Positions 1-64,000 of a stretch of DNA of 64,000 bases are shown piece after piece. The first letter of the stretch is position 1; every line of letters begins with the position of its first letter. Origin of the DNA: Janthinobacterium sp. 61 (lineage in GTDB: Bacteria > Pseudomonadota > Gammaproteobacteria > Burkholderiales > Burkholderiaceae_D); the NCBI RefSeq assembly GCF_002846335.1, contig NZ_PJMQ01000001.1:3472001-3536000 (forward strand). Reading direction: 5' to 3'. A model generated the notes under the pieces. That model saw only the letters and a list, made by a program, of their open reading frames with translations. It had not been told where the DNA came from and did not search any database. The translations under genes were made by a program, and so were the position numbers.

Positions 1-1400
1 AGCGCATCGATATCCTCGGTGCGCGTACGGTGATTGACGATGGCGGCGCGGATGGCCAGCTGCCCGCCGATGGTGGTAGTCGATGGCGCCGCAATGCCAG
101 ACTCGTGCAAGTCGGCGACGATCTCGCCATTGAAGGCATCGCTGTCGCCGTCGGCGACGCCACGGTGGCGGAAGCAGACGATGTTCAGGGTCACGGGCGC
201 CAGCAATTCCAGCTCCGGTGTGGCCGCTATCTGCTCGGCCAGGTAGCGCGCCAGCACGCAGGTGTGCGCGATGGCAGCGCCCATGCGTTCGGCGCCGTGT
301 ACCTTGAAAGTGAACCAGGTTTTCAGCGCACGGAAGCCACGCGACAGGTCGGGGCCGAAATCGCAGGGCCAGGGCGAGCCACCCGCCAGCCCACGCGTTT
401 CGCGCCGCAGATAGGCCGCCGGAGCGGCAAACGCCGCCATATGCCGCGTGCCGTCACGCACCAGCAAAAAGCCCGCGTCATACGGCACTTGCCCCCACTT
501 GTGAAAATCAAACGCCAGCGAGTCTGCCAGTTCAATGCCAGCCAGCAGGGGCGCTACCTGAGGCGACAGCATGCCCAGTGCCCCATAGGCGCCATCGACG
601 TGGAACCACAGCTGTTCGTGCCTGGCCAATGCCGCCAGCGCCGATAAATCGTCGATGGCGCCCGTGTCCACGGTGCCGGCCGTGCCAGCGATAAAGAAGG
701 GATGCAGGCCCGCCGCGCGGTCACGCGCGATGGTCTGCGCCAGGGCGGCGACGTCTATCTGCTGCCGCTCGTTGACGGCAATGCGGCGCAAGGCAGCCGT
801 GCCCAGGCCGGACAGGTCCATCGCCTGCGCGATGCAGCCATGCGCGGCGGCCGAGGTGTACGCCACCAGCGGCGCGCCCTGCAAGCCATCCTGGCGGACC
901 TCCATGCCCAGCGCCTGCGTGCGCGCCACCAGCACGCCCATCAAGTTGGCCATCGAGGTACCCGTGACGAACACGCCGCTGGCCGACTCGGGAAAGCCGA
1001 ACAGTTCGGCCATCCAGCGGGTAATCTGGCGCTCCACTTCCACCGGCATCTGGTTGCGCCCGCCTACATTCGCATTCAGGCCGGCCGCCAGCATCTCGGC
1101 CAGCATGCCCACGGGCGTGCCGCCGCCATGCACCCAGCCCATGAAACCGGGATGCACATTGCCTACGGCGTAGGGCAGCACATCCTGCATGAAACTGGCG
1201 TGGGCCTCACCGAGCTCGCCCGGTGCGCGCGGTAACGGTTGCGCGAATGCCGCGCGGGCGCTGTCCGGCGCCGCCTGCCAAACAGGCCGCTGGCGAATTC
1301 GCTGTGCGTAGTCGAGCATGTCGTCGAGCATGCGATGGCTTTGCGCGCGAAACGCATCCCAGTCGTGCGGATCGAGGGAATCGGGGTCGGGTGGCAGCAT
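1..1400 (-). CDS. PLP-dependent group II decarboxylase, C-terminus cut by window edge
   Basis: Pyridoxal-phosphate enzyme of the aromatic-L-amino-acid/glutamate decarboxylase superfamily, probably cytosolic; the substrate cannot be read from sequence. Translating the minus strand from ATG at 1400 gives MLPPDPDSLDPHDWDAF and stays open to base 1, about 466 residues, so only a few C-terminal residues should be missing (family roughly 470-490). The Schiff-base lysine lies in DFHKWGQVP near residue 301. Other family blocks visible are NVHPGFMGWVHGGGTPVGM and VTGTSMANLMG. It starts 71 bp downstream of the eutB stop on the same strand, so the two may be co-transcribed. Antisense frames over this stretch are shadows. 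Confidence 0.85.
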   Translation of the reverse strand, partial: MLPPDPDSLDPHDWDAFRAQSHRMLDDMLDYAQRIRQRPVWQAAPDSARAAFAQPLPRAPGELGEAHASFMQDVLPYAVGNVHPGFMGWVHGGGTPVGMLAEMLAAGLNANVGGRNQMPVEVERQITRWMAELFGFPESASGVFVTGTSMANLMGVLVARTQALGMEVRQDGLQGAPLVAYTSAAAHGCIAQAMDLSGLGTAALRRIAVNERQQIDVAALAQTIARDRAAGLHPFFIAGTAGTVDTGAIDDLSALAALARHEQLWFHVDGAYGALGMLSPQVAPLLAGIELADSLAFDFHKWGQVPYDAGFLLVRDGTRHMAAFAAPAAYLRRETRGLAGGSPWPCDFGPDLSRGFRALKTWFTFKVHGAERMGAAIAHTCVLARYLAEQIAATPELELLAPVTLNIVCFRHRGVADGDSDAFNGEIVADLHESGIAAPSTTTIGGQLAIRAAIVNHRTRTEDIDA

Positions 1401-1471
1401 GATGGCGTCGAATGGGGAGATCGCCGATTATCGCACCGGCGCACCCGCCCGGGGCGTCAATTTGCGCCGTT

Positions 1472-2860
1472 TTACGCCGGCAGCCGCCCCAGCGCCGCCT
1501 GGAAAGCGTACGCCAGCACCCGCTTCAGCCGGCCCTGCGCATCGGTGATCTGCATGTGCGCCAGCCAGGCCTCGAATTCGGGTGCGGGACGCAAGCCCAG
1601 CACGCGGCGCGCGTACAGGGCATCGTGGAACGAAGTGCTCTGGTAGCCAAGCATGATGTCGTCCGCGCCCGGCACGCCCATGACAAAATTGCAGCCGGCC
1701 ACGCCCAGCATGGTCAGCAAGGCATCCATGTCATCCTGGTCCGCTTCCGCGTGGTTGGTGTAGCACACGTCGCAGCCCATGGGCAGCCCCAGCAGCTTGG
1801 CGCAGAAATGGTCTTCCAGCCCCGCACGCATGATCTGCTTGCCGTCATACAGATATTCGGGGCCGATGAAACCCACCACCGAATTGACCAGCAGCGGCTG
1901 ATACGCGCGCGCCACAGCGTACGCGCGCGCCTCGCACGTTTGCTGGTCCATGCCGTGGTGGGCGCCGGCCGACAGGGCACTGCCCTGCCCCGTCTCGAAA
2001 TACATGACATTGTTGCCCACCGTGCCGCGTCCCAGCGACAGGGCCGCCGCCTGCCCCTCGGCCAGCAGCGCCAGGTCGATGCCGAAGCTGCGGTTGGCCG
2101 CCTGCGTGCCCGCCACCGACTGAAACACCAGGTCGACGGGTGCGCCGCGGCGTATCGCCTCGAGGGTGTTGGTGATGTGCGTGAGCACGCAGGACTGGGT
2201 GGGTATTTGATACTGGTCGATGACGGCGTCGAGCAAGTGCAGCAGCGAGACCACCTGCGCCACATTGTCGGTGGCGGGATTGATGCCGATCACGGCGTCG
2301 CCGCTGCCCAGCTGCAGGCCATCGAGGATGGAGGCGGCAATGCCCGTGGCGTCGTCCGTCGGGTGGTTCGGCTGCAGCCGCGTGGACAAGCGGTTTTCCA
2401 GGCCCAGCGTATTGCGAAAGGCCGTGACGACCTGGCACTTGCGGGCCACCAGTACCAGGTCCTGCAAGCGCATCAGTTTCGAGACGGCCGCCGCCATTTC
2501 CGGCGTGATGCCGGCGGCGATGCGGGACAGTAGCGCCGTATCCGTCGCGTCATCGAGCAGCCAGTCGCGAAAGTCGCCCACGCAAAGGTGAGAAATCGGC
2601 GCAAAGGCGGCGCGCGCATGCGAGTCGATGATCAGGCGCGTGACTTCATCATCTTCATACGGCACCAGCACCTCGTTGAGGAACAGCGATAGCGGCACCT
2701 CCGCCAGCGCCAGTTGCGCCGCCACCCGCTCCCGCGCGCTCGATGCCGCCACGCCGGCAAGCACATCGCCCGAACGGGGCGGCGTGGCCTTTGCCAGCAG
2801 CTCCTTCAGGCTGGCGAACGCATAGGTATGCTTGTCTATCGTATGACTGAAGCGGGGCAT
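1472..2860 (-). CDS. eutB: Ethanolamine ammonia-lyase, large (heavy) subunit
   Basis: Large subunit of the adenosylcobalamin-dependent lyase that splits ethanolamine into acetaldehyde and ammonia. The 462-residue product matches the usual full length (E. coli about 453). It starts MPRFSHTIDKHTYAFASLKE, with an EutB-like core including VIGINPATDNVAQV and GADDIMLGYQSTSFHDALYA near the C-terminus. The start is backed by a strong Shine-Dalgarno, ATGGAGGAACC, just upstream. It sits 34 bp after the epimerase gene on the same strand. The known enzyme needs EutC, normally encoded directly downstream, but here only 71 bp separate eutB from an unrelated decarboxylase. No microcompartment, reactivase or permease gene is in view. 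Confidence 0.93.
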   Translation of the reverse strand: MPRFSHTIDKHTYAFASLKELLAKATPPRSGDVLAGVAASSARERVAAQLALAEVPLSLFLNEVLVPYEDDEVTRLIIDSHARAAFAPISHLCVGDFRDWLLDDATDTALLSRIAAGITPEMAAAVSKLMRLQDLVLVARKCQVVTAFRNTLGLENRLSTRLQPNHPTDDATGIAASILDGLQLGSGDAVIGINPATDNVAQVVSLLHLLDAVIDQYQIPTQSCVLTHITNTLEAIRRGAPVDLVFQSVAGTQAANRSFGIDLALLAEGQAAALSLGRGTVGNNVMYFETGQGSALSAGAHHGMDQQTCEARAYAVARAYQPLLVNSVVGFIGPEYLYDGKQIMRAGLEDHFCAKLLGLPMGCDVCYTNHAEADQDDMDALLTMLGVAGCNFVMGVPGADDIMLGYQSTSFHDALYARRVLGLRPAPEFEAWLAHMQITDAQGRLKRVLAYAFQAALGRLPA

Positions 2861-2894
2861 GGTTCGGTTCCTCCATGCCCCATTCTACGCCAGG

Positions 2895-4358
2895 CTACAG
2901 GCTGCGCAGCGCCCCTTCCAGCTGTGGATAGCGGAAGACAAAGCCGTCGGCCAGCAAACGGTGCGGTGCGACCCTTTGACCTTCCACCAGCAAGTCGGCC
3001 TGCTCGCCCAGCAAGGCGCGCATGGCGAAGGCCGGCGTGGGCATGAAGCTGGGCCGGTGCAGTACCGCGCCCGCCACCTGGGCGAAGCGGCGCTGCTCGA
3101 TGGCTTCCGGCGCGCAGAAGTTGTACGCGCCGCTCACCGCGCCTTGTTCGCTGCGGCGCGCCAGGTAAGCGACACCGCGGATCACGTCGCGCACATGCAC
3201 CCACGATACCCATTGCTTGCCGCTGCCGAGCGGGCCACCCACGCCGAAGCGGATCGGCAAGAGCATCTGCGGCAGCGAACCCTGGTGGCCGAAGACGAGA
3301 CCAAAGCGCATGCAGCCCACCTGCACGCCAAATTTCTCCGCCTGGCGCGCGGCCGCTTCCCATTCCTGGCACAGCTGCGACATGAAGATGGCTTGCGGCG
3401 CGCTCTCCTCCGTCAATTCCGTCGCGTCGCCCTGCGGCTGCACGCCGTAGTAACCGATGGCCGACGCGGACAGCAGCACCCTCGGCTTGTGCTGCGCGCG
3501 GGCGATCCACGCCACCAGGTCCTGCGTCAGCACCACGCGGCTGCGGCGCAGGGCAGCCTTGCGCGCGTCCGTCCAACGCTTCCCGACGATGCGCGCGCCG
3601 GCCAGGTTGACCACCATATCGATGCGCTGCGCGTCCGATAATTCGTTCAGCGACTGGATGCAGCGCAGCTTGCCGTCGAAGGTCCACGCGGCCTGCTTCG
3701 GCTGGCGCGTCAGCACCGTCACCGCGTGGCCGTCGGCCAGCAGGGCGCTGACCAACTGCTGGCCGATGAAACCCGTGGCGCCCGTCACCAGCACGGACTG
3801 TGGCGCGGCGGCAAAGCTCAGGTGTTCCTCTTGCTCTGCCGTCTCCTGTACCTTGCGCCGGCCCAACTGCCACACGGCATACGCGTCGCGCAGGCCGGAC
3901 AGGCCCACGCCCACGCCACACAGGGCCAGGAAGACGCTGAGCCAGCCATAAGGCTGCCACACGAGGGCCGTCGGCAGGCTCGCCCACTGGCTGCTGTTCA
4001 GGGCCAGCAGGGCGATGAAGGCGCCCGCGTTGATCGCCAGCACCGTGTGCGTGACCCGCTCCGTGGCGGGCAAGAGGCGGGTCTGGTCTTCGACGACGAA
4101 GTCCCACAGGGTCAGCACGATTTCCACGCCAAACACGATCACCAGTACCCAGGCCCAGGCGCCATGCCATTCCCAGGCGGCCAGGCCGACGAACAGCAGG
4201 CTGTAGATCAGCGCACGCGTGGCATGGATGGTCAATTCCAGGCGCGCCGACGCCTTTTGCGGCAGCGCTTCCGTGATTTCATGGTGGTAGATGGTGTCGA
4301 AGGCGCCCAGGCAGCCTTGCGCCGCCATCAGTTGCAGGGCCAGCAGATGCGTATTCAT
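2895..4358 (-). CDS. SDR-family epimerase (TIGR01777/YfcH type) with N-terminal membrane domain
   Basis: A 487-residue two-part protein. Residues 1 to about 170 hold several hydrophobic segments (for example YSLLFVGLAAWEWHG and WVLVIVFGVEIVLTL), suggesting a small integral-membrane domain. From about residue 185 a complete YfcH/SDR39U1-type NAD(P)-binding domain follows, with VLVTGATGFIGQQLVSALL and the family segment LLSASAIGYYG. Usual YfcH proteins are about 300 residues, so the membrane part is an added domain. The start at 4358 overlaps the stop of the DUF4166 gene as ATGA, implying translational coupling; longer upstream reading in this frame is a shadow. Substrate unknown. Third gene of the GbsR-DUF4166-epimerase operon. 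Confidence 0.88.
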   Translation of the reverse strand: MNTHLLALQLMAAQGCLGAFDTIYHHEITEALPQKASARLELTIHATRALIYSLLFVGLAAWEWHGAWAWVLVIVFGVEIVLTLWDFVVEDQTRLLPATERVTHTVLAINAGAFIALLALNSSQWASLPTALVWQPYGWLSVFLALCGVGVGLSGLRDAYAVWQLGRRKVQETAEQEEHLSFAAAPQSVLVTGATGFIGQQLVSALLADGHAVTVLTRQPKQAAWTFDGKLRCIQSLNELSDAQRIDMVVNLAGARIVGKRWTDARKAALRRSRVVLTQDLVAWIARAQHKPRVLLSASAIGYYGVQPQGDATELTEESAPQAIFMSQLCQEWEAAARQAEKFGVQVGCMRFGLVFGHQGSLPQMLLPIRFGVGGPLGSGKQWVSWVHVRDVIRGVAYLARRSEQGAVSGAYNFCAPEAIEQRRFAQVAGAVLHRPSFMPTPAFAMRALLGEQADLLVEGQRVAPHRLLADGFVFRYPQLEGALRSL

Positions 4359-4999
4359 GGTGTGTCCTTGTGAAGGGTGGGCGCCGCGCTTTCGCGGAAC
4401 ACGCCGACCTGGGTGAAGGTGGTGCCGAACAGGGCATGGCGGATTTCGATGCGGATGTTGAACTGCTGCGGCGTGTCGTTGCGGTGGCAGAGATAGGTCT
4501 TGCCTGGCGTGAGCACCCCGGGAAGTGGCATCCGCCAGCCGAAAAGATCGAGAAAATAGCCATCGCTGGTGAAGTGCAGGTTGCCATCTTCGACATGCAG
4601 CACCAGCTTCATGCCCAGCCCCATACCCACGTATTCGAGCACTTCGCCCTGTGCGCTTTCCGCCATGTAGGACGTGAAGCAGATGGGCGCGCGCCCGTGC
4701 AGACGGTAGGTGCGCTGCTTGAAGATGAAGGGGCAGCCGGGACGTGAATAGACTTCGATATCGACGGGGAAGTCGTGGTCGTCGTACGGAATCAGCGCGC
4801 CATCGATGAAGGGACGCGTCAGCCATCCCAGCACCTTGCCCAGGCGCGAACTGGTGAGTTCACTGAGTTCGCCCTGGTAATACAGGGGCTGGCCCGGCGC
4901 TGGATTTTTCTCGAAGCGGCGGCGGATGTCCGGATGCAGGGTGAGCCACTGCTCGCCCATCACCTTCCTGAACAGCTCTCCTTCGGAAGGCCCGTTCAT
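4355..4999 (-). CDS. DUF4166 domain protein
   Basis: A 214-residue protein I recognise as DUF4166-like, of unknown function. It starts MNGPSEGELFRKVMGEQW and contains PVDIEVYSRPGCPFIFKQ, GLGMKLVLHVEDGNLHF and HALFGTTFTQVGVFRES; no signal peptide or membrane segment is evident. Both ends overlap neighbours by 4 bp (ATGA), so it is tightly coupled to the upstream regulator gene and the downstream epimerase gene. DUF4166 domains also occur fused to NAD-dependent epimerase or saccharopine-dehydrogenase-like domains (family knowledge), which fits this neighbourhood. The specific reaction is not known. Confidence 0.8.
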   Translation of the reverse strand: MNGPSEGELFRKVMGEQWLTLHPDIRRRFEKNPAPGQPLYYQGELSELTSSRLGKVLGWLTRPFIDGALIPYDDHDFPVDIEVYSRPGCPFIFKQRTYRLHGRAPICFTSYMAESAQGEVLEYVGMGLGMKLVLHVEDGNLHFTSDGYFLDLFGWRMPLPGVLTPGKTYLCHRNDTPQQFNIRIEIRHALFGTTFTQVGVFRESAAPTLHKDTP

Positions 5000-5559
5000 G
5001 ACTTGCCCGGCTTTTTCGATTTCGCCGGCTTGTCGTCCGGACTGAGGAACTTGGCCACCTTGCCGCCCATGGAGAGCATGCGCTGCAGGGTGGCCGGCGG
5101 CAGGTTTTTATAGTCGCTGTAAGTGCTGCTGAGCATTTCCAGGAAGGCCAGCACTTCGCCCATGCGTTCCAGGGTGGCCCGCGGAATGGCCGCATCGTGC
5201 TCGCCCTCGATCGCGCACTCGCGCAGCACCGTCAGGGTGGGATCGATCTCGCGCCGCTTGCGTTCCTCCATGATGACCCGGAAGATTTCCCACACATCCT
5301 GCAGGGCGACGAAATGGTCGCGCCGGTCTTTCAATACATGCGTGATGCGCACCAGGCCCCAGCTTTGCAATTCCTTCAGGCTGTTGCTGACATTCGAACG
5401 GGCCACGTTCAGGCTGGCCGCGATGTCTTCCGCCGTCAGCGGTTCGTTGGCCAGGAACAGCAGCGCGTGGATTTGCGCCACGGTGCGGTTGACGCCCCAG
5501 CGGGTGCCCATTCCCCCCCAATGGAGAATGTACTTTTGCGTGGTGGGACTCAGTTCCAT
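4996..5559 (-). CDS. GbsR/MarR-type winged-helix transcriptional regulator
   Basis: A 187-residue DNA-binding protein. The winged-helix region is clear: INEPLTAEDIAASLNVARSN-like text (seen as EPLTAEDIAASLNVARSNVS) is the helix-turn-helix, followed by LKELQSWGLVRITHVLKDRR, typical of the GbsR family. A C-terminal dimerisation/effector segment follows, ending in a lysine-rich tail. It is first gene of an operon with the DUF4166 and epimerase genes (4-bp overlaps). Its promoter holds a perfect palindrome over the -10 element, so autorepression is likely. It lies 67 bp downstream of the fatty-acid desaturase gene, so it may also control the lipid cluster (inference). Confidence 0.85.
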   Translation of the reverse strand: MELSPTTQKYILHWGGMGTRWGVNRTVAQIHALLFLANEPLTAEDIAASLNVARSNVSNSLKELQSWGLVRITHVLKDRRDHFVALQDVWEIFRVIMEERKRREIDPTLTVLRECAIEGEHDAAIPRATLERMGEVLAFLEMLSSTYSDYKNLPPATLQRMLSMGGKVAKFLSPDDKPAKSKKPGKS

Positions 5560-5570
5560 GATTTTCTCTT

Positions 5571-5590
5571 ATTTCTGTCGTTACAGAAAT
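5571..5590. promoter_or_regulatory. Perfect inverted repeat, probable operator of the GbsR/MarR regulator
   Basis: ATTTCTGT-cgtt-ACAGAAAT, 8-bp perfect arms with a 4-bp centre, 11 bp upstream of the regulator start codon. It overlaps the predicted -10 box and start point, where a bound dimer would block transcription. Symmetric sites of this size are usual for MarR-superfamily dimers; binding is inferred. Confidence 0.7.
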
Positions 5591-5616
5591 GTAAGACGGA
5601 ACGGAAACAGAGTCAA
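5588..5616 (-). promoter_or_regulatory. Predicted sigma70 promoter of the GbsR-DUF4166-epimerase operon
   Basis: On the minus strand TTGACT (5616-5611), a 17-bp spacer and TACATT (5593-5588) form a good -35/-10 pair. The -10 box runs into the palindromic operator at 5571-5590. Confidence 0.55.
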
Positions 5617-5626
5617 GCACGATTCG

Positions 5627-6742
5627 TCAAGACTTTGCGGGCGGCTGGCCCATGGCGCGCAGGAAGGCTTGCTGCGAGGCGTGCAGCTGGCCATAACCGA
5701 GTTCGCGGTAGACGAGGCCGTGGCGCGGCGCCAGTTCGGCCAGGATGCGCGCCAGCGCCGGGTAGTGGCGGTGATTCCAGGTGGGGAACAAATGGTGCGT
5801 GAGGTGCAAATTCAAGCCGCCGAGCCAGTAGCCGAGCCAGCGCAGGCGGCGCGGTTGCGGCGTCCAGTCGCAGGCCGTGTAAAACGTGTGCTGGTACCAG
5901 TCATGCGGCAGGGTGCCGTCTGCGCCCGGCTGAAAAAATTCCACTTCGGCCCAGTGCGTACCGAGGATCAGCGCCACCAGAGCGCATGAGGCGATCATCT
6001 GGCCCACGAAATACGCGCCCAGCACGACGTCCCAGGCTATGCCGTGCTGCCGCAGCACCCACATGGGCAGCGCCAGCACCAACGCCACATGGCCCAGCTT
6101 CCAGCCCAGGAACGACAGCCAGCCGCGCCAGCCCTGCAAGCGGCTGTGCGCGGCCACGGGTGTCTTGCCGAATCGGTCCAGCCAGTCGCCATACCAGTTC
6201 AAATAAGGCAGCGACAGGGCAGCCACCACTGGCCAGTACAGGTATTGATAGCGATATTGGGGCGACCAGCTTTGGTACGGCGTCTGGCGCAGGAATGGAT
6301 TCGGTTCCGTGTCGAGGTCATAGCCTTCCACGTTGGCATAGGTGTGGTGGAAATGCACGTGGCGGATAGTCCAGAAATCCGTATCCACGCCCACGGGCAA
6401 GCCCACCAGCCGGATCAGGATGCGATTCAGGCGTCCCTGGCGGAAGACGGCGCTATGGGCAGCATCGTGCAGGGTATTCATGGCCAGCGCCATGGCCGTG
6501 ACCAGGCAAGCGACATAGCTGCCGACGAAGCCCAAGGTGCTGTCAGCGCGCAGCGCCAGCACATACAACAATACCGTCAGCACGGCCAGGAAGACGGCTT
6601 TTGCGTGCATGCGCACATCGCCAAAACGGTGCTTTCCTTCGGCCGCCAGGTAGGCGTCGGCGCGCGCGCGCAGTTCGCGGCGGAAGGCGGAATCGCGTGC
6701 GGGCTGGAAGCGCAACGGGGGCAAGGGAGGCACTGGCGTCAC
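5627..6742 (-). CDS. Membrane fatty-acid desaturase
   Basis: Integral-membrane di-iron desaturase of about 371 residues that would introduce a double bond into an acyl chain. The three histidine boxes are present: LHDAAH, RHVHFHH and HLTHH, between hydrophobic segments. I place the start at GTG 6742, which overlaps the upstream stop as GTGA; a longer reading in frame would lie inside the neighbouring gene. Last gene of a seven-gene minus-strand cluster starting with a ketosynthase III at 12629, so its likely substrate is the product of that cluster or its acyl precursor (inference). Confidence 0.88.
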   Translation of the reverse strand: MTPVPPLPPLRFQPARDSAFRRELRARADAYLAAEGKHRFGDVRMHAKAVFLAVLTVLLYVLALRADSTLGFVGSYVACLVTAMALAMNTLHDAAHSAVFRQGRLNRILIRLVGLPVGVDTDFWTIRHVHFHHTYANVEGYDLDTEPNPFLRQTPYQSWSPQYRYQYLYWPVVAALSLPYLNWYGDWLDRFGKTPVAAHSRLQGWRGWLSFLGWKLGHVALVLALPMWVLRQHGIAWDVVLGAYFVGQMIASCALVALILGTHWAEVEFFQPGADGTLPHDWYQHTFYTACDWTPQPRRLRWLGYWLGGLNLHLTHHLFPTWNHRHYPALARILAELAPRHGLVYRELGYGQLHASQQAFLRAMGQPPAKS

Positions 6743-7854
6743 GCGCGCGTCCCCGCCGCTGCCGGCCACCACAGGCGACGCGCGCCGTCGAGTCCATGCG
6801 CCAACAACGCTGCCAGGAATGCCATGCCCCACGCATCGCGGGCGCCATACCAGCCCAGATACAGGGCCGGCATGGCCAGGGCGATGGCCACCCAGGCGAT
6901 GGCGCCCCAGCGGCGCGCATCCGACAGGCCACCCAGGGCCAGGGTGCCGGTGAAGATCAGCGCAAACAGGATCGCCTGCTGAGTGCCGGCCAGCGCCGCT
7001 TCATGGTTGACGTAATAGATCACCAGGCCAAACAGGATCACGCCACCAATGCCGATGAACAGCTCGGGCACGTGGAAGGTGCCGCGCGACTGCCAGTGGG
7101 GAAAGCGCGCGCGCAGCCACTTGAACAGCTTTCCGTTGCTGGCCAACAGGGGGTTGTGCGTTTGTGCCATGCCCTTCACGCCATAGCGCATTTCCACGCC
7201 CGCGAGTTCGGGCTGGAAGCTGCCGAACAGCCTGTCCCACAACAGCAGGGTACCGCCGAAATTGCGGTTGATGTAGCGTGTATCGGTGCCGTGGTGTACG
7301 CGGTGGTGCGAGGGCGTGACCATGAATTTGTCGAGGATGCCAGACTTGTTCACCAGCGCATTGTGGTTGTAGAACTGCACCGTGTAATGCAAGGACGAGA
7401 CCACGAGGAAGATTTCCAGCGGCACGCCAAGCACGGCCAGAATGGCGATGAAGGGGAAATTCGTCAGCGATGAGTACCAGGAATTGCGCACGCCCAGCGA
7501 CAGGTTGAAATGCTCGCCCTGGTGGTGCACCACGTGCACGGCCCACAGCAAAGGGATTTTATGGTGCAGCCTGTGCATCCAGTAAAAGCACAGGTCCCAG
7601 GCAAAAAAGGCGAACACCCATTGCGCGGCCACGGGCCACTGGTCGACGATATGCAGGTTCACATGGCGCAGCAGCATGGCGAAGGCCGCCACTTCCACGC
7701 CGCGGAATACCCACATCAGGATGTGGCCGGAATTGAGATTGAAAATGACGTCTTTCCACGGCACCGGCGTCTTGCGCACCCATTTCAGGATCAGCAGTTC
7801 GGCCAGCACGAAGGCCAGCATGACAAGGAAAGAGAGGGCAAAGGGATTCATCAT
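6739..7854 (-). CDS. Sterol desaturase / fatty-acid hydroxylase family membrane protein
   Basis: A 371-residue multi-spanning protein of the fatty-acid hydroxylase superfamily, a non-heme di-iron oxygenase group acting on lipids. The histidine motifs are complete: HRLHH, HVVHHQGEHFN and SHHRVHHGTD. A C-terminal part of about 120 residues has four further hydrophobic stretches, longer than the catalytic core needs. The start ATG at 7854 overlaps the preceding PAP2 gene stop as ATGA, and its own stop overlaps the next gene, so expression is coupled. Bacteria of this group do not normally make sterols, so an acyl or polyketide-like lipid is the likely substrate (inference). Confidence 0.88.
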   Translation of the reverse strand: MMNPFALSFLVMLAFVLAELLILKWVRKTPVPWKDVIFNLNSGHILMWVFRGVEVAAFAMLLRHVNLHIVDQWPVAAQWVFAFFAWDLCFYWMHRLHHKIPLLWAVHVVHHQGEHFNLSLGVRNSWYSSLTNFPFIAILAVLGVPLEIFLVVSSLHYTVQFYNHNALVNKSGILDKFMVTPSHHRVHHGTDTRYINRNFGGTLLLWDRLFGSFQPELAGVEMRYGVKGMAQTHNPLLASNGKLFKWLRARFPHWQSRGTFHVPELFIGIGGVILFGLVIYYVNHEAALAGTQQAILFALIFTGTLALGGLSDARRWGAIAWVAIALAMPALYLGWYGARDAWGMAFLAALLAHGLDGARRLWWPAAAGTRA

Positions 7855-8489
7855 GATGCGGATTTTATGGAAATGGCGCGGCGGGCAGTCAAGGATACCT
7901 GCATTTTCGCCAACATGCCGCCAGCGATGCCCACGGCCAGACCGGCGGCCAGGTCGATGCTCACGTGCCGGCGCAGCGCGATGATGGCGTAGCAGATCGC
8001 CAGGCCCAGCATCACGGCCAGCGCGGAGCGCACCAAGTGACGCCTGTCGCACAAGGCCCACACGCACAGCAGGGTCAGGGCGCCATGCAGCGACGGCAGG
8101 CAGTTTTGCGCGGAATCGGCCGCTTGCAGCATGCGCAGCGCCTGCGTGCTCCAGGCACTGCCTTCACCCACGGGCGGATATGCGAGGGTGGTCGGATACA
8201 GCAGGAAGACCACGCCGCAGCTCAGGGCAGAAAGCGCCATTGCGCGCGCCAGCCAGCGCACACGCGCTGCATCGGCCACCAGGTAGGCGTAGGGGATCAG
8301 GATAAAGAAAGACAGGTACAGCCAGATGGCGGCATCCGTATAGGGAATGGCGCGGTCGATGGCCGTTTCGGGCAGCAGCACTCCCTGCCCTTGCAGCAAG
8401 TCGCTGGAAAAATACACAAGGCCGACACTGCCCCAGCCGGCCAGCAAATGCAGCAGGCGACCGCGTGCAGTCATGGGAGAAGGATTCAT
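7851..8489 (-). CDS. PAP2-superfamily membrane phosphatase
   Basis: A 212-residue polytopic protein with about six hydrophobic segments. The PAP2-like active-site blocks are CLPSLHGAL (conserved S and H) and RRHVSIDLAAG (second H followed by D); the first basic motif is poorly defined, as in inositol-phosphorylceramide-synthase-like members. It would remove or transfer a phosphate on a lipid at the membrane. It overlaps both neighbours by 4 bp, so it belongs to the operon with the adenylate-forming enzyme and the sterol-desaturase-family protein. Confidence 0.82.
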   Translation of the reverse strand: MNPSPMTARGRLLHLLAGWGSVGLVYFSSDLLQGQGVLLPETAIDRAIPYTDAAIWLYLSFFILIPYAYLVADAARVRWLARAMALSALSCGVVFLLYPTTLAYPPVGEGSAWSTQALRMLQAADSAQNCLPSLHGALTLLCVWALCDRRHLVRSALAVMLGLAICYAIIALRRHVSIDLAAGLAVGIAGGMLAKMQVSLTARRAISIKSAS

Positions 8490-9781
8490 GCTGTCGCAAG
8501 GCGCCGGATGCGGCGCCGTTTCATGGTGGGGTCAAAGGAAGGCAATTCGCCGCTCGTCGTCCAGGCCAGGCCGTCGACGGCCACGCCCAGGCCGCGCAGC
8601 ACCGTTGCCAGGTGCGCGCGCAGGGCGGCCAGGCCGGCATCGTCCAGGGCCGCGTGCAGCTGCAAGGCCGCTACATCCGACTGCACCAGACGGTAATCGG
8701 CGTCCGGCGGCAAGGCTTGCGCGAAGGCCCGCGTCAATACATCGGCAAACACGGCGACGGGTTCGCCGCCGCACGCGGAAGGCAGCAGCAGCAAGTCGTC
8801 GCAGCGCCCTTCGATGCCGGCGATGGCGCGCGTGGCGCGGCCGCACGGGCATGGCGTGGCGCGCGCGAGCAGGATGTCATCCAGGCGGTAGCGCACGATG
8901 GGCTGCGTGATGCGCGTAAAGTCCGTAATCACGGGCACGAAGCGGCTTTGTTCCTCATCGAGCCATTGCGGCTCGACGTGCACATATTCCTCGTTCAGAT
9001 GCAGCACGCCGTGCTCGCAGCTACTGGCAAGAAAACCCTCGGTGGCCTGGTAGATTTCATGCACGGCGCCAAACGCCTGCACGATCAGGGCGCGGTCCTG
9101 TGCTTCGAGCACTTCGGCAACCGAAATGACTTTTTTCGGTCCCAGCGCCAGGCTGCCGTCGATGACGCGCAAGGCCAGCTGGCGCAGCACCTGGGCCGGT
9201 GCGACGATGACGGAAGGTTGATATTGCGCAAGCTGCGCGCACAGGCTGTCGAACGGTTCGAACAGGTCATAGAAGGCAAAGGTGAGCCACGGCGAACGCA
9301 CGGCCGTGTACAAATTGCTGTTCGCGCGCAGGAACAGGGCCACCCGTTCGCCGGAAAACAGCCCGTCTGGCAGCGCCTTGGCCAGCATCACGCCCGCCCA
9401 TTGGGCTTTTTCGCGGGGGCTGACGGTAAACACGGCGCGCCGCGAGGAGGTGCCCGACGACAGGCCTACGGTGATATCGCCCACGGCAGGCGTGAAGTCG
9501 CGGCTATGCTCGGCGGCCATGGCAGAAGCCATCGCCTGCGCTAAAGTGACGCCTTCCGTGTTCATGGCATCAAAGTGTTCGAGCATCAGCGCCTTGTTCA
9601 TGCTTGGCCACTGCGCCAGGGGCAGCTTGCGGTACGGCGCAAAGTAGCTGCTGCGCGCGCACAGCGTGTCCATGAAACGCGCCAGCTGCTCCTGCTGGTA
9701 ACTTTCCAGCTGCGCGCGGCTTGCGAAGCGCAAGCGGCGCGTGTGCCAGTACGACAGCAACAGCCAGAAAATACGCTTCAC
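8486..9781 (-). CDS. PaaK-like adenylate-forming enzyme (F390-synthetase-related)
   Basis: A 431-residue member of the phenylacetate-CoA-ligase branch of adenylating enzymes, shorter than classical acyl-CoA synthetases. Visible motifs are the phosphate-binding VGLSSGTSSRRAVFTVS, the A5-like YQATEG, and VRYRLDDILLARATPC with a CPCG cysteine pair, followed by GRCDDLLLL. It should activate a carboxylic acid with ATP; whether the product is passed to CoA, cyclised or amidated is unknown. Its start overlaps the stop of the MBL-fold hydrolase gene by 4 bp. It is not of the OleC beta-lactone-synthetase size, so the cluster is not a simple oleABCD set. Confidence 0.82.
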   Translation of the reverse strand: MKRIFWLLLSYWHTRRLRFASRAQLESYQQEQLARFMDTLCARSSYFAPYRKLPLAQWPSMNKALMLEHFDAMNTEGVTLAQAMASAMAAEHSRDFTPAVGDITVGLSSGTSSRRAVFTVSPREKAQWAGVMLAKALPDGLFSGERVALFLRANSNLYTAVRSPWLTFAFYDLFEPFDSLCAQLAQYQPSVIVAPAQVLRQLALRVIDGSLALGPKKVISVAEVLEAQDRALIVQAFGAVHEIYQATEGFLASSCEHGVLHLNEEYVHVEPQWLDEEQSRFVPVITDFTRITQPIVRYRLDDILLARATPCPCGRATRAIAGIEGRCDDLLLLPSACGGEPVAVFADVLTRAFAQALPPDADYRLVQSDVAALQLHAALDDAGLAALRAHLATVLRGLGVAVDGLAWTTSGELPSFDPTMKRRRIRRLATA

Positions 9782-10608
9782 GGGCGGCCCGCCACAGGCA
9801 AATAATCGAGCGTATCTTCATGCGTGATGCGTATCTGCGCATTGCCCGACTGGTGCAGCTGGTGCAAGCGGTTCAGGGTCGCGTAATACGGGGCGCGCTT
9901 GTGCTGGATGATGAACGACAGTTCGGACGGCCCGCGCAGCTGCTGAAAACTCTCCGGCACCCAGGCCGCGTCCGAGGCCAGCAAGGTCCAGCCGCCATCC
10001 TGCAGCACGAAGGCACCGATATGGCCGATGGCGTGGCCGGGCAGGTCGACGATGTAAATCTCGCCTGTGCCGCTGACGTCGCGCCCGTGCGTAAACGGCA
10101 GCAAGGCGGCCGGCAAGGGCGTCTCCGGCACGCTTTCGACAAAAGCCAGGCGGTCGGCAATGTCGGACGGCAGCAGCTCGGGCACGAAGGCCTGGCGCAC
10201 GGCGGCCACGCCGGACAGGCCGCGCACGGCATCCCAGCCCGGTTTTGACGCCATCAGACGCGCGCCGGGAAAGTCGCGCAGGCCGGCGATATGGTCGGCG
10301 TGGAAGTGCGACAGCAGCAAGGTATGGATGTCGCCGGGGGACACGCCATGCGCGCGCAACTGGCCCTGCAAGGACTCCTGCGCGTCAAACGAGATCGGCG
10401 TCACCCACGCATACATGCGGTACACGCCCTTCGCCGTGGCGGCGCGGAAGTGTTCGGCGTAACCGGTATCCCACAGGTACAGGCCCGCGCGCGTTTCGAT
10501 CAGGTAGGCGCGCGAGGGGAAGCAGCGGCTGGCCAGCCCGCTGCCTTTCAAGACCATGCACGATGGGTGGGTGCAGTGGCCGACGCGAAACGCGGTAATG
10601 CTAGCCAT
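9778..10608 (-). CDS. Metallo-beta-lactamase-fold hydrolase
   Basis: A 276-residue cytosolic MBL-fold protein. Metal-binding motifs are LLLSHFHADHIAGL (HxHxDH), then GHAIGHIG, LLASDAAWVP and a C-terminal ITHEDTLDYL, giving a full di-metal site. The family includes lactonases, thioesterases and glyoxalase II. Given a neighbouring ketosynthase and ligase, a thioesterase or (beta-)lactonase role in the pathway is plausible but unproven. The start at 10608 overlaps the SDR gene stop by 8 bp; the next gene overlaps its stop by 4 bp. Confidence 0.87.
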   Translation of the reverse strand: MASITAFRVGHCTHPSCMVLKGSGLASRCFPSRAYLIETRAGLYLWDTGYAEHFRAATAKGVYRMYAWVTPISFDAQESLQGQLRAHGVSPGDIHTLLLSHFHADHIAGLRDFPGARLMASKPGWDAVRGLSGVAAVRQAFVPELLPSDIADRLAFVESVPETPLPAALLPFTHGRDVSGTGEIYIVDLPGHAIGHIGAFVLQDGGWTLLASDAAWVPESFQQLRGPSELSFIIQHKRAPYYATLNRLHQLHQSGNAQIRITHEDTLDYLPVAGRP

Positions 10609-11638
10609 TGCGTTCCTTGCCCACCTTGTGCGCCGCCGCTTCCTGGCGCATCCACTGCGCCGTCAGGGCGATGCCTTCCTGCAGGCTGACGATGGGACGG
10701 TAGCCGAGCACCTTGCGCGCCTTGGCGTTATCGAGCGTCATGTCGAAACTGAGCGCGCCGATGCTGTAGGGCGTGAGGGAAGGCTCGCGCCGCGTGAAAC
10801 GCGAAGCGAACTGCATCAGGCGCGCAGCCAGCGCCAGCACGCGGTACGGCACGCTGACGATCTCGAACGGCTGCTGCAGATGCTCGCAGAACAGGCTGCG
10901 CAAAATGTCGCACAGGCGCGCCGGTTCGCCATTCGTGATGTTGAAGGCGGCGCCCGAAGCGATGGTCTTGTGCACGGTGGCCAGCCACATCGCATGCACG
11001 ACATTGTCGACATAGGTGACATCGATGGTGACCGCGCCGCCCCTGGGCAGCGGCAGCTTGCCGCCGCGCTCCTGCAGCACGCGTGCCAGGCGCGGGATCA
11101 GCACCTGGTCGTGCGGGCCGAAGATGGCGCGCGGGCGCAGGATCACGCAGGTCATGCCGCGATGGCGGTCCACCGATTCCTGCACCAGCTTTTCCGCCAT
11201 CGCCTTGGAGCGCGCATAGGCGTTGACGTAAGCATCTGGGCGGAAGGTTTCCGCTACCTCGTAGCGGTTGCGGTAATCGAAATACATGGCCGGGGTGGAG
11301 ATGTGTACGAAGCGCGCCACGTGCAGGCTGGCGGCCGCGCGCAGCAACTGGCCCGTGGCCGTGACGTTGGCGGCGATGAAGTCGCGCTCCGGGCCCCATG
11401 GCGAGGACAGCGCGGCGCAGTGCCAGACGGTGTCCATGCCGCGCACCAGTTCATCGACCTGGCGCGGCGATGCTTGCGCCAGATCAAGCGCGACGAATTG
11501 CGCGCCCATGCGTTCGAGTTCACGGCCGACAGCGGCGTTGCGGCCCGTGGCGCGCACTTCCACGCCCTGCGCCAGCAATGTACGCACGGCATTGCGTCCC
11601 AAGCCGCCCGTTGCTCCCGTGACCAGTATCCGCCTCAT
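10601..11638 (-). CDS. NAD(P)-dependent SDR, OleD / 3-beta-HSD-like
   Basis: A 345-residue extended short-chain dehydrogenase. The Rossmann motif is ILVTGATGGLGRNAVRT and the catalytic pair is in YARSKAMAEKL (YxxxK); HISTPAMYFDYR and ILRPRAIFGPHDQV are typical of the 3-beta-hydroxysteroid-dehydrogenase/OleD branch. OleD enzymes reduce the 2-alkyl-3-keto acid made by OleA, which suits the ketosynthase immediately upstream. I chose ATG 11638 because GAAGGCGG precedes it; a start seven codons earlier would run into the ketosynthase stop region. Ten bp separate the two genes. Confidence 0.86.
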   Translation of the reverse strand: MRRILVTGATGGLGRNAVRTLLAQGVEVRATGRNAAVGRELERMGAQFVALDLAQASPRQVDELVRGMDTVWHCAALSSPWGPERDFIAANVTATGQLLRAAASLHVARFVHISTPAMYFDYRNRYEVAETFRPDAYVNAYARSKAMAEKLVQESVDRHRGMTCVILRPRAIFGPHDQVLIPRLARVLQERGGKLPLPRGGAVTIDVTYVDNVVHAMWLATVHKTIASGAAFNITNGEPARLCDILRSLFCEHLQQPFEIVSVPYRVLALAARLMQFASRFTRREPSLTPYSIGALSFDMTLDNAKARKVLGYRPIVSLQEGIALTAQWMRQEAAAHKVGKERNG

Positions 11639-11648
11639 CGCACCGCCT

Positions 11649-12629
11649 TCACAGATCAAGAATCATGCCGCCGATGGTCAGGCCTGCGGCCGTGCCCATC
11701 ATCAGCAAACGCTGGCCTGCGACGGCCCGCCCCGTCATCACCGCCTCGTGCAGGGCGGTGGGCAAGGACGCGGCCACCTGGTTGCCATGCGTTTCGAAGA
11801 TCTTGATGATTTTAGCATCGGGAACGTCGAGGATGCGCGCCGCATGCGCGAGCCCCAGCGGGCTGGCCTGGTGCGGCACGACCACATCGACTTTCTCCAG
11901 GCCGGCGCCCGCTTCCTGCATGAGTTCCGCCAGGAAATCCGGCATCACCTTGACGGCCAGGCGGAACACGGCCTTGCCATCCATGCGGAACAGGTAATCG
12001 CCCGGTGCGCAGCCGTTGCGCGGGTTGCGCTCGGTGCCGCCGCCGCGGATTTCGCAGTAGCGCCGCCCTTCCGGATACGTGCCCATCTTGTAGGCGCGGA
12101 TGCCGGCACTGCCGTCACCCCGCTCGACGATGACGGCGGCGGCGCCGTCGCCAAAGATCATCGACGCTTCCGGCTCGCTCCAGTCGACCCCGCGCGAGGC
12201 GAGGTCGGACGAGACGATGGCGATGCGCCGGTAGGCGCCACCGGCCAGCATGGACGCGGCCACGCGGAAAGCGGCCATGAAACTGAGGCAGCTGGCGTTG
12301 ACATCGAAACTTTGCGTGCCTGGCGGCAAACCCGCGTGTTCTGCAACGAAACAGGCCGTGTTCGGCAAAGCCTGCTCAGGCACGCCGCAGGCGCAGATCA
12401 GCAGATCGATGTCGGACGGACGCAGGCTGGCGTTCTTCAGCGCGTCGAGCAGGGCGCCAGCGCCCAACTGGCTTTGCGATTCATCGGGCGCAGCGACAAA
12501 GCGCGACAGCACGCCGCTCTTGCGCAAGGTGTAGCCGGCCGGATGGCCCAATTTCAGGTCCAGGCTTGCGGAAGTAACGCTATGCGACGGCACGGCTTTG
12601 CCCGTCGCGATCAGGCGAACTGGAATCAT
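11649..12629 (-). CDS. Ketoacyl synthase III, FabH/OleA family
   Basis: A 326-residue thiolase-fold condensing enzyme. The Cys-His-Asn triad is visible in FDVNASCLSFMAAF, VVPHQASPLGLAHA and ETHGNQVAASLPTAL. The PHQAS form of the histidine motif resembles OleA/KAS III-like enzymes that condense acyl-CoAs or start unusual chains, rather than canonical FabH (PHQAN). It is first gene of the seven-gene lipid cluster. A good ribosome-binding site (AAGG) precedes ATG 12629. The only transcription space is 49 bp after the K+ channel gene, which holds a direct repeat. No acyl-carrier protein gene is in the cluster. Confidence 0.88.
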   Translation of the reverse strand: MIPVRLIATGKAVPSHSVTSASLDLKLGHPAGYTLRKSGVLSRFVAAPDESQSQLGAGALLDALKNASLRPSDIDLLICACGVPEQALPNTACFVAEHAGLPPGTQSFDVNASCLSFMAAFRVAASMLAGGAYRRIAIVSSDLASRGVDWSEPEASMIFGDGAAAVIVERGDGSAGIRAYKMGTYPEGRRYCEIRGGGTERNPRNGCAPGDYLFRMDGKAVFRLAVKVMPDFLAELMQEAGAGLEKVDVVVPHQASPLGLAHAARILDVPDAKIIKIFETHGNQVAASLPTALHEAVMTGRAVAGQRLLMMGTAAGLTIGGMILDL

Positions 12630-12657
12630 GTTGGCCTTAACAAAATAAAGTAAATAC

Positions 12658-12676
12658 GGTCTATGTTTGGTCTATG
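12658..12676. repeat. Direct repeat GGTCTATG x2, candidate control site of the lipid cluster
   Basis: Two identical 8-mers, GGTCTATG at 12658-12665 and 12669-12676, start 11 bp apart (one helical turn) in the 49-bp gap before the ketosynthase gene. Spacing and position suit a regulator site near the promoter; the function is inferred. Confidence 0.4.
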
Positions 12677-12678
12677 AG

Positions 12679-13587
12679 CTAATCGCGTGCCAGCGGCGGC
12701 AAATCAACACCGCAGTTCTTGCAGAAATTGGCATCATCATCGAGCCCTTCTTTCAGGCACGTGGGGCAGGTACGCGTGGTAACCAGCTTGGAACTGCGTT
12801 GTACCGTCATTTCGGCACTGATAATGCCGGTAGGCACTGCCAGGATGCCCCAGCCGAGCAGCATCATCAGAGAAGCGATGGTGCGCCCGATGTCGGTGCG
12901 CGGCGTGATATCGCCGAAACCCACCGTGGTCATGGTGCTGATGGCCCAGTATATCGAGGTGGGAATACTGCTGTAACCGTTATCCGGCCCTTCCACGACA
13001 TACATCACAGTACCCAACAGAAAGACCACCATCATGACAAAAGACAAGAAAATGAGGATCTTGCGGCGGCTGGCCAGCAAGGCCCGCCCCAGCACCGTGT
13101 ATTCATGCACATAGGACGTGAGCTTGAGGATACGGAACATCCGCAGCAGGCGCAAAATACGCACGTCGATCAGCACGTGCGCACCTGGCAGCAGCAAGCC
13201 GATGTAAGTCGGCACGATGGCCAGCAAGTCGATAATGCCAAAAAAACTCTTGGCGTAGCGCACCGGATGCCGCAGGCACGACAGGCGGGCAAGGTATTCG
13301 ATGGTAAATAAAATGGTGAAAAACCATTCCAGCGCCGTCAGCCAAGTGCCATAGCGCTCCGCCACGGAGGCGACACTGCTGAGCACGACCACCGTCACAC
13401 TGATCAGGATAGCGGCGATCAGCAGCAGGTCGAAGGCGCGGCCCGTGCGCGTTTCCGCCTCGAAAATGACGGTGTACACCTGCTCGCGCCAGCCCCGTTC
13501 GGGCTTGCCAAATTTTTGCTGCGTTTCCTGCGCCGCAATCTGCTGCGGCGTCAAGGGTGCCGCCCCGCTCTTCGTCGCGGCTTTCAT
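12679..13587 (-). CDS. Voltage-gated K+ channel (Kv-like) with C-terminal zinc ribbon
   Basis: A 302-residue six-segment channel subunit of the inner membrane. The voltage-sensor S4 helix is RILRLLRMFRILK (about 153-165), and the pore selectivity filter is TTVGFGD (about 220-226) between S5 and S6. After S6 a cytosolic tail carries a four-cysteine ribbon, CPTCLKEG...FCKNCG, just before the C-terminus; zinc binding there is inferred. Start chosen at ATG 13587; an in-frame TTG at 13632 would add 15 residues and overlap promoter-like AT-rich sequence. It precedes the lipid cluster by 49 bp on the same strand and might feed read-through transcription into it. Confidence 0.9.
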   Translation of the reverse strand: MKAATKSGAAPLTPQQIAAQETQQKFGKPERGWREQVYTVIFEAETRTGRAFDLLLIAAILISVTVVVLSSVASVAERYGTWLTALEWFFTILFTIEYLARLSCLRHPVRYAKSFFGIIDLLAIVPTYIGLLLPGAHVLIDVRILRLLRMFRILKLTSYVHEYTVLGRALLASRRKILIFLSFVMMVVFLLGTVMYVVEGPDNGYSSIPTSIYWAISTMTTVGFGDITPRTDIGRTIASLMMLLGWGILAVPTGIISAEMTVQRSSKLVTTRTCPTCLKEGLDDDANFCKNCGVDLPPLARD

Positions 13588-13679
13588 GTGGGTAGTGTGC
13601 TCATATACTATTATTGTATAGATAATTGACAAAGCACGGCGACACGCACGTTTGCGCTACAGGTTTCACTACGACAGCA

Positions 13680-15431
13680 CTACGACAGCTTCTTCGCCAG
13701 CAGCACGGCATTACGCCGGTCGCGCTCCGCTTGCACGATGTCCGTCGTGCGCGCTTCCGAGAGGCCTACCGTGTGCAGCACGGTGGCCGTCAGCTGCAGC
13801 GCCGATTCCAGTGCTTCGGGCACGACCAGGGTGGCGCCCGCCTGCATCAGGGCCACCGCATGCGCCTCGTCGCGCGCACGCGCATACACGGGCAGCTGTG
13901 GATATTCGCGGCGGATCGATTTCACGGCATGCAGGACGGACGCTGCATGGTCCATGGTCAGTACCACGGCGGCAGCCCGGTCGGCATTGACTTTTTGCAA
14001 CAATTCCGCGCGCGACGCGTCGCCGAAATACACGGGGAAACCGCGCGGATGCAGGGTCGTCACCAGGCGCGCATCATTTTCTATCGCCACATAGGCGATA
14101 TCCTGCTCCGTCAGCACCTTGGCCAGCAACTGCCCCACCCGGCCGAAACCGGCGATGATGACGGTGCTGCCCTGCGGCGGCAGCGCGCCGTGCGCAAGGT
14201 CGGCCAGTTGATGGTGATGGCGCTTTTCCCACCAGTTGCCGAAAGCGCGCGCCGCCTTGGCCAGCGCCGGCGTAGCAAACAGGCTCAGGCCCACCACCAG
14301 CATGACGAACTGCGCCACCTGCGGGCCGATCAACTTCGTGCCCAGCGCATACGCGACGACGATGAAGGCAAATTCGCCGCCCTGCCCCAGCAGCACGCCC
14401 GTTTCCACGGCGCGCCCCCAGTGAAAACCGCCGATGCGGAAAATCACGCTGATGACCAGGGTTTTCACCGCAAACAGGCTCAGCACGGCCAGCGGAATCA
14501 AGATCGGCGACTTGAGGATCTCGCGCACGTCGATCTGCATGCCCACCGACATGAAGAATAGGCCCATCAGCAAACCTTTAAAAGGCTCGATCGTCACTTC
14601 CACTTCGTGGCGAAATTCCGTTTCCGCCAGCAGCAAGCCCGCCAGCAAGGCGCCCAGCGCCATCGACAGGCCTGCCAGATACGTCAATCCCGCGATACCC
14701 AGGGTGCTGAGCAAGGTCAGGGCCATGAACACGTCAGGCTGTCGTTTTTTGACGAAAAACTGGAACAGCGGACGGATCACGCGGCGCCCCAGCAGATAGA
14801 TCAGCAGGATGGCGCCCGCCGATTTCACGGCTGCAAAGCTGAGCAGATACGCCAGGTCGTCGCTGCGCCCGCTGGCAAACACGTCGATCAGGATGAACAG
14901 CGGCACCACCATCAAATCCTGGAACATCAGGATGGAAAAGCCCGCCTGGCCGCTTGGGGTCTGCAGGGAGCGCTGGTCGGTCAGCAACTGCATCACGACG
15001 GCCGTGGATGACAGCGACAGCACCAGGCCCAGCACGATGGACGCTTCCAGCGACAGGCCGAAGTAATACGCGACGACGCCGATCAGGCAAGCGCTGACAG
15101 CCACCTGCCCCACGCCCGCGCCAAACACCCAGCGCCGCAGCGCCCACAGGCGTTCGGTCGACAGTTCCAGGCCGATCATGAACATCAAAAACATCACGCC
15201 CAGCTCAGCCAGGCCGCTGACCTGCTCGGCACGCACGAACGAAAAATACGTCAGCCACGTGAATTCACCAGCCCACAGGCCGAAGCCGAACGGGCCGAAC
15301 AGGGCGCCGACGGCCAGGAAGCCGAGCACCTGGTTGACCTTCAGGCGTTGCAATAGCGGAATAAAAATCCCGGCCAAGGCGAGAAACAGCAGGGTTTCTC
15401 GCAAATACGGTAAGGCGTGTTGCTCTTCCAA
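13680..15431 (-). CDS. Kef-type K+/H+ antiporter (CPA2 family) with TrkA-N domain
   Basis: A 583-residue monovalent cation:proton antiporter-2 protein. Residues 1 to about 390 hold some twelve membrane spans with family motifs such as LAELGVMFLMFMIGLELS and GVLLGQGGEFAFIVVAYAL. A cytosolic regulatory Rossmann (TrkA-N) domain follows, with STVIIAGFGRVGQLLAKVL. It matches the full-length KefB/KefC architecture, though glutathione gating cannot be shown and no KefF/KefG partner is next to it. It lies on the same strand and 92 bp before the channel gene, so the two K+ transport proteins may share regulation. Confidence 0.9.
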   Translation of the reverse strand: MEEQHALPYLRETLLFLALAGIFIPLLQRLKVNQVLGFLAVGALFGPFGFGLWAGEFTWLTYFSFVRAEQVSGLAELGVMFLMFMIGLELSTERLWALRRWVFGAGVGQVAVSACLIGVVAYYFGLSLEASIVLGLVLSLSSTAVVMQLLTDQRSLQTPSGQAGFSILMFQDLMVVPLFILIDVFASGRSDDLAYLLSFAAVKSAGAILLIYLLGRRVIRPLFQFFVKKRQPDVFMALTLLSTLGIAGLTYLAGLSMALGALLAGLLLAETEFRHEVEVTIEPFKGLLMGLFFMSVGMQIDVREILKSPILIPLAVLSLFAVKTLVISVIFRIGGFHWGRAVETGVLLGQGGEFAFIVVAYALGTKLIGPQVAQFVMLVVGLSLFATPALAKAARAFGNWWEKRHHHQLADLAHGALPPQGSTVIIAGFGRVGQLLAKVLTEQDIAYVAIENDARLVTTLHPRGFPVYFGDASRAELLQKVNADRAAAVVLTMDHAASVLHAVKSIRREYPQLPVYARARDEAHAVALMQAGATLVVPEALESALQLTATVLHTVGLSEARTTDIVQAERDRRNAVLLAKKLS

Positions 15432-15539
15432 AATAGTCCTAACTTAATGACATCCATGCTGAATTAACAATTGTCGCATGCACGGCCACGGCGAAGTAAG
15501 TGCACACACGATATTTTTTGCCACAGGGCAACATCTACG

Positions 15540-16784
15540 CTATTCATGCTCCTGCGCGGGTGGCGCCAGCATGTCGGCACGGGGGCGGTCCCAGCCCGGC
15601 ACGTAGGCGGGACAAGGCCGGCCACGGAACTGCTGCAGCTCCACGGTCGTAAAATTGGGCAGCATGCCGGGGTTGAAGCGCACGTCCGTCAGCTTGTCCG
15701 CATTCAAGCTGGGCATGCGGGCAAAGCGGAACCAGGCGTCGACATAGCAATTATCTTCCTGCAAGGCGCGCAAGGTCGCCAGGCTGCCCGCCGCCTGGGC
15801 CGACACGGCGATGCCGGGCGCCAGTTGCTGGCCCCGCTTGCCGGTTTCGGCCAGCCCGGCCGGGCACGCGGCGGGCGCCAGCGATTCGGGCAACAGGCTC
15901 AACGTGCCGCGCCGCAAGGTGTACACATCTGTCTTGCTGTCGAGCGAGACATAGATCCAGCACAGGGGATTGCTGGGGAATGCCGTCATGGCCACATCCC
16001 ACACGCGCGTGCCGGGGTCCAGGCGCTGCACGGCCGCCTCGATGCGCGTACGGCCGAGGGCCGAGGCCACGCCCTGCGTGCCAATGAAGGTGGCGGCCAG
16101 TGCGAAGGCCAGCAGCAGCGCTCCCCGCCCCCGCTCGCCGGCCCGCCCTTGCAGCACGGCCAGCATCACGCCCAGCCCCAGCAGCACGGCCAGCGAGGCG
16201 GGTGCCAGATAGGTTTTATAGGTAAAGAAACACAGGGCTGCCGCCAAGGCGGCCAGCAACACGCTTTTGACGATGCCGTAGCGCAAGGACATGATCACGG
16301 GCACGCCCAGCAGCACCCAGAACATGGGCTCGACAATGAAGACCATGTCGCCATACAGCCAGCGGCTGTCGAACGGGTAAAACGGGTGCAAGCCATAGGA
16401 ATTGAGGAAATCCATGCCCATGTGCAGGCAGAATCCCAGCAGCAGACAGGCTGCCAGGCCCACGCGGGCGGGCACGCTGCTTTTCAGCAGGCGGCGCGCG
16501 CCGGGCCACAGCAGCCACAGCAGCGCCAGCAACAGCAGCGCCTGCGGCAAGGCCAGCAGCAAGGTATGCGTGTGGCCACGGTGGTGCAGCATGTAGCCGA
16601 AAGGACGCGGCAACAGCCTGGTCAGGACCAGGTCCAGGTCGGGCGCGTTGCTGGCAAACCAGGCCGTAAACAGAAACAGCGCGCGCCGGGTGCGCTGGGC
16701 GGGGGCTTGCGGCTCGGGCGGCAGGCTGCGGTGTACCAGTTCGCCGACCCCGAGGCCGATGAACGAATGCGTAATATTATCCAT
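15540..16784 (-). CDS. YdjM-like membrane-bound metal-dependent hydrolase
   Basis: A 414-residue membrane protein starting MDNITHSFIGLGVGELVHR, with the N-terminal histidine and aspartate motifs of the YdjM/DUF457 family: NITHSFIG, SNAPDLDLVL, HHRGHTHTLLLAL and HMGMDFLNSYGLHPF. About five hydrophobic segments follow, then a soluble C-terminal half of about 180 residues ending in QEHE. Substrate unknown. Some family members are LexA-regulated (E. coli ydjM); I see no SOS box in the short upstream gap. A 108-bp stretch with no gene separates its stop from the antiporter start. Confidence 0.83.
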   Translation of the reverse strand: MDNITHSFIGLGVGELVHRSLPPEPQAPAQRTRRALFLFTAWFASNAPDLDLVLTRLLPRPFGYMLHHRGHTHTLLLALPQALLLLALLWLLWPGARRLLKSSVPARVGLAACLLLGFCLHMGMDFLNSYGLHPFYPFDSRWLYGDMVFIVEPMFWVLLGVPVIMSLRYGIVKSVLLAALAAALCFFTYKTYLAPASLAVLLGLGVMLAVLQGRAGERGRGALLLAFALAATFIGTQGVASALGRTRIEAAVQRLDPGTRVWDVAMTAFPSNPLCWIYVSLDSKTDVYTLRRGTLSLLPESLAPAACPAGLAETGKRGQQLAPGIAVSAQAAGSLATLRALQEDNCYVDAWFRFARMPSLNADKLTDVRFNPGMLPNFTTVELQQFRGRPCPAYVPGWDRPRADMLAPPAQEHE

Positions 16785-16838
16785 CGGGCAATTTTACAGG
16801 ATGGGCCGACCCGACGCGCTCTTGGACTACTACTTGCG

Positions 16839-18503
16839 CTACAGCTTCTCCAGTTCCGGGCCGCGCATGCCCACCAGCAAGGCGCGGCCATCGGGCAGCA
16901 CGCGGAACTCGCCATAGCGGGCCTTTTCCCAGCGCGCCGCCTCGCCTTCCTTGAAGAACCAGGCATCGCTGACCAGCACCCAGTTCCCATCCTTGGGCGT
17001 CAGCTCGAGCAGGAATTCGCCGGGCGCCAGCGCCTCCTTGGTGTACGGGCGCAGCAGTTCTGCCACGCCGCGTGCATCGCGCCTGGCCACCACGAGGGGC
17101 CTCCCTGGCGCCCTGTCCACGCTGGCCAGGGTGCTGAGGACGCCGAGGTTGACGAAATTGAGGCGCATGTAGTCGCCCTGCATCAGCGAACGGGGATCGA
17201 CGGGTTCCAGCGCCACGAAGATCGCTTCCCCCTTGGCGATCAGCTGCTCTTTCTGCCAGATGCCGATATTTGCCACCAACAGCACCAGCAGCAAGCCCGC
17301 CAGCACGCCCAGGCGCACGGCGCGGGTTTGGGTCAGCGCGGCCGCCTGCTTGCTTTCCACCAGATGCAATACCTTGCCACGCGTGGCCAGCCACGACAGC
17401 GCGCACAACAGCGCGCCCGCCATGGCCAGCAGCGCCGCCTTGCTGGCCAGTGGCCAGGCCAGCTGGTAATAAAAGCTGCCAAGTATCCACGCCGCCGCCA
17501 GCCCGGCCGCCACGGCCACGCGCGAGCGCCCGCTCGTCAGGCAATACGCGAGGATCAGCAGCACGGGGCCCAGCGCCGGCATGAACCACGCCAGCACGAT
17601 CAGCACCAGCGCCACACCAATGGCGGGCAACTGGCGCAACGCCGGCCAGCGCCAGCCTGTCCAGACGGCGGCCGCCGTGGCCAGCACGAACGAGACCCCA
17701 TTCAAGGCCTGCGCATACCAGGCAGCGCCCTGGTGCCGCGTCACTTCACGCGCCACGTCGCCGGCAATGCCACCGCCGCCCAAGGCACCGCCCAGCATGA
17801 AGGTCATGCCGGACCAGAAGACCAGGCCCAGCAAGATGGCCAATACCCACCCCGTCGACAGCGATTCCAGGAAGGCGGCGATGGGCGCGCCGCGGCCATC
17901 GTTGAAAGCCTGCTTCTGCAGCCAGTGCGCGCCCAGCCAGCATGCCAGCGCCAGCATCCAGGCCAGATACAGTTGCGTGGGGTCGTTCTCGAAAATCCAG
18001 TCGCGACCACTATCGACGATGCCCAGCGCCAGCAAGCCGCAAGCGACCAGTCCCAGCAGTACGCGCAGCCAGTCGCGCGGCAGGGATGCCGCCACCACCA
18101 GGCATGCCAGGCACATCAGCAGCGAGGCAATCTGCGTGGCATAGTCGCGGAACAGGGCGTAGCCCAGCAAGCCGCCGCCCACCAGCAGGCAGGGCACGGC
18201 CAGCTGTTCGACAAACAGGGCCACGCCGCGCATGCGGATCAGCAGCACGGACGCCACCAGCACGATGGCGGCCACGACATACGCGCCGGGACCGTAGCGC
18301 ACCACGCTTTCCAGGCCCACGCCCAGCGCAATCATCAGGGGAATGGCGGCCAGCCAGGCGCCGAAGGCCGTCATCAGCACCAGCGGCCACGGCCTTGCAT
18401 CCTGCATCGGCCGGCTAGTGCCGGGCGGCAGCACACCAGCCCGCGTGGCGTCATCGATCAGGGTGGCGAGCGCATCGGCCCGCTGACTGTTCAAATTGCT
18501 CAT
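16839..18503 (-). CDS. DUF4401 membrane protein with GDYXXLXY domain
   Basis: A 554-residue protein. The first 400 residues are about twelve hydrophobic segments (DUF4401-like). The C-terminal soluble part carries LMQGDYMRLNF, the GDYXXLXY signature, and ends in GRALLVGMRGPELEKL. Start at ATG 18503, where ATGA overlaps the stop of the DUF2157 gene, is preferred over an in-frame codon eight residues earlier. Together with the DUF2157 partner this is a widely conserved two-gene membrane module of unknown function. Location: inner membrane. Confidence 0.8.
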   Translation of the reverse strand: MSNLNSQRADALATLIDDATRAGVLPPGTSRPMQDARPWPLVLMTAFGAWLAAIPLMIALGVGLESVVRYGPGAYVVAAIVLVASVLLIRMRGVALFVEQLAVPCLLVGGGLLGYALFRDYATQIASLLMCLACLVVAASLPRDWLRVLLGLVACGLLALGIVDSGRDWIFENDPTQLYLAWMLALACWLGAHWLQKQAFNDGRGAPIAAFLESLSTGWVLAILLGLVFWSGMTFMLGGALGGGGIAGDVAREVTRHQGAAWYAQALNGVSFVLATAAAVWTGWRWPALRQLPAIGVALVLIVLAWFMPALGPVLLILAYCLTSGRSRVAVAAGLAAAWILGSFYYQLAWPLASKAALLAMAGALLCALSWLATRGKVLHLVESKQAAALTQTRAVRLGVLAGLLLVLLVANIGIWQKEQLIAKGEAIFVALEPVDPRSLMQGDYMRLNFVNLGVLSTLASVDRAPGRPLVVARRDARGVAELLRPYTKEALAPGEFLLELTPKDGNWVLVSDAWFFKEGEAARWEKARYGEFRVLPDGRALLVGMRGPELEKL

Positions 18504-19462
18504 GCCGCCTCCTGGCGCGTGCGCCACAGTATGCCTTGCACGGTCAGCGCCAGCAGCACGGCCGCAAACAAGCCCAGCATTACCAGCCTGCCGACACCAT
18601 CGCCATTCCCCCCATTAAGCAGCACGCGCGCCAAGCCGCCAACCAGCAAGGTGTTGACGCCCAGCGCGACGGCACTCAGGCCGAACACGTCAAAGTAGCG
18701 GCGCGTGGCCAGCAAGACGCCGGCGACGGCCAGCAAGCCCAGCCCGGCCCAGTACGGCGATTCGACATGGCTGCCGAACAGGGCGCTGACGGCCGTGCCC
18801 GTGATAAGGATGGTGGCGAGTACCAGGCCCAGGCGCAAGGCACAGCTGCCCGCGCCCGTCCAGCGCGCCAGCAGGGGCGAGACAAAAGCACAGGCAAGCA
18901 GCACGGCCAGCCAGCCGCTGACGAAAATGGACAGATCGCTTGAATCGATGCGCCAGCTGTGGTGCGCGTGCGCCTGCATCCACAGGGCTGCAGCCGTGGC
19001 CAGCACCAGCATCCACGGCGTCCACAGCACGTCGCTGCGCGCCACCAGGCACAGGGGCAAGGCCAGCGCGGCCCACAGGGCGAACAGCTGCCACGGATCG
19101 GCGCCCGTCTGGTACGTCTGGCCGAAATACGCGAACAGGCCGCCAATGGCCAGCAAGGCCAGCAGCAGCAAGGGCACGCGCGCCTTGGGCATGGCAAACG
19201 CGCCCACGCAGGTGGCGGCAAACACGCCTTGCAGCAGGGCAAAGCGGCCCATGCGGCCCAGGTCTTCCCAGTTGGCGGCGACCCAGCAGATCAGGCCCAT
19301 GCCCAGCAGCGCGGCGCCCAGCACGGCCACGCCGCGCGGCAGCCAGTAGGCCAGGCGCGCAGGCTCGCGCTGGAAGCCGGCCACTTCCTGCAATTGCCGG
19401 GTTTGCTGGGCGTCGAGCGCGTTGTCCGAGGCGAGTTGGTACACGGCGAGGCGTAAATCCAT
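18500..19462 (-). CDS. DUF2157 membrane protein
   Basis: A 320-residue protein, cytosolic for the first 45 residues and then about nine hydrophobic segments. The stretch LICWVAANWEDLGRMGRFAL and LFAYFGQTYQTGADPWQLF are typical of the DUF2157 family. No catalytic motif is recognisable. It overlaps the downstream DUF4401/GDYXXLXY gene by 4 bp, the usual partner arrangement. Confidence 0.8.
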   Translation of the reverse strand: MDLRLAVYQLASDNALDAQQTRQLQEVAGFQREPARLAYWLPRGVAVLGAALLGMGLICWVAANWEDLGRMGRFALLQGVFAATCVGAFAMPKARVPLLLLALLAIGGLFAYFGQTYQTGADPWQLFALWAALALPLCLVARSDVLWTPWMLVLATAAALWMQAHAHHSWRIDSSDLSIFVSGWLAVLLACAFVSPLLARWTGAGSCALRLGLVLATILITGTAVSALFGSHVESPYWAGLGLLAVAGVLLATRRYFDVFGLSAVALGVNTLLVGGLARVLLNGGNGDGVGRLVMLGLFAAVLLALTVQGILWRTRQEAA

Positions 19463-19499
19463 CGTCTGCTTTCTTTGTCAGGAAATAGGGGGCGTCAGG

Positions 19500-19790
19500 T
19501 CAGCGCTCGACGCTCACGCCGCGCCAGAAGGCGACGTAGCCGGCAATTTGCCTGGCGGCGTCCTTGGGCTGGGGGTAATACCAGGCCGCGTTGGCATTTG
19601 TCTGGCCATCGACAACGAGGTCGTAATAGCTGGCCGTGCCCTTCCATGGGCAGGTGGTCGTGTGGCTGCTGGGACGAAGGTACTCCTGCGTCACCGCCGC
19701 CAAAGGAAAATACACATTGTTTTCAACGACTTGCACCTGCGCATCGGTGGCTTGCGCGATGACGGCGCCATTCCAGCTGGCTGTTGGCAT
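19500..19790 (-). CDS. DUF427 domain protein
   Basis: A 96-residue single-domain protein of the DUF427 family (small beta-sandwich, function unknown). Family signatures are VQVVENNVYFPLAAV, TTTCPWKGTASYYDLVVDG and AWYYPQPKDAARQIAGYVAF. The start at ATG 19790 is supported by the strong Shine-Dalgarno AGGGAGGA; a longer in-frame reading upstream lacks one. It ends 37 bp before the DUF2157 start codon region on the same strand. Confidence 0.87.
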   Translation of the reverse strand: MPTASWNGAVIAQATDAQVQVVENNVYFPLAAVTQEYLRPSSHTTTCPWKGTASYYDLVVDGQTNANAAWYYPQPKDAARQIAGYVAFWRGVSVER

Positions 19791-19860
19791 TTGACTATCC
19801 TCCCTTTGCGCCGAGTGTAGCGCAAAAAGTCCGCCATGGCGCGCGCCGTTGGCGCCCCGC

Positions 19861-20526
19861 TCAAGCGCCGGCGATGATCTGGCGCAAGGCTTGCTCAAAC
19901 ACTTCGGGGGGCTGGCCGCCGGAAATCAGGTGGCGCTCGTTGATGATGACGGCGGGCACCGAGTTGATGCCGTTCTGCTGGTAGAACTGCTCCTGTGCGC
20001 GCACCTCGTCCGCGTAGGCGCTTGAGGCCAGCACCTCGGCCGCTTTCACCGTATCCAAGCCCACCTCGCCCGCCACTTTCAGCAGCACCTCGTGCGAAGA
20101 CGGGTTCTGGCCCTGCGTGAAATACGCATCGAACAGCGCCATTTTGAATGCCTTCTGGCGCCCTTCCAGCGCGGCCCAATGCAGCAAGCGGTGCGCATCG
20201 AAAGTGTTATAGATGCGGCCGCGCTTGTCCATGGCAAAGGTAAAGCCCAGCTGCTCGCCGCGCGCGCGGATCGCTTCGCGCGACTGCGCCATCTGTTCCG
20301 GGGTGGAGCCGTATTTGCGTGCGATGTGTTCGCCGATATCCTCGCCTTCGGCCGGCATGTTGGCGTTCAACTCGAAGGGCTGGAAGTGGATGTCGGCCTG
20401 GACGGTATCGTGCAGCTTGTCCAAGGCTTGTTCCAGCGACTTCAAGCCGATCACGCACCAGGGGCAGGAAACGTCGGAAACGAAGTCGATACGGATGGGA
20501 GTGGGTGTGGCGGGAGTGGAACTCAT
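19861..20526 (-). CDS. DsbA-family oxidoreductase, FrnE-like
   Basis: A 221-residue cytosolic thioredoxin-fold protein. The active-site motif is DVSCPWCVIGLKSLEQAL, CPWC as in FrnE/2-hydroxychromene-isomerase-like DsbA proteins, with the cis-proline loop INSVPAVIINERHLISGGQP. There is no signal peptide, which fits FrnE members that act in the cytosol. Substrate unknown. It is followed by the DUF427 gene on the same strand. Confidence 0.88.
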   Translation of the reverse strand: MSSTPATPTPIRIDFVSDVSCPWCVIGLKSLEQALDKLHDTVQADIHFQPFELNANMPAEGEDIGEHIARKYGSTPEQMAQSREAIRARGEQLGFTFAMDKRGRIYNTFDAHRLLHWAALEGRQKAFKMALFDAYFTQGQNPSSHEVLLKVAGEVGLDTVKAAEVLASSAYADEVRAQEQFYQQNGINSVPAVIINERHLISGGQPPEVFEQALRQIIAGA

Positions 20527-20616
20527 GGTGGGCAGCCTTTGCGCGAGTCGGTGGCGGCCGCACCGCGCGGCGCCGCAAGCACAGCATATGCGTGCGGGCC
20601 GCAGGAAATCAAGCGC

Positions 20617-21261
20617 TTACTTCTTCATGGCGGACGCGTTGGCCGCATCCTTCTTGCCGCCGATCTTGCTTTCTTTGCCAGAGAGCAAGTTCGCGATGTT
20701 CTGGCTGTGGCGGTAAACCAGCAGCACGCTCATGACGATCACGGCCAGCAAGATGGGATCGACCCCGAACAGCAAGCCATAGTAAAACGGCGCGAACAGG
20801 GCTGCCACCAGAGCTGCCAGCGACGAATAACGGAAGGCGTAGGCGATGATCAGCCAGGTCGCCAGAGTCGCCAGGCCCAGCCATGGATTGATACCGAGCA
20901 ACACACCGAGGGCCGTGGCCACGCCCTTGCCACCGACGAAGCGGAAGAACACGGGCCACAAATGGCCGAGGAAGACGGCGATGGCCACCAGGGCCACGGC
21001 CGTGTCACCCACGCCCAGCGCGCTGGCAAAATGGTCGGCCAGGAACACGGCCAGCCAGCCCTTGGCGCCATCGCCCAGCAGGGTCATGATGGCGGCGCCC
21101 TTGTTGCCGCTGCGCAGCACGTTGGTGGCGCCCGGATTTTTCGAGCCATAGGTGCGCGGATCGGCAATGCCGTAGACCTTGCTCATCACCACGGCAAACG
21201 ATATCGAGCCGAGCAAGTAAGCGGCCACTGTCATTGCCACGGTTGTGATTACTGGATTCAT
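20617..21261 (-). CDS. plsY: Glycerol-3-phosphate acyltransferase PlsY
   Basis: Inner-membrane enzyme that transfers an acyl group from acyl-phosphate to glycerol-3-phosphate, first step of phospholipid synthesis. The 214 residues hold the three conserved cytosolic motifs: [31 protein letters not shown] and [16 protein letters not shown], with five hydrophobic segments. A lysine-rich C-terminal tail (about 20 residues) is longer than in many PlsY proteins. It lies 97 bp downstream of ybaK on the same strand. Confidence 0.94.
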
Positions 21262-21358
21262 TTCTTCCCTTTATTATGTTTATTGCACCAGCATCGAGGC
21301 TGGCGCAGCAGAATATACACCATGCTCTATGCCCAGCAACAGGCTTTGGGCGATTTCC

Positions 21359-21850
21359 TTAATCCTGCAGCGCGCACTGCACCGGCTTGGCTTGCAACAA
21401 ATCAAGCAGTACCTGCGGCGCCAGCGCGACGAGAAAACCGCGCCGCCCGCCATTGATATAGATACGCTCGAGCGCCAGGATGGATTGCTCCACATACACG
21501 GGCATGGCCTTCCGGGTGCCGAACGGCGACGTGCCGCCTATCATGTAGCCGGAATGGCGCTGCGCCACCTCGGGTTTGCACGGCTCGACGGACTTGCAGC
21601 CGATGGCGCGCGCCAGGTTCTTGGTCGATACCTTGCAATCGCCATGCATGAGCACGATCATCGGCCGCGCCGCCTCGTCCTGCATCACCAGGGTCTTGAT
21701 CACCGCGTGTTCCGGCACGCCCAGTTCGCGCGCCGAGACGCTGGTGCCGCCGTGCTCCTCGTAGGGATACGGGTGTTCTTCAAAGGAAACTTGATGCTTG
21801 CGCAGCAGCTGCGTCGCCTGCGTTTCGGAAATATGCTCTTTTTTAGCCAT
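21359..21850 (-). CDS. ybaK: Cys-tRNA(Pro)/Cys-tRNA(Cys) deacylase YbaK
   Basis: A 163-residue trans-editing protein that hydrolyses mischarged Cys-tRNA(Pro). The full YbaK fold is present, with VIKTLVMQDEAARPMIVLMH, MIGGTSPFGTRKAMPVYVE and INGGRRGFLVALAPQVLLDL; length matches the family (about 160). The gene is divergent from the nuclease-family gene at 21888, the two start codons being 37 bp apart and sharing one short promoter region. Confidence 0.92.
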   Translation of the reverse strand: MAKKEHISETQATQLLRKHQVSFEEHPYPYEEHGGTSVSARELGVPEHAVIKTLVMQDEAARPMIVLMHGDCKVSTKNLARAIGCKSVEPCKPEVAQRHSGYMIGGTSPFGTRKAMPVYVEQSILALERIYINGGRRGFLVALAPQVLLDLLQAKPVQCALQD

Positions 21851-21887
21851 GCGTGATACGCTGATCGTTCAGTGAGGAGTACTAATT

Positions 21888-22874
21888 ATGCAGCAAGAAA
21901 TCCGCTTTGCCACATTCAATGTCTGCAACCTGGCCCCGGCCGGGGCGAAATTGTATGACAACCTGGAACCGTTGAGCCCGGCGCAATACGAGGCCAAGGC
22001 GGAGTGGACGGCGCGGCAGATCGACCTGCTCGACGCCGACGTAATCGGTTTCCAGGAAATTTTCTCGCAGGCGGCCCTGCGCGACGTGCTGTCGCGCACG
22101 CGCCACTACCGCGACGCCACGCTGGCCGGCTACGATGCGGTCGATACGGCAGGACGCATGCTGCCCACGGTGGCACTGGTGTCGCGACTGCCGCTGGCCG
22201 GCGCAGGCGTGGCCCATGCGAGCTTTCCCGCCGGTATCAGCCTGCCCGCCGACTCCTATGCCACCGACGACAACGCCTGCCGCTTCGCCCGCGCGCCACT
22301 GCACGTGCAGGTGCTCTTGCCTGGAGGGCAACTCACCGATGTGGTGGTCGTGCACTTGAAATCGCGCCGGCCCGACTACCGCCATGGCGACAGCAACGAT
22401 GCAGCCGCCTACGCGCTGGCCAACCTGCGCTCGCTGCAGCGGCGCGGCGCGGAAGCCGTGGCCCTGCGCGTGCTGGCAAGCGAACTGGGCCACAGCGGCC
22501 GTCCCCGCATCGTACTGGGCGACTTCAACGACATCGCCAATGCCGTCACCACGGCCATCGTCATGGGTGCCGGTGCACCCTGCGAATCGCATGGTGACAT
22601 GCCTGAAATGCGCGCGCGCCTGTACGACGCCAACGCCATCCAGCTGCGCCAGGACGCCTTGCGCCACGTGGGCTACACGAATATCCACGACAGCGCCTAT
22701 ATGACGATCGACCACATTCTCGTGTCCGAACATTTCCACGCCAACTCGCCGCGCGCCATCGGCGTGGTGCAGGAAGTAAGCTGCCTGAACGACCATTTGC
22801 TGCTGGGCCTGCCGTACGCGTCCGACCATGGCCAGGTCTTGATGCGCGTCAAGCTGCTGGGAAACATTCATTGA
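21888..22874 (+). CDS. Endonuclease/exonuclease/phosphatase family protein
   Basis: A 328-residue EEP-fold (DNase I-like) phosphoesterase. Landmarks are FATFNVCNLAP (N), VIGFQEIF (metal-binding E), VVVVHLKSRR (H), IVLGDFNDIANA (D/N pair) and the C-terminal YASDHGQVLMRV (SDH). No secretion signal is seen. The family covers nucleases, phosphoinositide phosphatases and sphingomyelinase-like enzymes, so the substrate is open. It starts with GAGGAG as ribosome-binding site, divergent from ybaK. Confidence 0.87.
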   Translation: MQQEIRFATFNVCNLAPAGAKLYDNLEPLSPAQYEAKAEWTARQIDLLDADVIGFQEIFSQAALRDVLSRTRHYRDATLAGYDAVDTAGRMLPTVALVSRLPLAGAGVAHASFPAGISLPADSYATDDNACRFARAPLHVQVLLPGGQLTDVVVVHLKSRRPDYRHGDSNDAAAYALANLRSLQRRGAEAVALRVLASELGHSGRPRIVLGDFNDIANAVTTAIVMGAGAPCESHGDMPEMRARLYDANAIQLRQDALRHVGYTNIHDSAYMTIDHILVSEHFHANSPRAIGVVQEVSCLNDHLLLGLPYASDHGQVLMRVKLLGNIH

Positions 22875-22914
22875 TGCAGGCACTAATGTAACAACGGCGC
22901 CAGCTGCTGCGCCG

Positions 22915-23383
22915 TTAAGTCGTCGATGGCCAGCCTGGAACCCACCGCGTCACTTCCCGTTCCAAACAGCCGGCTGGCAGACCCGACACGGCGAGCGCAT
23001 TTTGTACGCTGAGCAATAAATTATTGTGCAGGCATTGCGCCGTCGACAGATTCACGGCCACGCGCCAGGCATGGCCCGCATCGTGCCAGGCGCGCGCGCT
23101 GGCAGGCTTGCTGCAGCAGCCGGTTCGGCAAGTCGGTGAGGACATCGTGCGAGGCCAGGTGACGCGCGTGCTCCCCGTTTTTCTTGCGCTCACTGAAATC
23201 GTTGAGTATGGCCAGGTCATTGCTCAATTGCCCCTGGCTGTCGCGGATGGCCGTCAGCGACAGCCAGGCCGGATAGCCCGGCATCCATGCCGCAGTGGTC
23301 TTTGGTCGCCGTTTTTTGCATTCCAGCCCCGATTTTGTGCAATCTGTCGCACGGCGATGGCGGCCGCAGCTGATTCTTCCTAA
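22915..23383 (-). pseudogene. Remnant of a PAS-GGDEF-EAL cyclic-di-GMP protein
   Basis: Decayed gene, minus strand. In one frame the end of a PAS domain and the GGDEF start are readable: LSLTAIRDSQGQLSNDLAIL, then ASHDVLTDLPNRLLQQA. It then jumps within a few codons to the middle of an EAL domain, read partly in another frame: WRVAVNLSTAQ and VSGLPAGCLEREVT, and finally GSRLAIDDL in yet another frame. Nearly all of GGDEF, the first third of EAL and the C-terminus are missing. Two or more deletions and frameshifts are therefore present, and no active enzyme is expected. The stretch holds no other gene; upstream the RND leader begins. Confidence 0.75.
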
Positions 23384-23409
23384 AGTGGCAACATGCGCAT
23401 CGCCGTGAA

Positions 23410-23489
23410 CGGCCGCAGCGGCAGGCGTGCTGCCTGCGGCCGCCACGGTGATGCGCTACCCGAATTCCCCCCGGCCAGCGACAGGCCGG
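23410..23489 (+). other. Two strong hairpins in the leader of the RND efflux operon
   Basis: Between the pseudogene and the adaptor start, CGGCCGC...GGCAG-gcgtg-CTGCC...GCGGCCG (23410-23442) and CCGGCC-agcgaca-GGCCGG (23471-23489) could fold in mRNA. No U-tract follows, so they are not simple terminators. Function unknown. Confidence 0.35.
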
Positions 23490-23542
23490 GTCCGTACCGA
23501 GACCTGGCGCCGAGCCCCTGCGCCGCTCCTGAAAAAAAATCT

Positions 23543-24775
23543 ATGAAAAACGAGACCCTGCCCCCCGCCTCTCCCCTTGCCGCCACGCGCCGCCGGCGCT
23601 GGCGCACCCCCGTGCTGATCCTCGTCGTACTGGGCCTGGCCAGCGGCGGCTGGACGGTGATGCAGTCGAAGCAGCAGGCCGCCAAGGCTGCCGAATTGCA
23701 AGCGAGCAAAAAGAAGGAACAGGCCAAGACGCCCGTGCATGAACTGGCGCAGGGCGACGTAGCCGCCATCGATGCGCGCGCGCTGGCCATCAGCCTGCCT
23801 CTGTCCGGTTCGCTGGCGCCCGTGACCCAGGCCACCATCAAGGCCAAGGTTTCCGGCGTCATCGAGGAAACGACCTTGCAGGAAGGCCAGCCCGTGGCCA
23901 ATGGGCAAATCCTCGTGCGCCTGGATGCGGCCGACCTGCGCGCCCGCCTGACGCAGCAGCAAGCCATGCTGGACGAAGCGCAGGCGCGCCTGTCCATGGC
24001 AGCCAAGAATGAAGCGAACAGCCAGGCGTTGCTGAAGCAAAAATACATTTCGCAGACGGCTTACGACACCACGCAAAACTCGGTCGACCTGGCGCGCGCC
24101 AACGTCAAGGCCGCCGCCGCCATGGTCGACATCGCCCGCATCGCGCTGGCCGACACGGTGATCCGCGCACCGATGGCCGGCATCGTCAGCAAACGCCACC
24201 TGCAGGCCGGCGAAAAAGTCTCGCCCGACATGCCCGTCTACACCATCGTCAACCTGGCGCAGCTGACCCTGGAAGCGCCCGTGCCCAGCGCGGAAATCCC
24301 CCGCATCAAACTGAGCCAGGACGTGCACTTCAAGGTCGACGGCTTCGGCGCGCGCGACTTTGCCGGCAAGGTCACGCGCATTAACCCCACCACCGAGAGC
24401 GGCTCGCGCGCCATGCTGGTCTACATCGCCGTCGACAATGGCGATGGCGCGCTGCGCGGCGGCATGTTCGCCAAGGGCAGCATCGTTACCGAACGATCAA
24501 TCGTGGCGCCGCTGGTGCCCCTGACGGCCGTGCGCAATGAAAAGCAGGGCCACGTGGTGTATGCGCTGGTGAACAACAAGGTGGTCGCCCAGCCCGTCAC
24601 GCTGGGACTGCGCAACGAGGATGAAGGCTATGCGGAAGTGACGTCCGGCCTGGTGCCGGGCGCGAAAGTCATCATCGCCAAACTCGATGGCGTCAAGCCG
24701 GGCCACAGCGTGACCTTCGCCGCGCCCGCCACCGCGCCCGCCGCGCCGGCAGCCGTGCTGGCACGGAAGGATTAA
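23543..24775 (+). CDS. RND efflux periplasmic adaptor (membrane fusion protein)
   Basis: A 410-residue HlyD/AcrA-type adaptor that would bridge an inner-membrane RND pump and an outer-membrane channel. One N-terminal membrane anchor (VLILVVLGLASGGWTVM) is followed by the biotinyl-lipoyl-like domain (TIKAKVSGVIEETTLQEGQP), a coiled-coil hairpin (about 150-215), and beta-barrel and membrane-proximal domains. I start it at MKNETLPPAS (23543); an earlier in-frame ATG at 23393 would add 50 residues unlike the family. It ends 3 bp before the pump gene. No outer-membrane partner gene is adjacent. Confidence 0.9.
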   Translation: MKNETLPPASPLAATRRRRWRTPVLILVVLGLASGGWTVMQSKQQAAKAAELQASKKKEQAKTPVHELAQGDVAAIDARALAISLPLSGSLAPVTQATIKAKVSGVIEETTLQEGQPVANGQILVRLDAADLRARLTQQQAMLDEAQARLSMAAKNEANSQALLKQKYISQTAYDTTQNSVDLARANVKAAAAMVDIARIALADTVIRAPMAGIVSKRHLQAGEKVSPDMPVYTIVNLAQLTLEAPVPSAEIPRIKLSQDVHFKVDGFGARDFAGKVTRINPTTESGSRAMLVYIAVDNGDGALRGGMFAKGSIVTERSIVAPLVPLTAVRNEKQGHVVYALVNNKVVAQPVTLGLRNEDEGYAEVTSGLVPGAKVIIAKLDGVKPGHSVTFAAPATAPAAPAAVLARKD

Positions 24776-24778
24776 GCC

Positions 24779-27700
24779 ATGTGGATGACCAAAGTCAGTA
24801 TTCAAAACCCCGTCTTCGCCACCATGGTCATGGTGGCGCTGGTGGTGCTGGGCATCTTCTCCTACCGGGGCCTGGGCGTGGAAAGCATGCCCAGCGTGCA
24901 GTTCCCGTTCGCCGCCATTGAAGTGAACTACCCGGGCGCCTCGCCCGAAGCGGTGGAAAACGACATCACGCGCCCTATCGAGGACGCCGTCAACACCGTC
25001 AGCGGCATCAAGACCATCCGCGCCAACTCGTGGGAAGGACGCGCCGGCGTCTACCTGGAATTCGAGCTGTCGACCAACATGGACAAGGCCATGCAGGACT
25101 TGCGCGACAAGGTGGCCCTGGTGCGACCGCGCTTCCCGAAGGAAGCCAAGGACCCGTTCATCGCGCGCGCCGAAGGCGACAACGAGCGCCCCATCGCCAC
25201 CATCGTGCTGACATCGACCGGGCATGACCTGCGCTCGCTGTCGACCATGACGGAGCAGATCATCAGCAAGCGCTTCCAGGGCGTGGCCGGCGTGGGGCAA
25301 GTCAAGCTGCGCGGCCTGCGCGCGCGCCAGATCCTCATCAGCATGAAGCCCATCGAACTCAATGCCCAGGGCATCGGCGTCGATGAAGTCATCCGCGCCA
25401 TCCAGGCGACGAATACCAACCTGCCGGCCGGCTCCATCAGCCATGGCGCGGCCGAACAACTGGTGCGCGTGGAAGGCAAGATCAAGGATGCGCGCGAATT
25501 CGGCAAGATCATCGTCGCGCGCCGCGCCGTCGGCCCCGTCTACCTCGACCAGGTGGCCACCGTCGTCGACGGCGAGCAGGAAGAGCTGTCGATCTCGCGC
25601 ATGAACGGCCAGCAAGCCGTGACCATGGAAATCACCAAGGTGCAGGACGCCAACGTGGTCGAAGTGGGCACAGGCATCCTGAAAGTGGCTGCCGACCTGC
25701 AAAAGACCCTGCCGCCCGATATCAAGCTGCGCGTGCTGGACGACGAATCGGAGCGCGTGCAAAGCCAGCTCAATAACGTCAAGCGAACCATCATCGAAGG
25801 CGCCGTGCTGACCATGGTGATCGTCTTCCTGTTCCTGCACTCGTGGCGCTCGACCATCATCACGGGCCTGACCCTGCCGATCTCCGTGCTGGCCAGCTTC
25901 ATCGCCATGAAGGCGTTTGGTTTCACGCTGAATTTCCTGACCCTGATGGCGCTGTCCTTGTGCATCGGCCTCTTGATCGATGACGCCATCGTGGTGCGCG
26001 AAAACATCGTGCGTCACCTGGGCATGGGGAAAAATCACTACAAGGCGGCCAACGACGGCACCAATGAAATCGGCCTGGCCGTGATGGCTACCACGTTCGC
26101 CATCGTCGCCGTGTTCGTGCCCGTCGCCTTCATGGACGGCATCATCGGCCGCTTCTTCCTGCAGTTCGGCATCACCGTCGCCGTCGCCGTTCTCGTCTCC
26201 CTGTTCGTCAGCTTCACGCTCGACCCCATGCTGTCATCCGTCTGGCGCGATCCCGTCAAGGACCGCTTCAAGTATGCGCCGTGGCTGGGCCGCTTCATGG
26301 CCTGGTTAGAGACGGGCATCGACCGCCTGCACGTCTGGTACGGCAAGGTGTTGAAAGTGGCCCTGCGCTGGCGCAAGACGACGCTGGCCACCGCCTTGGC
26401 CCTGTTCGTGGGCAGCCTGATGCTCGTGCCGATGATCGGCGGCGAGATGTTCCCGGAAACGGACCAGGGCTGGGTCAACCTGCGCTTCAAGACGCCCGTC
26501 GGCTCCAGCCTCGACTACACGGATTCCAAAGTGCGCCAGGTGGAAGCAGCCTTGAAGGAATTCCCCGAAATCGACAGCCTGGTGGCCAATATCGGCACGC
26601 CCGATGGACGCAACGCGGCCGAAGTGAACCTGAAGCTGACAGATATCAAGACGCACAAGCGCCGCTCGCAGCAGGAACTGGAAAAGCTGATCCGCGAACG
26701 CCTGGCGCCGATTGCCGGCATCACCCTGTCGGTCGGCAACCGCCCCATTTTCATCGCCATCCTCGGCACCGACGAAGGCAAGCTCGATGCAGTGGCGCAC
26801 CGCCTGATGGACAAGATGCGCACCATCAAGGGCCTGGCCGACATGGAATACAGCCAGGAAGGCGCCAACCCGTCGACCACGGTGAAGATCAACAACGAAC
26901 TGGCCAGCGACCTGGGCTTGTCGGTGCAGCAGATCGGCAATGCCCTGCGTCCGTTCGTGGCGGGCGACACGGTCAGCCACTGGCTGGCGTCCGACGGGCA
27001 AAACTACGACGTCAACGTGCAGCTGCCCAAGTCGGGCCGGCAAAAGGTGGCCGACCTGGCCGACCTGTCGCTGGCGTCCAGCAAGCTTGATGCGAACGGC
27101 AAGCCCGTCATGATTCCGCTGCGCCAGGTGGTCGATTTCGTGCCGTCGTCCAGCCCACAGGTGCTGAAACGCCAGGCCTTGCAGCGCCGCGTCGCCATCT
27201 ATGCGGGCGTGCAGGGCCGCCCTGCCGGCGACGTCGACGCCGACGTGCAGAAAGCCATCAAGTCCATCGACCTGCCGCCGGGCGTGCGCTTCGACGTGGC
27301 CGGCAATGCGCAGCAGATGGCTGAAACCATGGGCGGCGCGATGATGGCGCTGGGTATCGCCGTGATCTTCATCTACCTGGTGCTGGCCTCGCAATTCGGC
27401 AGCTTTTTGCAGCCGATCGCCATCATGGTGTCCCTGCCGCTGTCCCTGATCGGCGTGCTGCTGGCCCTTCTCATTACGGGCAGCACCCTGAACATCTTCT
27501 CCGTGATCGGCTTCATCATGCTGATGGGCCTGGTCACCAAGAATGCGATTCTGCTGGTGGACTTCACCAACCAGCGCCAGCGCGAAGGCCTGGGACAGTT
27601 CGAAGCGCTGATGGAAGCGGGGCAAGTGCGTTTGCGCCCCATCCTGATGACGACACTGGCGATGGTCTTCGGCATGCTGCCGATGGCCATCGGCATGGGC

Positions 27701-27907
27701 GACGGCGGTGAATCGCAGGCGCCGATGGGCCGCGCCGTCATCGGCGGCGTCATCACCTCGACCCTGTTGACCCTGGTGGTGGTGCCCGTCGCCTACACCT
27801 ACCTCGACAGCCTGGGCAAGCGCGCCGCGCGCTTTTTCGGCGGCAGCGGCGGCGGCGAGCATGCCCACGCGGATGCCGCCGACGACGGCAAAGCACACGC
27901 CCACTGA
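24779..27907 (+). CDS. RND multidrug efflux permease (HAE1/AcrB-like)
   Basis: A 1042-residue inner-membrane proton-driven exporter. Typical features: N-terminal [20 protein letters not shown], porter-domain [22 protein letters not shown]4 [20 protein letters not shown] with the proton-relay aspartates, and late [18 protein letters not shown]. The C-terminus is a short His/Asp-rich tail ([18 protein letters not shown]), unusual and possibly metal-binding. Expressed with the adaptor upstream. TolC must come from elsewhere in the genome (inference). Substrates unknown. Confidence 0.93.
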
Positions 27908-27925
27908 TTGACCGGTCGCCTTCAC

Positions 27926-27947
27926 CGTCCCCGCATTGGCGGGGACG
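27926..27947 (+). terminator. Stem-loop after the RND operon, possible terminator
   Basis: CGTCCCCGC-attg-GCGGGGACG, a perfect 9-bp GC-rich stem 18 bp after the permease stop. No U-tract follows, so it may be a weak terminator or an mRNA 3'-end stabiliser. Confidence 0.45.
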
Positions 27948-27959
27948 ACGCGGCGGCTT

Positions 27960-27977
27960 CCTGAAGAGAGCTTCAGT
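27960..27977. promoter_or_regulatory. CCTGAA-N6-TTCAGT inverted repeat upstream of mgtC
   Basis: CCTGAA-gagagc-TTCAGT, the same half-sites and spacer as CCTGAA-gaatga-TTCAGG at 31435-31452 in front of the metal-efflux operon. A shared operator is inferred, perhaps for the response regulator at 30684-31364. Confidence 0.45.
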
Positions 27978-28019
27978 TGACCAAAGCGGCACCACTGGCT
28001 AGACTGTCCCCCGTTATCA

Positions 28020-28268
28020 ATGATATGGAGTGACTCGTGGGTGCTTGTTCCAGTGACAGTAGTCGATTGACCATCGGCGATCGGCCTTAGGCAAGACGCG
28101 CGCATTCCGCCCGCCTTGCCCATGGCAAGGTGCGGTTTTACCAGCGGCGATGCACATTCGCCGCCACTTCCCTCCTCATCGTTCCACCGTTATCGTCTGC
28201 TGCCCCCTATCGGGGCGAATTGTCTTCGCCCTTGCACTCGCCTGTGCCTCCCCAGCCGGGAGAAACTG
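28020..28268 (+). other. Structured 5' leader of mgtC, candidate regulatory RNA
   Basis: The 361 bp between the RND permease and mgtC hold no gene. The 3' part is rich in hairpins: CCTTGCC-cat-GGCAAGG (28114-28130), GCGGCGA-tgcacat-TCGCCGC (28144-28164) and GCCCC-ctatc-GGGGC (28202-28216). An upstream GGCAAG (28090-28095) could compete for the CTTGCC arm, giving alternative folds. Long leaders sensing Mg2+ or translation control mgtC/mgtA in enterobacteria; I do not recognise a known riboswitch class here. Confidence 0.4.
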
Positions 28269-28991
28269 ATGGTGGTATTTGACTTTGCGCTGCGCGTTGC
28301 CGCAGCATTGACCCTGGGCGCCATGATCGGCGCCGAACGCCAGCTGCGCCAGCGCATGGCGGGCCTGCGCACGAACGCGCTGGTGTCCGTCGGCGCCTCG
28401 CTGTTCGTGATGGTCTCCGTGCTCGAAGGAGATCCCGACGGCCATCTGCGCATCGCCGCGCAGGTGGTGTCGGGCATCGGCTTTCTTGGTGCCGGCGTCA
28501 TCATGCGCGAAGGCATGACGGTGCGCGGCCTGAATACGGCCGCCACCCTGTGGTGCTCGGCCGCCATCGGCGTGCTGTGCGGACTCGGTTTCGCGCTGGA
28601 AGCGGCGATCGGCACGGGCTTCGTGCTGGTCGCCAACCTGGTGCTGCGCCACCTGGCGCAACGCATCAACGCCCATGGCAGCGAAGCGGGCATCGAGACG
28701 GAAAGCATCTACCGCGTCACGGCCGTGTGCGAGGCGGAGCAGGAAGTGCAGGTGCGCAAGCTGATGCTGCGCTTAATCAGCGGCATGCCGGCACTGATGC
28801 TGCAATCCTTGCACAGCGAAGACGCGGCGCAGGCGGGACGCATCGAAGTGCGCGCCGACCTGCTCACACCTTTGTCCAGCCTGGGATTGCTGGAGCAGAT
28901 CGTCAGCCAGGTCAGCCTGGAAGGCAGCGTCTCGGCCGTGCGCTGGGCGCTGGTCAACAATGCGGAATTTGTCGCCGAGCGGGGAGTGTGA
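28269..28991 (+). CDS. mgtC: MgtC/SapB family protein
   Basis: A 240-residue membrane protein. The N-terminal half has the MgtC hallmark segments LGAMIGAERQLRQRMAGLRT, SVGASLFVMVS, GIGFLGAGVIMREG and RGLNTAATLWCSAAIG. From about residue 155 a soluble ACT-like domain follows, starting IYRVTAVCEAEQEVQVRK. MgtC proteins act in magnesium limitation and acid or intracellular survival, in Salmonella by inhibiting F-ATPase. Start at ATG 28269 with GGGAG upstream. A long structured leader precedes it, and its stop overlaps the next start (TGATG). Confidence 0.9.
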   Translation: MVVFDFALRVAAALTLGAMIGAERQLRQRMAGLRTNALVSVGASLFVMVSVLEGDPDGHLRIAAQVVSGIGFLGAGVIMREGMTVRGLNTAATLWCSAAIGVLCGLGFALEAAIGTGFVLVANLVLRHLAQRINAHGSEAGIETESIYRVTAVCEAEQEVQVRKLMLRLISGMPALMLQSLHSEDAAQAGRIEVRADLLTPLSSLGLLEQIVSQVSLEGSVSAVRWALVNNAEFVAERGV

Positions 28992-29302
28992 TGATGAAAA
29001 AATTCTTCCATTGGTTTGCCCGGCGCGGTCCTGTCGTGGCAACCTACCGCCTGACCGTCACCTGCCCTGCGGCGCAAGCCGACCACGTGGTGCGCCTGCT
29101 GCTGGCAGAACTCAAGGGAGCGGGCCTGGCGCCGTCGCAGATGCTGCGCAGCTGGGACGAAGCCCGACAGGTGGTGCGCCTGATCGCCACGGTGCTGTGC
29201 CAGGCCGTGCAGCGCGCCGTGCTGGTGCGCTTCGTCAACCGCGCGGGCGCCTGGCCGCAAGTGCGGCAGGTGCGCTGGGAAGGCGTGGCGCCGTCAGCTT
29301 GA
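28991..29302 (+). CDS. Free-standing MgtC C-terminal-like (ACT-like) small protein
   Basis: A 103-residue protein whose start overlaps the mgtC stop by one base (TGATG), so the two are translationally coupled. After a short basic N-terminus (MMKKFFHWFARRG) the sequence TYRLTVTCPAAQADHVVRLL lines up with IYRVTAVCEAEQEVQVRKLM of the MgtC C-terminal domain, and QVRQVRWE with SAVRWALV at the end. I read it as a duplicated, detached regulatory domain (inference by eye). No membrane segment. Its 3' end overlaps the convergent histidine kinase gene by 9 bp. Confidence 0.75.
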   Translation: MMKKFFHWFARRGPVVATYRLTVTCPAAQADHVVRLLLAELKGAGLAPSQMLRSWDEARQVVRLIATVLCQAVQRAVLVRFVNRAGAWPQVRQVRWEGVAPSA

Positions 29303-30691
29303 AGCGGGCAGGCGCATGATGAACAGCGCGCCACCACCGGGGCGGTTCTGCGCCTCGATACTGCCGCCGTATGCGTGCACGATGGCTTGCGACAGGGCCA
29401 GGCCCAGGCCGAAGCCGGGCGCCTCGCCCGCGCGCGCCTGGGCGCCCCGGTAAAAACGTTCAAACAGATGCGGCAAGTCTTCCACGCCTATGCCCGGTCC
29501 CGCATCAGCCACGCCCACCAGCGCATGCTCGCCATCGCGCGACACCTGTACGCTGATAACGCTGTCGGGCGGCGAAAACTTCACGGCGTTATCCAGCAGA
29601 TTGGCCAGCACCAGGTCCACCGGGCCGGCAGCCACCCGCGCGTGCACGGCCACGCCTTCATTGAAGACAATGCGGATGCCGCGCTGCGCTGCCGCCTTTT
29701 CCAGGCGCTGCGCGGCCGCGCGCACGAGGGGATTGAGTGCGATGGTTTCCACGGCATTGCGCTCCTGGCCCGCATCGAGGCGCGTGAGCATCAGCAATTC
29801 TTCCACCAGCGTCGTCAGGCGCTGCACTTCATCGAGGCAGGACGCCAGCGCATCGACATACTCGGGCGCCTCGCGCGGGCGGCGCAGGGTGATTTCGATT
29901 TCCGTGCGCAGGCGCGACAGGGGCGAGCGCAGTTCGTGCGAGGCATCGGCCGTAAAGCGGCGCTGCGCATCGTAGCCGTGCTCCAGGCGGTCCAGCATGG
30001 CGTTCAAGGTATCGACCAGGCGGCCGATCTCGTCTTGCGTGCCGGAATGCGGCAGCCGCTGGTGCAGGCTGGCCTCGCCGATCGAATGCGCCTGCCGCAC
30101 CACGTCGTCGATGGCGCCCAGCACGCGGCGCGTCAGCATTTCGCCTGCCAGGCCCACGGCCGCCAGCAAGGCCAGCGCCATGGCGCCAAACAGCACGGTG
30201 GCCGCGGCCAGCACGTGGTTGACGTCGTCGAGCGAACCTGCGACCTGCACCGCCAGGCGCGAACCGGGTGTGAGTACGGGGATGGAAACCATGCGCAGCG
30301 GCTCCTCGCCAAACTTGGGCAAGGTTTCAAAGACGGTGTCGCCAGCCGCAAGGCGCGCCAGCAGGGCCGGTGGCGCCGGCAGCTGCGCCGCCTCCAGGTT
30401 GCGGCTGCGCGCCAGCACGCGGCCTTCGCCATCGATGATCTGCACCAGGCGGTCTAGCCGCATCAAAGACGGCGGCGCCAGTCCCGACGCCACCTCGTGC
30501 ACCTGCACGGGCTGGCGCGGCGCGGCCGGCAGCATGGCCATTTCCGTCTCGGCCAGCGCCAGCAGGGCCGCGTCGAGCTGGCCATGCACGGCGCGCGACA
30601 GGCCCCAGTAGCCGGCCAGGGCGGTACAGGCAACGATGGCGACGATGACGGCCAGGTGCACCCGCAGCAGGCGCTTGCGAAAGCTAGCCAC
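29294..30691 (-). CDS. Sensor histidine kinase (OmpR/PhoR-type partner)
   Basis: A 465-residue two-component sensor. It has an N-terminal membrane span (VHLAVIVAIVACTALAGYW), a periplasmic region of about 140 residues, a second span near 165-185, a HAMP linker (LGAIDDVVRQAHSI...), the phospho-acceptor motif FTADASHELRSPLSRLRTEI, and the ATPase boxes NLLDNAVKF, VADAGPGIGVEDL and PGFGLGLALSQAIV. Its start overlaps the response-regulator gene by 8 bp. Divergent from a heavy-metal efflux operon, so metal sensing is the likely input, though an mgtC-related signal is possible. Confidence 0.92.
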   Translation of the reverse strand: MASFRKRLLRVHLAVIVAIVACTALAGYWGLSRAVHGQLDAALLALAETEMAMLPAAPRQPVQVHEVASGLAPPSLMRLDRLVQIIDGEGRVLARSRNLEAAQLPAPPALLARLAAGDTVFETLPKFGEEPLRMVSIPVLTPGSRLAVQVAGSLDDVNHVLAAATVLFGAMALALLAAVGLAGEMLTRRVLGAIDDVVRQAHSIGEASLHQRLPHSGTQDEIGRLVDTLNAMLDRLEHGYDAQRRFTADASHELRSPLSRLRTEIEITLRRPREAPEYVDALASCLDEVQRLTTLVEELLMLTRLDAGQERNAVETIALNPLVRAAAQRLEKAAAQRGIRIVFNEGVAVHARVAAGPVDLVLANLLDNAVKFSPPDSVISVQVSRDGEHALVGVADAGPGIGVEDLPHLFERFYRGAQARAGEAPGFGLGLALSQAIVHAYGGSIEAQNRPGGGALFIMRLPASS

Positions 30692-31364
30692 CGCTGTTTT
30701 CCGCCAGGCGGAAACCGCGTCCGCGCACCGTATGGATCAATGGCGGCAGGCCAGGCGCATCCACTTTTCCCCGCAAGTTGCGCACGTGGACATCGATCAG
30801 GTTGTCGATGCCGATCAGGTCCGCCTGCCAAATCTGCTCGGCCAGGCGCGCGCGGCTGACCACCTCGCCCGCCTGGCGCAGCAGGATCAATAGAATCGCA
30901 TATTCCTTGGGGGTCAGCACCAGCGGCGCGCCGGCGCGCATCGCCTGGTGGCTGACAGGATCGAGCGTCAGGTCGGCCAGCGCCAGGACCAGCGGGCGGC
31001 TGATGTCGGAGCGGCGCAGCAGCGCGCGGATGCGCGCCAGCAGTTCCTCGAATTCGAACGGTTTGGTGAGGTAATCGTCGGCGCCCGTGTTCAGGCCCGC
31101 CACCCGGTCGACTGTGGCGTCGCGCGCGGTAAGCATCAGCACGGGCGTCTGGATCCCACGCGCGCGCAAATCGCGGCAAAAATCGATGCCCTGCTTTCCC
31201 GGCAACATCCAGTCCAGCACGATCAGGTCGTAATCGACGGCGTAGCTTTCATCCTCGCCTTCCTCGGCGCTGTGTGCCACGTCGACCACAAAGCCTTCTT
31301 CCTGCAAGCCGCGCGCCAGCAGGCGCGCCGCCTTGCGGTCGTCTTCCACCAGAAGAATTCTCAT
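30684..31364 (-). CDS. OmpR-family response regulator
   Basis: A 226-residue regulator. Receiver domain: MRILLVEDDRKAARLLARGL (acidic pair), LIVLDWMLPGKQG (phospho-acceptor D), LMLTARDA and YLTKPFEFEEL (switch residues). A winged-helix DNA-binding domain follows, with LTPKEYAILLILL and DVHVRNLRGKVD...RGRGFRL. Start at ATG 31364 with GGGAAAGG upstream; an in-frame codon 22 residues earlier is less likely. It probably activates the divergent MFP-RND-OMF metal-efflux operon through the inverted repeats in the shared promoter region. Confidence 0.93.
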   Translation of the reverse strand: MRILLVEDDRKAARLLARGLQEEGFVVDVAHSAEEGEDESYAVDYDLIVLDWMLPGKQGIDFCRDLRARGIQTPVLMLTARDATVDRVAGLNTGADDYLTKPFEFEELLARIRALLRRSDISRPLVLALADLTLDPVSHQAMRAGAPLVLTPKEYAILLILLRQAGEVVSRARLAEQIWQADLIGIDNLIDVHVRNLRGKVDAPGLPPLIHTVRGRGFRLAENSGG

Positions 31365-31434
31365 GCCCGCCTTTCCCATTGCACCGTGTTTTCCATGCTG
31401 GCATTTTACCGCGCCGTACCGTACGCGCACCGAA

Positions 31435-31474
31435 CCTGAAGAATGATTCAGGCGAACTTGGGCGCTTCTTCAGG
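31435..31474. promoter_or_regulatory. Inverted/direct TTCAGG repeats in the divergent promoter region
   Basis: CCTGAA-gaatga-TTCAGG (31435-31452) is a perfect inverted repeat. A second TTCTTCAGG (31466-31474) repeats the right half-site 22 bp away, two helical turns, and mirrors CCTGAAGAA (31435-31443) exactly. The site lies between the response-regulator gene and the metal-efflux operon, a usual place for an OmpR-family binding site. Confidence 0.6.
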
Positions 31475-31605
31475 ACGGCATTGCTATGCTTTCCCGGCGC
31501 TGTAGTGACCCCGTTCGTGTGACGCTAGCTGCGCCCCCCTCTGACCGCCCGCCTGGGCACGGCATCCACGCATGCCCCTCACCATCAATAACAAGGAAAC
31601 ACGGG

Positions 31606-32730
31606 ATGAACACGACCACCCGCAACGCCCTGGGCGCCAGCTGCGCGCTCGCTCTCGCCTGCTCGGCCCTGGCCGGCTGCGCCAAACCGACGCCAGCGGC
31701 CATACCGCAGACCCAAGCGACGCATCTGGACGATGGCAGTATCGCCGTCGACAAGATGTCGCCGCTGCGCCAGCGCCTGCAGATCGCGCCCGTACTGGAA
31801 CAGGACATCGCCACGCAGACGGATGCGCCGGGCAGCATCGAAGCCATGCCGGAAAAAATGGTGAAAATCACGCCGCCATTGGCCGGCCGCATCACGCGGC
31901 TACAACGCGCCCTGGGCGACAGCGTCAAGGCGGGCGACCCGCTGTTCACCCTGGACTCGGCGGAACTGAGCGCCGCCTACGCGGACGACAGCAAGGCGAA
32001 GTCCGCCCTGCTGCAGGCGCGCCAGGAACTGCAGCGCCAGAAGACCCTGTTCGAGGCGGAGATCACTGCACGCAAGGAGTACGAATCGGCCCAGGCGACC
32101 TACGACCAGGCCGCCAGCGACGCACAGGCCAGCGCCGACAAGCTGGCCCAGTACGGTGCCGGCGCACGCGGTTCGCGCCGCGACTACGTCCTGCGTTCGC
32201 CCATTGCCGGCAGCGTGATCGCCATGGACGGTGCCCAGGGCGGCTACTGGAACGATATCAACGCCCCCGTCATGACGGTGGCCGACCTGTCCACCGTGTG
32301 GCTGTCGGCCAACGTGGCTGAAAGGGACCTGGCGCAGGTGGCCGTGGGCCAGACAGCCCGCATCACCGTCGATGCCTGGCCCGGCAAGGCTTTCGAAGGC
32401 AAGGTCGCGTATGTGGGCGCCGTGCTCGATCCCGAGACGCGCACGGTGAAAGTGCGCGTAGCCATCGACAACCGTGCCGCCACCTTCAAGCCGGGCATGT
32501 TCGCCCACGCGCTGTTTTCCGGCGCCAGCCGCCGCGCCATCCTGGTGCCAGCGTCCGCCGTGCTGCAAAGCGGGCCGTCGACGCGCGTGATGGTCGAACG
32601 CGGCCCGCTACGCTTCGCGCCTCGCACGGTAGAAGTGGGCGCCAGCCATGGCGGGCAGGTGGAAATCCTCGCTGGCCTGAAGGCGGGCGAGCGCATCGTC
32701 GTCAAGGAAGGAGTGCTGCTCAATGATTGA
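31606..32730 (+). CDS. Heavy-metal RND efflux adaptor (CzcB/CusB-like lipoprotein)
   Basis: A 374-residue periplasmic adaptor. The signal peptide ends in a lipobox, CSALAGC, so it is probably lipid-anchored. The barrel-sandwich domain begins MVKITPPLAGRITRLQRALG, a coiled-coil hairpin covers about 130-190, and LRSPIAGSVIAMDGAQGGY returns to the barrel; the C-terminal barrel includes DPETRTVKVRVAIDNR, a heavy-metal-adaptor hallmark. AAGGA precedes ATG 31606. Its end overlaps the pump gene by 8 bp. First gene of a three-gene tripartite efflux operon divergent from its presumed two-component regulator. Confidence 0.9.
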   Translation: MNTTTRNALGASCALALACSALAGCAKPTPAAIPQTQATHLDDGSIAVDKMSPLRQRLQIAPVLEQDIATQTDAPGSIEAMPEKMVKITPPLAGRITRLQRALGDSVKAGDPLFTLDSAELSAAYADDSKAKSALLQARQELQRQKTLFEAEITARKEYESAQATYDQAASDAQASADKLAQYGAGARGSRRDYVLRSPIAGSVIAMDGAQGGYWNDINAPVMTVADLSTVWLSANVAERDLAQVAVGQTARITVDAWPGKAFEGKVAYVGAVLDPETRTVKVRVAIDNRAATFKPGMFAHALFSGASRRAILVPASAVLQSGPSTRVMVERGPLRFAPRTVEVGASHGGQVEILAGLKAGERIVVKEGVLLND

Positions 32731-35700
32731 CCGTTTCATCGCCACCTGCTGCCAGCGGCGCGGCATCGTCTGGCTGGTACTGCTGTTCGTCGCCGCCTAC
32801 GGCGTCTACTGCTGGAAGCAGCTGCCCATCGAAGCCTATCCCGACATCGCCGACGTCACCTCGCAAATCGTCACGCAGGTGCCGGGCCTGGGCGCCGAGG
32901 AAATCGAGCAGCAGATCACGATACCGCTGGAGCGCGCCCTGATGGGCACACCGGGCATGCATGTGCTGCGCACGCGCAGCCTGTTCGCGCTGTCGCTGAT
33001 CACGGTAGTGTTCGAGGATGGCAGCGATGGCTACTTCACGCGCGAACGGCTGCAGGAACGGCTCGCCAGCGTGAACCTGCCGTACGATGCCAAACCGGGG
33101 CTCGATCCCTACACTTCGCCCACGGGCGAGATCTACCGCTACACCCTGGAATCGAAAACGCGGTCCTTGCGCGAACTGTCCGAGCTGCAGTTCTGGAGCG
33201 TAATCCCGCGCCTGCAGCAGGTACGCGGCGTGGCGGACGTCAGCAATTTCGGCGGCCTGACGACACAGTTCATGCTGGAACTCGATCCTGCAAAACTGGA
33301 CAGCTACGGCTTCTCGCTGGCGCAGGTCAAGGACGCCATCAACGCCAACAACATCAGTGGCGGCGGCAGCGTCATCGACCGCGGCCAGCAATCGTACGTC
33401 GTGCGCGGCGTGGGCTTGCTGCACTCGCTCGACGACATGGGCAATGTCGTCGTCAGCAGCAAGAACGGCGTGCCCGTGCTGGTGAAAGACCTGGGCAAGC
33501 TCGCCTACGGCAACGTGGAGCGGCGCGGCATCCTTGGCAAGGATGACAATCCCGACACCATCGAAGGCATCACCCTGCTGCTGAAGGACTTCAATCCGTC
33601 CGAGGCGCTGGCAGGCATCCATGCGGCGGTGGACGATTTGAATGACAATCTGCTGCCGAAGGACGTCAAGGTCGTGCCCTACCTGGACCGCAGCTCGCTG
33701 ATCGACGCCACCCTGCACACGGTCAGCTATACCTTGGGCGAAGGCATGCTGCTGGTCGCGCTGGTGCTGCTGCTGTTCCTGGGCAGTCCGCGCGCGGCCG
33801 CCATCGTCGCGCTGACGATACCGCTGGCACTGCTGATCGCCTTCATCTTCATGCACCATTTTAAAATTCCCGCCAATTTGCTATCCCTGGGGGCGATCGA
33901 CTTCGGCATCCTCGTCGATGGTTCCGTGGTGGTACTGGAGAACATGCTGCGCCGCCGCGAGCGCGAGCAGGATCGGCCCCTCACCCTGCAGGACGCCATC
34001 GAGGCGACCCTGCAGGTGGCGCGCCCCATCATGTTCGGCATGGCCGTCATCATCGCCGCCTACTTGCCCCTGTTCGCCTTCCAGCGCATCGAATACAAGC
34101 TGTTCTCGCCGATGGCGTATGCGGTGGGCGCGGCGCTGGTGGGCGCGCTGGTGGTGGCGCTGGTGCTGATTCCGGGCCTGGCCTGGCTGGCCCTGCGCAA
34201 GCCGCGCCGCACCTTCCATCACCGCGTGCTGGAACAGCTGGCGGCCGCCTATGGCCGCTTCCTCGAGCGCATGGTGGGCAGGAAGCGCTGGGTGGCGATG
34301 GTGTGCGCCGCCTCGCTGGCGGGCCTGGCCGTCCTGGGCGGGGGCATAGGGCGCGACTTCCTGCCCTATCTCGATGAGGGTTCCCTATGGCTGCAGGTAC
34401 AGATGCCGCCCGGGATCACCCTGGACAAGGCATCCGAGATGGCCAGTGAACTGCGCCGCGCCGCGCTGGAGTTCCCTGAAGTGTCGACCATCGTCACGCA
34501 GACGGGGCGCAACGACGACGGCACCGATTACTGGACGCCGTCGCACATCGAGGCCAGCGTGGGCCTGCATCCGTACAAGAGCTGGAAATCGGGCCTGAGC
34601 AAGCAGCAGCTGATCGCAAAAATGAACGAGCGCTTCACCCGCATGCCAGGCGTCACGGTGGCCTTCATGCAGCCGATGATCGATGGCGTGCAGGATAAAT
34701 TATCGGGCGCGCACAGCGACCTGACGGTGAAAATCTTCGGCAATGACCTCGATGAAGTGCGCGCCATCGCCGGCAAGGTGGCCAATGTCCTGAAGACTGT
34801 CCATGGCGCCTCCGACGTGGCGGTGGACGTGGAGCCGCCGCTGCCCAACCTGAAAGTGGAACTGGACAGGGCAAAGGCGGCCCGCTACGGCATCAACGCG
34901 GCCGACGTGGCCGACCTGATTTCCACCGGCATCGGCGGCGCGCCCATCGGCCAGGTCTACGTGGGCGAGAAAAGCTATGACATCGCCGTACGCTTCCCGC
35001 CCGCCGCGCGCTCCGACCCGGACGCCGTCGCCAAACTGATGCTCACCGCCGCCAATGGCGCCAGGATTCCGCTGGCGCAGGTAGCAAGCATCAGCACCAC
35101 CTCGGGCGAAAGCGTCATCGTGCGCGAAATGGGACGGCGCCACATCATCGTGCGCCTGAATGCCCGTGGACGCGACCTGGCCGGCTTCCTGGCCGAAGCG
35201 CGTCCCCTGGTGGCGCAAGCCGTGGCCAACGAGCACCAGCGCATCAGCGTCGAATGGGGCGGCCAGTTCGAAAACCTGCAGCGCGCGCAAAGCCGATTGG
35301 CCCTGATCTTGCCGATGACCCTGGGCGCCATGTTCTTGCTGCTGTTTGGCCAGTTCCGCAACCTGCGCCAGCCCGCGCTGGTCTTGCTGGCCGTGCCGCT
35401 GGCCATGCTGGGCGGCCTTGCCGCGCTGCACCTGCGCGGCATGACCTTGAATGTGTCGAGCGCGGTCGGCTTCATCGCCCTGTTCGGCGTGGCGGTATTG
35501 AATGCCGTCCTGATGCTGGCGCAGATCAACCGCTTGCGCGCCGACGAAGGCCGCAGCCTGCGCGAGGCCGTGCTGGAAGGCGCGCGCGACCGCATGCGCC
35601 CCGTGTTGATGACGGCTACCGTGGCCGCCCTGGGCCTGACGCCCGCCATGCTGGCGACGGGCCTGGGCAGCGACGTGCAGCGCCCGCTGGCCACCGTGGT

Positions 35701-35824
35701 GGTGGGCGGGCTGGTGACGGCGACGGCACTGACCCTGCTGCTGTTGCCAGCCCTGTATTACCTGATCGAGGCGCACCTGCAAAAACGCCTGACAGACAAA
35801 GGAGTGAACCATGACACGTTTTAA
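32723..35824 (+). CDS. Heavy-metal RND efflux pump (CzcA/CusA family)
   Basis: A 1033-residue inner-membrane pump of the HME-RND family. It begins with the usual first span (GIVWLVLLFVAAYGVYCW) then LPIEAYPDIADVTSQIVTQ; the proton-relay span reads LGAIDFGILVDGSVVVLEN, with the D, G and E of the HME signature. Family porter features include TGRNDDGTDYWTPSHIEASV. The exact metal cannot be assigned by eye. The gene overlaps the adaptor by 8 bp and the outer-membrane channel gene by 14 bp, so the three products are made together. Confidence 0.93.
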   Translation: MIDRFIATCCQRRGIVWLVLLFVAAYGVYCWKQLPIEAYPDIADVTSQIVTQVPGLGAEEIEQQITIPLERALMGTPGMHVLRTRSLFALSLITVVFEDGSDGYFTRERLQERLASVNLPYDAKPGLDPYTSPTGEIYRYTLESKTRSLRELSELQFWSVIPRLQQVRGVADVSNFGGLTTQFMLELDPAKLDSYGFSLAQVKDAINANNISGGGSVIDRGQQSYVVRGVGLLHSLDDMGNVVVSSKNGVPVLVKDLGKLAYGNVERRGILGKDDNPDTIEGITLLLKDFNPSEALAGIHAAVDDLNDNLLPKDVKVVPYLDRSSLIDATLHTVSYTLGEGMLLVALVLLLFLGSPRAAAIVALTIPLALLIAFIFMHHFKIPANLLSLGAIDFGILVDGSVVVLENMLRRREREQDRPLTLQDAIEATLQVARPIMFGMAVIIAAYLPLFAFQRIEYKLFSPMAYAVGAALVGALVVALVLIPGLAWLALRKPRRTFHHRVLEQLAAAYGRFLERMVGRKRWVAMVCAASLAGLAVLGGGIGRDFLPYLDEGSLWLQVQMPPGITLDKASEMASELRRAALEFPEVSTIVTQTGRNDDGTDYWTPSHIEASVGLHPYKSWKSGLSKQQLIAKMNERFTRMPGVTVAFMQPMIDGVQDKLSGAHSDLTVKIFGNDLDEVRAIAGKVANVLKTVHGASDVAVDVEPPLPNLKVELDRAKAARYGINAADVADLISTGIGGAPIGQVYVGEKSYDIAVRFPPAARSDPDAVAKLMLTAANGARIPLAQVASISTTSGESVIVREMGRRHIIVRLNARGRDLAGFLAEARPLVAQAVANEHQRISVEWGGQFENLQRAQSRLALILPMTLGAMFLLLFGQFRNLRQPALVLLAVPLAMLGGLAALHLRGMTLNVSSAVGFIALFGVAVLNAVLMLAQINRLRADEGRSLREAVLEGARDRMRPVLMTATVAALGLTPAMLATGLGSDVQRPLATVVVGGLVTATALTLLLLPALYYLIEAHLQKRLTDKGVNHDTF

Positions 35825-37088
35825 TGTACTGCTGGCGGCCTGGCTGATCGCGCCCGGCGCCATTGCCGCCCCTTTGAGCTTCGAGACCTATCTGGCCGCA
35901 GTGGAAAGCCACAGCCTGGAACTGCAGGCGCAGCAGACCAGCATCACCTCGGCCAAGGCGGGCATCGGCATCGCCGGCCTGCGTCCCGATCCCGAATTCA
36001 CCCTGGGCGCCACGCGCGAAACCGTGCGCAGCGTCGAGCACCGCCCCATCACATGGAACCCGGCCATCAGCATTGCCATCGAGACGGGCGGCAAGCGCGC
36101 TGCGCGGTTGAAAGCGGCGCACAGCAATGTCGCGCTGGCCGAGGAGACGGTGGCTGGCTTCAGGAGCGAACTGTACGGCACCGCCGCCGCCGCGTTCACG
36201 GAAGCGTGCCGCACGCGCGAAGTTGCCGCGCGCAAGCGACAGACCATGGCGGCCCTGTCGACGGTGGTGGAAGCGAACGCCGTGCGGCGCAAGGCAGGCG
36301 ACGTGGGCGGCATCGAACTGCTGCAGTCGCGCGTGGAGCGCGACCAGTTCCAGGCCGAGCTGGCACAGGCGCGCAGCGAGGCGGACAGTGCCATGTTGGC
36401 CCTGTCGCCGCCCCTGGGGCGCCAGCTCGATGCGCTGTTTCCGGACGCGCAGCTGGCATGCGACTTCGCCGCGTATGAGAACAAGGATGCCAGCGTACTG
36501 GTGGCGCAGGCGCTCGACGCGCGCAGCGACGTACGCATTGCCCGCGCCACCTTGGACAATCTGCGCGACGGCGCGGCGCTGGTGAGCGCCAACCGCTCCG
36601 TCGATCCCACCGTCACGCTGGGCCTTGCCGCCGCGCGCGGCTACCATGACGGCATCGATGGCAGCGGCAATCCCGTCGATGGGTCACCCCGCTCACGCGC
36701 ATTGAGCCTGTCGCTGGCCATCCCCATTCCCCTGTCGCGGCGCGACAAGGGCGACGTGGTGCAGGCGGAGGCGGGCGTCACGCAAGCGATGCTGGCCTTG
36801 CGCCAGGCGGAACTGCAAGCGGAGACGCAAGTGCGCACGGCGCAGCGCCAGCTGCGTGCGGCGCAGGACAGGCTGGCGCGCTACCGTGACGGCGTACTGG
36901 TCGATGCGCAAAAGGTGGTGGACGGCATGCGCCTGTCCTACGTCAAAGGCAATGCGTCGCTGCTGGAATGGCTGGCGGCACAGCGTTCAGCCGATGACGC
37001 TTATCAGGGCTATGTACAGGCGCGCGCCGATGCCGCCATCGCCAGCACGCAGCTGCAACTGGCGATCGGCCAGCGGCCGAGCTTATAG
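35811..37088 (+). CDS. TolC-like outer-membrane channel (CzcC-like)
   Basis: A 425-residue outer-membrane efflux protein. A cleavable signal peptide (VLLAAWLIAPGAIAAP) precedes two repeats of long alpha-helical coiled coil with short beta segments, as in the OEP/CzcC family: AGIGIAGLRPDPEFTLGATR, then IEDIGS-like glycine loops (VSANRSVDPTVTLGLAAARG). It closes the adaptor-pump-channel operon. A GC hairpin (37115-37137) without a U-tract follows 27 bp after the stop. Confidence 0.88.
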   Translation: MTRFNVLLAAWLIAPGAIAAPLSFETYLAAVESHSLELQAQQTSITSAKAGIGIAGLRPDPEFTLGATRETVRSVEHRPITWNPAISIAIETGGKRAARLKAAHSNVALAEETVAGFRSELYGTAAAAFTEACRTREVAARKRQTMAALSTVVEANAVRRKAGDVGGIELLQSRVERDQFQAELAQARSEADSAMLALSPPLGRQLDALFPDAQLACDFAAYENKDASVLVAQALDARSDVRIARATLDNLRDGAALVSANRSVDPTVTLGLAAARGYHDGIDGSGNPVDGSPRSRALSLSLAIPIPLSRRDKGDVVQAEAGVTQAMLALRQAELQAETQVRTAQRQLRAAQDRLARYRDGVLVDAQKVVDGMRLSYVKGNASLLEWLAAQRSADDAYQGYVQARADAAIASTQLQLAIGQRPSL

Positions 37089-37114
37089 CGGGTAGAAGGT
37101 AGGACGAGGAGAAG

Positions 37115-37137
37115 CCGGCGCGGCGATGCCGCACCGG
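37115..37137 (+). terminator. GC-rich hairpin after the metal-efflux operon
   Basis: CCGGCGCGGC-gat-GCCGCACCGG with one internal C-A mismatch, 27 bp after the last stop. The lack of a U-tract makes it a weak terminator call. Confidence 0.35.
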
Positions 37138-37154
37138 TCATCAGGAACGGGGAA

Positions 37155-37343
37155 TTACTGCGGCTGAGCTGGCGCGTCGGTAGCGTCATCGGCGTCGTCC
37201 GCTTCCGGCTCATCGCCCTCGCTGCCATCGGCCGGCTTGGGATTGTTCTTCGCTTCCAGCTTGCGCCTGGCTTTTTCCTCGGCTTTCTTCTTCTTTTCCA
37301 GCTCTTTTTGCCGTTTTTCGTATTGGAAATTTGTCTTGGCCAT
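37155..37343 (-). CDS. Small highly charged conserved protein
   Basis: A 62-residue protein of unknown function. Residues 1-35 are a lysine/glutamate-rich helix (MAKTNFQYEKRQKELEKKKK, then AEEKARRKLEAKNN), probably a single long charged helix or coiled coil. The last 25 residues are an acidic low-complexity tail ending in AQPQ. AGAGGTAG-type ribosome-binding sequence precedes the ATG. Proteins of this look recur in Burkholderiales genomes (recall, not checked). Confidence 0.7.
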   Translation of the reverse strand: MAKTNFQYEKRQKELEKKKKAEEKARRKLEAKNNPKPADGSEGDEPEADDADDATDAPAQPQ

Positions 37344-37422
37344 TTACTACCTCTTTAGTTTTTAGATGTTACAGATAAGCACAAAGGCACATTATGACGT
37401 AATTGGACCAAACACCAAATGT

Positions 37423-38340
37423 TTAGCCTCGCGGATGATGCTGCGCATGCAGCAGTTTCAGCCGTTCGCGGGCCACATGTGTGTAAATCTGCGTGGTGGA
37501 AATATCGGAGTGCCCCAGTAACAATTGCACAACACGCAAGTCCGCTCCATGGTTCAGCAAATGGGTGGCGAACGCGTGGCGCAGGGTGTGCGGCGACAGC
37601 GGTGCCGTGATGCCGGCGTTCAGCGCGTGTTTCTTGATGATGACCCAGAACATTTGCCGCGTCATGGCGCCCCCGCGCCGCGTGACGAACAGCGCATCGT
37701 CCATCTGGCCATCGAGGATGACGCCGCGCGCCTCCTTCAGGTAGCGCTCGATCCACAGCCGCGCCTGCTCACCGAAGGGCACCAGGCGCGTCTTGCTGCC
37801 CTTGCCCGTGATGCGCAGCACGCCATCGTTCAGGCTCAGCTCCACGGATTTCAAGTCCACCAGTTCCGACACGCGCAAGCCGCTCGCGTACATGAGCTCC
37901 AACATCGTGCGCTCGCGCAGGCCCAGCGGCGTGCTCACGTCCGGCGCCGCCAGCAGCGCTTCCACCTGCGCTTCGCTCAAGGTATGCACGAAGCGCGCGG
38001 GCTGCTTGGCCGAAACCATCTTCAGGCACGGGTCGGCTGCGATATGCTTCTGCCGCAAGGCCAGCTGGTAGAAGCGCTTGAGCACGGACAGGCGCCGGTT
38101 CGACGACGTAGCCTTGCTCTCCTCGTGGCGGGCGGCGAAATACGCTTCGATATCGGCCGTGGACACCTCATACAGGCCCTCGCGTCCGGGGCGCGCCACT
38201 TCCAGCCAGCGCGAAAACAGACGCATGTCGCGCCGGTAGGCATCCAGCGAGTTTTTCGACAGGCCGTCTTCCAGCCAGAGGCTGTCGCAGAATTCATCGA
38301 TCAGGGTCGCGTTGTCCGGCGCCAGCAGGCTGTTCATCAT
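37423..38340 (-). CDS. xerD: Tyrosine recombinase XerD
   Basis: A 305-residue site-specific recombinase that, with XerC, resolves chromosome dimers at dif. The core-binding SAM-like domain covers about 1-100 (ENGLSKNSLDAYRRDMRLF-type text). The catalytic set is complete: R in MYASGLRVSELV, K in ITGKGSKTRLVPFG, HxxR in LSPHTLRHAFATHLLNHG, H in LLGHSDISTTQ and Y in IYTHVARERL. Its start overlaps the stop of the methyltransferase gene by 4 bp (ATGA). Full length for the family. Confidence 0.94.
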   Translation of the reverse strand: MMNSLLAPDNATLIDEFCDSLWLEDGLSKNSLDAYRRDMRLFSRWLEVARPGREGLYEVSTADIEAYFAARHEESKATSSNRRLSVLKRFYQLALRQKHIAADPCLKMVSAKQPARFVHTLSEAQVEALLAAPDVSTPLGLRERTMLELMYASGLRVSELVDLKSVELSLNDGVLRITGKGSKTRLVPFGEQARLWIERYLKEARGVILDGQMDDALFVTRRGGAMTRQMFWVIIKKHALNAGITAPLSPHTLRHAFATHLLNHGADLRVVQLLLGHSDISTTQIYTHVARERLKLLHAQHHPRG

Positions 38341-38864
38341 GCGTAACCCTCGACGCCTTCATGTGCCAGCAGCCAGCGCTTTACGCCCCGATGAAAACCG
38401 CTGGCATCGTCATGGTGGGCAAAGCCGCCCAGGCCGCCGGCGGCCGTGATGCGGTGGCACGGAATCACCACGGGATACCAGTTGGCGCCGCACGCCTGGC
38501 CCACGGCCCGCGGCGCGGAGCCGATCAGGCGCGCCACGTCGCCATACGTGCGCACCTGGCCGCGCGGGATGCCGGCGATCGCCGCCCATACGCCTTGCTG
38601 GTAGGCGCTGCCCAGCGCGGCCAGCGGCAAGTCAAAGACATGATCGGGATCGCGGAAGTAACGCGCCAGTTGCTGGCACGCCCGATCGGAGACGGCATCC
38701 TGCGCCGCCTTCTCGTCGAAGTGCGGCGGCAGGTAGACCAGTTCGCGCAACTGGCCGTCCTGCGCACGCACACCCATGGCGCCAAACGGGGCGGCCACGA
38801 TGGCACTGAACAGCTCACTGCCCTGTTGTTTTTTCATCTGCTGATCATTATTCAAGTGTGGCAT
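38337..38864 (-). CDS. ogt: Methylated-DNA-protein cysteine methyltransferase
   Basis: Suicide repair protein that takes methyl or alkyl groups from O6-guanine onto its own cysteine. The active site PVVIPCHRITAAGGLGGFAH (PCHR) is present, with the helix-turn-helix RGQVRTYGDVARLIGSAPRA and an N-terminal RNase-H-like domain. The product is 175 residues from ATG 38864; an in-frame ATG at 38837 (MKKQQGSELF) is also possible, and neither has a clear ribosome-binding site. Coupled to xerD by a 4-bp overlap. Confidence 0.9.
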   Translation of the reverse strand: MPHLNNDQQMKKQQGSELFSAIVAAPFGAMGVRAQDGQLRELVYLPPHFDEKAAQDAVSDRACQQLARYFRDPDHVFDLPLAALGSAYQQGVWAAIAGIPRGQVRTYGDVARLIGSAPRAVGQACGANWYPVVIPCHRITAAGGLGGFAHHDDASGFHRGVKRWLLAHEGVEGYA

Positions 38865-38948
38865 ATATACAACCCGCCGGCGCTGGGTACAGCGCCACGG
38901 GAATTATGCACCGACTTTGGGCGTGCCGGCGGACGTTTCCCGCGCACG

Positions 38949-38974
38949 AAAAAAAAGCGCACCAGTCGGTGCGC
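38949..38974 (-). terminator. Rho-independent terminator (minus strand)
   Basis: Read on the minus strand: GCGCACC-gact-GGTGCGC followed by eight T, a textbook terminator. It ends either the TRAP operon transcript 290 bp after the dctM stop or a small RNA starting in between. Confidence 0.8.
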
Positions 38975-39165
38975 TTCAAATATTGCTTCACGTTCCCGGT
39001 CGTTTGGGTCCGCCGGTGCCGGCTTGTTGCGGCAGACAGCAATGACTCAACAACTTCTGTGAAACGTGTGTCTCCTCAATATATCCCCGGTATCAATACC
39101 GTTTTTATAGACCACTCCCCCACCAACCTTGTTGCCAATTCTGTATTTCAGCCTTGCTACCAGGG

Positions 39166-39181
39166 CGTATATGCATATACG
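39166..39181. repeat. Perfect 16-bp palindrome
   Basis: CGTATATGCATATACG is fully self-complementary and stands out in a non-coding stretch. It may be a dimeric regulator site; no partner is known. Confidence 0.5.
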
Positions 39182-39262
39182 TGTTTCCCCTTAAGGCTGC
39201 CCATCATAGCGCATTTATTCGGCAGGATCGACTTTTTTTGCACCATGACGGGGACAACTGTT

Positions 39263-40543
39263 TTAGTTGTAAATTAAATTTGGCAGCCACAGCGAGATTT
39301 GTGGTACGTAGGTAATCAAGCCCAGGAAGGCGAGCATCGTCAGCAGCCATGGCATCACGGCCACGGTCAGCTCCGAAATGCCCATCTTGGTGATGCCGGA
39401 CGCCACGTACAAGTTCAGTCCCACGGGCGGATGGCACATGCCCACCTCCATATTGACCACGATCAAGATGCCGAAGTGCACAGGGTCGATGCCCAGCTTC
39501 ATGGCGACTGGGAACAGAATCGGCGCCATGATCAGCACGATCGACGACGGTTCCATGACGTTACCAGCCAACAACAGCAGCACGTTGACGACCAGCAGGA
39601 AGCTGATCACACCCAGGCCTTTGCCCGTGATCCACTCGGCCATCGCTTGCGGGATGTTTTCGCTGGTCATCAGGAACGAGAACAGCACGGCATTGGTGAT
39701 GATGTACAACAACATCGCCGACATGGCGGCCGAGTCGAGCAAGACCTTGCCCACTTGCTTGATCTTCAAGTCCTTGTAGACGAAGACGGCAATGATGAAA
39801 GCGTACACGGCAGCCATGGCGGCCGCTTCCGTGGGCGTAAACGCGCCCGAGTAGATGCCGCCCATGACGATGACGATCAGGAGCAGGCCCCAGGCGCTCT
39901 TCTTGAAGGTCACGAAGCGTTCCGTCCAGCTGGCTTTTTTCATGCGCGGATAGTTGTTCTTGCGCGCCAAAAACCAGGTGGTCAAGCCCAGCAGCATCGC
40001 CAGCATCATGCCGGGAATCACGCCCGCCATGAACAGCTTGCCCACGGAGGTGTTGGTGCTGACGGAATACATCACCATCACGATCGACGGAGGAATCAGG
40101 ATGCCCAGCGCGCCCGAGGTGGTGATGACGCCGGCACCGAAGCCCCGTGGATAGCCCTGCTTGACCATGGCCGGCAGGATGATGGAACCAATCGCCACGA
40201 CGGTGGCGGGGCTGGAGCCGGAGACGGCGGCAAACAGCGCGCACGCCATCACGCCAGCCAGCGCCAGGCCGCCATGCCAGTGGCCCACCATGGAGCTGGC
40301 GAAGTTGATCATGCGCCGCGCCACCCCGCCATGCGTGAGGAAATTACCCGCCAGGATGAAGAAGGGGATGGCCATGATCTCGAATTTCTCGATACCCGTG
40401 AAAATCTTCAGGGCCACCGATTCGATGGGCACGCTGGTCATGGTAAACAGGAACGTGAGCACCGTCAGGCCCAGCGAAATGGAAATCGGCATGCCGGTCA
40501 GCATCAGCGCCAGCAGCAACACAAAAATGATCAGCGCGTTCAT
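39263..40543 (-). CDS. dctM: TRAP transporter large permease DctM
   Basis: A 426-residue inner-membrane subunit of a tripartite ATP-independent periplasmic (TRAP) transporter, sodium-driven. It has about twelve spans and family motifs: LALMLTGMPISISLGLTVL, FFILAGNFLTHGGVARRM, AVSGSSPATVVAIGSIILP and IPPSIVMVMYSVST. Full length for the DctM family. Its start overlaps dctQ by 4 bp. The DctP receptor and the adjacent DctS/DctR-like pair point to C4-dicarboxylates as substrate (family knowledge). Confidence 0.94.
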   Translation of the reverse strand: MNALIIFVLLLALMLTGMPISISLGLTVLTFLFTMTSVPIESVALKIFTGIEKFEIMAIPFFILAGNFLTHGGVARRMINFASSMVGHWHGGLALAGVMACALFAAVSGSSPATVVAIGSIILPAMVKQGYPRGFGAGVITTSGALGILIPPSIVMVMYSVSTNTSVGKLFMAGVIPGMMLAMLLGLTTWFLARKNNYPRMKKASWTERFVTFKKSAWGLLLIVIVMGGIYSGAFTPTEAAAMAAVYAFIIAVFVYKDLKIKQVGKVLLDSAAMSAMLLYIITNAVLFSFLMTSENIPQAMAEWITGKGLGVISFLLVVNVLLLLAGNVMEPSSIVLIMAPILFPVAMKLGIDPVHFGILIVVNMEVGMCHPPVGLNLYVASGITKMGISELTVAVMPWLLTMLAFLGLITYVPQISLWLPNLIYN

Positions 40544-41112
40544 GCCTTGGCTCCTTTTTCTTCAGCCGTCAATTCTTCTTCCAGGCCTTCGACATGCGAA
40601 TGGTCGTGTTTGGGCAAGGCGCCCGTCTTGATGAAATGCACCATGACTTGCAGGAAACGGAAGCACATCAGGTAGGACCCGAGCGGCACGGCCAGGTAGA
40701 CCAGCCACATCGGCACTTCCATGTCGGCCGAAGTCTGGTCCGTGTGGCCAATCGACCACACGAAGCTGGCGCCCAGAGTCCCGACGATGCCCGTAAACAG
40801 AGCGCCGGCGCCCAGGCCGAAGACGATGAAACGGTCGCGCCAGCGGGGGTTCATGCGGTTGATCAAGACGTCGACGCCCACGTGGATGCCCGTGCGCACG
40901 CCATACGCGGCGCCGAACTTGGCCATCCAGACGAACATGTAGATGCACAGTTCCTGGGCCCAGCTGGTATTGATTTGTATCAGGAAGTCCTGCACGACAG
41001 GTATCGGCAAGCCTGCCAGGTAGCGGTGCACGACCGCGACGAAAATGATGAAGGTGGCGGCGCCCATCAGGGACGCGATCAGCCACTCTTCCAGATGATC
41101 CAGAAATTTCAT
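40540..41112 (-). CDS. dctQ: TRAP transporter small permease DctQ
   Basis: A 190-residue four-span protein that joins the large permease in the inner membrane. It starts MKFLDHLEEWLIASLMGAAT and has the DctQ segment SWAQELCIYMFVWMAKFGAA and VRTGIHVGVDVLINRM. The C-terminus is a longer charged tail with HDHSHVEGLEEELTAEEKG. It lies between dctP (114-bp gap) and dctM (4-bp overlap). Confidence 0.92.
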   Translation of the reverse strand: MKFLDHLEEWLIASLMGAATFIIFVAVVHRYLAGLPIPVVQDFLIQINTSWAQELCIYMFVWMAKFGAAYGVRTGIHVGVDVLINRMNPRWRDRFIVFGLGAGALFTGIVGTLGASFVWSIGHTDQTSADMEVPMWLVYLAVPLGSYLMCFRFLQVMVHFIKTGALPKHDHSHVEGLEEELTAEEKGAKA

Positions 41113-41203
41113 GGTGGACTTTCAAAGAATGCGGGTACGCAGGCACCCGCGCAGGACGCGCAGGTGCCGGTGATACGGAACGACAGGGGATGCCCTGCCA
41201 GCC

Positions 41204-41217
41204 GCGCCAAGAGGCGC
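41204..41217 (-). other. Hairpin between dctP and dctQ
   Basis: GCGCC-aaga-GGCGC, 9 bp after the dctP stop on the minus strand. Such a stem can protect the dctP mRNA and give more receptor than permease; no U-tract is present. Role inferred. Confidence 0.35.
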
Positions 41218-41226
41218 AGCAAACGC

Positions 41227-42234
41227 TTACTTCGCGCTTTCCTTGTTGATGGCCGAGATCAGATCCTTGCCAATGCGCCCTTCCATGGCCTTCTGCACGG
41301 GCGCCAGCGCCTTGCGCCATTCGGCCTGTTCCTGCACCGTCAGGGTATAGATCTGCGTCTTGCCCGCTTTCTTGATGGCGTCGAGGGCCTGGTCATTGTC
41401 GCGCTGGGCGATGGCTTTTTCAAACGTGGTCGCTTCGCGCATGGCTTTTTCCAGCTGGCCACGGATATCGGGCGGCAAGCCATCCCAGAATTTCTTGTTG
41501 ACGATGACGGCATAGCCCAGGTAACCATGGTTCGATACGGTCACGTGCTTTTGCACTTCATGCATCTTTTGCGTGTACATATTCGATGGCGGATTTTCCG
41601 TGCCGTCGACCACGCCCGTCTGCAGCGCCTGATACACTTCCGAGAAGGCCAGCACTTGCGGATTGGCGCCCAGCGCGCGCATTTGCGCGTCGAGTACCTT
41701 GGACGACTGGATGCGCATTTTCAGGCCCTTGAAGTCGGCCGGGTTGTGCAGCGGCTTGTTGGCTGACATCACCTTGAAGCCATTGTCCCAGTAGGCCAGG
41801 CCCGTGATACCCTTGGGTTCCAGTTTTTTCAGCAGGCTCTTGCCGATTTCGCCTTCGGTGACGTTGTACAGCGCCGTCTTGGTGGGGAAAATGTAGGGCA
41901 GGTCGAACGCTTCGAATTCCTTCACGCCCAGCGGGCCGAACTTGGCCAGCGATGGCGCCAGCATTTGCACGGCGCCCAGCTGCAGCGCTTCGAGTTCTTC
42001 CTTGTCCTTGTACAGCTGGCTGTTCGGGTACAGTTCGACCTTGACCTTGCCATTCGTGGCTTTTTCAGCCAGTTGCTTGAAGCGCTCGGCGGCCTGGCCT
42101 TTTGGCGTATCGGTCGCCACGACGTGGCTGAACTTGATGACGATGGGGGCTTGCGCGTAGGCGTGTACGCCGGCAGTGGCGCCGATGGCTGCGCACAGCG
42201 CGACGAACAGGGTTTTCATTTGTGGCAGTTGCAT
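41227..42234 (-). CDS. dctP: TRAP transporter substrate-binding protein DctP
   Basis: A 335-residue periplasmic receptor. The signal peptide (MKTLFVALCAAIGATAGVHA-type) is followed by the mature start QAPIVIKFSHVVATDTPKGQ. The DctP core includes KMRIQSSKVLDAQMRALGAN with the arginine that binds the substrate carboxylate, and ALQTGVVDGTENPPSNMYTQ, a family hallmark. Start ATG 42234 has AGGAG seven bases upstream. The gene is divergent from the DctS-like kinase and has a good sigma70 promoter next to a large palindrome. Confidence 0.94.
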   Translation of the reverse strand: MQLPQMKTLFVALCAAIGATAGVHAYAQAPIVIKFSHVVATDTPKGQAAERFKQLAEKATNGKVKVELYPNSQLYKDKEELEALQLGAVQMLAPSLAKFGPLGVKEFEAFDLPYIFPTKTALYNVTEGEIGKSLLKKLEPKGITGLAYWDNGFKVMSANKPLHNPADFKGLKMRIQSSKVLDAQMRALGANPQVLAFSEVYQALQTGVVDGTENPPSNMYTQKMHEVQKHVTVSNHGYLGYAVIVNKKFWDGLPPDIRGQLEKAMREATTFEKAIAQRDNDQALDAIKKAGKTQIYTLTVQEQAEWRKALAPVQKAMEGRIGKDLISAINKESAK

Positions 42235-42267
42235 TTTTGTCTCCTGAGTGGTTTTTTAAAAAACTTT

Positions 42268-42296
42268 ATTATTTGTCTACTTGGATATTGTGCCAA
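42268..42296 (-). promoter_or_regulatory. Predicted sigma70 promoter of dctPQM
   Basis: On the minus strand TTGGCA (42296-42291), a 17-bp spacer and AATAAT (42273-42268), each one mismatch from consensus. Transcription would start near 42261, 27 bp upstream of the dctP ATG. Confidence 0.65.
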
Positions 42297-42306
42297 AGAA
42301 ACAGCC

Positions 42307-42336
42307 CCGGCTATTGTGGTTAACCACAATAGCCGG
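42307..42336. promoter_or_regulatory. 30-bp perfect palindrome, probable DctR operator
   Basis: Arms CCGGCTATTGTGGTT and AACCACAATAGCCGG match without a gap. The centre is about 60 bp upstream of the predicted dctP start point, the usual spot for an activator, and the right end is 28 bp before the dctS ATG. FixJ-type regulators bind such symmetric sites; assignment to DctR is inferred. Confidence 0.75.
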
Positions 42337-42364
42337 CTCCCGATAAGCCGCTACCCTGCCAGCC

Positions 42365-44377
42365 ATGCCGACTCCCCCCACCCTTGCGCGCCGCTTCAAG
42401 CTATCGAGCCCGATGCGCTGGCTGCTGCCCGTCATCCTGCTGCTGCTGTTCCTGTCCATCCTGTTCTGGCTACCCTGGCAGGCGCGCCAGATGGAAAGCA
42501 ACGAGCGCCAGGAGCAATTGATCGCCGATACCCTGTGGGTGGAGCAAACCATCCGCTTCCAGCTGGCGCGCAACGAGGAAAGCCTGTTCAACCTGGGCGT
42601 GGATATCGCCAGCGCCTCGCTGGGCGCGGAAAAAGTGCACGAACGGCTGCAGCAGATGCTGCGCAATGGCCGCGAATTGCAGCGTGTGCTGTGGCTCGAC
42701 ACCAGCGGCAAGGTACTGGCCACCAGCGACAACAGCCTGCCGCATGCCCTGGCGTTTTCCCCGGCCTCGCTGACGGCAGCCGACAATGCGCGCCGCCTGC
42801 ACCGGGGCCAATATGCCCAGCCTTCGCAGCAAAGCGGTTTTCCCGACGCGCCGCCAGGCGCCATGCTGATGGATTACCACCAGCCCCTGTTCGATGGCCA
42901 GCGCTATGTGGGCAGCCTGGTGGCAACCTACCAGATCAGCAGCCTGCTCGATGAAATGGTGCCGTGGTGGTTCGCCCAGGATAACCAGATTTCGCTGATC
43001 GACCGCGACGACAAGGTGCTGGCGCGGCGCGCCGCCGCCGGTCCCGGTCACGGCGTGTACACGCACAAGCGCGCGCTCGACGTGCCCGGTGCCACCATCA
43101 TCCTGTTTACAGACAGCGTGAAAAGCCAGCCCAAGCTGCTGCCCAATTTACTGGTCGGCTCCGTCATCGCCCTGTCGCTGGGTTTGCTGTGGAGCTTGCT
43201 TGCCCTGTGGCGGCATATTTCGCGCCGCCTGGTGGCCGAAGGGGCGCTGCGCCAGCAGATGCTGTTCCGCACGGCGATGGAAAACTCGCTGGTGACAGGC
43301 ATGCGCGCGCGCGATCTGGAAGGCCGCGTCACGTATGTGAATCCAGCGTTCTGCCAGATCGTCGGTTATCCGGCCGAGGAAATCCTGGGCCGCCTGCCGC
43401 CCATGCCCTACTGGGTGCCGGAAGCACTGGAGGAATACCAGCAGCGCTTCGTCAAGGCGCTGGCCGGCAATCCCACGCCGCAGTTCGAAACCTATTTTCA
43501 GCGCCCGGACGGCACGCGCGTGCCCGTGCTGATCTTCGAAGCGCCACTGGTGGACAAGAACGGCCAGCAGACAGGCTGGATGGGCTCCGTGCTCGACATC
43601 TCGGACCGCAAGCGGGTCGAGGAACTCAATCGCCAGCAGCAGGAAAAGCTGCAAACGAGTTCGCGCCTGGCGACCATGGGCGAACTGGCTTCGATGCTGG
43701 CGCATGAACTGAACCAACCGCTGGCGGCCATCTCCAGCTACACCACGGGCGCGCTGAACCTGATCCGCCGCGCGATCGAGCATGGCGCGCCCGTCGATCC
43801 GAACACCCTGAAGCCGGCGCTGGAGCAGGCCGGCGCACAAGCGCAGCGGGCCGGCCAGATCATCCGCAGCGTGCATGATTTCGTGCGCAAGAGCGAACCG
43901 CAGCGCCAGGATATCGCCATCCGCACGCTGATCGACGGCATCCGCGCGCTGATCGACCTGCAGGCGCGCAAATACTATGTCACCATCCAGGAAGAAATCC
44001 CTGCCGACCTGCCGCTGCTGCGCGCCGATCCCGTGATGATCGAGCAAGTGCTGCTGAACCTGACGCGCAACGCCATCGAGGCCATGCAGGATGCGGCGCC
44101 CGGACGGCGTATCATGCGCCTGCGGGCCAGCCACGATGCGCAGCAAGGCATGGTGACGGTGGACGTGATCGACCATGGCCACGGCATCCCGCAGGACGTG
44201 GCCGAGCGGCTATTCTCACCGTTTTTCTCGACCAAGTCCGAAGGCATGGGCATGGGCCTGAACATCTGCCGCACCGCCATCGAATTTCACGGCGGCGCGC
44301 TGACCTTCAGCGCCAACCCCGCTGGCGGTACTATCTTTACATTCAGCGTGCCGGCTGCGCCGCGCGCGCCGCACTAA
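42365..44377 (+). CDS. dctS: Sensor histidine kinase DctS-like
   Basis: A 670-residue sensor of the DctS type. Domains: membrane span at about 18-40 (LLPVILLLLFLSILFWLP), periplasmic sensor to about 260, second span (VGSVIALSLGLLWSLLAL), a PAS domain about 300-420 (VTYVNPAFCQIVGYPAEEIL), then HisKA with MLAHELNQPLAAISSYTTGA and HATPase boxes NLTRNAIEAM, DHGHGIP and SEGMGMGLNICRTAIEF. It would phosphorylate the FixJ-type regulator encoded 28 bp downstream. Known DctS/DctR of Rhodobacter controls the TRAP dicarboxylate system, and the divergent dctPQM here fits that. Confidence 0.9.
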   Translation: MPTPPTLARRFKLSSPMRWLLPVILLLLFLSILFWLPWQARQMESNERQEQLIADTLWVEQTIRFQLARNEESLFNLGVDIASASLGAEKVHERLQQMLRNGRELQRVLWLDTSGKVLATSDNSLPHALAFSPASLTAADNARRLHRGQYAQPSQQSGFPDAPPGAMLMDYHQPLFDGQRYVGSLVATYQISSLLDEMVPWWFAQDNQISLIDRDDKVLARRAAAGPGHGVYTHKRALDVPGATIILFTDSVKSQPKLLPNLLVGSVIALSLGLLWSLLALWRHISRRLVAEGALRQQMLFRTAMENSLVTGMRARDLEGRVTYVNPAFCQIVGYPAEEILGRLPPMPYWVPEALEEYQQRFVKALAGNPTPQFETYFQRPDGTRVPVLIFEAPLVDKNGQQTGWMGSVLDISDRKRVEELNRQQQEKLQTSSRLATMGELASMLAHELNQPLAAISSYTTGALNLIRRAIEHGAPVDPNTLKPALEQAGAQAQRAGQIIRSVHDFVRKSEPQRQDIAIRTLIDGIRALIDLQARKYYVTIQEEIPADLPLLRADPVMIEQVLLNLTRNAIEAMQDAAPGRRIMRLRASHDAQQGMVTVDVIDHGHGIPQDVAERLFSPFFSTKSEGMGMGLNICRTAIEFHGGALTFSANPAGGTIFTFSVPAAPRAPH

Positions 44378-44405
44378 GCGACAACAACGACAAGCCGGAG
44401 ACACC

Positions 44406-44990
44406 ATGCTACATATCATTGACGACGAAGAGGTCGTACGCGACTCCCTGTCCTGGCTGGCCGCCTCGCGCAGCATCGACGCGCGCATCTACGCCAGCGC
44501 CCAGCAATTCCTCGATAGCCTTGACGGCAGCTTCGACGCCGCCGGCGACTGCGTGCTGCTCGACGTGCGCATGCCCGACATGAACGGCATCGCCCTGTTC
44601 GACCAGCTGGTCAAGCGCGACCTGACGGCACGCCTGCCCGTGATTTTCCTCACCGGGCACGGCGACGTGCCGATGGCCGTCGACAGCCTGAAACGGGGCG
44701 CCTTCGATTTCTTTGAAAAACCGTTCAACGACAACGACCTGATGGACCGCGTGCAGCAGGGCCTGGCCAACTCGCGCCAGGCAGGCGAGATGGCCGCCGT
44801 GCACGCACGCCTGGCCACACTGTCGACGCGCGAACGCGAAGTGCTGGACCTGATTTTGGCGGGCAAGATGAACAAGGTGGTGGCCGACAAGCTGGGCATC
44901 AGCATGCGTACCGTGGAAGTCCACCGCGCGCATATCTTCGACAAGATGCAGGTCAAGACGGCGGTGGAGCTGGCGGGATTGTTGAAGTAA
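44406..44990 (+). CDS. dctR: FixJ-family response regulator DctR-like
   Basis: A 194-residue two-domain regulator. Receiver: MLHIIDDEEVVRDSLSWL (acidic pair), CVLLDVRMPDMNGIALF (phospho-acceptor D), VIFLTGHGDVPMAVDSLK and FDFFEKPFND. LuxR-type DNA-binding domain: LSTREREVLDLILAGKMNKV, then LGISMRTVEVHRAHIFDKM. CGGAGA precedes the ATG. It should activate dctPQM through the 30-bp palindrome at 42307-42336 (inference from family and position). Confidence 0.9.
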   Translation: MLHIIDDEEVVRDSLSWLAASRSIDARIYASAQQFLDSLDGSFDAAGDCVLLDVRMPDMNGIALFDQLVKRDLTARLPVIFLTGHGDVPMAVDSLKRGAFDFFEKPFNDNDLMDRVQQGLANSRQAGEMAAVHARLATLSTREREVLDLILAGKMNKVVADKLGISMRTVEVHRAHIFDKMQVKTAVELAGLLK

Positions 44991-44999
44991 TGCAGCAAT

Positions 45000-45091
45000 G
45001 TTGGATTACGCGGCGCTTGCGCGCCGCTAATCCAACCTACATTGCAATGTAGGTCGGGTAGGTCGGCTTAGCGCAACGCGCGTAAGTCGAC
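45000..45091. repeat. Cluster of REP-like palindromes
   Basis: Three symmetric units in a row: GTTGGATTA...TAATCCAAC hairpin around GCGGCGC-ttgc-GCGCCGC (45000-45036), the perfect palindrome CCTACATTGCAATGTAGG (45036-45053), and GTCGGCTTA...TAAGTCGAC (45062-45091). The TAGGTCGG(A/C)TTA core recurs at 56040-56111, so this is a dispersed extragenic repeat family. Confidence 0.7.
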
Positions 45092-45120
45092 ACCACCACC
45101 ACCACCACCACCACCATCAC
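45091..45120 (+). repeat. CAC trinucleotide microsatellite
   Basis: Eight CAC triplets, then CAT, CAC, reaching into the last codons of the ferric-reductase gene. On the coding minus strand the repeat reads TGG after the stop. A possible slippage site. Confidence 0.7.
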
Positions 45121-45944
45121 TCATCATGATGCTCATGGTGCTCTTCCACCCCATGCTTCCAGTAGCTGGCCACATGCAGATGCTGCTTCGGCACACCGGC
45201 GTCGATGAAATGCCCGCGCAGGCCCTGCACCTGCGCATGCTCGCACGCCACCCACACATAACCGTCGCCATCCTGCGGCAAGGCGACTTGCGCCAACGCT
45301 TGCAGTAGCAGCGGCCCCTTGCGGCCATTGCGCGCCACCCAGCGCACGTCCAGCTGCGCCGCGCAATCGAGCGCGATCTGTTCGCCGTCTTCGACGATTT
45401 CGATCACGGCAATCGCCCGCGCCGTGGCCGGCAGCTGTTCCAGGCGGCGGGCGATGGCCGGCAGGGCCGTCTGGTCTCCCACCAGCACATACCAGTCGAA
45501 GTCAAACGGTACCAGCATCGAGCCGCGCGGGCCGCCCACGCCCAGGGTCTGGCCGGGCGCGGCTTGCGCCGCCCACAGCGATGCAGGTCCGTCGCCATGC
45601 AGCACGAAGTCGATTTCCAGCTCGCGCCGTTCGGCGTCGTAGCGGCGCGGCGTGTAGTTGCGGGCGATGGGACGCGCGCCTTGCGCGTACTGGATCGGGT
45701 TAGCGCCGTTGCCCAGCACGGGAAGCACGGGGGTAGCCTCGCCCGGAGCGGGGAAGAACAGTTTCACGTGATCATCGTGCGCGGGCGAGACAAATCCTTC
45801 CAGGTCGTCGCCGGCCAGGGTGATGCGGCGCATGTGCGGCGTCAGCTGCTCGGTGCGCACGACGGTCAATACGCGCAGTTTCAAGTCGTGGCGCACGCGC
45901 TCGATGGCATGCGGGCGTGGTGTTGCTGATGATGCGGTAGTCAT
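45117..45944 (-). CDS. yqjH: Siderophore-interacting protein / NADPH ferric reductase (YqjH-like)
   Basis: A 275-residue FAD-containing ferric-siderophore reductase of the SIP/ViuB family, cytosolic. FAD-binding: MRRITLAGDDLEGF and RPIARNYTPRRYDAERRELE (RxYTxR). NAD(P)-binding: LVGDQTALPAIARRLEQLP and WVACEHAQVQGLRGHF, ending with HVASYWKHGVEEHHEHHDE. The His/Glu tail may bind metal. It lies 22 bp downstream of the YqjI-like repressor gene on the same strand; in E. coli the two genes are divergent, so the arrangement differs while the pairing holds. Confidence 0.88.
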   Translation of the reverse strand: MTTASSATPRPHAIERVRHDLKLRVLTVVRTEQLTPHMRRITLAGDDLEGFVSPAHDDHVKLFFPAPGEATPVLPVLGNGANPIQYAQGARPIARNYTPRRYDAERRELEIDFVLHGDGPASLWAAQAAPGQTLGVGGPRGSMLVPFDFDWYVLVGDQTALPAIARRLEQLPATARAIAVIEIVEDGEQIALDCAAQLDVRWVARNGRKGPLLLQALAQVALPQDGDGYVWVACEHAQVQGLRGHFIDAGVPKQHLHVASYWKHGVEEHHEHHDE

Positions 45945-45966
45945 TACTTATCCTTGTAAAGTAGGC

Positions 45967-46635
45967 TCAGTGGCCGTCGACGATGGCGTTCGCCGCCTGT
46001 TCCAGCACGGCGGAAACGCGCTCGGCATCCGCTTCGCTCCAGTTGGACTTGTTCAGCAACAGCGCATGCTTGAGGGTGTGCATGGCCTGGTGCACGCGCT
46101 CGGGCAAGGCGTTTTTCGCCTGGACGCGGGCAAACATGTCGAGGCGGGCCAGGATGCCATCCACCTGGGCGCGGTTCTCGTCGAGATAGGCGCGTCCCAG
46201 CTCCGTGATCGTGTAGAGCTTCTTGCCGCTGGCGCTTTCGCCCGACGTGACATAGTCCTGCTCTTCCAGCAGGGTCAAGGTCGGATACACGGCGCCGGGG
46301 CTTGGGGCGTAGGCGCCGCCGCAACGCTCTTCGATGGCCTTGATGATTTCATAGCCGTGGCGGGGACTGATTTCGATCAGCGCCAGTACGATCAGCGGCA
46401 GGTCGCCGCGGCCAAAAACGCGCTCGGCCCGTTCGCCGCGTCCGCCCCGGCCACCGGGGCCGCCATGCCCCATGCCGTCGCCGCGCTCGTCGAAGCCGCG
46501 CGGGCCGCGACCGTGCATGAAGTGCTCATGGCGATGTTCGTGGCGATGTTCGCCGGAATGGTGTTGCTGGCCGCCATGGGCGTGATGATGGTGATGGCCG
46601 CCGTGGCCCTGTTCTGCGTGGTGTGAGTTTCTCAT
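45967..46635 (-). CDS. yqjI: PadR-family metal-responsive repressor (YqjI-like)
   Basis: A 222-residue PadR regulator with an N-terminal extension of about 75 residues packed with His and Gly (for example HGGHHHHHAHGG and HSGEHRHEHRHEHF). The PadR winged helix follows: LIVLALIEISPRHGYEIIKA, PSPGAVYPTLTLLEEQDYV, then a C-terminal dimerisation helix. This is the E. coli YqjI architecture, where nickel binding to the His-rich region relieves repression of the ferric reductase yqjH. Here the reductase gene follows directly in the same operon. A perfect 12-bp inverted repeat upstream is the likely operator. Confidence 0.9.
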   Translation of the reverse strand: MRNSHHAEQGHGGHHHHHAHGGQQHHSGEHRHEHRHEHFMHGRGPRGFDERGDGMGHGGPGGRGGRGERAERVFGRGDLPLIVLALIEISPRHGYEIIKAIEERCGGAYAPSPGAVYPTLTLLEEQDYVTSGESASGKKLYTITELGRAYLDENRAQVDGILARLDMFARVQAKNALPERVHQAMHTLKHALLLNKSNWSEADAERVSAVLEQAANAIVDGH

Positions 46636-46649
46636 GTTTTCTCTTTAAA

Positions 46650-46691
46650 GATATATCGTTAGTAGGTATCTCTATTTTATAACGATATATC
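46650..46691. promoter_or_regulatory. Long inverted repeat, probable YqjI operator
   Basis: GATATATCGTTA (46650-46661) and TAACGATATATC (46680-46691) are exact inverted copies, 18 bp apart; each arm itself holds the palindrome GATATATC. The site lies 15 bp from the yqjI start and 23 bp from the leader ORF on the other strand, so it could control both directions. Confidence 0.75.
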
Positions 46692-46714
46692 GATAAGTCA
46701 AGGAGGAATTTGTT

Positions 46715-46771
46715 ATGCTCGTCTTCTCCCAATCCACATGCCCATGCCATGCCCGACAAAACCATCGCTGA
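46715..46771 (+). CDS. Short leader ORF before the DUF3052-like gene
   Basis: ATG 46715 follows a near-ideal Shine-Dalgarno (AAGGAGGAA, 46700-46708) and encodes the 18-residue MLVFSQSTCPCHARQNHR. Its stop TGA (46769-46771) is four bases before an in-frame ATG (46776) of the next gene, and it overlaps that gene's first ATG in another frame. The CPCH motif could matter if translation is metal- or cysteine-sensitive. Expression is inferred from the ribosome-binding site only. Confidence 0.45.
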   Translation: MLVFSQSTCPCHARQNHR

Positions 46772-47126
46772 AAAAATGTTTGTGAAAAATGCCAAGACCC
46801 TGGACGTGCTCAATGACGGTGGCGAGCATGCGGCCTTGCTGGCGCAGCTGCCGGCGGAGCGACGGGTGAATGAAGGAGAGCGGGCCGACTGGCTATTGCT
46901 GTTCGCGCGCAGCCGCGCGGAACTGGAGCAGCATCTGCCAGTGGCGCAGGCGCGCCTGGCGCCCGGCGGCGCGCTGTGGGTAGCATACCGCAAGGGCGGC
47001 GTGAAGGCAGGCAGCGACATCCACCGCGACGATCTGCGCGCTTTTGCGCAAACGGTGGGACTCGACAGCGTGGCGATGGTCGCCATCGATAATGAGTGGT
47101 CGGCGCTGCGCCTGAAACAGGTTTAA
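46749..47126 (+). CDS. DUF3052-like small protein
   Basis: A 125-residue cytosolic protein starting MPDKTIAEKMFVKNAKTLDV. The segments DWLLLFARSRAELEQHL, RLAPGGALWVAYRKGG and VAMVAIDNEWSALRLKQV resemble the DUF3052 family, whose function is unknown. The first ATG has no ribosome-binding site; the tenth codon, ATG 46776, sits right after the stop of a well-primed leader ORF and may be the true start by re-initiation (116 residues). Divergent from yqjI across the long inverted repeat. Confidence 0.75.
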   Translation: MPDKTIAEKMFVKNAKTLDVLNDGGEHAALLAQLPAERRVNEGERADWLLLFARSRAELEQHLPVAQARLAPGGALWVAYRKGGVKAGSDIHRDDLRAFAQTVGLDSVAMVAIDNEWSALRLKQV

Positions 47127-47145
47127 GCGCAGTTATAAACGCGGG

Positions 47146-48237
47146 TCAAGCGATGCCGTGCAGCGCCAGCGCCCATTCGACGTGCTCGCGCACGATGGCC
47201 GACGGGTGCTCGCGGCGCGACAGCAGGGCCGCGACGATATCGGCCTGGCCCCGGGCCTTGGCGGCCGCGTTGCCCATGCCGACGGCCAGGTTGCGCAGCC
47301 AGCGTTCGTGGCCGATGCGGCGAATCGCGCTGCCTTCCATGCGCCGGTTGAATTCCTCTTCCGTCCAGGCGAACAGTTCCACCATGCCCGCGCTGCCCAG
47401 GCTGTGGCGCTCGTCGAAATCGGGCACCACGGCGCGCTGGGCGAACTTGTTCCACGGGCAGACGGTCTGGCAATCGTCGCAGCCGTACACCTTGTTGCCG
47501 ATCAAGGGCCGCATCTCGACGGGAATGGCGCCCTTCAACTCGATCGTCAGGTAGGAAATGCAGCGGCGCGCGTCGAGCTGGTACGGCCCCAGGATGGCTT
47601 GCGTCGGGCACACCGTGATGCACGCCGAGCACTGGCCGCAACGCGGCGTTTCAGGCGGGTCCACGGGCAGCGGCACGTCGACGAGGATCTCGCCAAGGAA
47701 AAAAAAGGAACCGCCCTGGCGGTTGATCAGCAAGGTATGCTTGCCGCGCCAGCCCAAGCCTCCCTTTTGCGCCAGTTCGACTTCCATCACGGGCGCCGAA
47801 TCGCTGAAGACGCGGTAACCGAACTCGCCGATCTCGCCCTTGATGCGCTCGGCCAGCTGCTGCAGGCGCGAACGCATGACCTTGTGATAGTCGCGGCCCC
47901 GCGCATACACGGAAATCACGGCTGCCGCAGGATCGGCGTCGCGCGCCGCCTCGTGCTCACGCCAGTCGGGCCCCAGCGCCGGCGGCAGATAATTCATGCG
48001 TGCGCTGATGGCGCGCACCGTGCCCGGCACCAGTTCGGCAGGGCGCGCACGCTTCATGCCGTGGCTGGCCATGTAGTCCATTTCGCCGTGGTACCCTGCA
48101 TCGATCCAGGCCTGCAAGGGCGCTTCCATGTGCGACAGATCCACGTCGGCGATGCGCACCTCGGCAAAACCCAGCTCGCGCCCCCACTCTTTAATGGTGC
48201 GCGCCAGGACGGCGAGATCGGTGACGGTGGCGGACAT
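47146..48237 (-). CDS. queG: Epoxyqueuosine reductase QueG
   Basis: Cobalamin- and iron-sulphur-dependent enzyme that makes queuosine from epoxyqueuosine in tRNA. The 363 residues include the conserved FSDSAPVMEVELAQKGGLGW, and two ferredoxin-type clusters: CGQCSACITVCPTQAI and CDDCQTVCPWNKFA with an upstream cysteine (ARRCISY). A C-terminal HEAT-like part follows. Length matches the family. Divergent from tsaE with a 78-bp gap. Confidence 0.95.
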   Translation of the reverse strand: MSATVTDLAVLARTIKEWGRELGFAEVRIADVDLSHMEAPLQAWIDAGYHGEMDYMASHGMKRARPAELVPGTVRAISARMNYLPPALGPDWREHEAARDADPAAAVISVYARGRDYHKVMRSRLQQLAERIKGEIGEFGYRVFSDSAPVMEVELAQKGGLGWRGKHTLLINRQGGSFFFLGEILVDVPLPVDPPETPRCGQCSACITVCPTQAILGPYQLDARRCISYLTIELKGAIPVEMRPLIGNKVYGCDDCQTVCPWNKFAQRAVVPDFDERHSLGSAGMVELFAWTEEEFNRRMEGSAIRRIGHERWLRNLAVGMGNAAAKARGQADIVAALLSRREHPSAIVREHVEWALALHGIA

Positions 48238-48315
48238 AGGGGACTTTACGGAAAACGGCAGGCGCGCGGGCGGTTACAATGACAGCAGCCTCCATTTTAT
48301 GCGATACCGAAGATA

Positions 48316-48804
48316 ATGACCGAACACTTCAAAGCCCACCTCCACGACGAAGCCGGCACCGCCGCGCTGGGCGCCGCGCTGGCGCGCGCGCTGGCGCCCG
48401 GACTGGCGATCTACCTGCACGGCGACCTGGGTGCCGGCAAAACGGCGCTCACGCGCGCCCTGCTGCACGCTGCAGGCCATGCGGGCCACGTCAAAAGCCC
48501 CACCTATACGCTGTCCGAACCCTACGCGGTGCAGCTCGATGGCCAGCCCATTAACGTCATCCACTTCGACCTGTACCGCATGGGCAGTGCCGAGGAATTT
48601 CTCGACGCGGGATTTCGCGAAGACTTCGACGGCCGCAATATCTGCATCGTCGAATGGCCGGAGAAAGCCGAACCGGTGTTGCCGCCGGCTGACCTGAATG
48701 TTTATTTGAGCGTTGCGGGTACAGGACGTGATGTAGAATTGCAAGCGTCTTCTGAATTGGGTCTGTCATGCCTTCACCGTCTCAAATTCGCCCCGAACCT
48801 TTGA
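48316..48804 (+). CDS. tsaE: tRNA threonylcarbamoyladenosine synthesis ATPase TsaE
   Basis: A 162-residue P-loop protein that with TsaB and TsaD makes the t6A37 modification of ANN-decoding tRNAs. Walker A is YLHGDLGAGKTALTRALL; SPTYTLSEPY is the switch region and INVIHFDLYRMGSAEEF the Walker B region; IVEWPEKAEPVLPPADL is a family block. The 3' end overlaps amiC by 37 bp in another frame, the usual tight arrangement. Confidence 0.94.
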   Translation: MTEHFKAHLHDEAGTAALGAALARALAPGLAIYLHGDLGAGKTALTRALLHAAGHAGHVKSPTYTLSEPYAVQLDGQPINVIHFDLYRMGSAEEFLDAGFREDFDGRNICIVEWPEKAEPVLPPADLNVYLSVAGTGRDVELQASSELGLSCLHRLKFAPNL

Positions 48805-50168
48805 TCTCCTCGCCCATCACCCGGCGCACGGTACTCAAGGCCGGCGGCACCCTGCTGTTGTCCGTGTTCGCGCCCATGTCGGCGATGGCGGCGCAAATTC
48901 TCGCCGTACGCGTCTGGCCGGCCGAGGACTACACGCGCGTCACCCTGGAAAACGACAGCATCCTGAAGGCGACCCACTTCATCGTCAAGGACCCGGAACG
49001 GCTGGTGGTCGACATCGAAGGACTGGAACTCAATCCCACCTTGAAGGGCCTGGTGGCGAAGATCCAGTCGAACGATCCGTACATCAAGCAGGTGCGCGTG
49101 GGCCAGAACCGGCCCAACGTCGTGCGCCTGGTGTTCGACCTGAAGGAAGAAGTCACGCCGCAGCTGTTTACCCTGCCGCCGGCCGGCTCCTACAATCACC
49201 GCCTGATCTTCGACCTGTATCCCGTGCGCGAGCCGGACCTGATCGCCCAGATGATCGAAAAGGGCGACTGGTCGAGCGACCCTGCCAAACCGCCAATGGC
49301 CGGCACGCATACGCCGCCCCCCGCGCTGCCCCTGCCCGACAGCGGCAAGCCGCCCGTGGCCGCAGTGGTGCCACCGGTCGCGCCCATCGTGCCGCCCGTA
49401 GCCGATATCCGCCCCGAACAGCGCCCCGAGGCACGCCCATTGCCAGGCCAGAAAGTGGTGCGCATGATTACCATCGCGCTCGACCCAGGCCATGGTGGAG
49501 AAGACCCGGGCGCCATGGGTAGCAGGGGCAGCCGCGAAAAAGACGTGGTGCTGGCCATTGCCAAGCGCCTGAAAACCAAGCTGGAGCTGCAGCCGAACAT
49601 GCGCGTCATGCTCACGCGCGACGCCGATTTCTTTGTCCCGCTGGGCATGCGCGTGGAAAAGGCACGCAAGGTTCAGGCCGACCTGTTCGTCTCGATCCAC
49701 GCCGATGCGTTCATCCAGCCGACGGCGCGCGGCTCGTCCGTCTTCGTACTGTCCGAAAAGGGCGCCACCTCGACTGCCGCGCGCTGGCTGGCCAACAAGG
49801 AAAACCAGGCCGATCTGATCGGCGGCGTGAACGTGAAGAACCACGACAAGCAGCTGGCCAGCGTGCTGCTCGACCTGTCGACGACGGCGCAGATCAATGA
49901 CAGCATGAAGCTGGGCAAGGCCGTGCTGCGCGAAATCGGCGGCATCAACCGCCTGCACAAGGGCTCCGTCGAACAGGCCGGCTTCGCCGTGCTGAAGGCA
50001 CCCGACATCCCCTCCATCCTGATCGAGACGGCTTTCATCTCGAATCCGGAAGAAGAAGCCAAGCTGACCGACAATGGCTACCAGGACCAGATGGCCGACG
50101 CCATCGTCACGGGCATCAAGAATTACTTTGCCAAGAATCCGCCGCTGGCGAAAAGCCGTTTGACCTGA
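48768..50168 (+). CDS. amiC: N-acetylmuramoyl-L-alanine amidase AmiC
   Basis: A 466-residue periplasmic zinc amidase that splits septal peptidoglycan during cell division. A Tat-type signal with twin arginine (ITRRTVLKAGGTLLLSV, cleaved near AMAA) is followed by the AMIN domain (about 45-150), a proline-rich linker (about 175-225) and Amidase_3 with TIALDPGHGGEDPGAMG, SIHADAF and LIETAFISNPEEEAKL carrying the zinc ligands and the catalytic glutamate. Starts inside tsaE. Confidence 0.94.
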   Translation: MPSPSQIRPEPLISSPITRRTVLKAGGTLLLSVFAPMSAMAAQILAVRVWPAEDYTRVTLENDSILKATHFIVKDPERLVVDIEGLELNPTLKGLVAKIQSNDPYIKQVRVGQNRPNVVRLVFDLKEEVTPQLFTLPPAGSYNHRLIFDLYPVREPDLIAQMIEKGDWSSDPAKPPMAGTHTPPPALPLPDSGKPPVAAVVPPVAPIVPPVADIRPEQRPEARPLPGQKVVRMITIALDPGHGGEDPGAMGSRGSREKDVVLAIAKRLKTKLELQPNMRVMLTRDADFFVPLGMRVEKARKVQADLFVSIHADAFIQPTARGSSVFVLSEKGATSTAARWLANKENQADLIGGVNVKNHDKQLASVLLDLSTTAQINDSMKLGKAVLREIGGINRLHKGSVEQAGFAVLKAPDIPSILIETAFISNPEEEAKLTDNGYQDQMADAIVTGIKNYFAKNPPLAKSRLT

Positions 50169-50169
50169 C

Positions 50170-51018
50170 ATGGACACCCGCATGAGCAAGAGTACTTTTG
50201 GCCAGTTGCCGGCCGTGACCATCCGCGCCGCCGATGGCGCGCAGGCCACCGTCACCCTGTATGGCGGCCACCTGGTCTCGTGGCAGACCAGCGATGGCCA
50301 GGAGCGCCTGTTCTGCAGCCGCGCATCCAGCCTTGATGGCAGCCGCGCCATCCGTGGCGGCGTACCCGTGATCTTTCCCCAGTTCGGCGCGCGCGGCACG
50401 GGCATGCGCCACGGCTTTGCCCGCGTGGCGACCTGGCAGCTCGCGTCCAGCGGCGAAAACGATGGCGCCGCCCATGCGGAATTTATCTTGCAACACACGG
50501 ACCTGCCGGACGCAATCGGCGCCACCTGGCCCTGCGCCTTCACCCTGCGCCTGCGCGTGGAGGTACAAGGCCAATCGCTGGAACTGAATCTGTCCGTGCA
50601 CAACACGGGCGAGCAGGCGTTCCCGTTCTCGGCCGCCCTGCACAGCTATTTTGCGATTGATCAATTGAGCGAGGCGCGCGTTGGCGGCTTGCAGCGCGTG
50701 CGCTATTCGGACGAGACGCCGCAAGATGCCTTGCAGGCGGAAGAGTGGCTGCAATTCGCCGACAAGCTGGACCGCATCTACTACCAGCTGCCGGGCGCCT
50801 TGACCCTGCAGTCTGGCAGCCACACGCTGCGCCTGGAGCAGCAGGGCTTCACGGATGCCGTCGTGTGGAACCCCGGCGCGCAAGACGCAGCCGCCCTGCC
50901 CGACCTGGCCGACGACGAATACCCGCGCTTCATCTGCATCGAGCCGGCACTGATCCAGCCCGATACGCTGGCTGCCGGCGCCGAGTGGACCGGCCGCCAG
51001 CGCCTCGCATTTATTTAA
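50170..51018 (+). CDS. D-hexose-6-phosphate mutarotase (YeaD-like)
   Basis: A 282-residue aldose-1-epimerase-fold protein that interconverts alpha and beta hexose-6-phosphates. Visible are LYGGHLVSWQTSDGQERLF, GGVPVIFPQFG, RHGFARVATW and the histidine of AALHSYFAI, then FICIEPALIQPDTLAAG with the catalytic glutamate. Starts one base after the amiC stop; MSKSTF at 50182 is an alternative start. Its stop overlaps the convergent carbonic-anhydrase stop by 4 bp. Confidence 0.88.
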   Translation: MDTRMSKSTFGQLPAVTIRAADGAQATVTLYGGHLVSWQTSDGQERLFCSRASSLDGSRAIRGGVPVIFPQFGARGTGMRHGFARVATWQLASSGENDGAAHAEFILQHTDLPDAIGATWPCAFTLRLRVEVQGQSLELNLSVHNTGEQAFPFSAALHSYFAIDQLSEARVGGLQRVRYSDETPQDALQAEEWLQFADKLDRIYYQLPGALTLQSGSHTLRLEQQGFTDAVVWNPGAQDAAALPDLADDEYPRFICIEPALIQPDTLAAGAEWTGRQRLAFI

Positions 51019-52046
51019 TTCGATTCCTTGATGATGCGGCCATTGCCCGCTTGGATGGGCCGCGCATTCAAGGGATACAAGCGGCTGAACAGCGCCATCT
51101 GCGCCGGCGAGGCCTGTACCGGCTGCTTCATCACCAGCCACAGCACGCCTTCGCTGCAAGGCGGCTCCGTCATCGATCCCATGTAGGTGTAGTAATCGCG
51201 CCGCGTCGGCAGCATCTCGGCCGGGTCGAGCAGGATGGTCGGCTGCATGGTCTCGAATTTTTCCAGCGGCAGGTTGTTCCACACCGTCTGGATGGTCGCT
51301 TGCGCAGCGCCGCGTTCCAGCAGCAGGGCCAGCACAGCTTGCCGGCCTTCGGCGTCGCGGTGCACCAGGTGCACCACCATTTCAAACGCCTTGCCATTGA
51401 TGCGCTCTTCGGAAGGGCGATGGAAATGGAACTGCTGCAGCTCGAACATGCGGTTCTGCACCGTGATGTAATTGCCGCCGCTCACGCCCACCTGCACCGT
51501 GTGGCCATTGTCGACCACATTGAACGACGACGGGTGGTAGTCAAAGCTGATACGTTCGAGTTCCACTTTCATGCCATCGCGGATATCGATCGGCGACTGG
51601 CGGCTGCCATTGCCACACTTGGCCCAGTCGACATTGATCTTGCTCCAGTTGGCCGGGCCGCTGTCGCCCTCGTACGACCAGTGCGTGCCGCGCGGCACGG
51701 GTGGCGGTGGTGGCGGCGCGGCCTTCACCACGGCGGCGCGCCTGGCGCGGGCGGCGGCGCGGGCCGCCTGGGTGGCGCGCATTTCCGCCAGGCGCGCCGC
51801 GATGCGCTCGGACAGGTCGACTTCGGCCGCTTCCTCCTTCTCGCGCACTGTGGGCGCGACGACGACAGGCGATTTGGCCTCCTTGCCCTTCACCGATTCG
51901 GTCAGGGTTTTCATGGCAGCCGCGCGCGCCGACGCCGACATGGGCGCGGATGCGGCGGCGGTCGCCGACGCGGGGGCATCTTTGGCGCTTGCCATGGACG
52001 CCATGGCGGCAAGGCTGCAAGCTAACAGGGCGCTCAAATGTCGCAT
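51015..52046 (-). CDS. Alpha-class carbonic anhydrase with long N-terminal extension
   Basis: A 343-residue periplasmic zinc enzyme that hydrates CO2. The signal peptide (LSALLACSLAAMASMASA) is followed by about 95 residues of Ala/Arg/Glu-rich helix (AARLAEMRATQAARAAARAR) and a proline run (APPPPPPVP), then the catalytic domain: HWSYEGDSGPANWSKI, RQSPIDIRDG, zinc ligands in QFHFHRPSEERINGKAFE and VVHLVHRDAEG, and SMTEPPCSEGVLWLVM. The start at ATG 52046 fits the signal peptide. The helical spacer is unlike typical bacterial members (about 240-250 residues). Confidence 0.9.
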   Translation of the reverse strand: MRHLSALLACSLAAMASMASAKDAPASATAAASAPMSASARAAAMKTLTESVKGKEAKSPVVVAPTVREKEEAAEVDLSERIAARLAEMRATQAARAAARARRAAVVKAAPPPPPPVPRGTHWSYEGDSGPANWSKINVDWAKCGNGSRQSPIDIRDGMKVELERISFDYHPSSFNVVDNGHTVQVGVSGGNYITVQNRMFELQQFHFHRPSEERINGKAFEMVVHLVHRDAEGRQAVLALLLERGAAQATIQTVWNNLPLEKFETMQPTILLDPAEMLPTRRDYYTYMGSMTEPPCSEGVLWLVMKQPVQASPAQMALFSRLYPLNARPIQAGNGRIIKESN

Positions 52047-52138
52047 GGAAATCCAGAAAGTGAGAATACCCTCTGGTTTACGGCTGGAAAGCTGCAAAAC
52101 TTGAATCAGCGTGGGAGTAAAACAAAAACAACGTAGAG

Positions 52139-52195
52139 AAAAACGGGATCCGGGGCCTGCTGCGGGCTGTGCCGCAACGCGCTTGCCCCGGATCC
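52139..52195 (-). terminator. Terminator of the DedA-family gene
   Basis: Arms GGATCCGGGGC (52146-52156) and GCCCCGGATCC (52185-52195) frame an inner stem; on the minus strand the structure is followed by GTTTTT. It lies 9 bp after the DedA stop. Confidence 0.7.
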
Positions 52196-52203
52196 ATGCG
52201 GCC

Positions 52204-52854
52204 TTAGGCCGACTTGCCGACCATGCGCTTGTAGAGCTTCCACATGCCGCCCAGTACCACTGGCACGACGGCGGCGCCAACACCGATCAGCACGATCAAG
52301 GTCAGGTGGTCGCGTATCCACGGGATATTGCCGAAGAAGTAACCCGCCGTCACCAGGCCGACCACCCACAACAGGGCGCCCGTCACGTTGTACATCTGGA
52401 AGCGCGCATGCGTCATGTCGGAAATGCCGGCGACGAAAGGGGCGAAGGTGCGTACCACCGGCACGAAACGGGCCAGGATGATGGTCTTGCCGCCATGCTT
52501 TTCAAAGAATTCATGCGTGCGGCGCATGGCATCCTTGTTGATCCAGCGGTAATCGTGGGTAAACACCCTTTGCCCGATGGCCTCGCCTATCCAGTAATTG
52601 AGCGTGTTCCCCGTGACGGCGGCCGTCACCAGCAAGGCAATCAGCAAGCCCAGGTGCATCTGTCCCGTCGCGCAAAACGCGCCGGCGATAAACAATAAGG
52701 TATCCCCAGGGAAGAAGAACAGCACCACGAGGCCTGTCTCACAAAAAATAATGGCAAACAGCACTGCATACACGAGGGTACCGTACTGCTCGATCAAGAG
52801 ACCCAGCGTCTTGTCGACATGTACGATCATGTCGAGGAATTGCACAAAATCCAT
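52204..52854 (-). CDS. DedA-family membrane protein
   Basis: A 216-residue inner-membrane protein of the DedA/SNARE-associated family, linked to undecaprenyl-phosphate and phospholipid translocation. Conserved elements: FCETGLVVLFFFPGDTLLF (acidic E and FPGD), the basic motif FFEKHGGKTIILARFVPVVR with the essential arginines, and FAPFVAGISDM. Start at ATG 52854 with AGGGA upstream; an earlier in-frame codon adds 13 residues without support. Divergent from the PPIase gene. Confidence 0.9.
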   Translation of the reverse strand: MDFVQFLDMIVHVDKTLGLLIEQYGTLVYAVLFAIIFCETGLVVLFFFPGDTLLFIAGAFCATGQMHLGLLIALLVTAAVTGNTLNYWIGEAIGQRVFTHDYRWINKDAMRRTHEFFEKHGGKTIILARFVPVVRTFAPFVAGISDMTHARFQMYNVTGALLWVVGLVTAGYFFGNIPWIRDHLTLIVLIGVGAAVVPVVLGGMWKLYKRMVGKSA

Positions 52855-53123
52855 ATATTTTTCCCTAAAGGTAGCGGCGGAATCATACACCACCCGGCCA
52901 GCGCAACGGCAGTCCCCGGGCCGATATTTCAGGATTAATTATGTGCCGCCCTTGCGCGTGTGGCAATTTAAGTAAAGGTTAAGGAAATACCCTCGCCAAC
53001 TTGCGCAGGCCAGCCTTCCTTCGCGCAGGCCATGTTCGGCCCGCACAATGTTTTTTCAGCGAAATATTGCCATTCCGGTATACACTTTCTGACCGGTGCA
53101 ATTCGCGCCGACCAGGAGAGAAT

Positions 53124-54062
53124 ATGTATCTGCATCCACTGAGCAGCCTGACCATGGCCACCGTGCTGGGCCTTGTCCAACTGTCCGCCCACGCGGCACC
53201 TGTCCAGATCAAGGCGCCCGCCGAGCTGCCCGCCAAGGCGACGCTCGCCGACGTGATCAAGGCCTCCAAACCGTCCGACTGGCGTCCGCTGGACCCTGAC
53301 AACACCCTGTACATGGACATTCCCGCCGGTCGCGTGGTGATCGAGCTGGCGCCCGACTTCGCGCCGAAGCACGTGGCCAATATCAAGGGCCTGGTAGCCG
53401 AACAGTATTACGACGGTCTGGCCATCACGCGGGCGCAGGACAACTGGGTGGCGCAGTGGGGCGATCCGAACGAGAAAAATCCCAAGCCCATTTTGCATGC
53501 CCAGCGCACCCTGCCCGGCGAATTCACCGTGCCCTTGAAAAACGTCAAGAGCTTCACGCGCTTGCCGGACCTTGACGGCTATGCGCCGCAGGTGGGCCAT
53601 TCGAACGGCTTCCCGTCCGCGCGCGATCCGAAAACCGGCACGGCCTGGCTCGCGCATTGCTACGCCACCGTGGGCGTGGGCCGCGACAGCGCCAGCGACA
53701 GCGGCGGTGGCACGGAACTGTACGCCGTCATCGGCCAGTCGCCGCGCCACCTGGACCGCGACATCACTGTCGTCGGCCGGGTGGTCTCCGGCATGCCATT
53801 GCTGTCGACCCTGCCACGGGGCGCTGGCCCCATGGGCTTTTATGACAGCCCCGAGAAAAACGTGCCGATCAAGACCATCCGCCTGGCCGCCAGCGTACCG
53901 CCAGAGCAGCGCGCAAACCTGGAAGTGATGCGCACCGACAGCGCCGCCTACCAGGCCGTGCTGGAAGCCCAGCGCCACCGAGGCGGCCCCTGGAGCAAAG
54001 TCACGGCCGGCCACGTCGACCTGTGCAACGCGCCGATACCGGTGCGGGAGGTGGCGAAGTAG
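53124..54062 (+). CDS. Secreted cyclophilin-type peptidyl-prolyl isomerase
   Basis: A 312-residue periplasmic protein with signal peptide ([17 protein letters not shown]) and a cyclophilin-like domain from about residue 65: [53 protein letters not shown]. Large insertions (about 110-190) set it apart from minimal cyclophilins. AGGAGAG precedes ATG 53124. It ends 70 bp before mutL; a strong symmetric hairpin lies between. Confidence 0.87.
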
Positions 54063-54090
54063 GCCAACTTTTAGCCCAAGAACAAGGGCT

Positions 54091-54117
54091 GGGGTCAGAC
54101 CCGACGGGTCTGACCCC
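54091..54117. repeat. 12-bp-arm hairpin before mutL
   Basis: GGGGTCAGACCC-gac-GGGTCTGACCCC, perfect. No U-tract follows, so it may act as a bidirectional barrier, a terminator of the PPIase gene or a dispersed repeat. Confidence 0.6.
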
Positions 54118-54119
54118 GG

Positions 54120-54125
54120 TATAAT
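54120..54125 (+). promoter_or_regulatory. TATAAT -10 box seven bases before the mutL ATG
   Basis: A perfect TATAAT ends 6 bp before ATG 54132 and no Shine-Dalgarno is present between. If used, transcription would start at or next to the start codon (leaderless mRNA). The -35 region would fall in the hairpin and is poor. Confidence 0.4.
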
Positions 54126-54131
54126 TACCGC

Positions 54132-56039
54132 ATGAACGCTCCCATCACGCCCCACCGCCCGATCCAGGCCCTGCCTGACCAGTTGATTTCGCAAATCGCC
54201 GCTGGCGAGGTGGTCGAGCGGCCATCGGCCGTGGTCAAGGAATTGCTGGAAAACGCACTGGACTCGGGTGCCACGCAGATCACGGTACGGCTGGAAGAAG
54301 GGGGCGTGAAACGCATCGCGATTACGGACAATGGCCGTGGCATCGACAAGGAACAGCTGCCGCTGGCCCTGGCGCGCCACGCCACTTCAAAAATCGCCTC
54401 CCTGCACGACCTGGAAAACGTGGGCACGCTGGGCTTTCGCGGCGAGGCGCTGGCATCCATCGCCTCGGTGGCCGCCGTCACCCTGACCTCGCGCACGGCG
54501 GACGCTGCCCATGCGTGGGAAATCGTCGGCTCGCACAATGGCAGCGTCTCGCCGTCGTCCGGCGCGCACGGCACCACAGTCGACGTGCAAGACCTGTATT
54601 TCAACACGCCCGCGCGGCGCAAGTTCCTCAAATCCGAACAGACGGAATACGGCCACTGCGCCGAAGTGGTGCGTCGCATCGCCCTGGCGCGGCCGGATGT
54701 GGCGTTCTCGCTGTCGCACAATGGCCGCACCATCGACCAGTGGAATATCAGCGAACTGGCCAAGCGCAGCGCCCACATCCTGGGCAATGACTTCGCCGAA
54801 GCGCGCCTGGCGCTGGACGAGTCGGCCGGCACCCTGCGCATTCACGGCTTTGCCGGCTTGCCGACGGCGTCCAAGGCGCGCGCCGACGGCCAGTTCTTTT
54901 ATGTCAACGGCCGCTTCGTGCGCGACAAGCTGCTGGTGCACGCCGTGCGCATGGCCTACCAGGACGTGCTGCATGGCGACCGCTTCCCATCGTACGTGCT
55001 GGCGCTCGACCTCGATCCGGCCCTGGTCGACGTCAACGTGCACCCGTCGAAGATCGAAGTGCGATTCCGCGACAGCCGCTCCGTACACCAGTTTGTCTTC
55101 CACGCCGTGCAGCGCGCGCTGGCGCAGACCTCGGCCACGGCCTTCGGCAGCGTGCCGGCTCCCTTGCCGGCCGCTTCCAGCCTGGGTGCTGGCGACGCTG
55201 GCGCCGCCAGCGGTGGCCCCGGCATCTGGCGCCGCGAGCAGACGCAAACCTCGTTCGGCGCGCAATTTACGAACACCTTTGCGCCCGCCTCGCCCGGTGC
55301 GGCCCGTCCCTTCTTTGCCGAGGCGCCAGGCATCGCTCAGGATACGGCGGCCTATGGTGCCCTGTTCGGCGGCGGCACCGCAACGTCGCCGATCACGCAG
55401 GTCGAGCCCTACATCGCCTCGCCCGAAGCGATGGCGCGCGAAGAATACCCGCTGGGCTTTGCCCTGGCCCAGCTGCATGGCATCTACATCCTGGCGCAAA
55501 ACACCAAGGGCCTGGTGCTGGTCGACATGCACGCAGCGCATGAGCGCATTCTGTACGAACAGCTGAAAAACGCGCTGCAGGCGCAAGTCTCGGGCCAGGA
55601 CATGCAGGTGCAATCGCTCTTGATCCCCGTGACGTTTTACGCGGATGCCATCGAAGTGTCGACGGCAAATGAAAACCAGGAGACGTTAAAGGCGCTGGGC
55701 TTCGACATCGCCGCCCTGTCGCCCACCACCCTGGCCGTGCGTTCCGTACCGACCCTGCTGAAGAACGCCGACGCACAAACCCTGGCGCGCGACGTGCTGC
55801 GCGATGTGCGCGAATACGGCGGCTCGCGCGTGCTGATCGAGCGCCAGAACGAATTACTGGGCACTCTGGCCTGCCACACGGCCGTGCGCGCCAACCGGAT
55901 CTTGTCGGTGCAGGAAATGAACGCCCTGCTGCGCCAGATGGAGAGCACGGAACGCGCCGATCAGTGCAACCATGGCAGGCCAACGTGGGTGCAGGTCGAA
56001 ATTAACGCCCTCGATAAACTGTTCCTGCGCGGCCAGTAG
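54132..56039 (+). CDS. mutL: DNA mismatch repair protein MutL
   Basis: A 635-residue mismatch-repair ATPase that couples MutS to the nicking endonuclease. The GHKL N-terminal domain is clear: LPDQLISQIAAGEVVERPSA, ITDNGRGIDKEQLPLAL, HATSKIASLHDLENVGTLGF. RGEALASIASV and the transducer ALDLDPALVDVNVHPSK follow. A proline/alanine linker (about 335-420) leads to the C-terminal dimerisation domain (LAQLHGIYILAQNTKGLVLV, DMHAAHERILYE). The metal-binding endonuclease motif DQHAAHERI of MutL nucleases is altered to DMHAAHERILYE; whether it cuts is uncertain. Confidence 0.95.
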   Translation: MNAPITPHRPIQALPDQLISQIAAGEVVERPSAVVKELLENALDSGATQITVRLEEGGVKRIAITDNGRGIDKEQLPLALARHATSKIASLHDLENVGTLGFRGEALASIASVAAVTLTSRTADAAHAWEIVGSHNGSVSPSSGAHGTTVDVQDLYFNTPARRKFLKSEQTEYGHCAEVVRRIALARPDVAFSLSHNGRTIDQWNISELAKRSAHILGNDFAEARLALDESAGTLRIHGFAGLPTASKARADGQFFYVNGRFVRDKLLVHAVRMAYQDVLHGDRFPSYVLALDLDPALVDVNVHPSKIEVRFRDSRSVHQFVFHAVQRALAQTSATAFGSVPAPLPAASSLGAGDAGAASGGPGIWRREQTQTSFGAQFTNTFAPASPGAARPFFAEAPGIAQDTAAYGALFGGGTATSPITQVEPYIASPEAMAREEYPLGFALAQLHGIYILAQNTKGLVLVDMHAAHERILYEQLKNALQAQVSGQDMQVQSLLIPVTFYADAIEVSTANENQETLKALGFDIAALSPTTLAVRSVPTLLKNADAQTLARDVLRDVREYGGSRVLIERQNELLGTLACHTAVRANRILSVQEMNALLRQMESTERADQCNHGRPTWVQVEINALDKLFLRGQ

Positions 56040-56111
56040 GTCGGATTAGCGCAGCGTAATCCGACACTGCAGCGGCGGCATCACGTCGGCTTACGCTTGC
56101 GCTAAGCCGAC
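56040..56111. repeat. REP-like palindrome pair between mutL and miaA
   Basis: GTCGGATTA-gcgcagcg-TAATCCGAC (56040-56065) and GTCGGCTTA-cgcttgcgc-TAAGCCGAC (56085-56111). Same family as the units at 45000-45091. They fill most of the 98-bp gap. Confidence 0.7.
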
Positions 56112-56137
56112 CTACGCACCACCTTACAAGAGTCAAC

Positions 56138-57085
56138 ATGCAAAACACTCAACACCTCCCCCTGGCCGTCGCCATCATGGGCCCCACGGCCAGCGGCAAG
56201 ACGGCCAGTGCGCTGACCATCGCGCAAGCCATCCCGTCCGAGATCATTTCCGTCGATTCCGCCCTCGTCTACCGGGGCATGGATATCGGCACGGCCAAGC
56301 CGTCGAAAGAGGAACTGGCCCAGGTACCGCATCATTTGATCGACATCATCGACCCGCTGGACGCCTATTCGGTGGCGCAGTTCCGCAACGATACCCTGCG
56401 CCTGATGAGCGAAATCACGGCGCGCGGCAAGCTGCCGCTGCTGGTCGGCGGCACCATGCTGTACTTCAAGGGTCTGGCCGATGGCCTCGACGACTTGCCC
56501 GGTGCCGATCCTGTTCTGCGCGCGCAGCTGGAAGAGGACGCGGCCGCCATCGGCTGGCCCGCCATGCATGCGCGCCTGGCGCAGCAAGACCCCATCACTG
56601 CCGCGCGCCTGGCGCCGCAGGACGCGCAGCGCATCGGCCGCGCGCTGGAAATCATCGCCCTGTCCGGCCAGCCCATGTCGGCCTTGCTGGCCCTGCGCGA
56701 AAAGACCGTGCTTCCGTTCCAGTTGCAGTCGTTCGCGCTGGAACCGTCTGACCGCGCCGTGCTGCACGCACGCATCGCCACGCGCTTCGACATCATGCTG
56801 AAAAACGATGCCTTGCTCGATGAAGTGGAGCAGCTGCGCCGGCGCGGCGACCTGCATCCCGGCTTGCCCTCGATGCGCTGCGTGGGCTACCGCCAGGCCT
56901 GGGAGTACCTCGATGGCCGCATCGACCGCGCCACCTTGCGCGAGACGGGCATCATCGCCACGCGCCAGCTGGCCAAACGCCAGCTAACCTGGCTGCGCTC
57001 GATGCCGGAACGTATCGTCATCGATTGCCTGGGCTTAGACCCGGCCAGCGCCATGCTGGCACAAATCGTCCCTTTGCTAAAATAA
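56138..57085 (+). CDS. miaA: tRNA dimethylallyltransferase MiaA
   Basis: A 315-residue enzyme that adds the isopentenyl group to A37 of tRNAs reading UNN codons. P-loop [74 protein letters not shown]; and [20 protein letters not shown] are all family blocks. The last 27 residues ([19 protein letters not shown]...) lie in the first unit of a 137-bp tandem repeat; the fifth unit, with a slightly different end (ASSMLAQIQPLLK), looks like the ancestral C-terminus. Confidence 0.94.
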
Positions 57086-57633
57086 GCGTCGCCACACAAC
57101 CACCGGCCAGGCGCTAGGCTCGACTTAGGCTGCGCGCCATGCCGGAACGCATCGTTATCGATTGCCTGGGCTTAAACCCGGCCAGCGCCATGCTGGCACA
57201 AATCGTCCCTTTGCTAAAATAAGCGTCGCCACACAACCACCGGCCAGGCGCTAGGCTCGACTTAGGCTGCGCGCCATGCCGGAACGCATCGTCATCGATT
57301 GCCTGGGCTTAGACCCGGCCAGCGCCATGCTGGCACAAATCGTCCCTTTGCTAAAATAAGCGTCGCCACACAACCACCGGCCAGCCGCTAGGCTCGACTT
57401 AGGCTGCGCGCCATGCCGGAACGTATCGTCATCGATTGCCTGGGCTTAGACCCGGCCAGCGCCATGCTGGCACAAATCGTCCCTTTGCTAAAATAAGCGT
57501 CGCCACACAACCACCGGCCAGGCGCTAGGCTCGACTTAGGCTGCGCGCCATGCCGGAACGTATCGTCATCGATTGCCTGGGCTTAGACCCGGCCTCGTCC
57601 ATGCTGGCGCAAATCCAGCCCTTGCTGAAATAA
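56991..57633 (+). repeat. Five tandem 137-bp units carrying the miaA 3' end
   Basis: Units begin at 56991, 57128, 57265, 57402 and 57539 (the matching ATG at 57002, 57139, 57276, 57413 and 57550), the last being partial. Each carries ATG-CCGGAACG..., a 27-codon frame [12 protein letters not shown](D/N)PAS ending LLK-stop, then about 53 bp of spacer with CTAGGCTCGACTTAGGC. The first unit is the end of miaA; the others are non-coding copies or mini-ORFs. Units differ by a few bases. This explains the 640-bp stretch before the tRNAs, which holds no other gene. Confidence 0.9.
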
Positions 57634-57653
57634 TCACAGCGCCAAGCCGCCAC

Positions 57654-57673
57654 GAAAAATCCACAGATTTTTC
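57654..57673. terminator. GAAAAATC/GATTTTTC hairpin after the repeat array
   Basis: GAAAAATC-caca-GATTTTTC, perfect 8-bp AT-rich stem 21 bp after the last repeat unit. It may act as a terminator for the miaA transcript. Confidence 0.4.
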
Positions 57674-57683
57674 ATGGCCGGCA

Positions 57684-57712
57684 TTGACAAGGAAATGGGA
57701 AGACTGGATAAT
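57684..57712 (+). promoter_or_regulatory. Strong sigma70 promoter of the tRNA pair
   Basis: TTGACA (57684-57689), a 17-bp spacer and GATAAT (57707-57712); start point expected near 57719, six bases before the first tRNA. Confidence 0.75.
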
Positions 57713-57724
57713 GCTCGGCTGTTG

Positions 57725-57801
57725 GGTGATATAGCTCAGTTGGTTAGAGCACAGCATTCATAATGCTGGGGTCGGTGGTTCAAGTCCACCTATCACCACC
57801 A
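57725..57801 (+). tRNA. tRNA-Met (CAU), elongator type, first copy
   Basis: A 77-base cloverleaf: acceptor GGTGATA/TATCACC, D arm AGCTCAGTTGGTTAGAGC, anticodon arm CAGCA-TTCATAA-TGCTG with CAT, T arm with GGTTCAAGTCC, encoded CCA. G1-C72 pairing excludes initiator tRNA. A CAU anticodon could also mark tRNA-Ile2 (lysidine); the body looks like Met but this cannot be settled by eye. Confidence 0.9.
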
Positions 57802-57861
57802 AAGAACAAGGATCATGGTTCGCCATGGCCACAACGAGCATCCGGTCTGACCGGTCTGTTT

Positions 57862-57938
57862 GGTGATATAGCTCAGTTGGTTAGAGCACAGCATTCATAA
57901 TGCTGGGGTCGGTGGTTCAAGTCCACCTATCACCACCA
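57862..57938 (+). tRNA. tRNA-Met (CAU), identical second copy
   Basis: Identical over all 77 bases to the copy at 57725-57801, separated by a 60-bp spacer and expressed from the same promoter. Followed by a terminator. Confidence 0.9.
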
Positions 57939-57956
57939 AGAATTTGCAGTCTCGAT

Positions 57957-57992
57957 AAACCCGCCCCTGCCTCGCGCAGCGGCGGGTTTTTT
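57957..57992 (+). terminator. Rho-independent terminator of the tRNA operon
   Basis: AACCCGCC...GGCGGGTT with an inner CTGC-ctcgc-GCAG stem, followed by six T. Confidence 0.85.
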
Positions 57993-58083
57993 CATTGCTG
58001 GGCAGCCTCGCGTGCGGCCTGTAAGCAACACCCGCCTCATCCGCAAGCATTGGGGATTGTGGCAAGCCGCCACTGGCGCTTAC

Positions 58084-58102
58084 AATGAGAATAATTCTCA
58101 TT
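58084..58102. promoter_or_regulatory. Fur box upstream of the FecI-like sigma factor
   Basis: AATGAGAAT-a-ATTCTCATT, a perfect 9-1-9 inverted repeat very close to the Fur consensus (GATAATGATAATCATTATC), 19 bp before the sigma-factor ATG. Iron repression of the sigma/anti-sigma/receptor operon follows (strong inference). Confidence 0.88.
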
Positions 58103-58121
58103 CATAATCTTTCGCAACCTT

Positions 58122-58649
58122 ATGTCCATCGCCCAGCCCAGCCTGCAACAGCAAGTGCAGTCGCTCTACAGCGAGCATCACGGCTGGCTGCTCGGCTGGC
58201 TGCGCAAAAAACTCAGTTGCCCGCATGGCGCAGCCGACGTGGCGCAAGACACGTTCGTGCGCATCATCGCCTCGCGCGACGCCCTCTTCGGCATGCGCGA
58301 GCCGCGCGCCTATCTCTCCACAACGGCGAAGCGATTGCTGCTCGACCGCGCGCGCCGCCAGATACTCGAGCGCAGCTACCTGGCGGAACTGGCCCTGCTG
58401 GCCGACAGCCTGCCCGGCGCGCCCTCGCCGGACGAGATCCTGATGGCCGTGCAGGCGCTTGAGCAGATCGCCACGGCGCTGACCGGAGTATCGGCCAAGG
58501 CACGCGACGCCTTTTTGCTGCACTACCTGGAAGAACAGCCGCAGGCCGCTGTCGCGGCGCAACTGAACGTCTCCACGCGCATGGTGCAAAAATACCTGGT
58601 GCAAGCCTTGCTGGCGTGCCGCCACGCCTGCCCGGCCATGGCGGCATGA
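58122..58649 (+). CDS. FecI-like ECF sigma factor
   Basis: A 175-residue iron-starvation sigma factor. Region 2: SLYSEHHGWLLGWLRKKLSC, AADVAQDTFVRIIASRDALF; region 4: LTGVSAKARDAFLLHYLEEQ and LNVSTRMVQKYLVQALLACR. It should direct RNA polymerase to the downstream receptor gene when the matching FecR signals siderophore binding. A Fur box precedes it, and it overlaps the fecR-like gene by 4 bp (ATGA). Confidence 0.93.
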   Translation: MSIAQPSLQQQVQSLYSEHHGWLLGWLRKKLSCPHGAADVAQDTFVRIIASRDALFGMREPRAYLSTTAKRLLLDRARRQILERSYLAELALLADSLPGAPSPDEILMAVQALEQIATALTGVSAKARDAFLLHYLEEQPQAAVAAQLNVSTRMVQKYLVQALLACRHACPAMAA

Positions 58650-59650
58650 ATAGCCCCCGCACCGATGTGGCAGCCGAGCAGGCCGCGAACTGGATCGTGC
58701 GCCTGAGCGCCGACGACGCGGCCGAGCGCGACATGGCGCAGGCCGGCTTCGCCGCATGGAAGGCAGCCGACCCGCTGCACGCGACAGTGGCCGCCGGCAT
58801 GGAAAACCTGCTGCGTCAATTGAACGCCGTGCGCGAGCCGGCCGGCGGCGACCATAGGCCCGCGCGCGCCGCCCTGGCCGCCATCGCCCAAAAGCGTCCC
58901 CGCCAGCGTCTGCGCCAGCTGGCCGCGGCCAGCGCCGTGGCCGTGCTGGTGCTGACAGGTGCGCTGGTCACCAGTGAGCGCCCCGCCTACCTGCTGGCCG
59001 ACCTGCGCAGCCCCACGGGACAATGGCAGACGCACACCCTGGCCGATGGCAGCCGCCTCACACTGGGCAGCGACAGCGCCGTCAACGTGCGTTTCAATGC
59101 GGGCGAACGGCATGTGGAGCTGGTGCGTGGCGACATCCTCGTCGATGTGGCCAAGGATGCGCAGCGCCCCTTCATCGTCGATAGCAAGCAGGCGGCGATC
59201 CGCGCGCTGGGCACGCGCTTTGCCGTGCGCAGGGAAGACGGCGCCACCATCCTGAGCATGCTGGAGTCCAAAGTCCTGGCGCAGGTTCCGCAACATCCGG
59301 CCGTCGTGGTGCAGGCGGGCCAGCGCACGCGCATCACGGAAGATGGCGTGGGCCCGATGCAAGCCATCGATGCGGCCAGCGTGCAGGAGGCGTGGCGCGC
59401 GCGCCAGCTGGTGGTCGACGACTTGCCGCTGGCCGAGGTGCTCGACGAGCTGGCCCGCCACCGACCCGGCCAGCTGCATTACGACGGGGCGCAGATAGCG
59501 GGTATTCGCGTGGCCGCCGTGCTGCCTCTGGACGACACGGACAAGGCACTGCAACTGCTGATCGACAATTTCCCGCAGCTGCGCATCCGCATGCTGACGC
59601 GCTACCTGGTGATGGTCGACGCCCCCGCCAGCGGTCCGGCCAAAAAATAA
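58646..59650 (+). CDS. FecR-like anti-sigma / signal-transducing protein
   Basis: A 334-residue inner-membrane regulator. N-terminal cytosolic part with the FecR motif AANWIVRLSADDAAERDMAQ (DUF4880) binds the sigma factor; a single span (LAAASAVAVLVLTGALVT) leads to the periplasmic FecR domain (TLADGSRLTLGSDSAVNVRF, FIVDSKQAAIRALGTRFAV) and a C-terminal STN-like part (LDELARHRPGQLHYDG). It transmits receptor occupancy to the FecI-like sigma factor. Starts at ATG 58646. Confidence 0.92.
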   Translation: MNSPRTDVAAEQAANWIVRLSADDAAERDMAQAGFAAWKAADPLHATVAAGMENLLRQLNAVREPAGGDHRPARAALAAIAQKRPRQRLRQLAAASAVAVLVLTGALVTSERPAYLLADLRSPTGQWQTHTLADGSRLTLGSDSAVNVRFNAGERHVELVRGDILVDVAKDAQRPFIVDSKQAAIRALGTRFAVRREDGATILSMLESKVLAQVPQHPAVVVQAGQRTRITEDGVGPMQAIDAASVQEAWRARQLVVDDLPLAEVLDELARHRPGQLHYDGAQIAGIRVAAVLPLDDTDKALQLLIDNFPQLRIRMLTRYLVMVDAPASGPAKK

Positions 59651-59733
59651 ATCAGAAAATTGTGCGTTCGCGGTTCCAATTTGCGCCTCTCGTGCGTCAA
59701 GGCAGCTGAGATCATTCAAAAAAGGCTGTCACC

Positions 59734-62211
59734 ATGTCCGTTCAAGTCCTTGCCGTTTCCCCGAACACCCTGCGCACGCGGCTGCGCCCCCTGGCCCTGG
59801 CTGCCATGCTGCTGGCTGGCGCCGGCCTGCAGGCCCAGGCAATCGCCCAGGCCGTGCCGGCAGTCGCCAGCTATGCCATCCCCGCCGGTCCGCTGGCCGG
59901 TGCCTTGAACCGCTATGCCCAGCAGGCAGGGGTATCCATCGTCATCGACGCGGCCAAGGTGCAGGGTTTGACCAGCGCAGGCCTGCAAGGCAGCTACGCC
60001 ATCGAGGACGGTTTCGCCGTGCTGCTGCGCGGCAGCGGATACGCCATCGGCAAGACGCCCACCGGCTATGTGCTGGTGGCCGCGCCGGCGTCCGCACCCA
60101 CGGCGGCGGCAAGTACCGCCTCGGCGGCCGAGCGCACCATGCCCTCGATTACCATCGTTGGCCAGGCCGAACAAGGCGCCACCACGGAAGGCAGCGGCTC
60201 CTACACGGCGCGCAGAATCACCCTCGGCAAGGGCGAGCAATCGATGAAGGACATGCCGCAATCGGTCAGCGTGCTGACACGCCAGCGCCTGGACGACCAA
60301 GGCATCACGGACTTGCGCGAGGCCGTCAACAACGTCACCGGCGTGGTGGGTGTGCATGGCGTGGGCCCGGGCGTGGTGATCACGGCGCGCGGCTTCCAGA
60401 TCGACCAGTGGCAGTACGACGGCGTGCCGATCGACCGCAACACCTATGCGCTGGGTAACTGGGGCCAGGAAAACATGGTGATCTACGACCGCCTGGAAGT
60501 GCTGCGCGGCGCATCGAGCATGCTCGTTGGCACGGGCAGTCCGGGCGGCTCCGTCAACCTGGTACGCAAGCGTCCGACCGCCGCGCGCAGTGTCAGCATG
60601 ACGGCGCGCGCCGGCTCGTGGGACCACTATGGCGCCCAGCTCGACGTCAGCAGCCCCTTGAACGCGGATGGCAGCCTGCGCGGACGCGCCATCGTCGATG
60701 AAGACGACACCCATTCCTTCATCGACCGGGTGTGGAGCAAGAACCGCACCCTGTACGCGGCGCTCGACTATGACCTGGCGCCCGCCACCACCGTGGGCCT
60801 GGCCGCCAGCCATGTCAAGGCCCACGGCCGCCCCACGTTCATCGGCCTGCCCCGCTACGCGGACGGTAGCGAACTGCCACTGCCGCGTTCTACCTTCACG
60901 GGTGCCGACTGGAACCGCAGCCAGGTGGAGCAAAGCACCGTCTACCTGGACCTGGAACACCACTTCAATACGCAATGGAGCCTGAAAGCCTCCGCGCTGG
61001 GCATGAATGAAAGCACCAGCTCCACGCACCAGCGCACGGCCTTCGCCATCAATCCCGACGGCAGCGGCGCGCGCTATGGCGACTTTTCCACCGATTTCGA
61101 CAACCGCAAGCGCGGCATCGACGCCTTCGTGCGCGGTAAATTCGACGGCCTGGGAATCGCGCAGGAAGTCGTCGTCGGCGCCAGCTATGTCAGCCTCACG
61201 TCGAACGACCGCTATGCGCGTGCGTGGGAGCCGGGCGCGGATATCTTCCATATCAACCACCATCGCCCTTGGCAGGACTTTGACACCATCGCCGCGCGCC
61301 CAACAGGCGTCACCAGCACCAGCACCTATGACATGCGCCAGAAAGGCCTGTACGGCACCTGGAACGGCCAGCTGACCAGCAATCTGAAAGCCCTGCTTGG
61401 CGGGCGCTTCAACTGGTACGACTTCGTGTATGCCACGCCGGACGGCTATCGCGACACCACCAGGGTCGCGGCCAAGTTCACGCCATCAGTGGGCCTGATC
61501 TATGCATTGACGCCGCAATGGTCGGCCTACGCCAGCTATGCGGACGTGTTCCAGCCGCAGACGAACCACAATGTGGCTGGCCATACCCTCAAACCCATCA
61601 CGGGCAGCAGCTACGAGGGCGGCATCAAGGGTGAACTGCTGGACGGCCGGGTCAACACCTCGCTGGCCGTGTTCCGCTACGACCACAAGGACCGCGCCGT
61701 CAACGACTACGCTGCCGGTTTCGCCTGCGATGGCTGGTACTGCTCGCGCGCCTCGGGCAAGGTGCGCAGCCAGGGCCTGGAAGCGGAAGTGGCCGGCGAA
61801 GTGGCGCGCGGCTTGCAGCTGTCGGCCGGCTACGCCTATACGACGACGACCTATCTCGACGATCCCGATAACAAGGGCGAGATCTTCTCGACCTGGACGC
61901 CGAAGCATATGCTGCGCCTGTGGTCCGGCTATACCCTGCCCGGCGAGTGGAGCAAGTTCAGTGTCGGCGCCGGCGTGAACATGCAAAGCCATACGGTCGA
62001 TACCGAGCGTACCTTCAAGCTTGCCGGCTTCTCGATCTGGAATGCGCGCCTGGCCTGGCAAGCCACGCCGCAGGTGGCCCTGTCGGTCAACGTCAACAAC
62101 GTCTTCGACAAACGCTACATCATCCCGGCCTACAACACCACCGGGTCGAATAACTACTATGGCGACCCGCGCAACGTGCAGTTCACGCTGAAGTACACAC
62201 CGAAGTGGTAG
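59734..62211 (+). CDS. TonB-dependent siderophore receptor with STN signalling domain
   Basis: An 825-residue outer-membrane receptor. A signal peptide ends near AQAIAQA; an N-terminal STN domain (YAIPAGPLAGALNRYAQQAG, SIVIDAAKVQGLTSAGLQG) senses and signals to the FecR-like protein. The plug domain follows (KDMPQSVSVLTRQRLDDQGI, EVLRGASSMLVGTGSPGG), then a beta-barrel with VNNVFDKRYIIPAYN and the terminal aromatic QFTLKYTPKW. It resembles ferric-pseudobactin/ferrichrome-type (FhuE/FpvA) receptors; ligand unknown. Third gene of the Fur-controlled operon. Confidence 0.94.
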   Translation: MSVQVLAVSPNTLRTRLRPLALAAMLLAGAGLQAQAIAQAVPAVASYAIPAGPLAGALNRYAQQAGVSIVIDAAKVQGLTSAGLQGSYAIEDGFAVLLRGSGYAIGKTPTGYVLVAAPASAPTAAASTASAAERTMPSITIVGQAEQGATTEGSGSYTARRITLGKGEQSMKDMPQSVSVLTRQRLDDQGITDLREAVNNVTGVVGVHGVGPGVVITARGFQIDQWQYDGVPIDRNTYALGNWGQENMVIYDRLEVLRGASSMLVGTGSPGGSVNLVRKRPTAARSVSMTARAGSWDHYGAQLDVSSPLNADGSLRGRAIVDEDDTHSFIDRVWSKNRTLYAALDYDLAPATTVGLAASHVKAHGRPTFIGLPRYADGSELPLPRSTFTGADWNRSQVEQSTVYLDLEHHFNTQWSLKASALGMNESTSSTHQRTAFAINPDGSGARYGDFSTDFDNRKRGIDAFVRGKFDGLGIAQEVVVGASYVSLTSNDRYARAWEPGADIFHINHHRPWQDFDTIAARPTGVTSTSTYDMRQKGLYGTWNGQLTSNLKALLGGRFNWYDFVYATPDGYRDTTRVAAKFTPSVGLIYALTPQWSAYASYADVFQPQTNHNVAGHTLKPITGSSYEGGIKGELLDGRVNTSLAVFRYDHKDRAVNDYAAGFACDGWYCSRASGKVRSQGLEAEVAGEVARGLQLSAGYAYTTTTYLDDPDNKGEIFSTWTPKHMLRLWSGYTLPGEWSKFSVGAGVNMQSHTVDTERTFKLAGFSIWNARLAWQATPQVALSVNVNNVFDKRYIIPAYNTTGSNNYYGDPRNVQFTLKYTPKW

Positions 62212-62236
62212 GCTGACACCTTGCGGTGACGGAACA

Positions 62237-62271
62237 GGCGGGCCGGCATTCAGCCGTGCCCGCCTTTTTTT
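62237..62271 (+). terminator. Terminator after the TonB receptor
   Basis: GGCGGGC-CGGC-attca-GCCG-t-GCCCGCC followed by seven T, 25 bp after the receptor stop. Confidence 0.85.
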
Positions 62272-62326
62272 CGTTTTTTTTCGTTCAGTGCTAGGCTTGC
62301 ATTCAAGAAAACATTCACAAAAAACC

Positions 62327-63892
62327 ATGCCCCTATCGCTTCCCCTGTCCAGCGTGCCGCTGGCCCTGGCCCTGTACGCCAGTCCCGCCCTGGCCTTCGA
62401 CGGCGACTATCAAACCAAGACGCCGTATGCGCCGCAGCAGGACCCGGCCACGTATGCCGCGCCCCCGGCCGGCTTCCAGCCCATCTACACGCAACTGGTG
62501 GCGCGCCACGGTGCGCGCGGGCTGACGGGCATGAAGAGCGACGCGGCCCTGTATGCGATGTGGCAGCAGGCCGCCGCGCAGGACGCGCTCACGCCCCTTG
62601 GATGCGAACTGGGCCCCGACATCCTGGCCCTGATGCGGGCGAATGCCTTGCTTGGGTATGGCGTGGCCGGCATCGAACGGCCCGGCTACGGCAATCTGTC
62701 GCAGACGGGCATCGAGGAACACCGGCAACTGGCCGTGCGCCTGCTGGCGCGCCTGCCCACCCTGTTTGCGCAAGTGGGGCAAGACGCCGCGACGGCGCCG
62801 CGCCAGCTCGTCACCATCCATTCCGGCGTGGACCGCGCGCGCGACAGCGCACGCTTTTTCACGCAGTCGCTGCTCGAGCATGCGCCAGCGCTCGCGCCGC
62901 TGATGTATCTGCCGCCGGCACCGGCACCGGCCCCGTATCCGCAGGAACGCACACCGGCCCCACAACCGGATGGCGTGAATCGTTTCCTGCTGTACGCGCA
63001 CAAGCTGGCGCCGCAGACGGATTTTGTCGCTGATCGCGCCAACCCGTATTTCGCCACCTATGCCGCCAGCCAGGCCTACCAGCGCTACGAAAAGACCAAG
63101 CGGCTGGACACCCTGATAGCCCCCCCTGCCAGGCAGCCGGCAGCCGCCAAGCATGCGCGCCAGGTGCTGGAGCGCTTGTTCACGCCCGCCTTCCTCGCGC
63201 AGTTTAACGGCGGCGCCACCAGCTATGCGGATACGGGCAGCTACACGTTCACCAGCGCGGACGGCAAACTCAAGCGCACCCTGAAGGGCAGCGGCAAGAC
63301 GGCCATCCGCAGCGTGAATGCGGCCGCCACGACGCTGTATCAGCTGTACGCCATTGCCGCCGGCATGCGCCACGAGGTGAAGGCCGATTTCAGCCGCTAC
63401 ATGCCGGCCGACGATGCGCGCTATTACGCCTCGGTGGCCGACCACGAGGATTTTTACAAGAAGGGGCCGTCCACCACGGACAGTGCCGGCGTCACCTGGC
63501 GCTTCGCCGTGGCGCTGCGCGAGGATTTTTTCAAGGAAGTCGATGCGCTGGCCGCAGGCGACCTGCGCCACGCGGCCAAGCTGCGCTTCACGCATGCCGA
63601 GATGATCATCCCGCTGGCTTCGGCCATGGGCTTGCAACAGGCGCTGCCGCCATCGGCCAGCTATGGTTATGACAATCATCCATGGCGCGGCCAGACCGTC
63701 TCGCCGCTGGCGGCCAACATGCAATGGGACGTGTACCGCAATGGCGATGGTCAGCTCATCGTGCGCCTGCTGTACAACGAAAAGGAAACGCCCTTCCAGG
63801 CATCGTGCGACAGTGCCCGCATCGCGCCGGGCAGCGTCTTCTATGACTACACGGGGCTGAAAGCCTGTTACGGCCACGCGGCGGCGCAATAA
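62327..63892 (+). CDS. Secreted histidine acid phosphatase (MINPP/phytase-like)
   Basis: A 521-residue periplasmic or secreted histidine-phosphatase-superfamily enzyme. The signal peptide ends near ALAFDGD; the catalytic motif is QLVARHGARGLTGMKS (RHGARG) and the proton-donor motif LRFTHAEMIIPLASAMGL (HAE). The length and the HAE motif fit multiple-inositol-polyphosphate-phosphatase-like acid phosphatases. Phytate or another phosphomonoester is a possible substrate (inference). It is separated from the receptor operon by a terminator and ends at a bidirectional terminator. Confidence 0.87.
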   Translation: MPLSLPLSSVPLALALYASPALAFDGDYQTKTPYAPQQDPATYAAPPAGFQPIYTQLVARHGARGLTGMKSDAALYAMWQQAAAQDALTPLGCELGPDILALMRANALLGYGVAGIERPGYGNLSQTGIEEHRQLAVRLLARLPTLFAQVGQDAATAPRQLVTIHSGVDRARDSARFFTQSLLEHAPALAPLMYLPPAPAPAPYPQERTPAPQPDGVNRFLLYAHKLAPQTDFVADRANPYFATYAASQAYQRYEKTKRLDTLIAPPARQPAAAKHARQVLERLFTPAFLAQFNGGATSYADTGSYTFTSADGKLKRTLKGSGKTAIRSVNAAATTLYQLYAIAAGMRHEVKADFSRYMPADDARYYASVADHEDFYKKGPSTTDSAGVTWRFAVALREDFFKEVDALAAGDLRHAAKLRFTHAEMIIPLASAMGLQQALPPSASYGYDNHPWRGQTVSPLAANMQWDVYRNGDGQLIVRLLYNEKETPFQASCDSARIAPGSVFYDYTGLKACYGHAAAQ

Positions 63893-63894
63893 AA

Positions 63895-63922
63895 AAGCCG
63901 CCAGCTGGACAGCTGGCGGCTT
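63895..63922. terminator. Bidirectional terminator
   Basis: AAGCCGCCAGCT-ggac-AGCTGGCGGCTT, perfect 12-bp stem preceded by six A, so it should end the phosphatase transcript and, better, the convergent gene on the minus strand. Confidence 0.8.
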
Positions 63923-63956
63923 GTGGGGCACTCACACGGGGAGCGCGTTTACTCGT

Positions 63957-64000
63957 TTATTGCCAGGCTTCCTTGCCTGCCCTCGGCTTGCCCACCATCA
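63957..64000 (-). CDS. C-terminal end of a minus-strand gene running out of the window
   Basis: A frame open to the window edge on the minus strand ends MVGKPRAGKEAWQ then TAA (63957-63959), 35 bp from a bidirectional terminator. Too short to identify. Confidence 0.35.
   Translation of the reverse strand, partial: MVGKPRAGKEAWQ

Follow-up and report, generated by a model that had tools for sequence, protein, structure and literature searches.

The ketosynthases MxnB and CorB, of myxopyronin and corallopyronin biosynthesis, serve polyketide assembly, where they work with carrier proteins of the polyketide synthase (PKS) and make alpha-pyrones from two chains. Other KAS III enzymes carry out acyl transfer or decarboxylative extension. 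A KAS III enzyme is also found in the OleABCD pathway, where OleB is an alpha/beta-hydrolase. Glycosyltransferases of family GT21, PF04116 hydroxylases, membrane desaturases and PAP2_3 proteins are known from the tailoring of sphingolipids and hopanoids; these families act on ceramide- or hopanoid-like lipids.

The operon considered here, from Janthinobacterium, has features of each of these systems. Its ketosynthase belongs to the same KAS III clade as MxnB and CorB, but neither a PKS nor an acyl carrier protein (ACP) is found among its seven genes and, unlike MxnB and CorB, it is accompanied by a short-chain dehydrogenase/reductase (SDR), a metallo-beta-lactamase-fold (MBL) hydrolase and a PaaK-like enzyme in nearly all loci seen. 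As in OleABCD, a KAS III, an SDR with OleD as its best model and an adenylating enzyme stand in one operon; in contrast to OleABCD, the catalytic Glu of OleA is absent, the OleD match stays below the cut-off, a PaaK/F390-type ligase is present and an MBL protein replaces OleB. FabH has the superfamily and the Cys-His-Asn triad in common with the operon ketosynthase, yet falls in a separate clade. The partner genes belong to the same families as those of sphingolipid and hopanoid tailoring, although here they adjoin a KAS III. A description of the cluster was not found in a library of open-access PMC papers.

Layout of the Janthinobacterium operon

The window, that is the whole stretch of 64,000 nucleotides that was analysed, contains seven genes on the minus strand, read from its open reading frames and running from 12629 to 5627:

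11649..12629, minus strand: KAS III-type ketosynthase, core gene 1; 326 aa; PF08541/PF08545; Cys-His-Asn triad; OleA Glu replaced by Leu (QALP)
10601..11638, minus strand: extended SDR/epimerase-family reductase, core gene 2; 345 aa; PF01370, PF01073; loosely OleD-related
9778..10608, minus strand: MBL hydrolase, core gene 3; 276 aa; PF00753; acyl-homoserine-lactonase-like
8486..9781, minus strand: PaaK-like adenylate-forming enzyme, core gene 4; 431 aa; TIGR02304 (F390 synthetase-related)
7851..8489, minus strand: PAP2_3-family membrane phosphatase/phosphotransferase, tailoring; 212 aa; PF14378
6739..7854, minus strand: sterol-desaturase/fatty-acid-hydroxylase-family membrane oxygenase, tailoring; 371 aa; PF04116, 93.3 bits
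5627..6742, minus strand: membrane fatty-acid desaturase family, tailoring; 371 aa; GTG start; PF00487, 101.6 bits

In gene order, a gap of 10 bp is followed by overlaps of 8, 4, 4, 4 and 4 bp. The starts of the SDR, hydroxylase and desaturase genes were picked by hand from the reading frames; for the SDR an ATG was taken, since the alternative TTG at 11659 would run into the ketosynthase gene. Gene calls and junctions agree with the initial annotation, which had described seven same-strand genes with five overlaps of 4 to 8 bp and one 10 bp gap, and the two histidine-box membrane oxygenases and the PAP2 protein that it assigned to the cluster are confirmed as operon members. Between 4900 and 13700, promoter-like sites number 6 (2.0, sd 1.4, in shuffled sequence) and terminator-like sites 11 (6.6, sd 2.6), figures given no weight here.

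The dN/dS values of the seven genes are 0.04–0.27 against four other Janthinobacterium and 0.25–0.49 against one Massilia, at which distance dS is high. Catalytic or metal-ligand residues are invariant in all aligned rows of four of the seven proteins, the four checked: HxHxDH, H192, D213 and H263 of the MBL protein (39/39), the PSLH and RH...D residues of the PAP2_3 protein (22/22), the histidines of the sterol-desaturase-family protein (18/18) and the histidine boxes of the desaturase (17/17). The sterol-desaturase-family protein scores 72.5 bits against OlsE (cut-off 475). Its structure model is poor, with a mean pLDDT of 67.8.

Affinities of the core enzymes

The best PDB relatives of the ketosynthase are MxnB (4v2p, 192.6 bits) and CorB (4yuc, 188.2 bits); OleA reaches 57.9 bits, and the highest-scoring PQS enzyme 82.6. 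A tree of 43 KAS III sequences, with FabH, OleA-type and other KAS III outgroups and with 17 other KAS III loci and 4 FabH-like rows added, places the core ketosynthases with MxnB and CorB in one 17-row clade at 99/99 support, several of the outgroup rows being on long branches. This clade holds 14 core ketosynthases, one unplaced ketosynthase (L200, an added row that landed within it) and, nested inside, MxnB and CorB; OleA rows lie far off, and nine FabH-type rows form their own group at 98/98. The grouping with MxnB/CorB recurs at 96/89 in a 35-row tree. The 100/100 split of a 41-row tree, in which FabH is the sole third group, reflects the coherence of FabH and says nothing on MxnB/CorB.

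Residue positions are in line with the trees. Where OleA (3row) has its catalytic Glu (E117), which it supplies across the dimer, 27 of the 28 core ketosynthases have Leu and one (L114) has Ile. Most rows of MxnB/CorB and the core ketosynthases have the motifs QA(L/V)P and (V/I)N(A/S)SC(L/V)(S/G)F, with no OleA-type Glu. Val at the motif position of MxnB/CorB has been reported (PMC4578411). All 28 core ketosynthases have Leu in place of Arg249, the ACP-docking residue of FabH; the position of the CoA-stacking Trp is not kept either, the Arg151 position retains Arg in most rows, and the FabH Thr after the catalytic Asn is mostly Gln. The operon enzyme scores 205.4 bits against the fabH model (cut-off 292.1), its best model being PRK07204 (335.9 bits, cut-off 402).

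Judged by trees and motifs, the ketosynthase is placed in the chain-joining MxnB/CorB branch and is neither FabH nor OleA. A housekeeping FabH is ruled out by the tree, by the change of Arg249 to Leu and by a separate FabH elsewhere in the genome (G000:C1:2481352). The comparison with FabH and OleA trees, proposed in the initial annotation, thus parts the enzyme from housekeeping FabH, and the OleA-like character suggested there has to be given up.

OleD is the best NCBIfam model for the SDR, which scores 167 bits against a cut-off of 580 and is the top of 14 matches in the genome, all of them sub-cut-off. Sub-cut-off matches to this model occur in 14/14 control genomes, and "OleD-related" is a loose label for the SDR. 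The model of the MBL protein (pLDDT 91.4) has the AhlX lactonase as nearest PDB fold, with TM scores of 0.78/0.83; the protein resembles acyl-homoserine lactonases, an activity that is putative, as the fold would also allow a thioesterase.

The ligase is a clear member of the TIGR02304 family (486.1 bits, cut-off 251.9), a family named by resemblance, and has no Pfam match; a profile search with it retrieves PaaK-type structures. The term "F390 synthetase-related" was not found in the library of open-access PMC papers, and three F390 papers (PMC5467263, PMC5501837, PMC2649909) gave nothing on the cluster. In a study of the kiwifruit-canker Pseudomonas, a Tn5 mutant in a "Coenzyme F390 synthetase" gene, a possible TIGR02304 orthologue, has a virulence score of 2 (PMC9823363). 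By Pfam, none of the seven genes encodes an alpha/beta-hydrolase. The standard ole pathway, already set aside in the initial annotation, is ruled out by the loss of the OleA Glu, the OleD score, the ligase type and the hydrolase type.

Conservation of the core and its changing partners

Gene order was compared in 80 named loci, the best 80 of at least 407 confirmed, picked by likeness to the ligase, so that conservation is gauged among near relatives. Among these best 80, the order KAS III–SDR–MBL–PaaK-like enzyme is kept in 76, PAP2–sterol desaturase–desaturase follow the core in 48 and all seven genes stand in the same order in 47, an arrangement beyond chance. Three of the exceptions to the core order (L066, L109, L119) end at contig ends and one (L116) is rearranged. 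Conservation as a functional unit is supported for the cluster.

A search for conservation across Burkholderiales had been proposed in the initial annotation; conservation is strong and extends beyond that order, into alpha- and gamma-proteobacteria, Bacillota and also Fusobacteriota. Of the complete E. coli genomes, 5,426 in number, 671 match the seven-gene operon across 80% or more of its length, among them CFT073, Nissle, ATCC 25922 and EC958; MG1655 is without the operon at that site. Within Janthinobacterium, the ketosynthase occurs in 30 of 37 genomes and is absent from seven, some of them incomplete. The TIGR02304 ligase family is sparse: with the own genome counted in each, it exceeds the cut-off in 11/145 genomes of the taxonomic family, 2/369 of the class sample and 7/398 of the phylum sample.

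A plasmid collection has 24 records with a ligase match, of which 15 were examined. The core four are contiguous in ten of the 15 and all seven genes are present on two; an ATP-grasp gene interrupts the core in L139 and L145, core genes are in a different order in L146, and on two Pseudomonas megaplasmids (L140, L149) they are dispersed across ~10–20 kb. A Paracoccus sp. TOH plasmid (L154, from the ketosynthase search) carries the ketosynthase alone, the other three core genes not being nearby. A search of phage records with the ligase was negative at E 1e-15.

The genes next to the core vary. Again among the best 80 of at least 407 loci, two desaturase genes occur in 22, a GT21 glycosyltransferase (PF13506, HpnI-like) in 10 and no tested tailoring gene directly downstream in 14. 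Core relatives found in alpha-proteobacteria, in Bacillota and in Fusobacteriota have different partner genes: GT21 recurs in Fusobacterium, where a homologue of its small partner protein is present too, DUF3419 adjoins the core in one Rhizobium, and a sulfotransferase does so in two Rhodobacterales (Pfam-checked in one). ATP-grasp, GNAT, Rieske and NRPS-like enzymes are further partners of core relatives. Several tailoring families act on lipid-like or hydroxyl acceptors. As far as gene order tells, the constant unit is the four-gene core, with PAP2 and the two oxygenases as one of several putative tailoring sets.

Possible pathway and competing readings

We tentatively favour, at somewhat less than even confidence, a dedicated lipid-type biosynthetic pathway in which a four-enzyme core would be combined with an exchangeable tailoring set to give a hydroxyl-bearing fused-chain backbone. 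The ketosynthase would join two activated acyl or beta-ketoacyl chains, and the SDR would turn the keto group into a hydroxyl. Hydrolysis of a thioester or lactone intermediate may fall to the lactonase-like MBL protein, and the PaaK-like enzyme may adenylate a carboxylate to form a CoA thioester, or drive ester or lactone formation. The fused-chain lipid backbone bearing a hydroxyl, the predicted outcome of the core four, would then be modified in Janthinobacterium and E. coli by the PAP2 protein, the sterol-desaturase-family hydroxylase and the desaturase; in other hosts glycosyltransferases, ATP-grasp/GNAT, Rieske, DUF3419 or NRPS-like enzymes might finish it. In favour of this reading stand the kept core order, the clade shared with MxnB/CorB, the Leu at FabH's ACP-docking position, the lactonase-like fold of the MBL model and the tailoring families with lipid-like or hydroxyl acceptors. 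Against it, MxnB/CorB are distant in sequence and work with PKS carriers, whereas the seven genes include neither ACP nor PKS, so that a like reaction is not assured. A phosphorylated intermediate, suggested in the initial annotation, is conjectural.

Four enzymes of corresponding reaction type in a single operon, OleD as the best NCBIfam model of the SDR and the lactonase fold of the MBL protein are also what would be expected of an ole analogue, in which KAS, SDR, PaaK-like enzyme and MBL would take the roles of OleA, OleD, OleC (beta-lactone synthetase) and OleB and yield a beta-lactone or long-chain olefin. This seems quite improbable, however: the OleA Glu and the OleA branch of the tree are both missed, the OleD score is far too low, the ligase resembles PaaK, OleB belongs to another hydrolase class, and the glycosyltransferases downstream in some hosts are ill-suited to a hydrocarbon. 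A logic like that of PQS is improbable as well. Here the ligase would make the CoA thioester of an aromatic or short acid, KAS III would extend it, MBL would serve as a thioesterase in the manner of PqsE, and reduction by the SDR would give a small aryl/alkyl signal or antibiotic, with no membrane lipid involved. The pqs operons do combine a KAS III, an MBL protein and an AMP-forming ligase, and the core-only loci would fit; but the ketosynthase is closer to MxnB/CorB than to the PQS enzymes, and membrane lipid enzymes are the most frequent neighbours.

Membrane acyl chains are the substrates of the desaturase and hydroxylase families, and the ketosynthase has the FabH-superfamily fold, which would suit a lipid-remodelling operon: an unusual fatty acid primer made FabH-style and put, once modified, into phospholipids by the other genes. 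The loss of the Arg249 and Trp positions (the Arg151-position Arg being mostly kept), the clade apart from the FabH-type rows and the genome's own FabH speak against this reading, which has a low probability.

If the pathway of a four-enzyme core with exchangeable tailoring is extended to all hosts, the core could be a new widespread route to a class of lipid backbone built on none of glycerol, sphingoid bases or isoprenoids, a rather unlikely proposal. In hosts ranging from Fusobacterium to E. coli strains both clinical and probiotic, KAS III would fuse two acyl chains, the keto group would become a hydroxyl, and lineage-specific enzymes would either add head groups such as sugars and amino acids or introduce hydroxyl groups and double bonds into the chains.

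Relatives of the core have been seen in three phyla, Pseudomonadota, Bacillota and Fusobacteriota, and roughly one complete E. coli genome in eight has the operon; probiotic Nissle and ATCC 25922, a reference strain, are among the carriers. If a new lipid or metabolite is made, it would be directly testable in widely held strains, with K-12 as a natural comparison. In that case the "F390 synthetase-related" family would gain a role, and chain joining of the MxnB/CorB type, so far a feature of rare antibiotic clusters, would extend to a pathway of wide occurrence.

The operon and its conservation in Janthinobacterium

The host genome amounts to 6.0 Mb in one contig, and the window (G000:C1:3472001-3536000) contains seven genes that run from 12629 to 5627 on the minus strand.

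Genes of the operon in order (12629 to 5627), with their assignments
Gene 1, minus strand: KAS III (Pfam/NCBIfam)
Gene 2, minus strand: extended SDR (top NCBIfam model OleD, score far under the cut-off)
Gene 3, minus strand: MBL hydrolase (Pfam/NCBIfam)
Gene 4, minus strand: PaaK-like ligase, TIGR02304 "F390 synthetase-related" (486.1 bits vs. a cut-off of 251.9)
Gene 5, minus strand: PAP2_3 protein (Pfam/NCBIfam)
Gene 6, minus strand: PF04116 hydroxylase family (Pfam/NCBIfam)
Gene 7, minus strand: PF00487 desaturase (Pfam/NCBIfam)

Five of the junctions are overlaps of 4 or 8 bp and one is a gap of 10 bp; on re-check, the seven same-strand genes and the junction sizes turned out to be the same as in the initial annotation. 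On the downstream side a MarR-type gene shares the operon's strand; the upstream neighbour encodes an ion channel.

The operon is a real unit under selection. The dN/dS values of the seven genes are 0.04–0.27 against four other Janthinobacterium and 0.25–0.49 against one Massilia. Thirty of the 37 genus members sampled, the host genome among them, have a KAS match with E 1e-60 or better, as against none of the 24 genomes of the order outside the genus in the same sample. Where checked, the active sites are intact: the catalytic/metal ligands of the MBL protein are invariant in 39 of 39 aligned rows, the PAP2 catalytic residues in 22 of 22, and the metal ligands of the hydroxylase and the desaturase in 18 of 18 and 17 of 17, respectively.

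Elsewhere in the window, an open frame spans 2895-4826. From residue 345 towards the C terminus it encodes an epimerase/DUF1731 protein; Pfam finds nothing in the first ~340 residues, so the frame may be a fusion or simply too long. Two AcrB-type RND efflux pump genes lie ~5 kb apart (24779-27907 and 32723-37088); in the second region an outer-membrane efflux protein gene comes next after the pump gene. The host genome has two more PF04116 genes outside the operon (G000:C1:5480430-5480861, locus L134, and G000:C1:4993456-4993857, locus L136).

A four-gene core with exchangeable partners

Named genomes were searched with a six-row ligase alignment, and the best 80 of at least 407 confirmed relatives were kept. 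KAS, SDR, MBL and ligase genes follow each other in this order on one strand at 76 of these 80 loci; three of the exceptions run off their contigs, and the fourth, in Moraxella, is rearranged. The initial annotation had proposed looking for the whole gene order across Burkholderiales; the spread is far wider than that. PAP2, hydroxylase and desaturase genes stand directly behind the core at 48 of the 80 loci, with two desaturases in 22 of those, including loci of Massilia, Chromobacterium, Aquitalea, Burkholderia, Pectobacterium, Serratia, Pseudomonas, Citrobacter, Rahnella and Gilliamella. Flanking genes vary by lineage: the 13 named Janthinobacterium loci with the operon (KAS identity 85–98%) share kef and channel genes on the upstream side and mostly have the same downstream genes as well; at 13 loci from Serratia, Leclercia, Citrobacter and Escherichia the flank is narGHJI.

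Ten of the 80 loci, all Enterobacterales judged by names, carry behind the core an SDR, a GT21 glycosyltransferase (PF13506, HpnI-like), at nine loci a ~196 aa protein without known domain, and a macrolide-type glycosyltransferase. A Fusobacterium vincentii record has the core genes in a different order, together with a GT21 protein (28% identity, E 5e-49); the 196 aa protein has a homologue there too (26% identity, E 1e-14). This ~200 aa companion of GT21, found from Enterobacterales to Fusobacterium (L082 13385-13975 and L146 6211-6858, local coordinates of extracted loci), has no Pfam match in either copy and no NCBIfam match in the L082 copy. Noviherbaspirillum has an NRPS-like protein (adenylation and carrier domains), a desaturase and PAP2 behind the core; one Rhizobium, Shinella and Roseateles have a GNAT-type or homologous unnamed protein, a Rieske protein and an ATP-grasp protein; another Rhizobium has DUF3419. 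Paenibacillus and Pontibacillus have an ATP-grasp gene within the core itself. At 14 of the 80 loci none of the tested tailoring genes is directly behind the core; four of these, from Xenorhabdus, have a PAP2 gene upstream, and in Herbaspirillum the PAP2-hydroxylase-desaturase set is placed divergently. What stays constant is thus the four-gene core, and PAP2 and the oxygenases are one finishing set among others. Proteins of the GT21, PF04116, PF00487 and DUF3419 families have lipid chains or the hydroxyl groups of lipids as their targets.

On the Pseudomonas megaplasmids pMPPla107 and pBASL58, core genes are scattered among hypothetical genes (L149 1354-21197 and L140 5321-15254).

Carriers in Escherichia coli

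Of 5,426 complete E. coli genomes, 671 match the operon of E. coli SK1144 along 80% or more of its length. The 60 records listed include CFT073, Nissle, ATCC 25922, NRG 857C, JJ1887 and EC958, presumably phylogroup B2 strains. In each of the three intact chromosomes examined, those of SK1144, CFT073 and Nissle, the operon lies between narGHJI and tRNA-Tyr genes (between narI and tRNA-Tyr at L137 9196-16077). The same interval of MG1655 (NC_000913.3; L157 3527-4245) has no operon, just ychS, rttR and tpr, and TIGR02304 gave no match in the one E. coli control genome. In strain S7 the operon is broken within its sterol-desaturase gene (L144 10680-10795); the break adjoins a CPBP protease gene, pemIK and Tn3-family transposase genes.

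Ketosynthase grouping and possible chemistry

The initial annotation described the ketosynthase as FabH/OleA-like. It is indeed a KAS III, but it groups elsewhere. A 43-row tree, in which nine FabH-type rows, three OleA-type rows and ten from the host's third KAS type served as outgroups, unites 14 core KAS, MxnB, CorB and one added row in a clade with support 99/99, inside which the exact place of MxnB and CorB is unresolved. A 35-row tree gives the same grouping (96/89), with OleA and the third KAS on long branches; a 41-row tree is uninformative here because FabH is its sole further group. Judged by sequence, the enzyme is a member of the MxnB/CorB branch, a placement that is no proof of chain joining. 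The nearest solved structures are likewise MxnB (192.6 bits) and CorB (188.2 bits), followed by FabHs at 161.4 bits and less.

The KAS would fuse chains, the keto group would be reduced to a hydroxyl, a thioester or lactone would be hydrolysed, the acid adenylated and the product then tailored. The structure model of the MBL protein (pLDDT 91.4) has as its nearest fold the acyl-homoserine lactonase AhlX (TM 0.78/0.83, 21% identity), followed by other lactonases. Alternatively, the KAS might be a FabH-like primer enzyme, though the position of Arg249, the ACP docking residue of FabH, is Leu in 28 of 28 core KAS. The cluster might also be an analogue of the ole pathway. OleD is the best model for the SDR, which the initial annotation called OleD-like, yet the score is far under the cut-off and sub-cut-off matches occur in 14 of 14 control genomes, so the SDR is only loosely OleD-like. 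The KAS reaches 57.9 bits against OleA, and at the OleA E117 position 27 of the 28 core KAS have Leu and one has Ile, MxnB and CorB having Val. According to PMC4578411, this Glu is essential in PpyS and is replaced by Val in MxnB/CorB, which its authors place within the FabH clade. Finally, the product might be a PQS-like small molecule. Each alternative predicts something different of the purified KAS, and likewise of the lipids extracted from deletion strains.

A full-text search of open-access papers found no description of the cluster in that literature. We rate it as belonging to the KAS III-based lipid or metabolite clusters; that its core makes a new class of lipid backbone seems rather unlikely.
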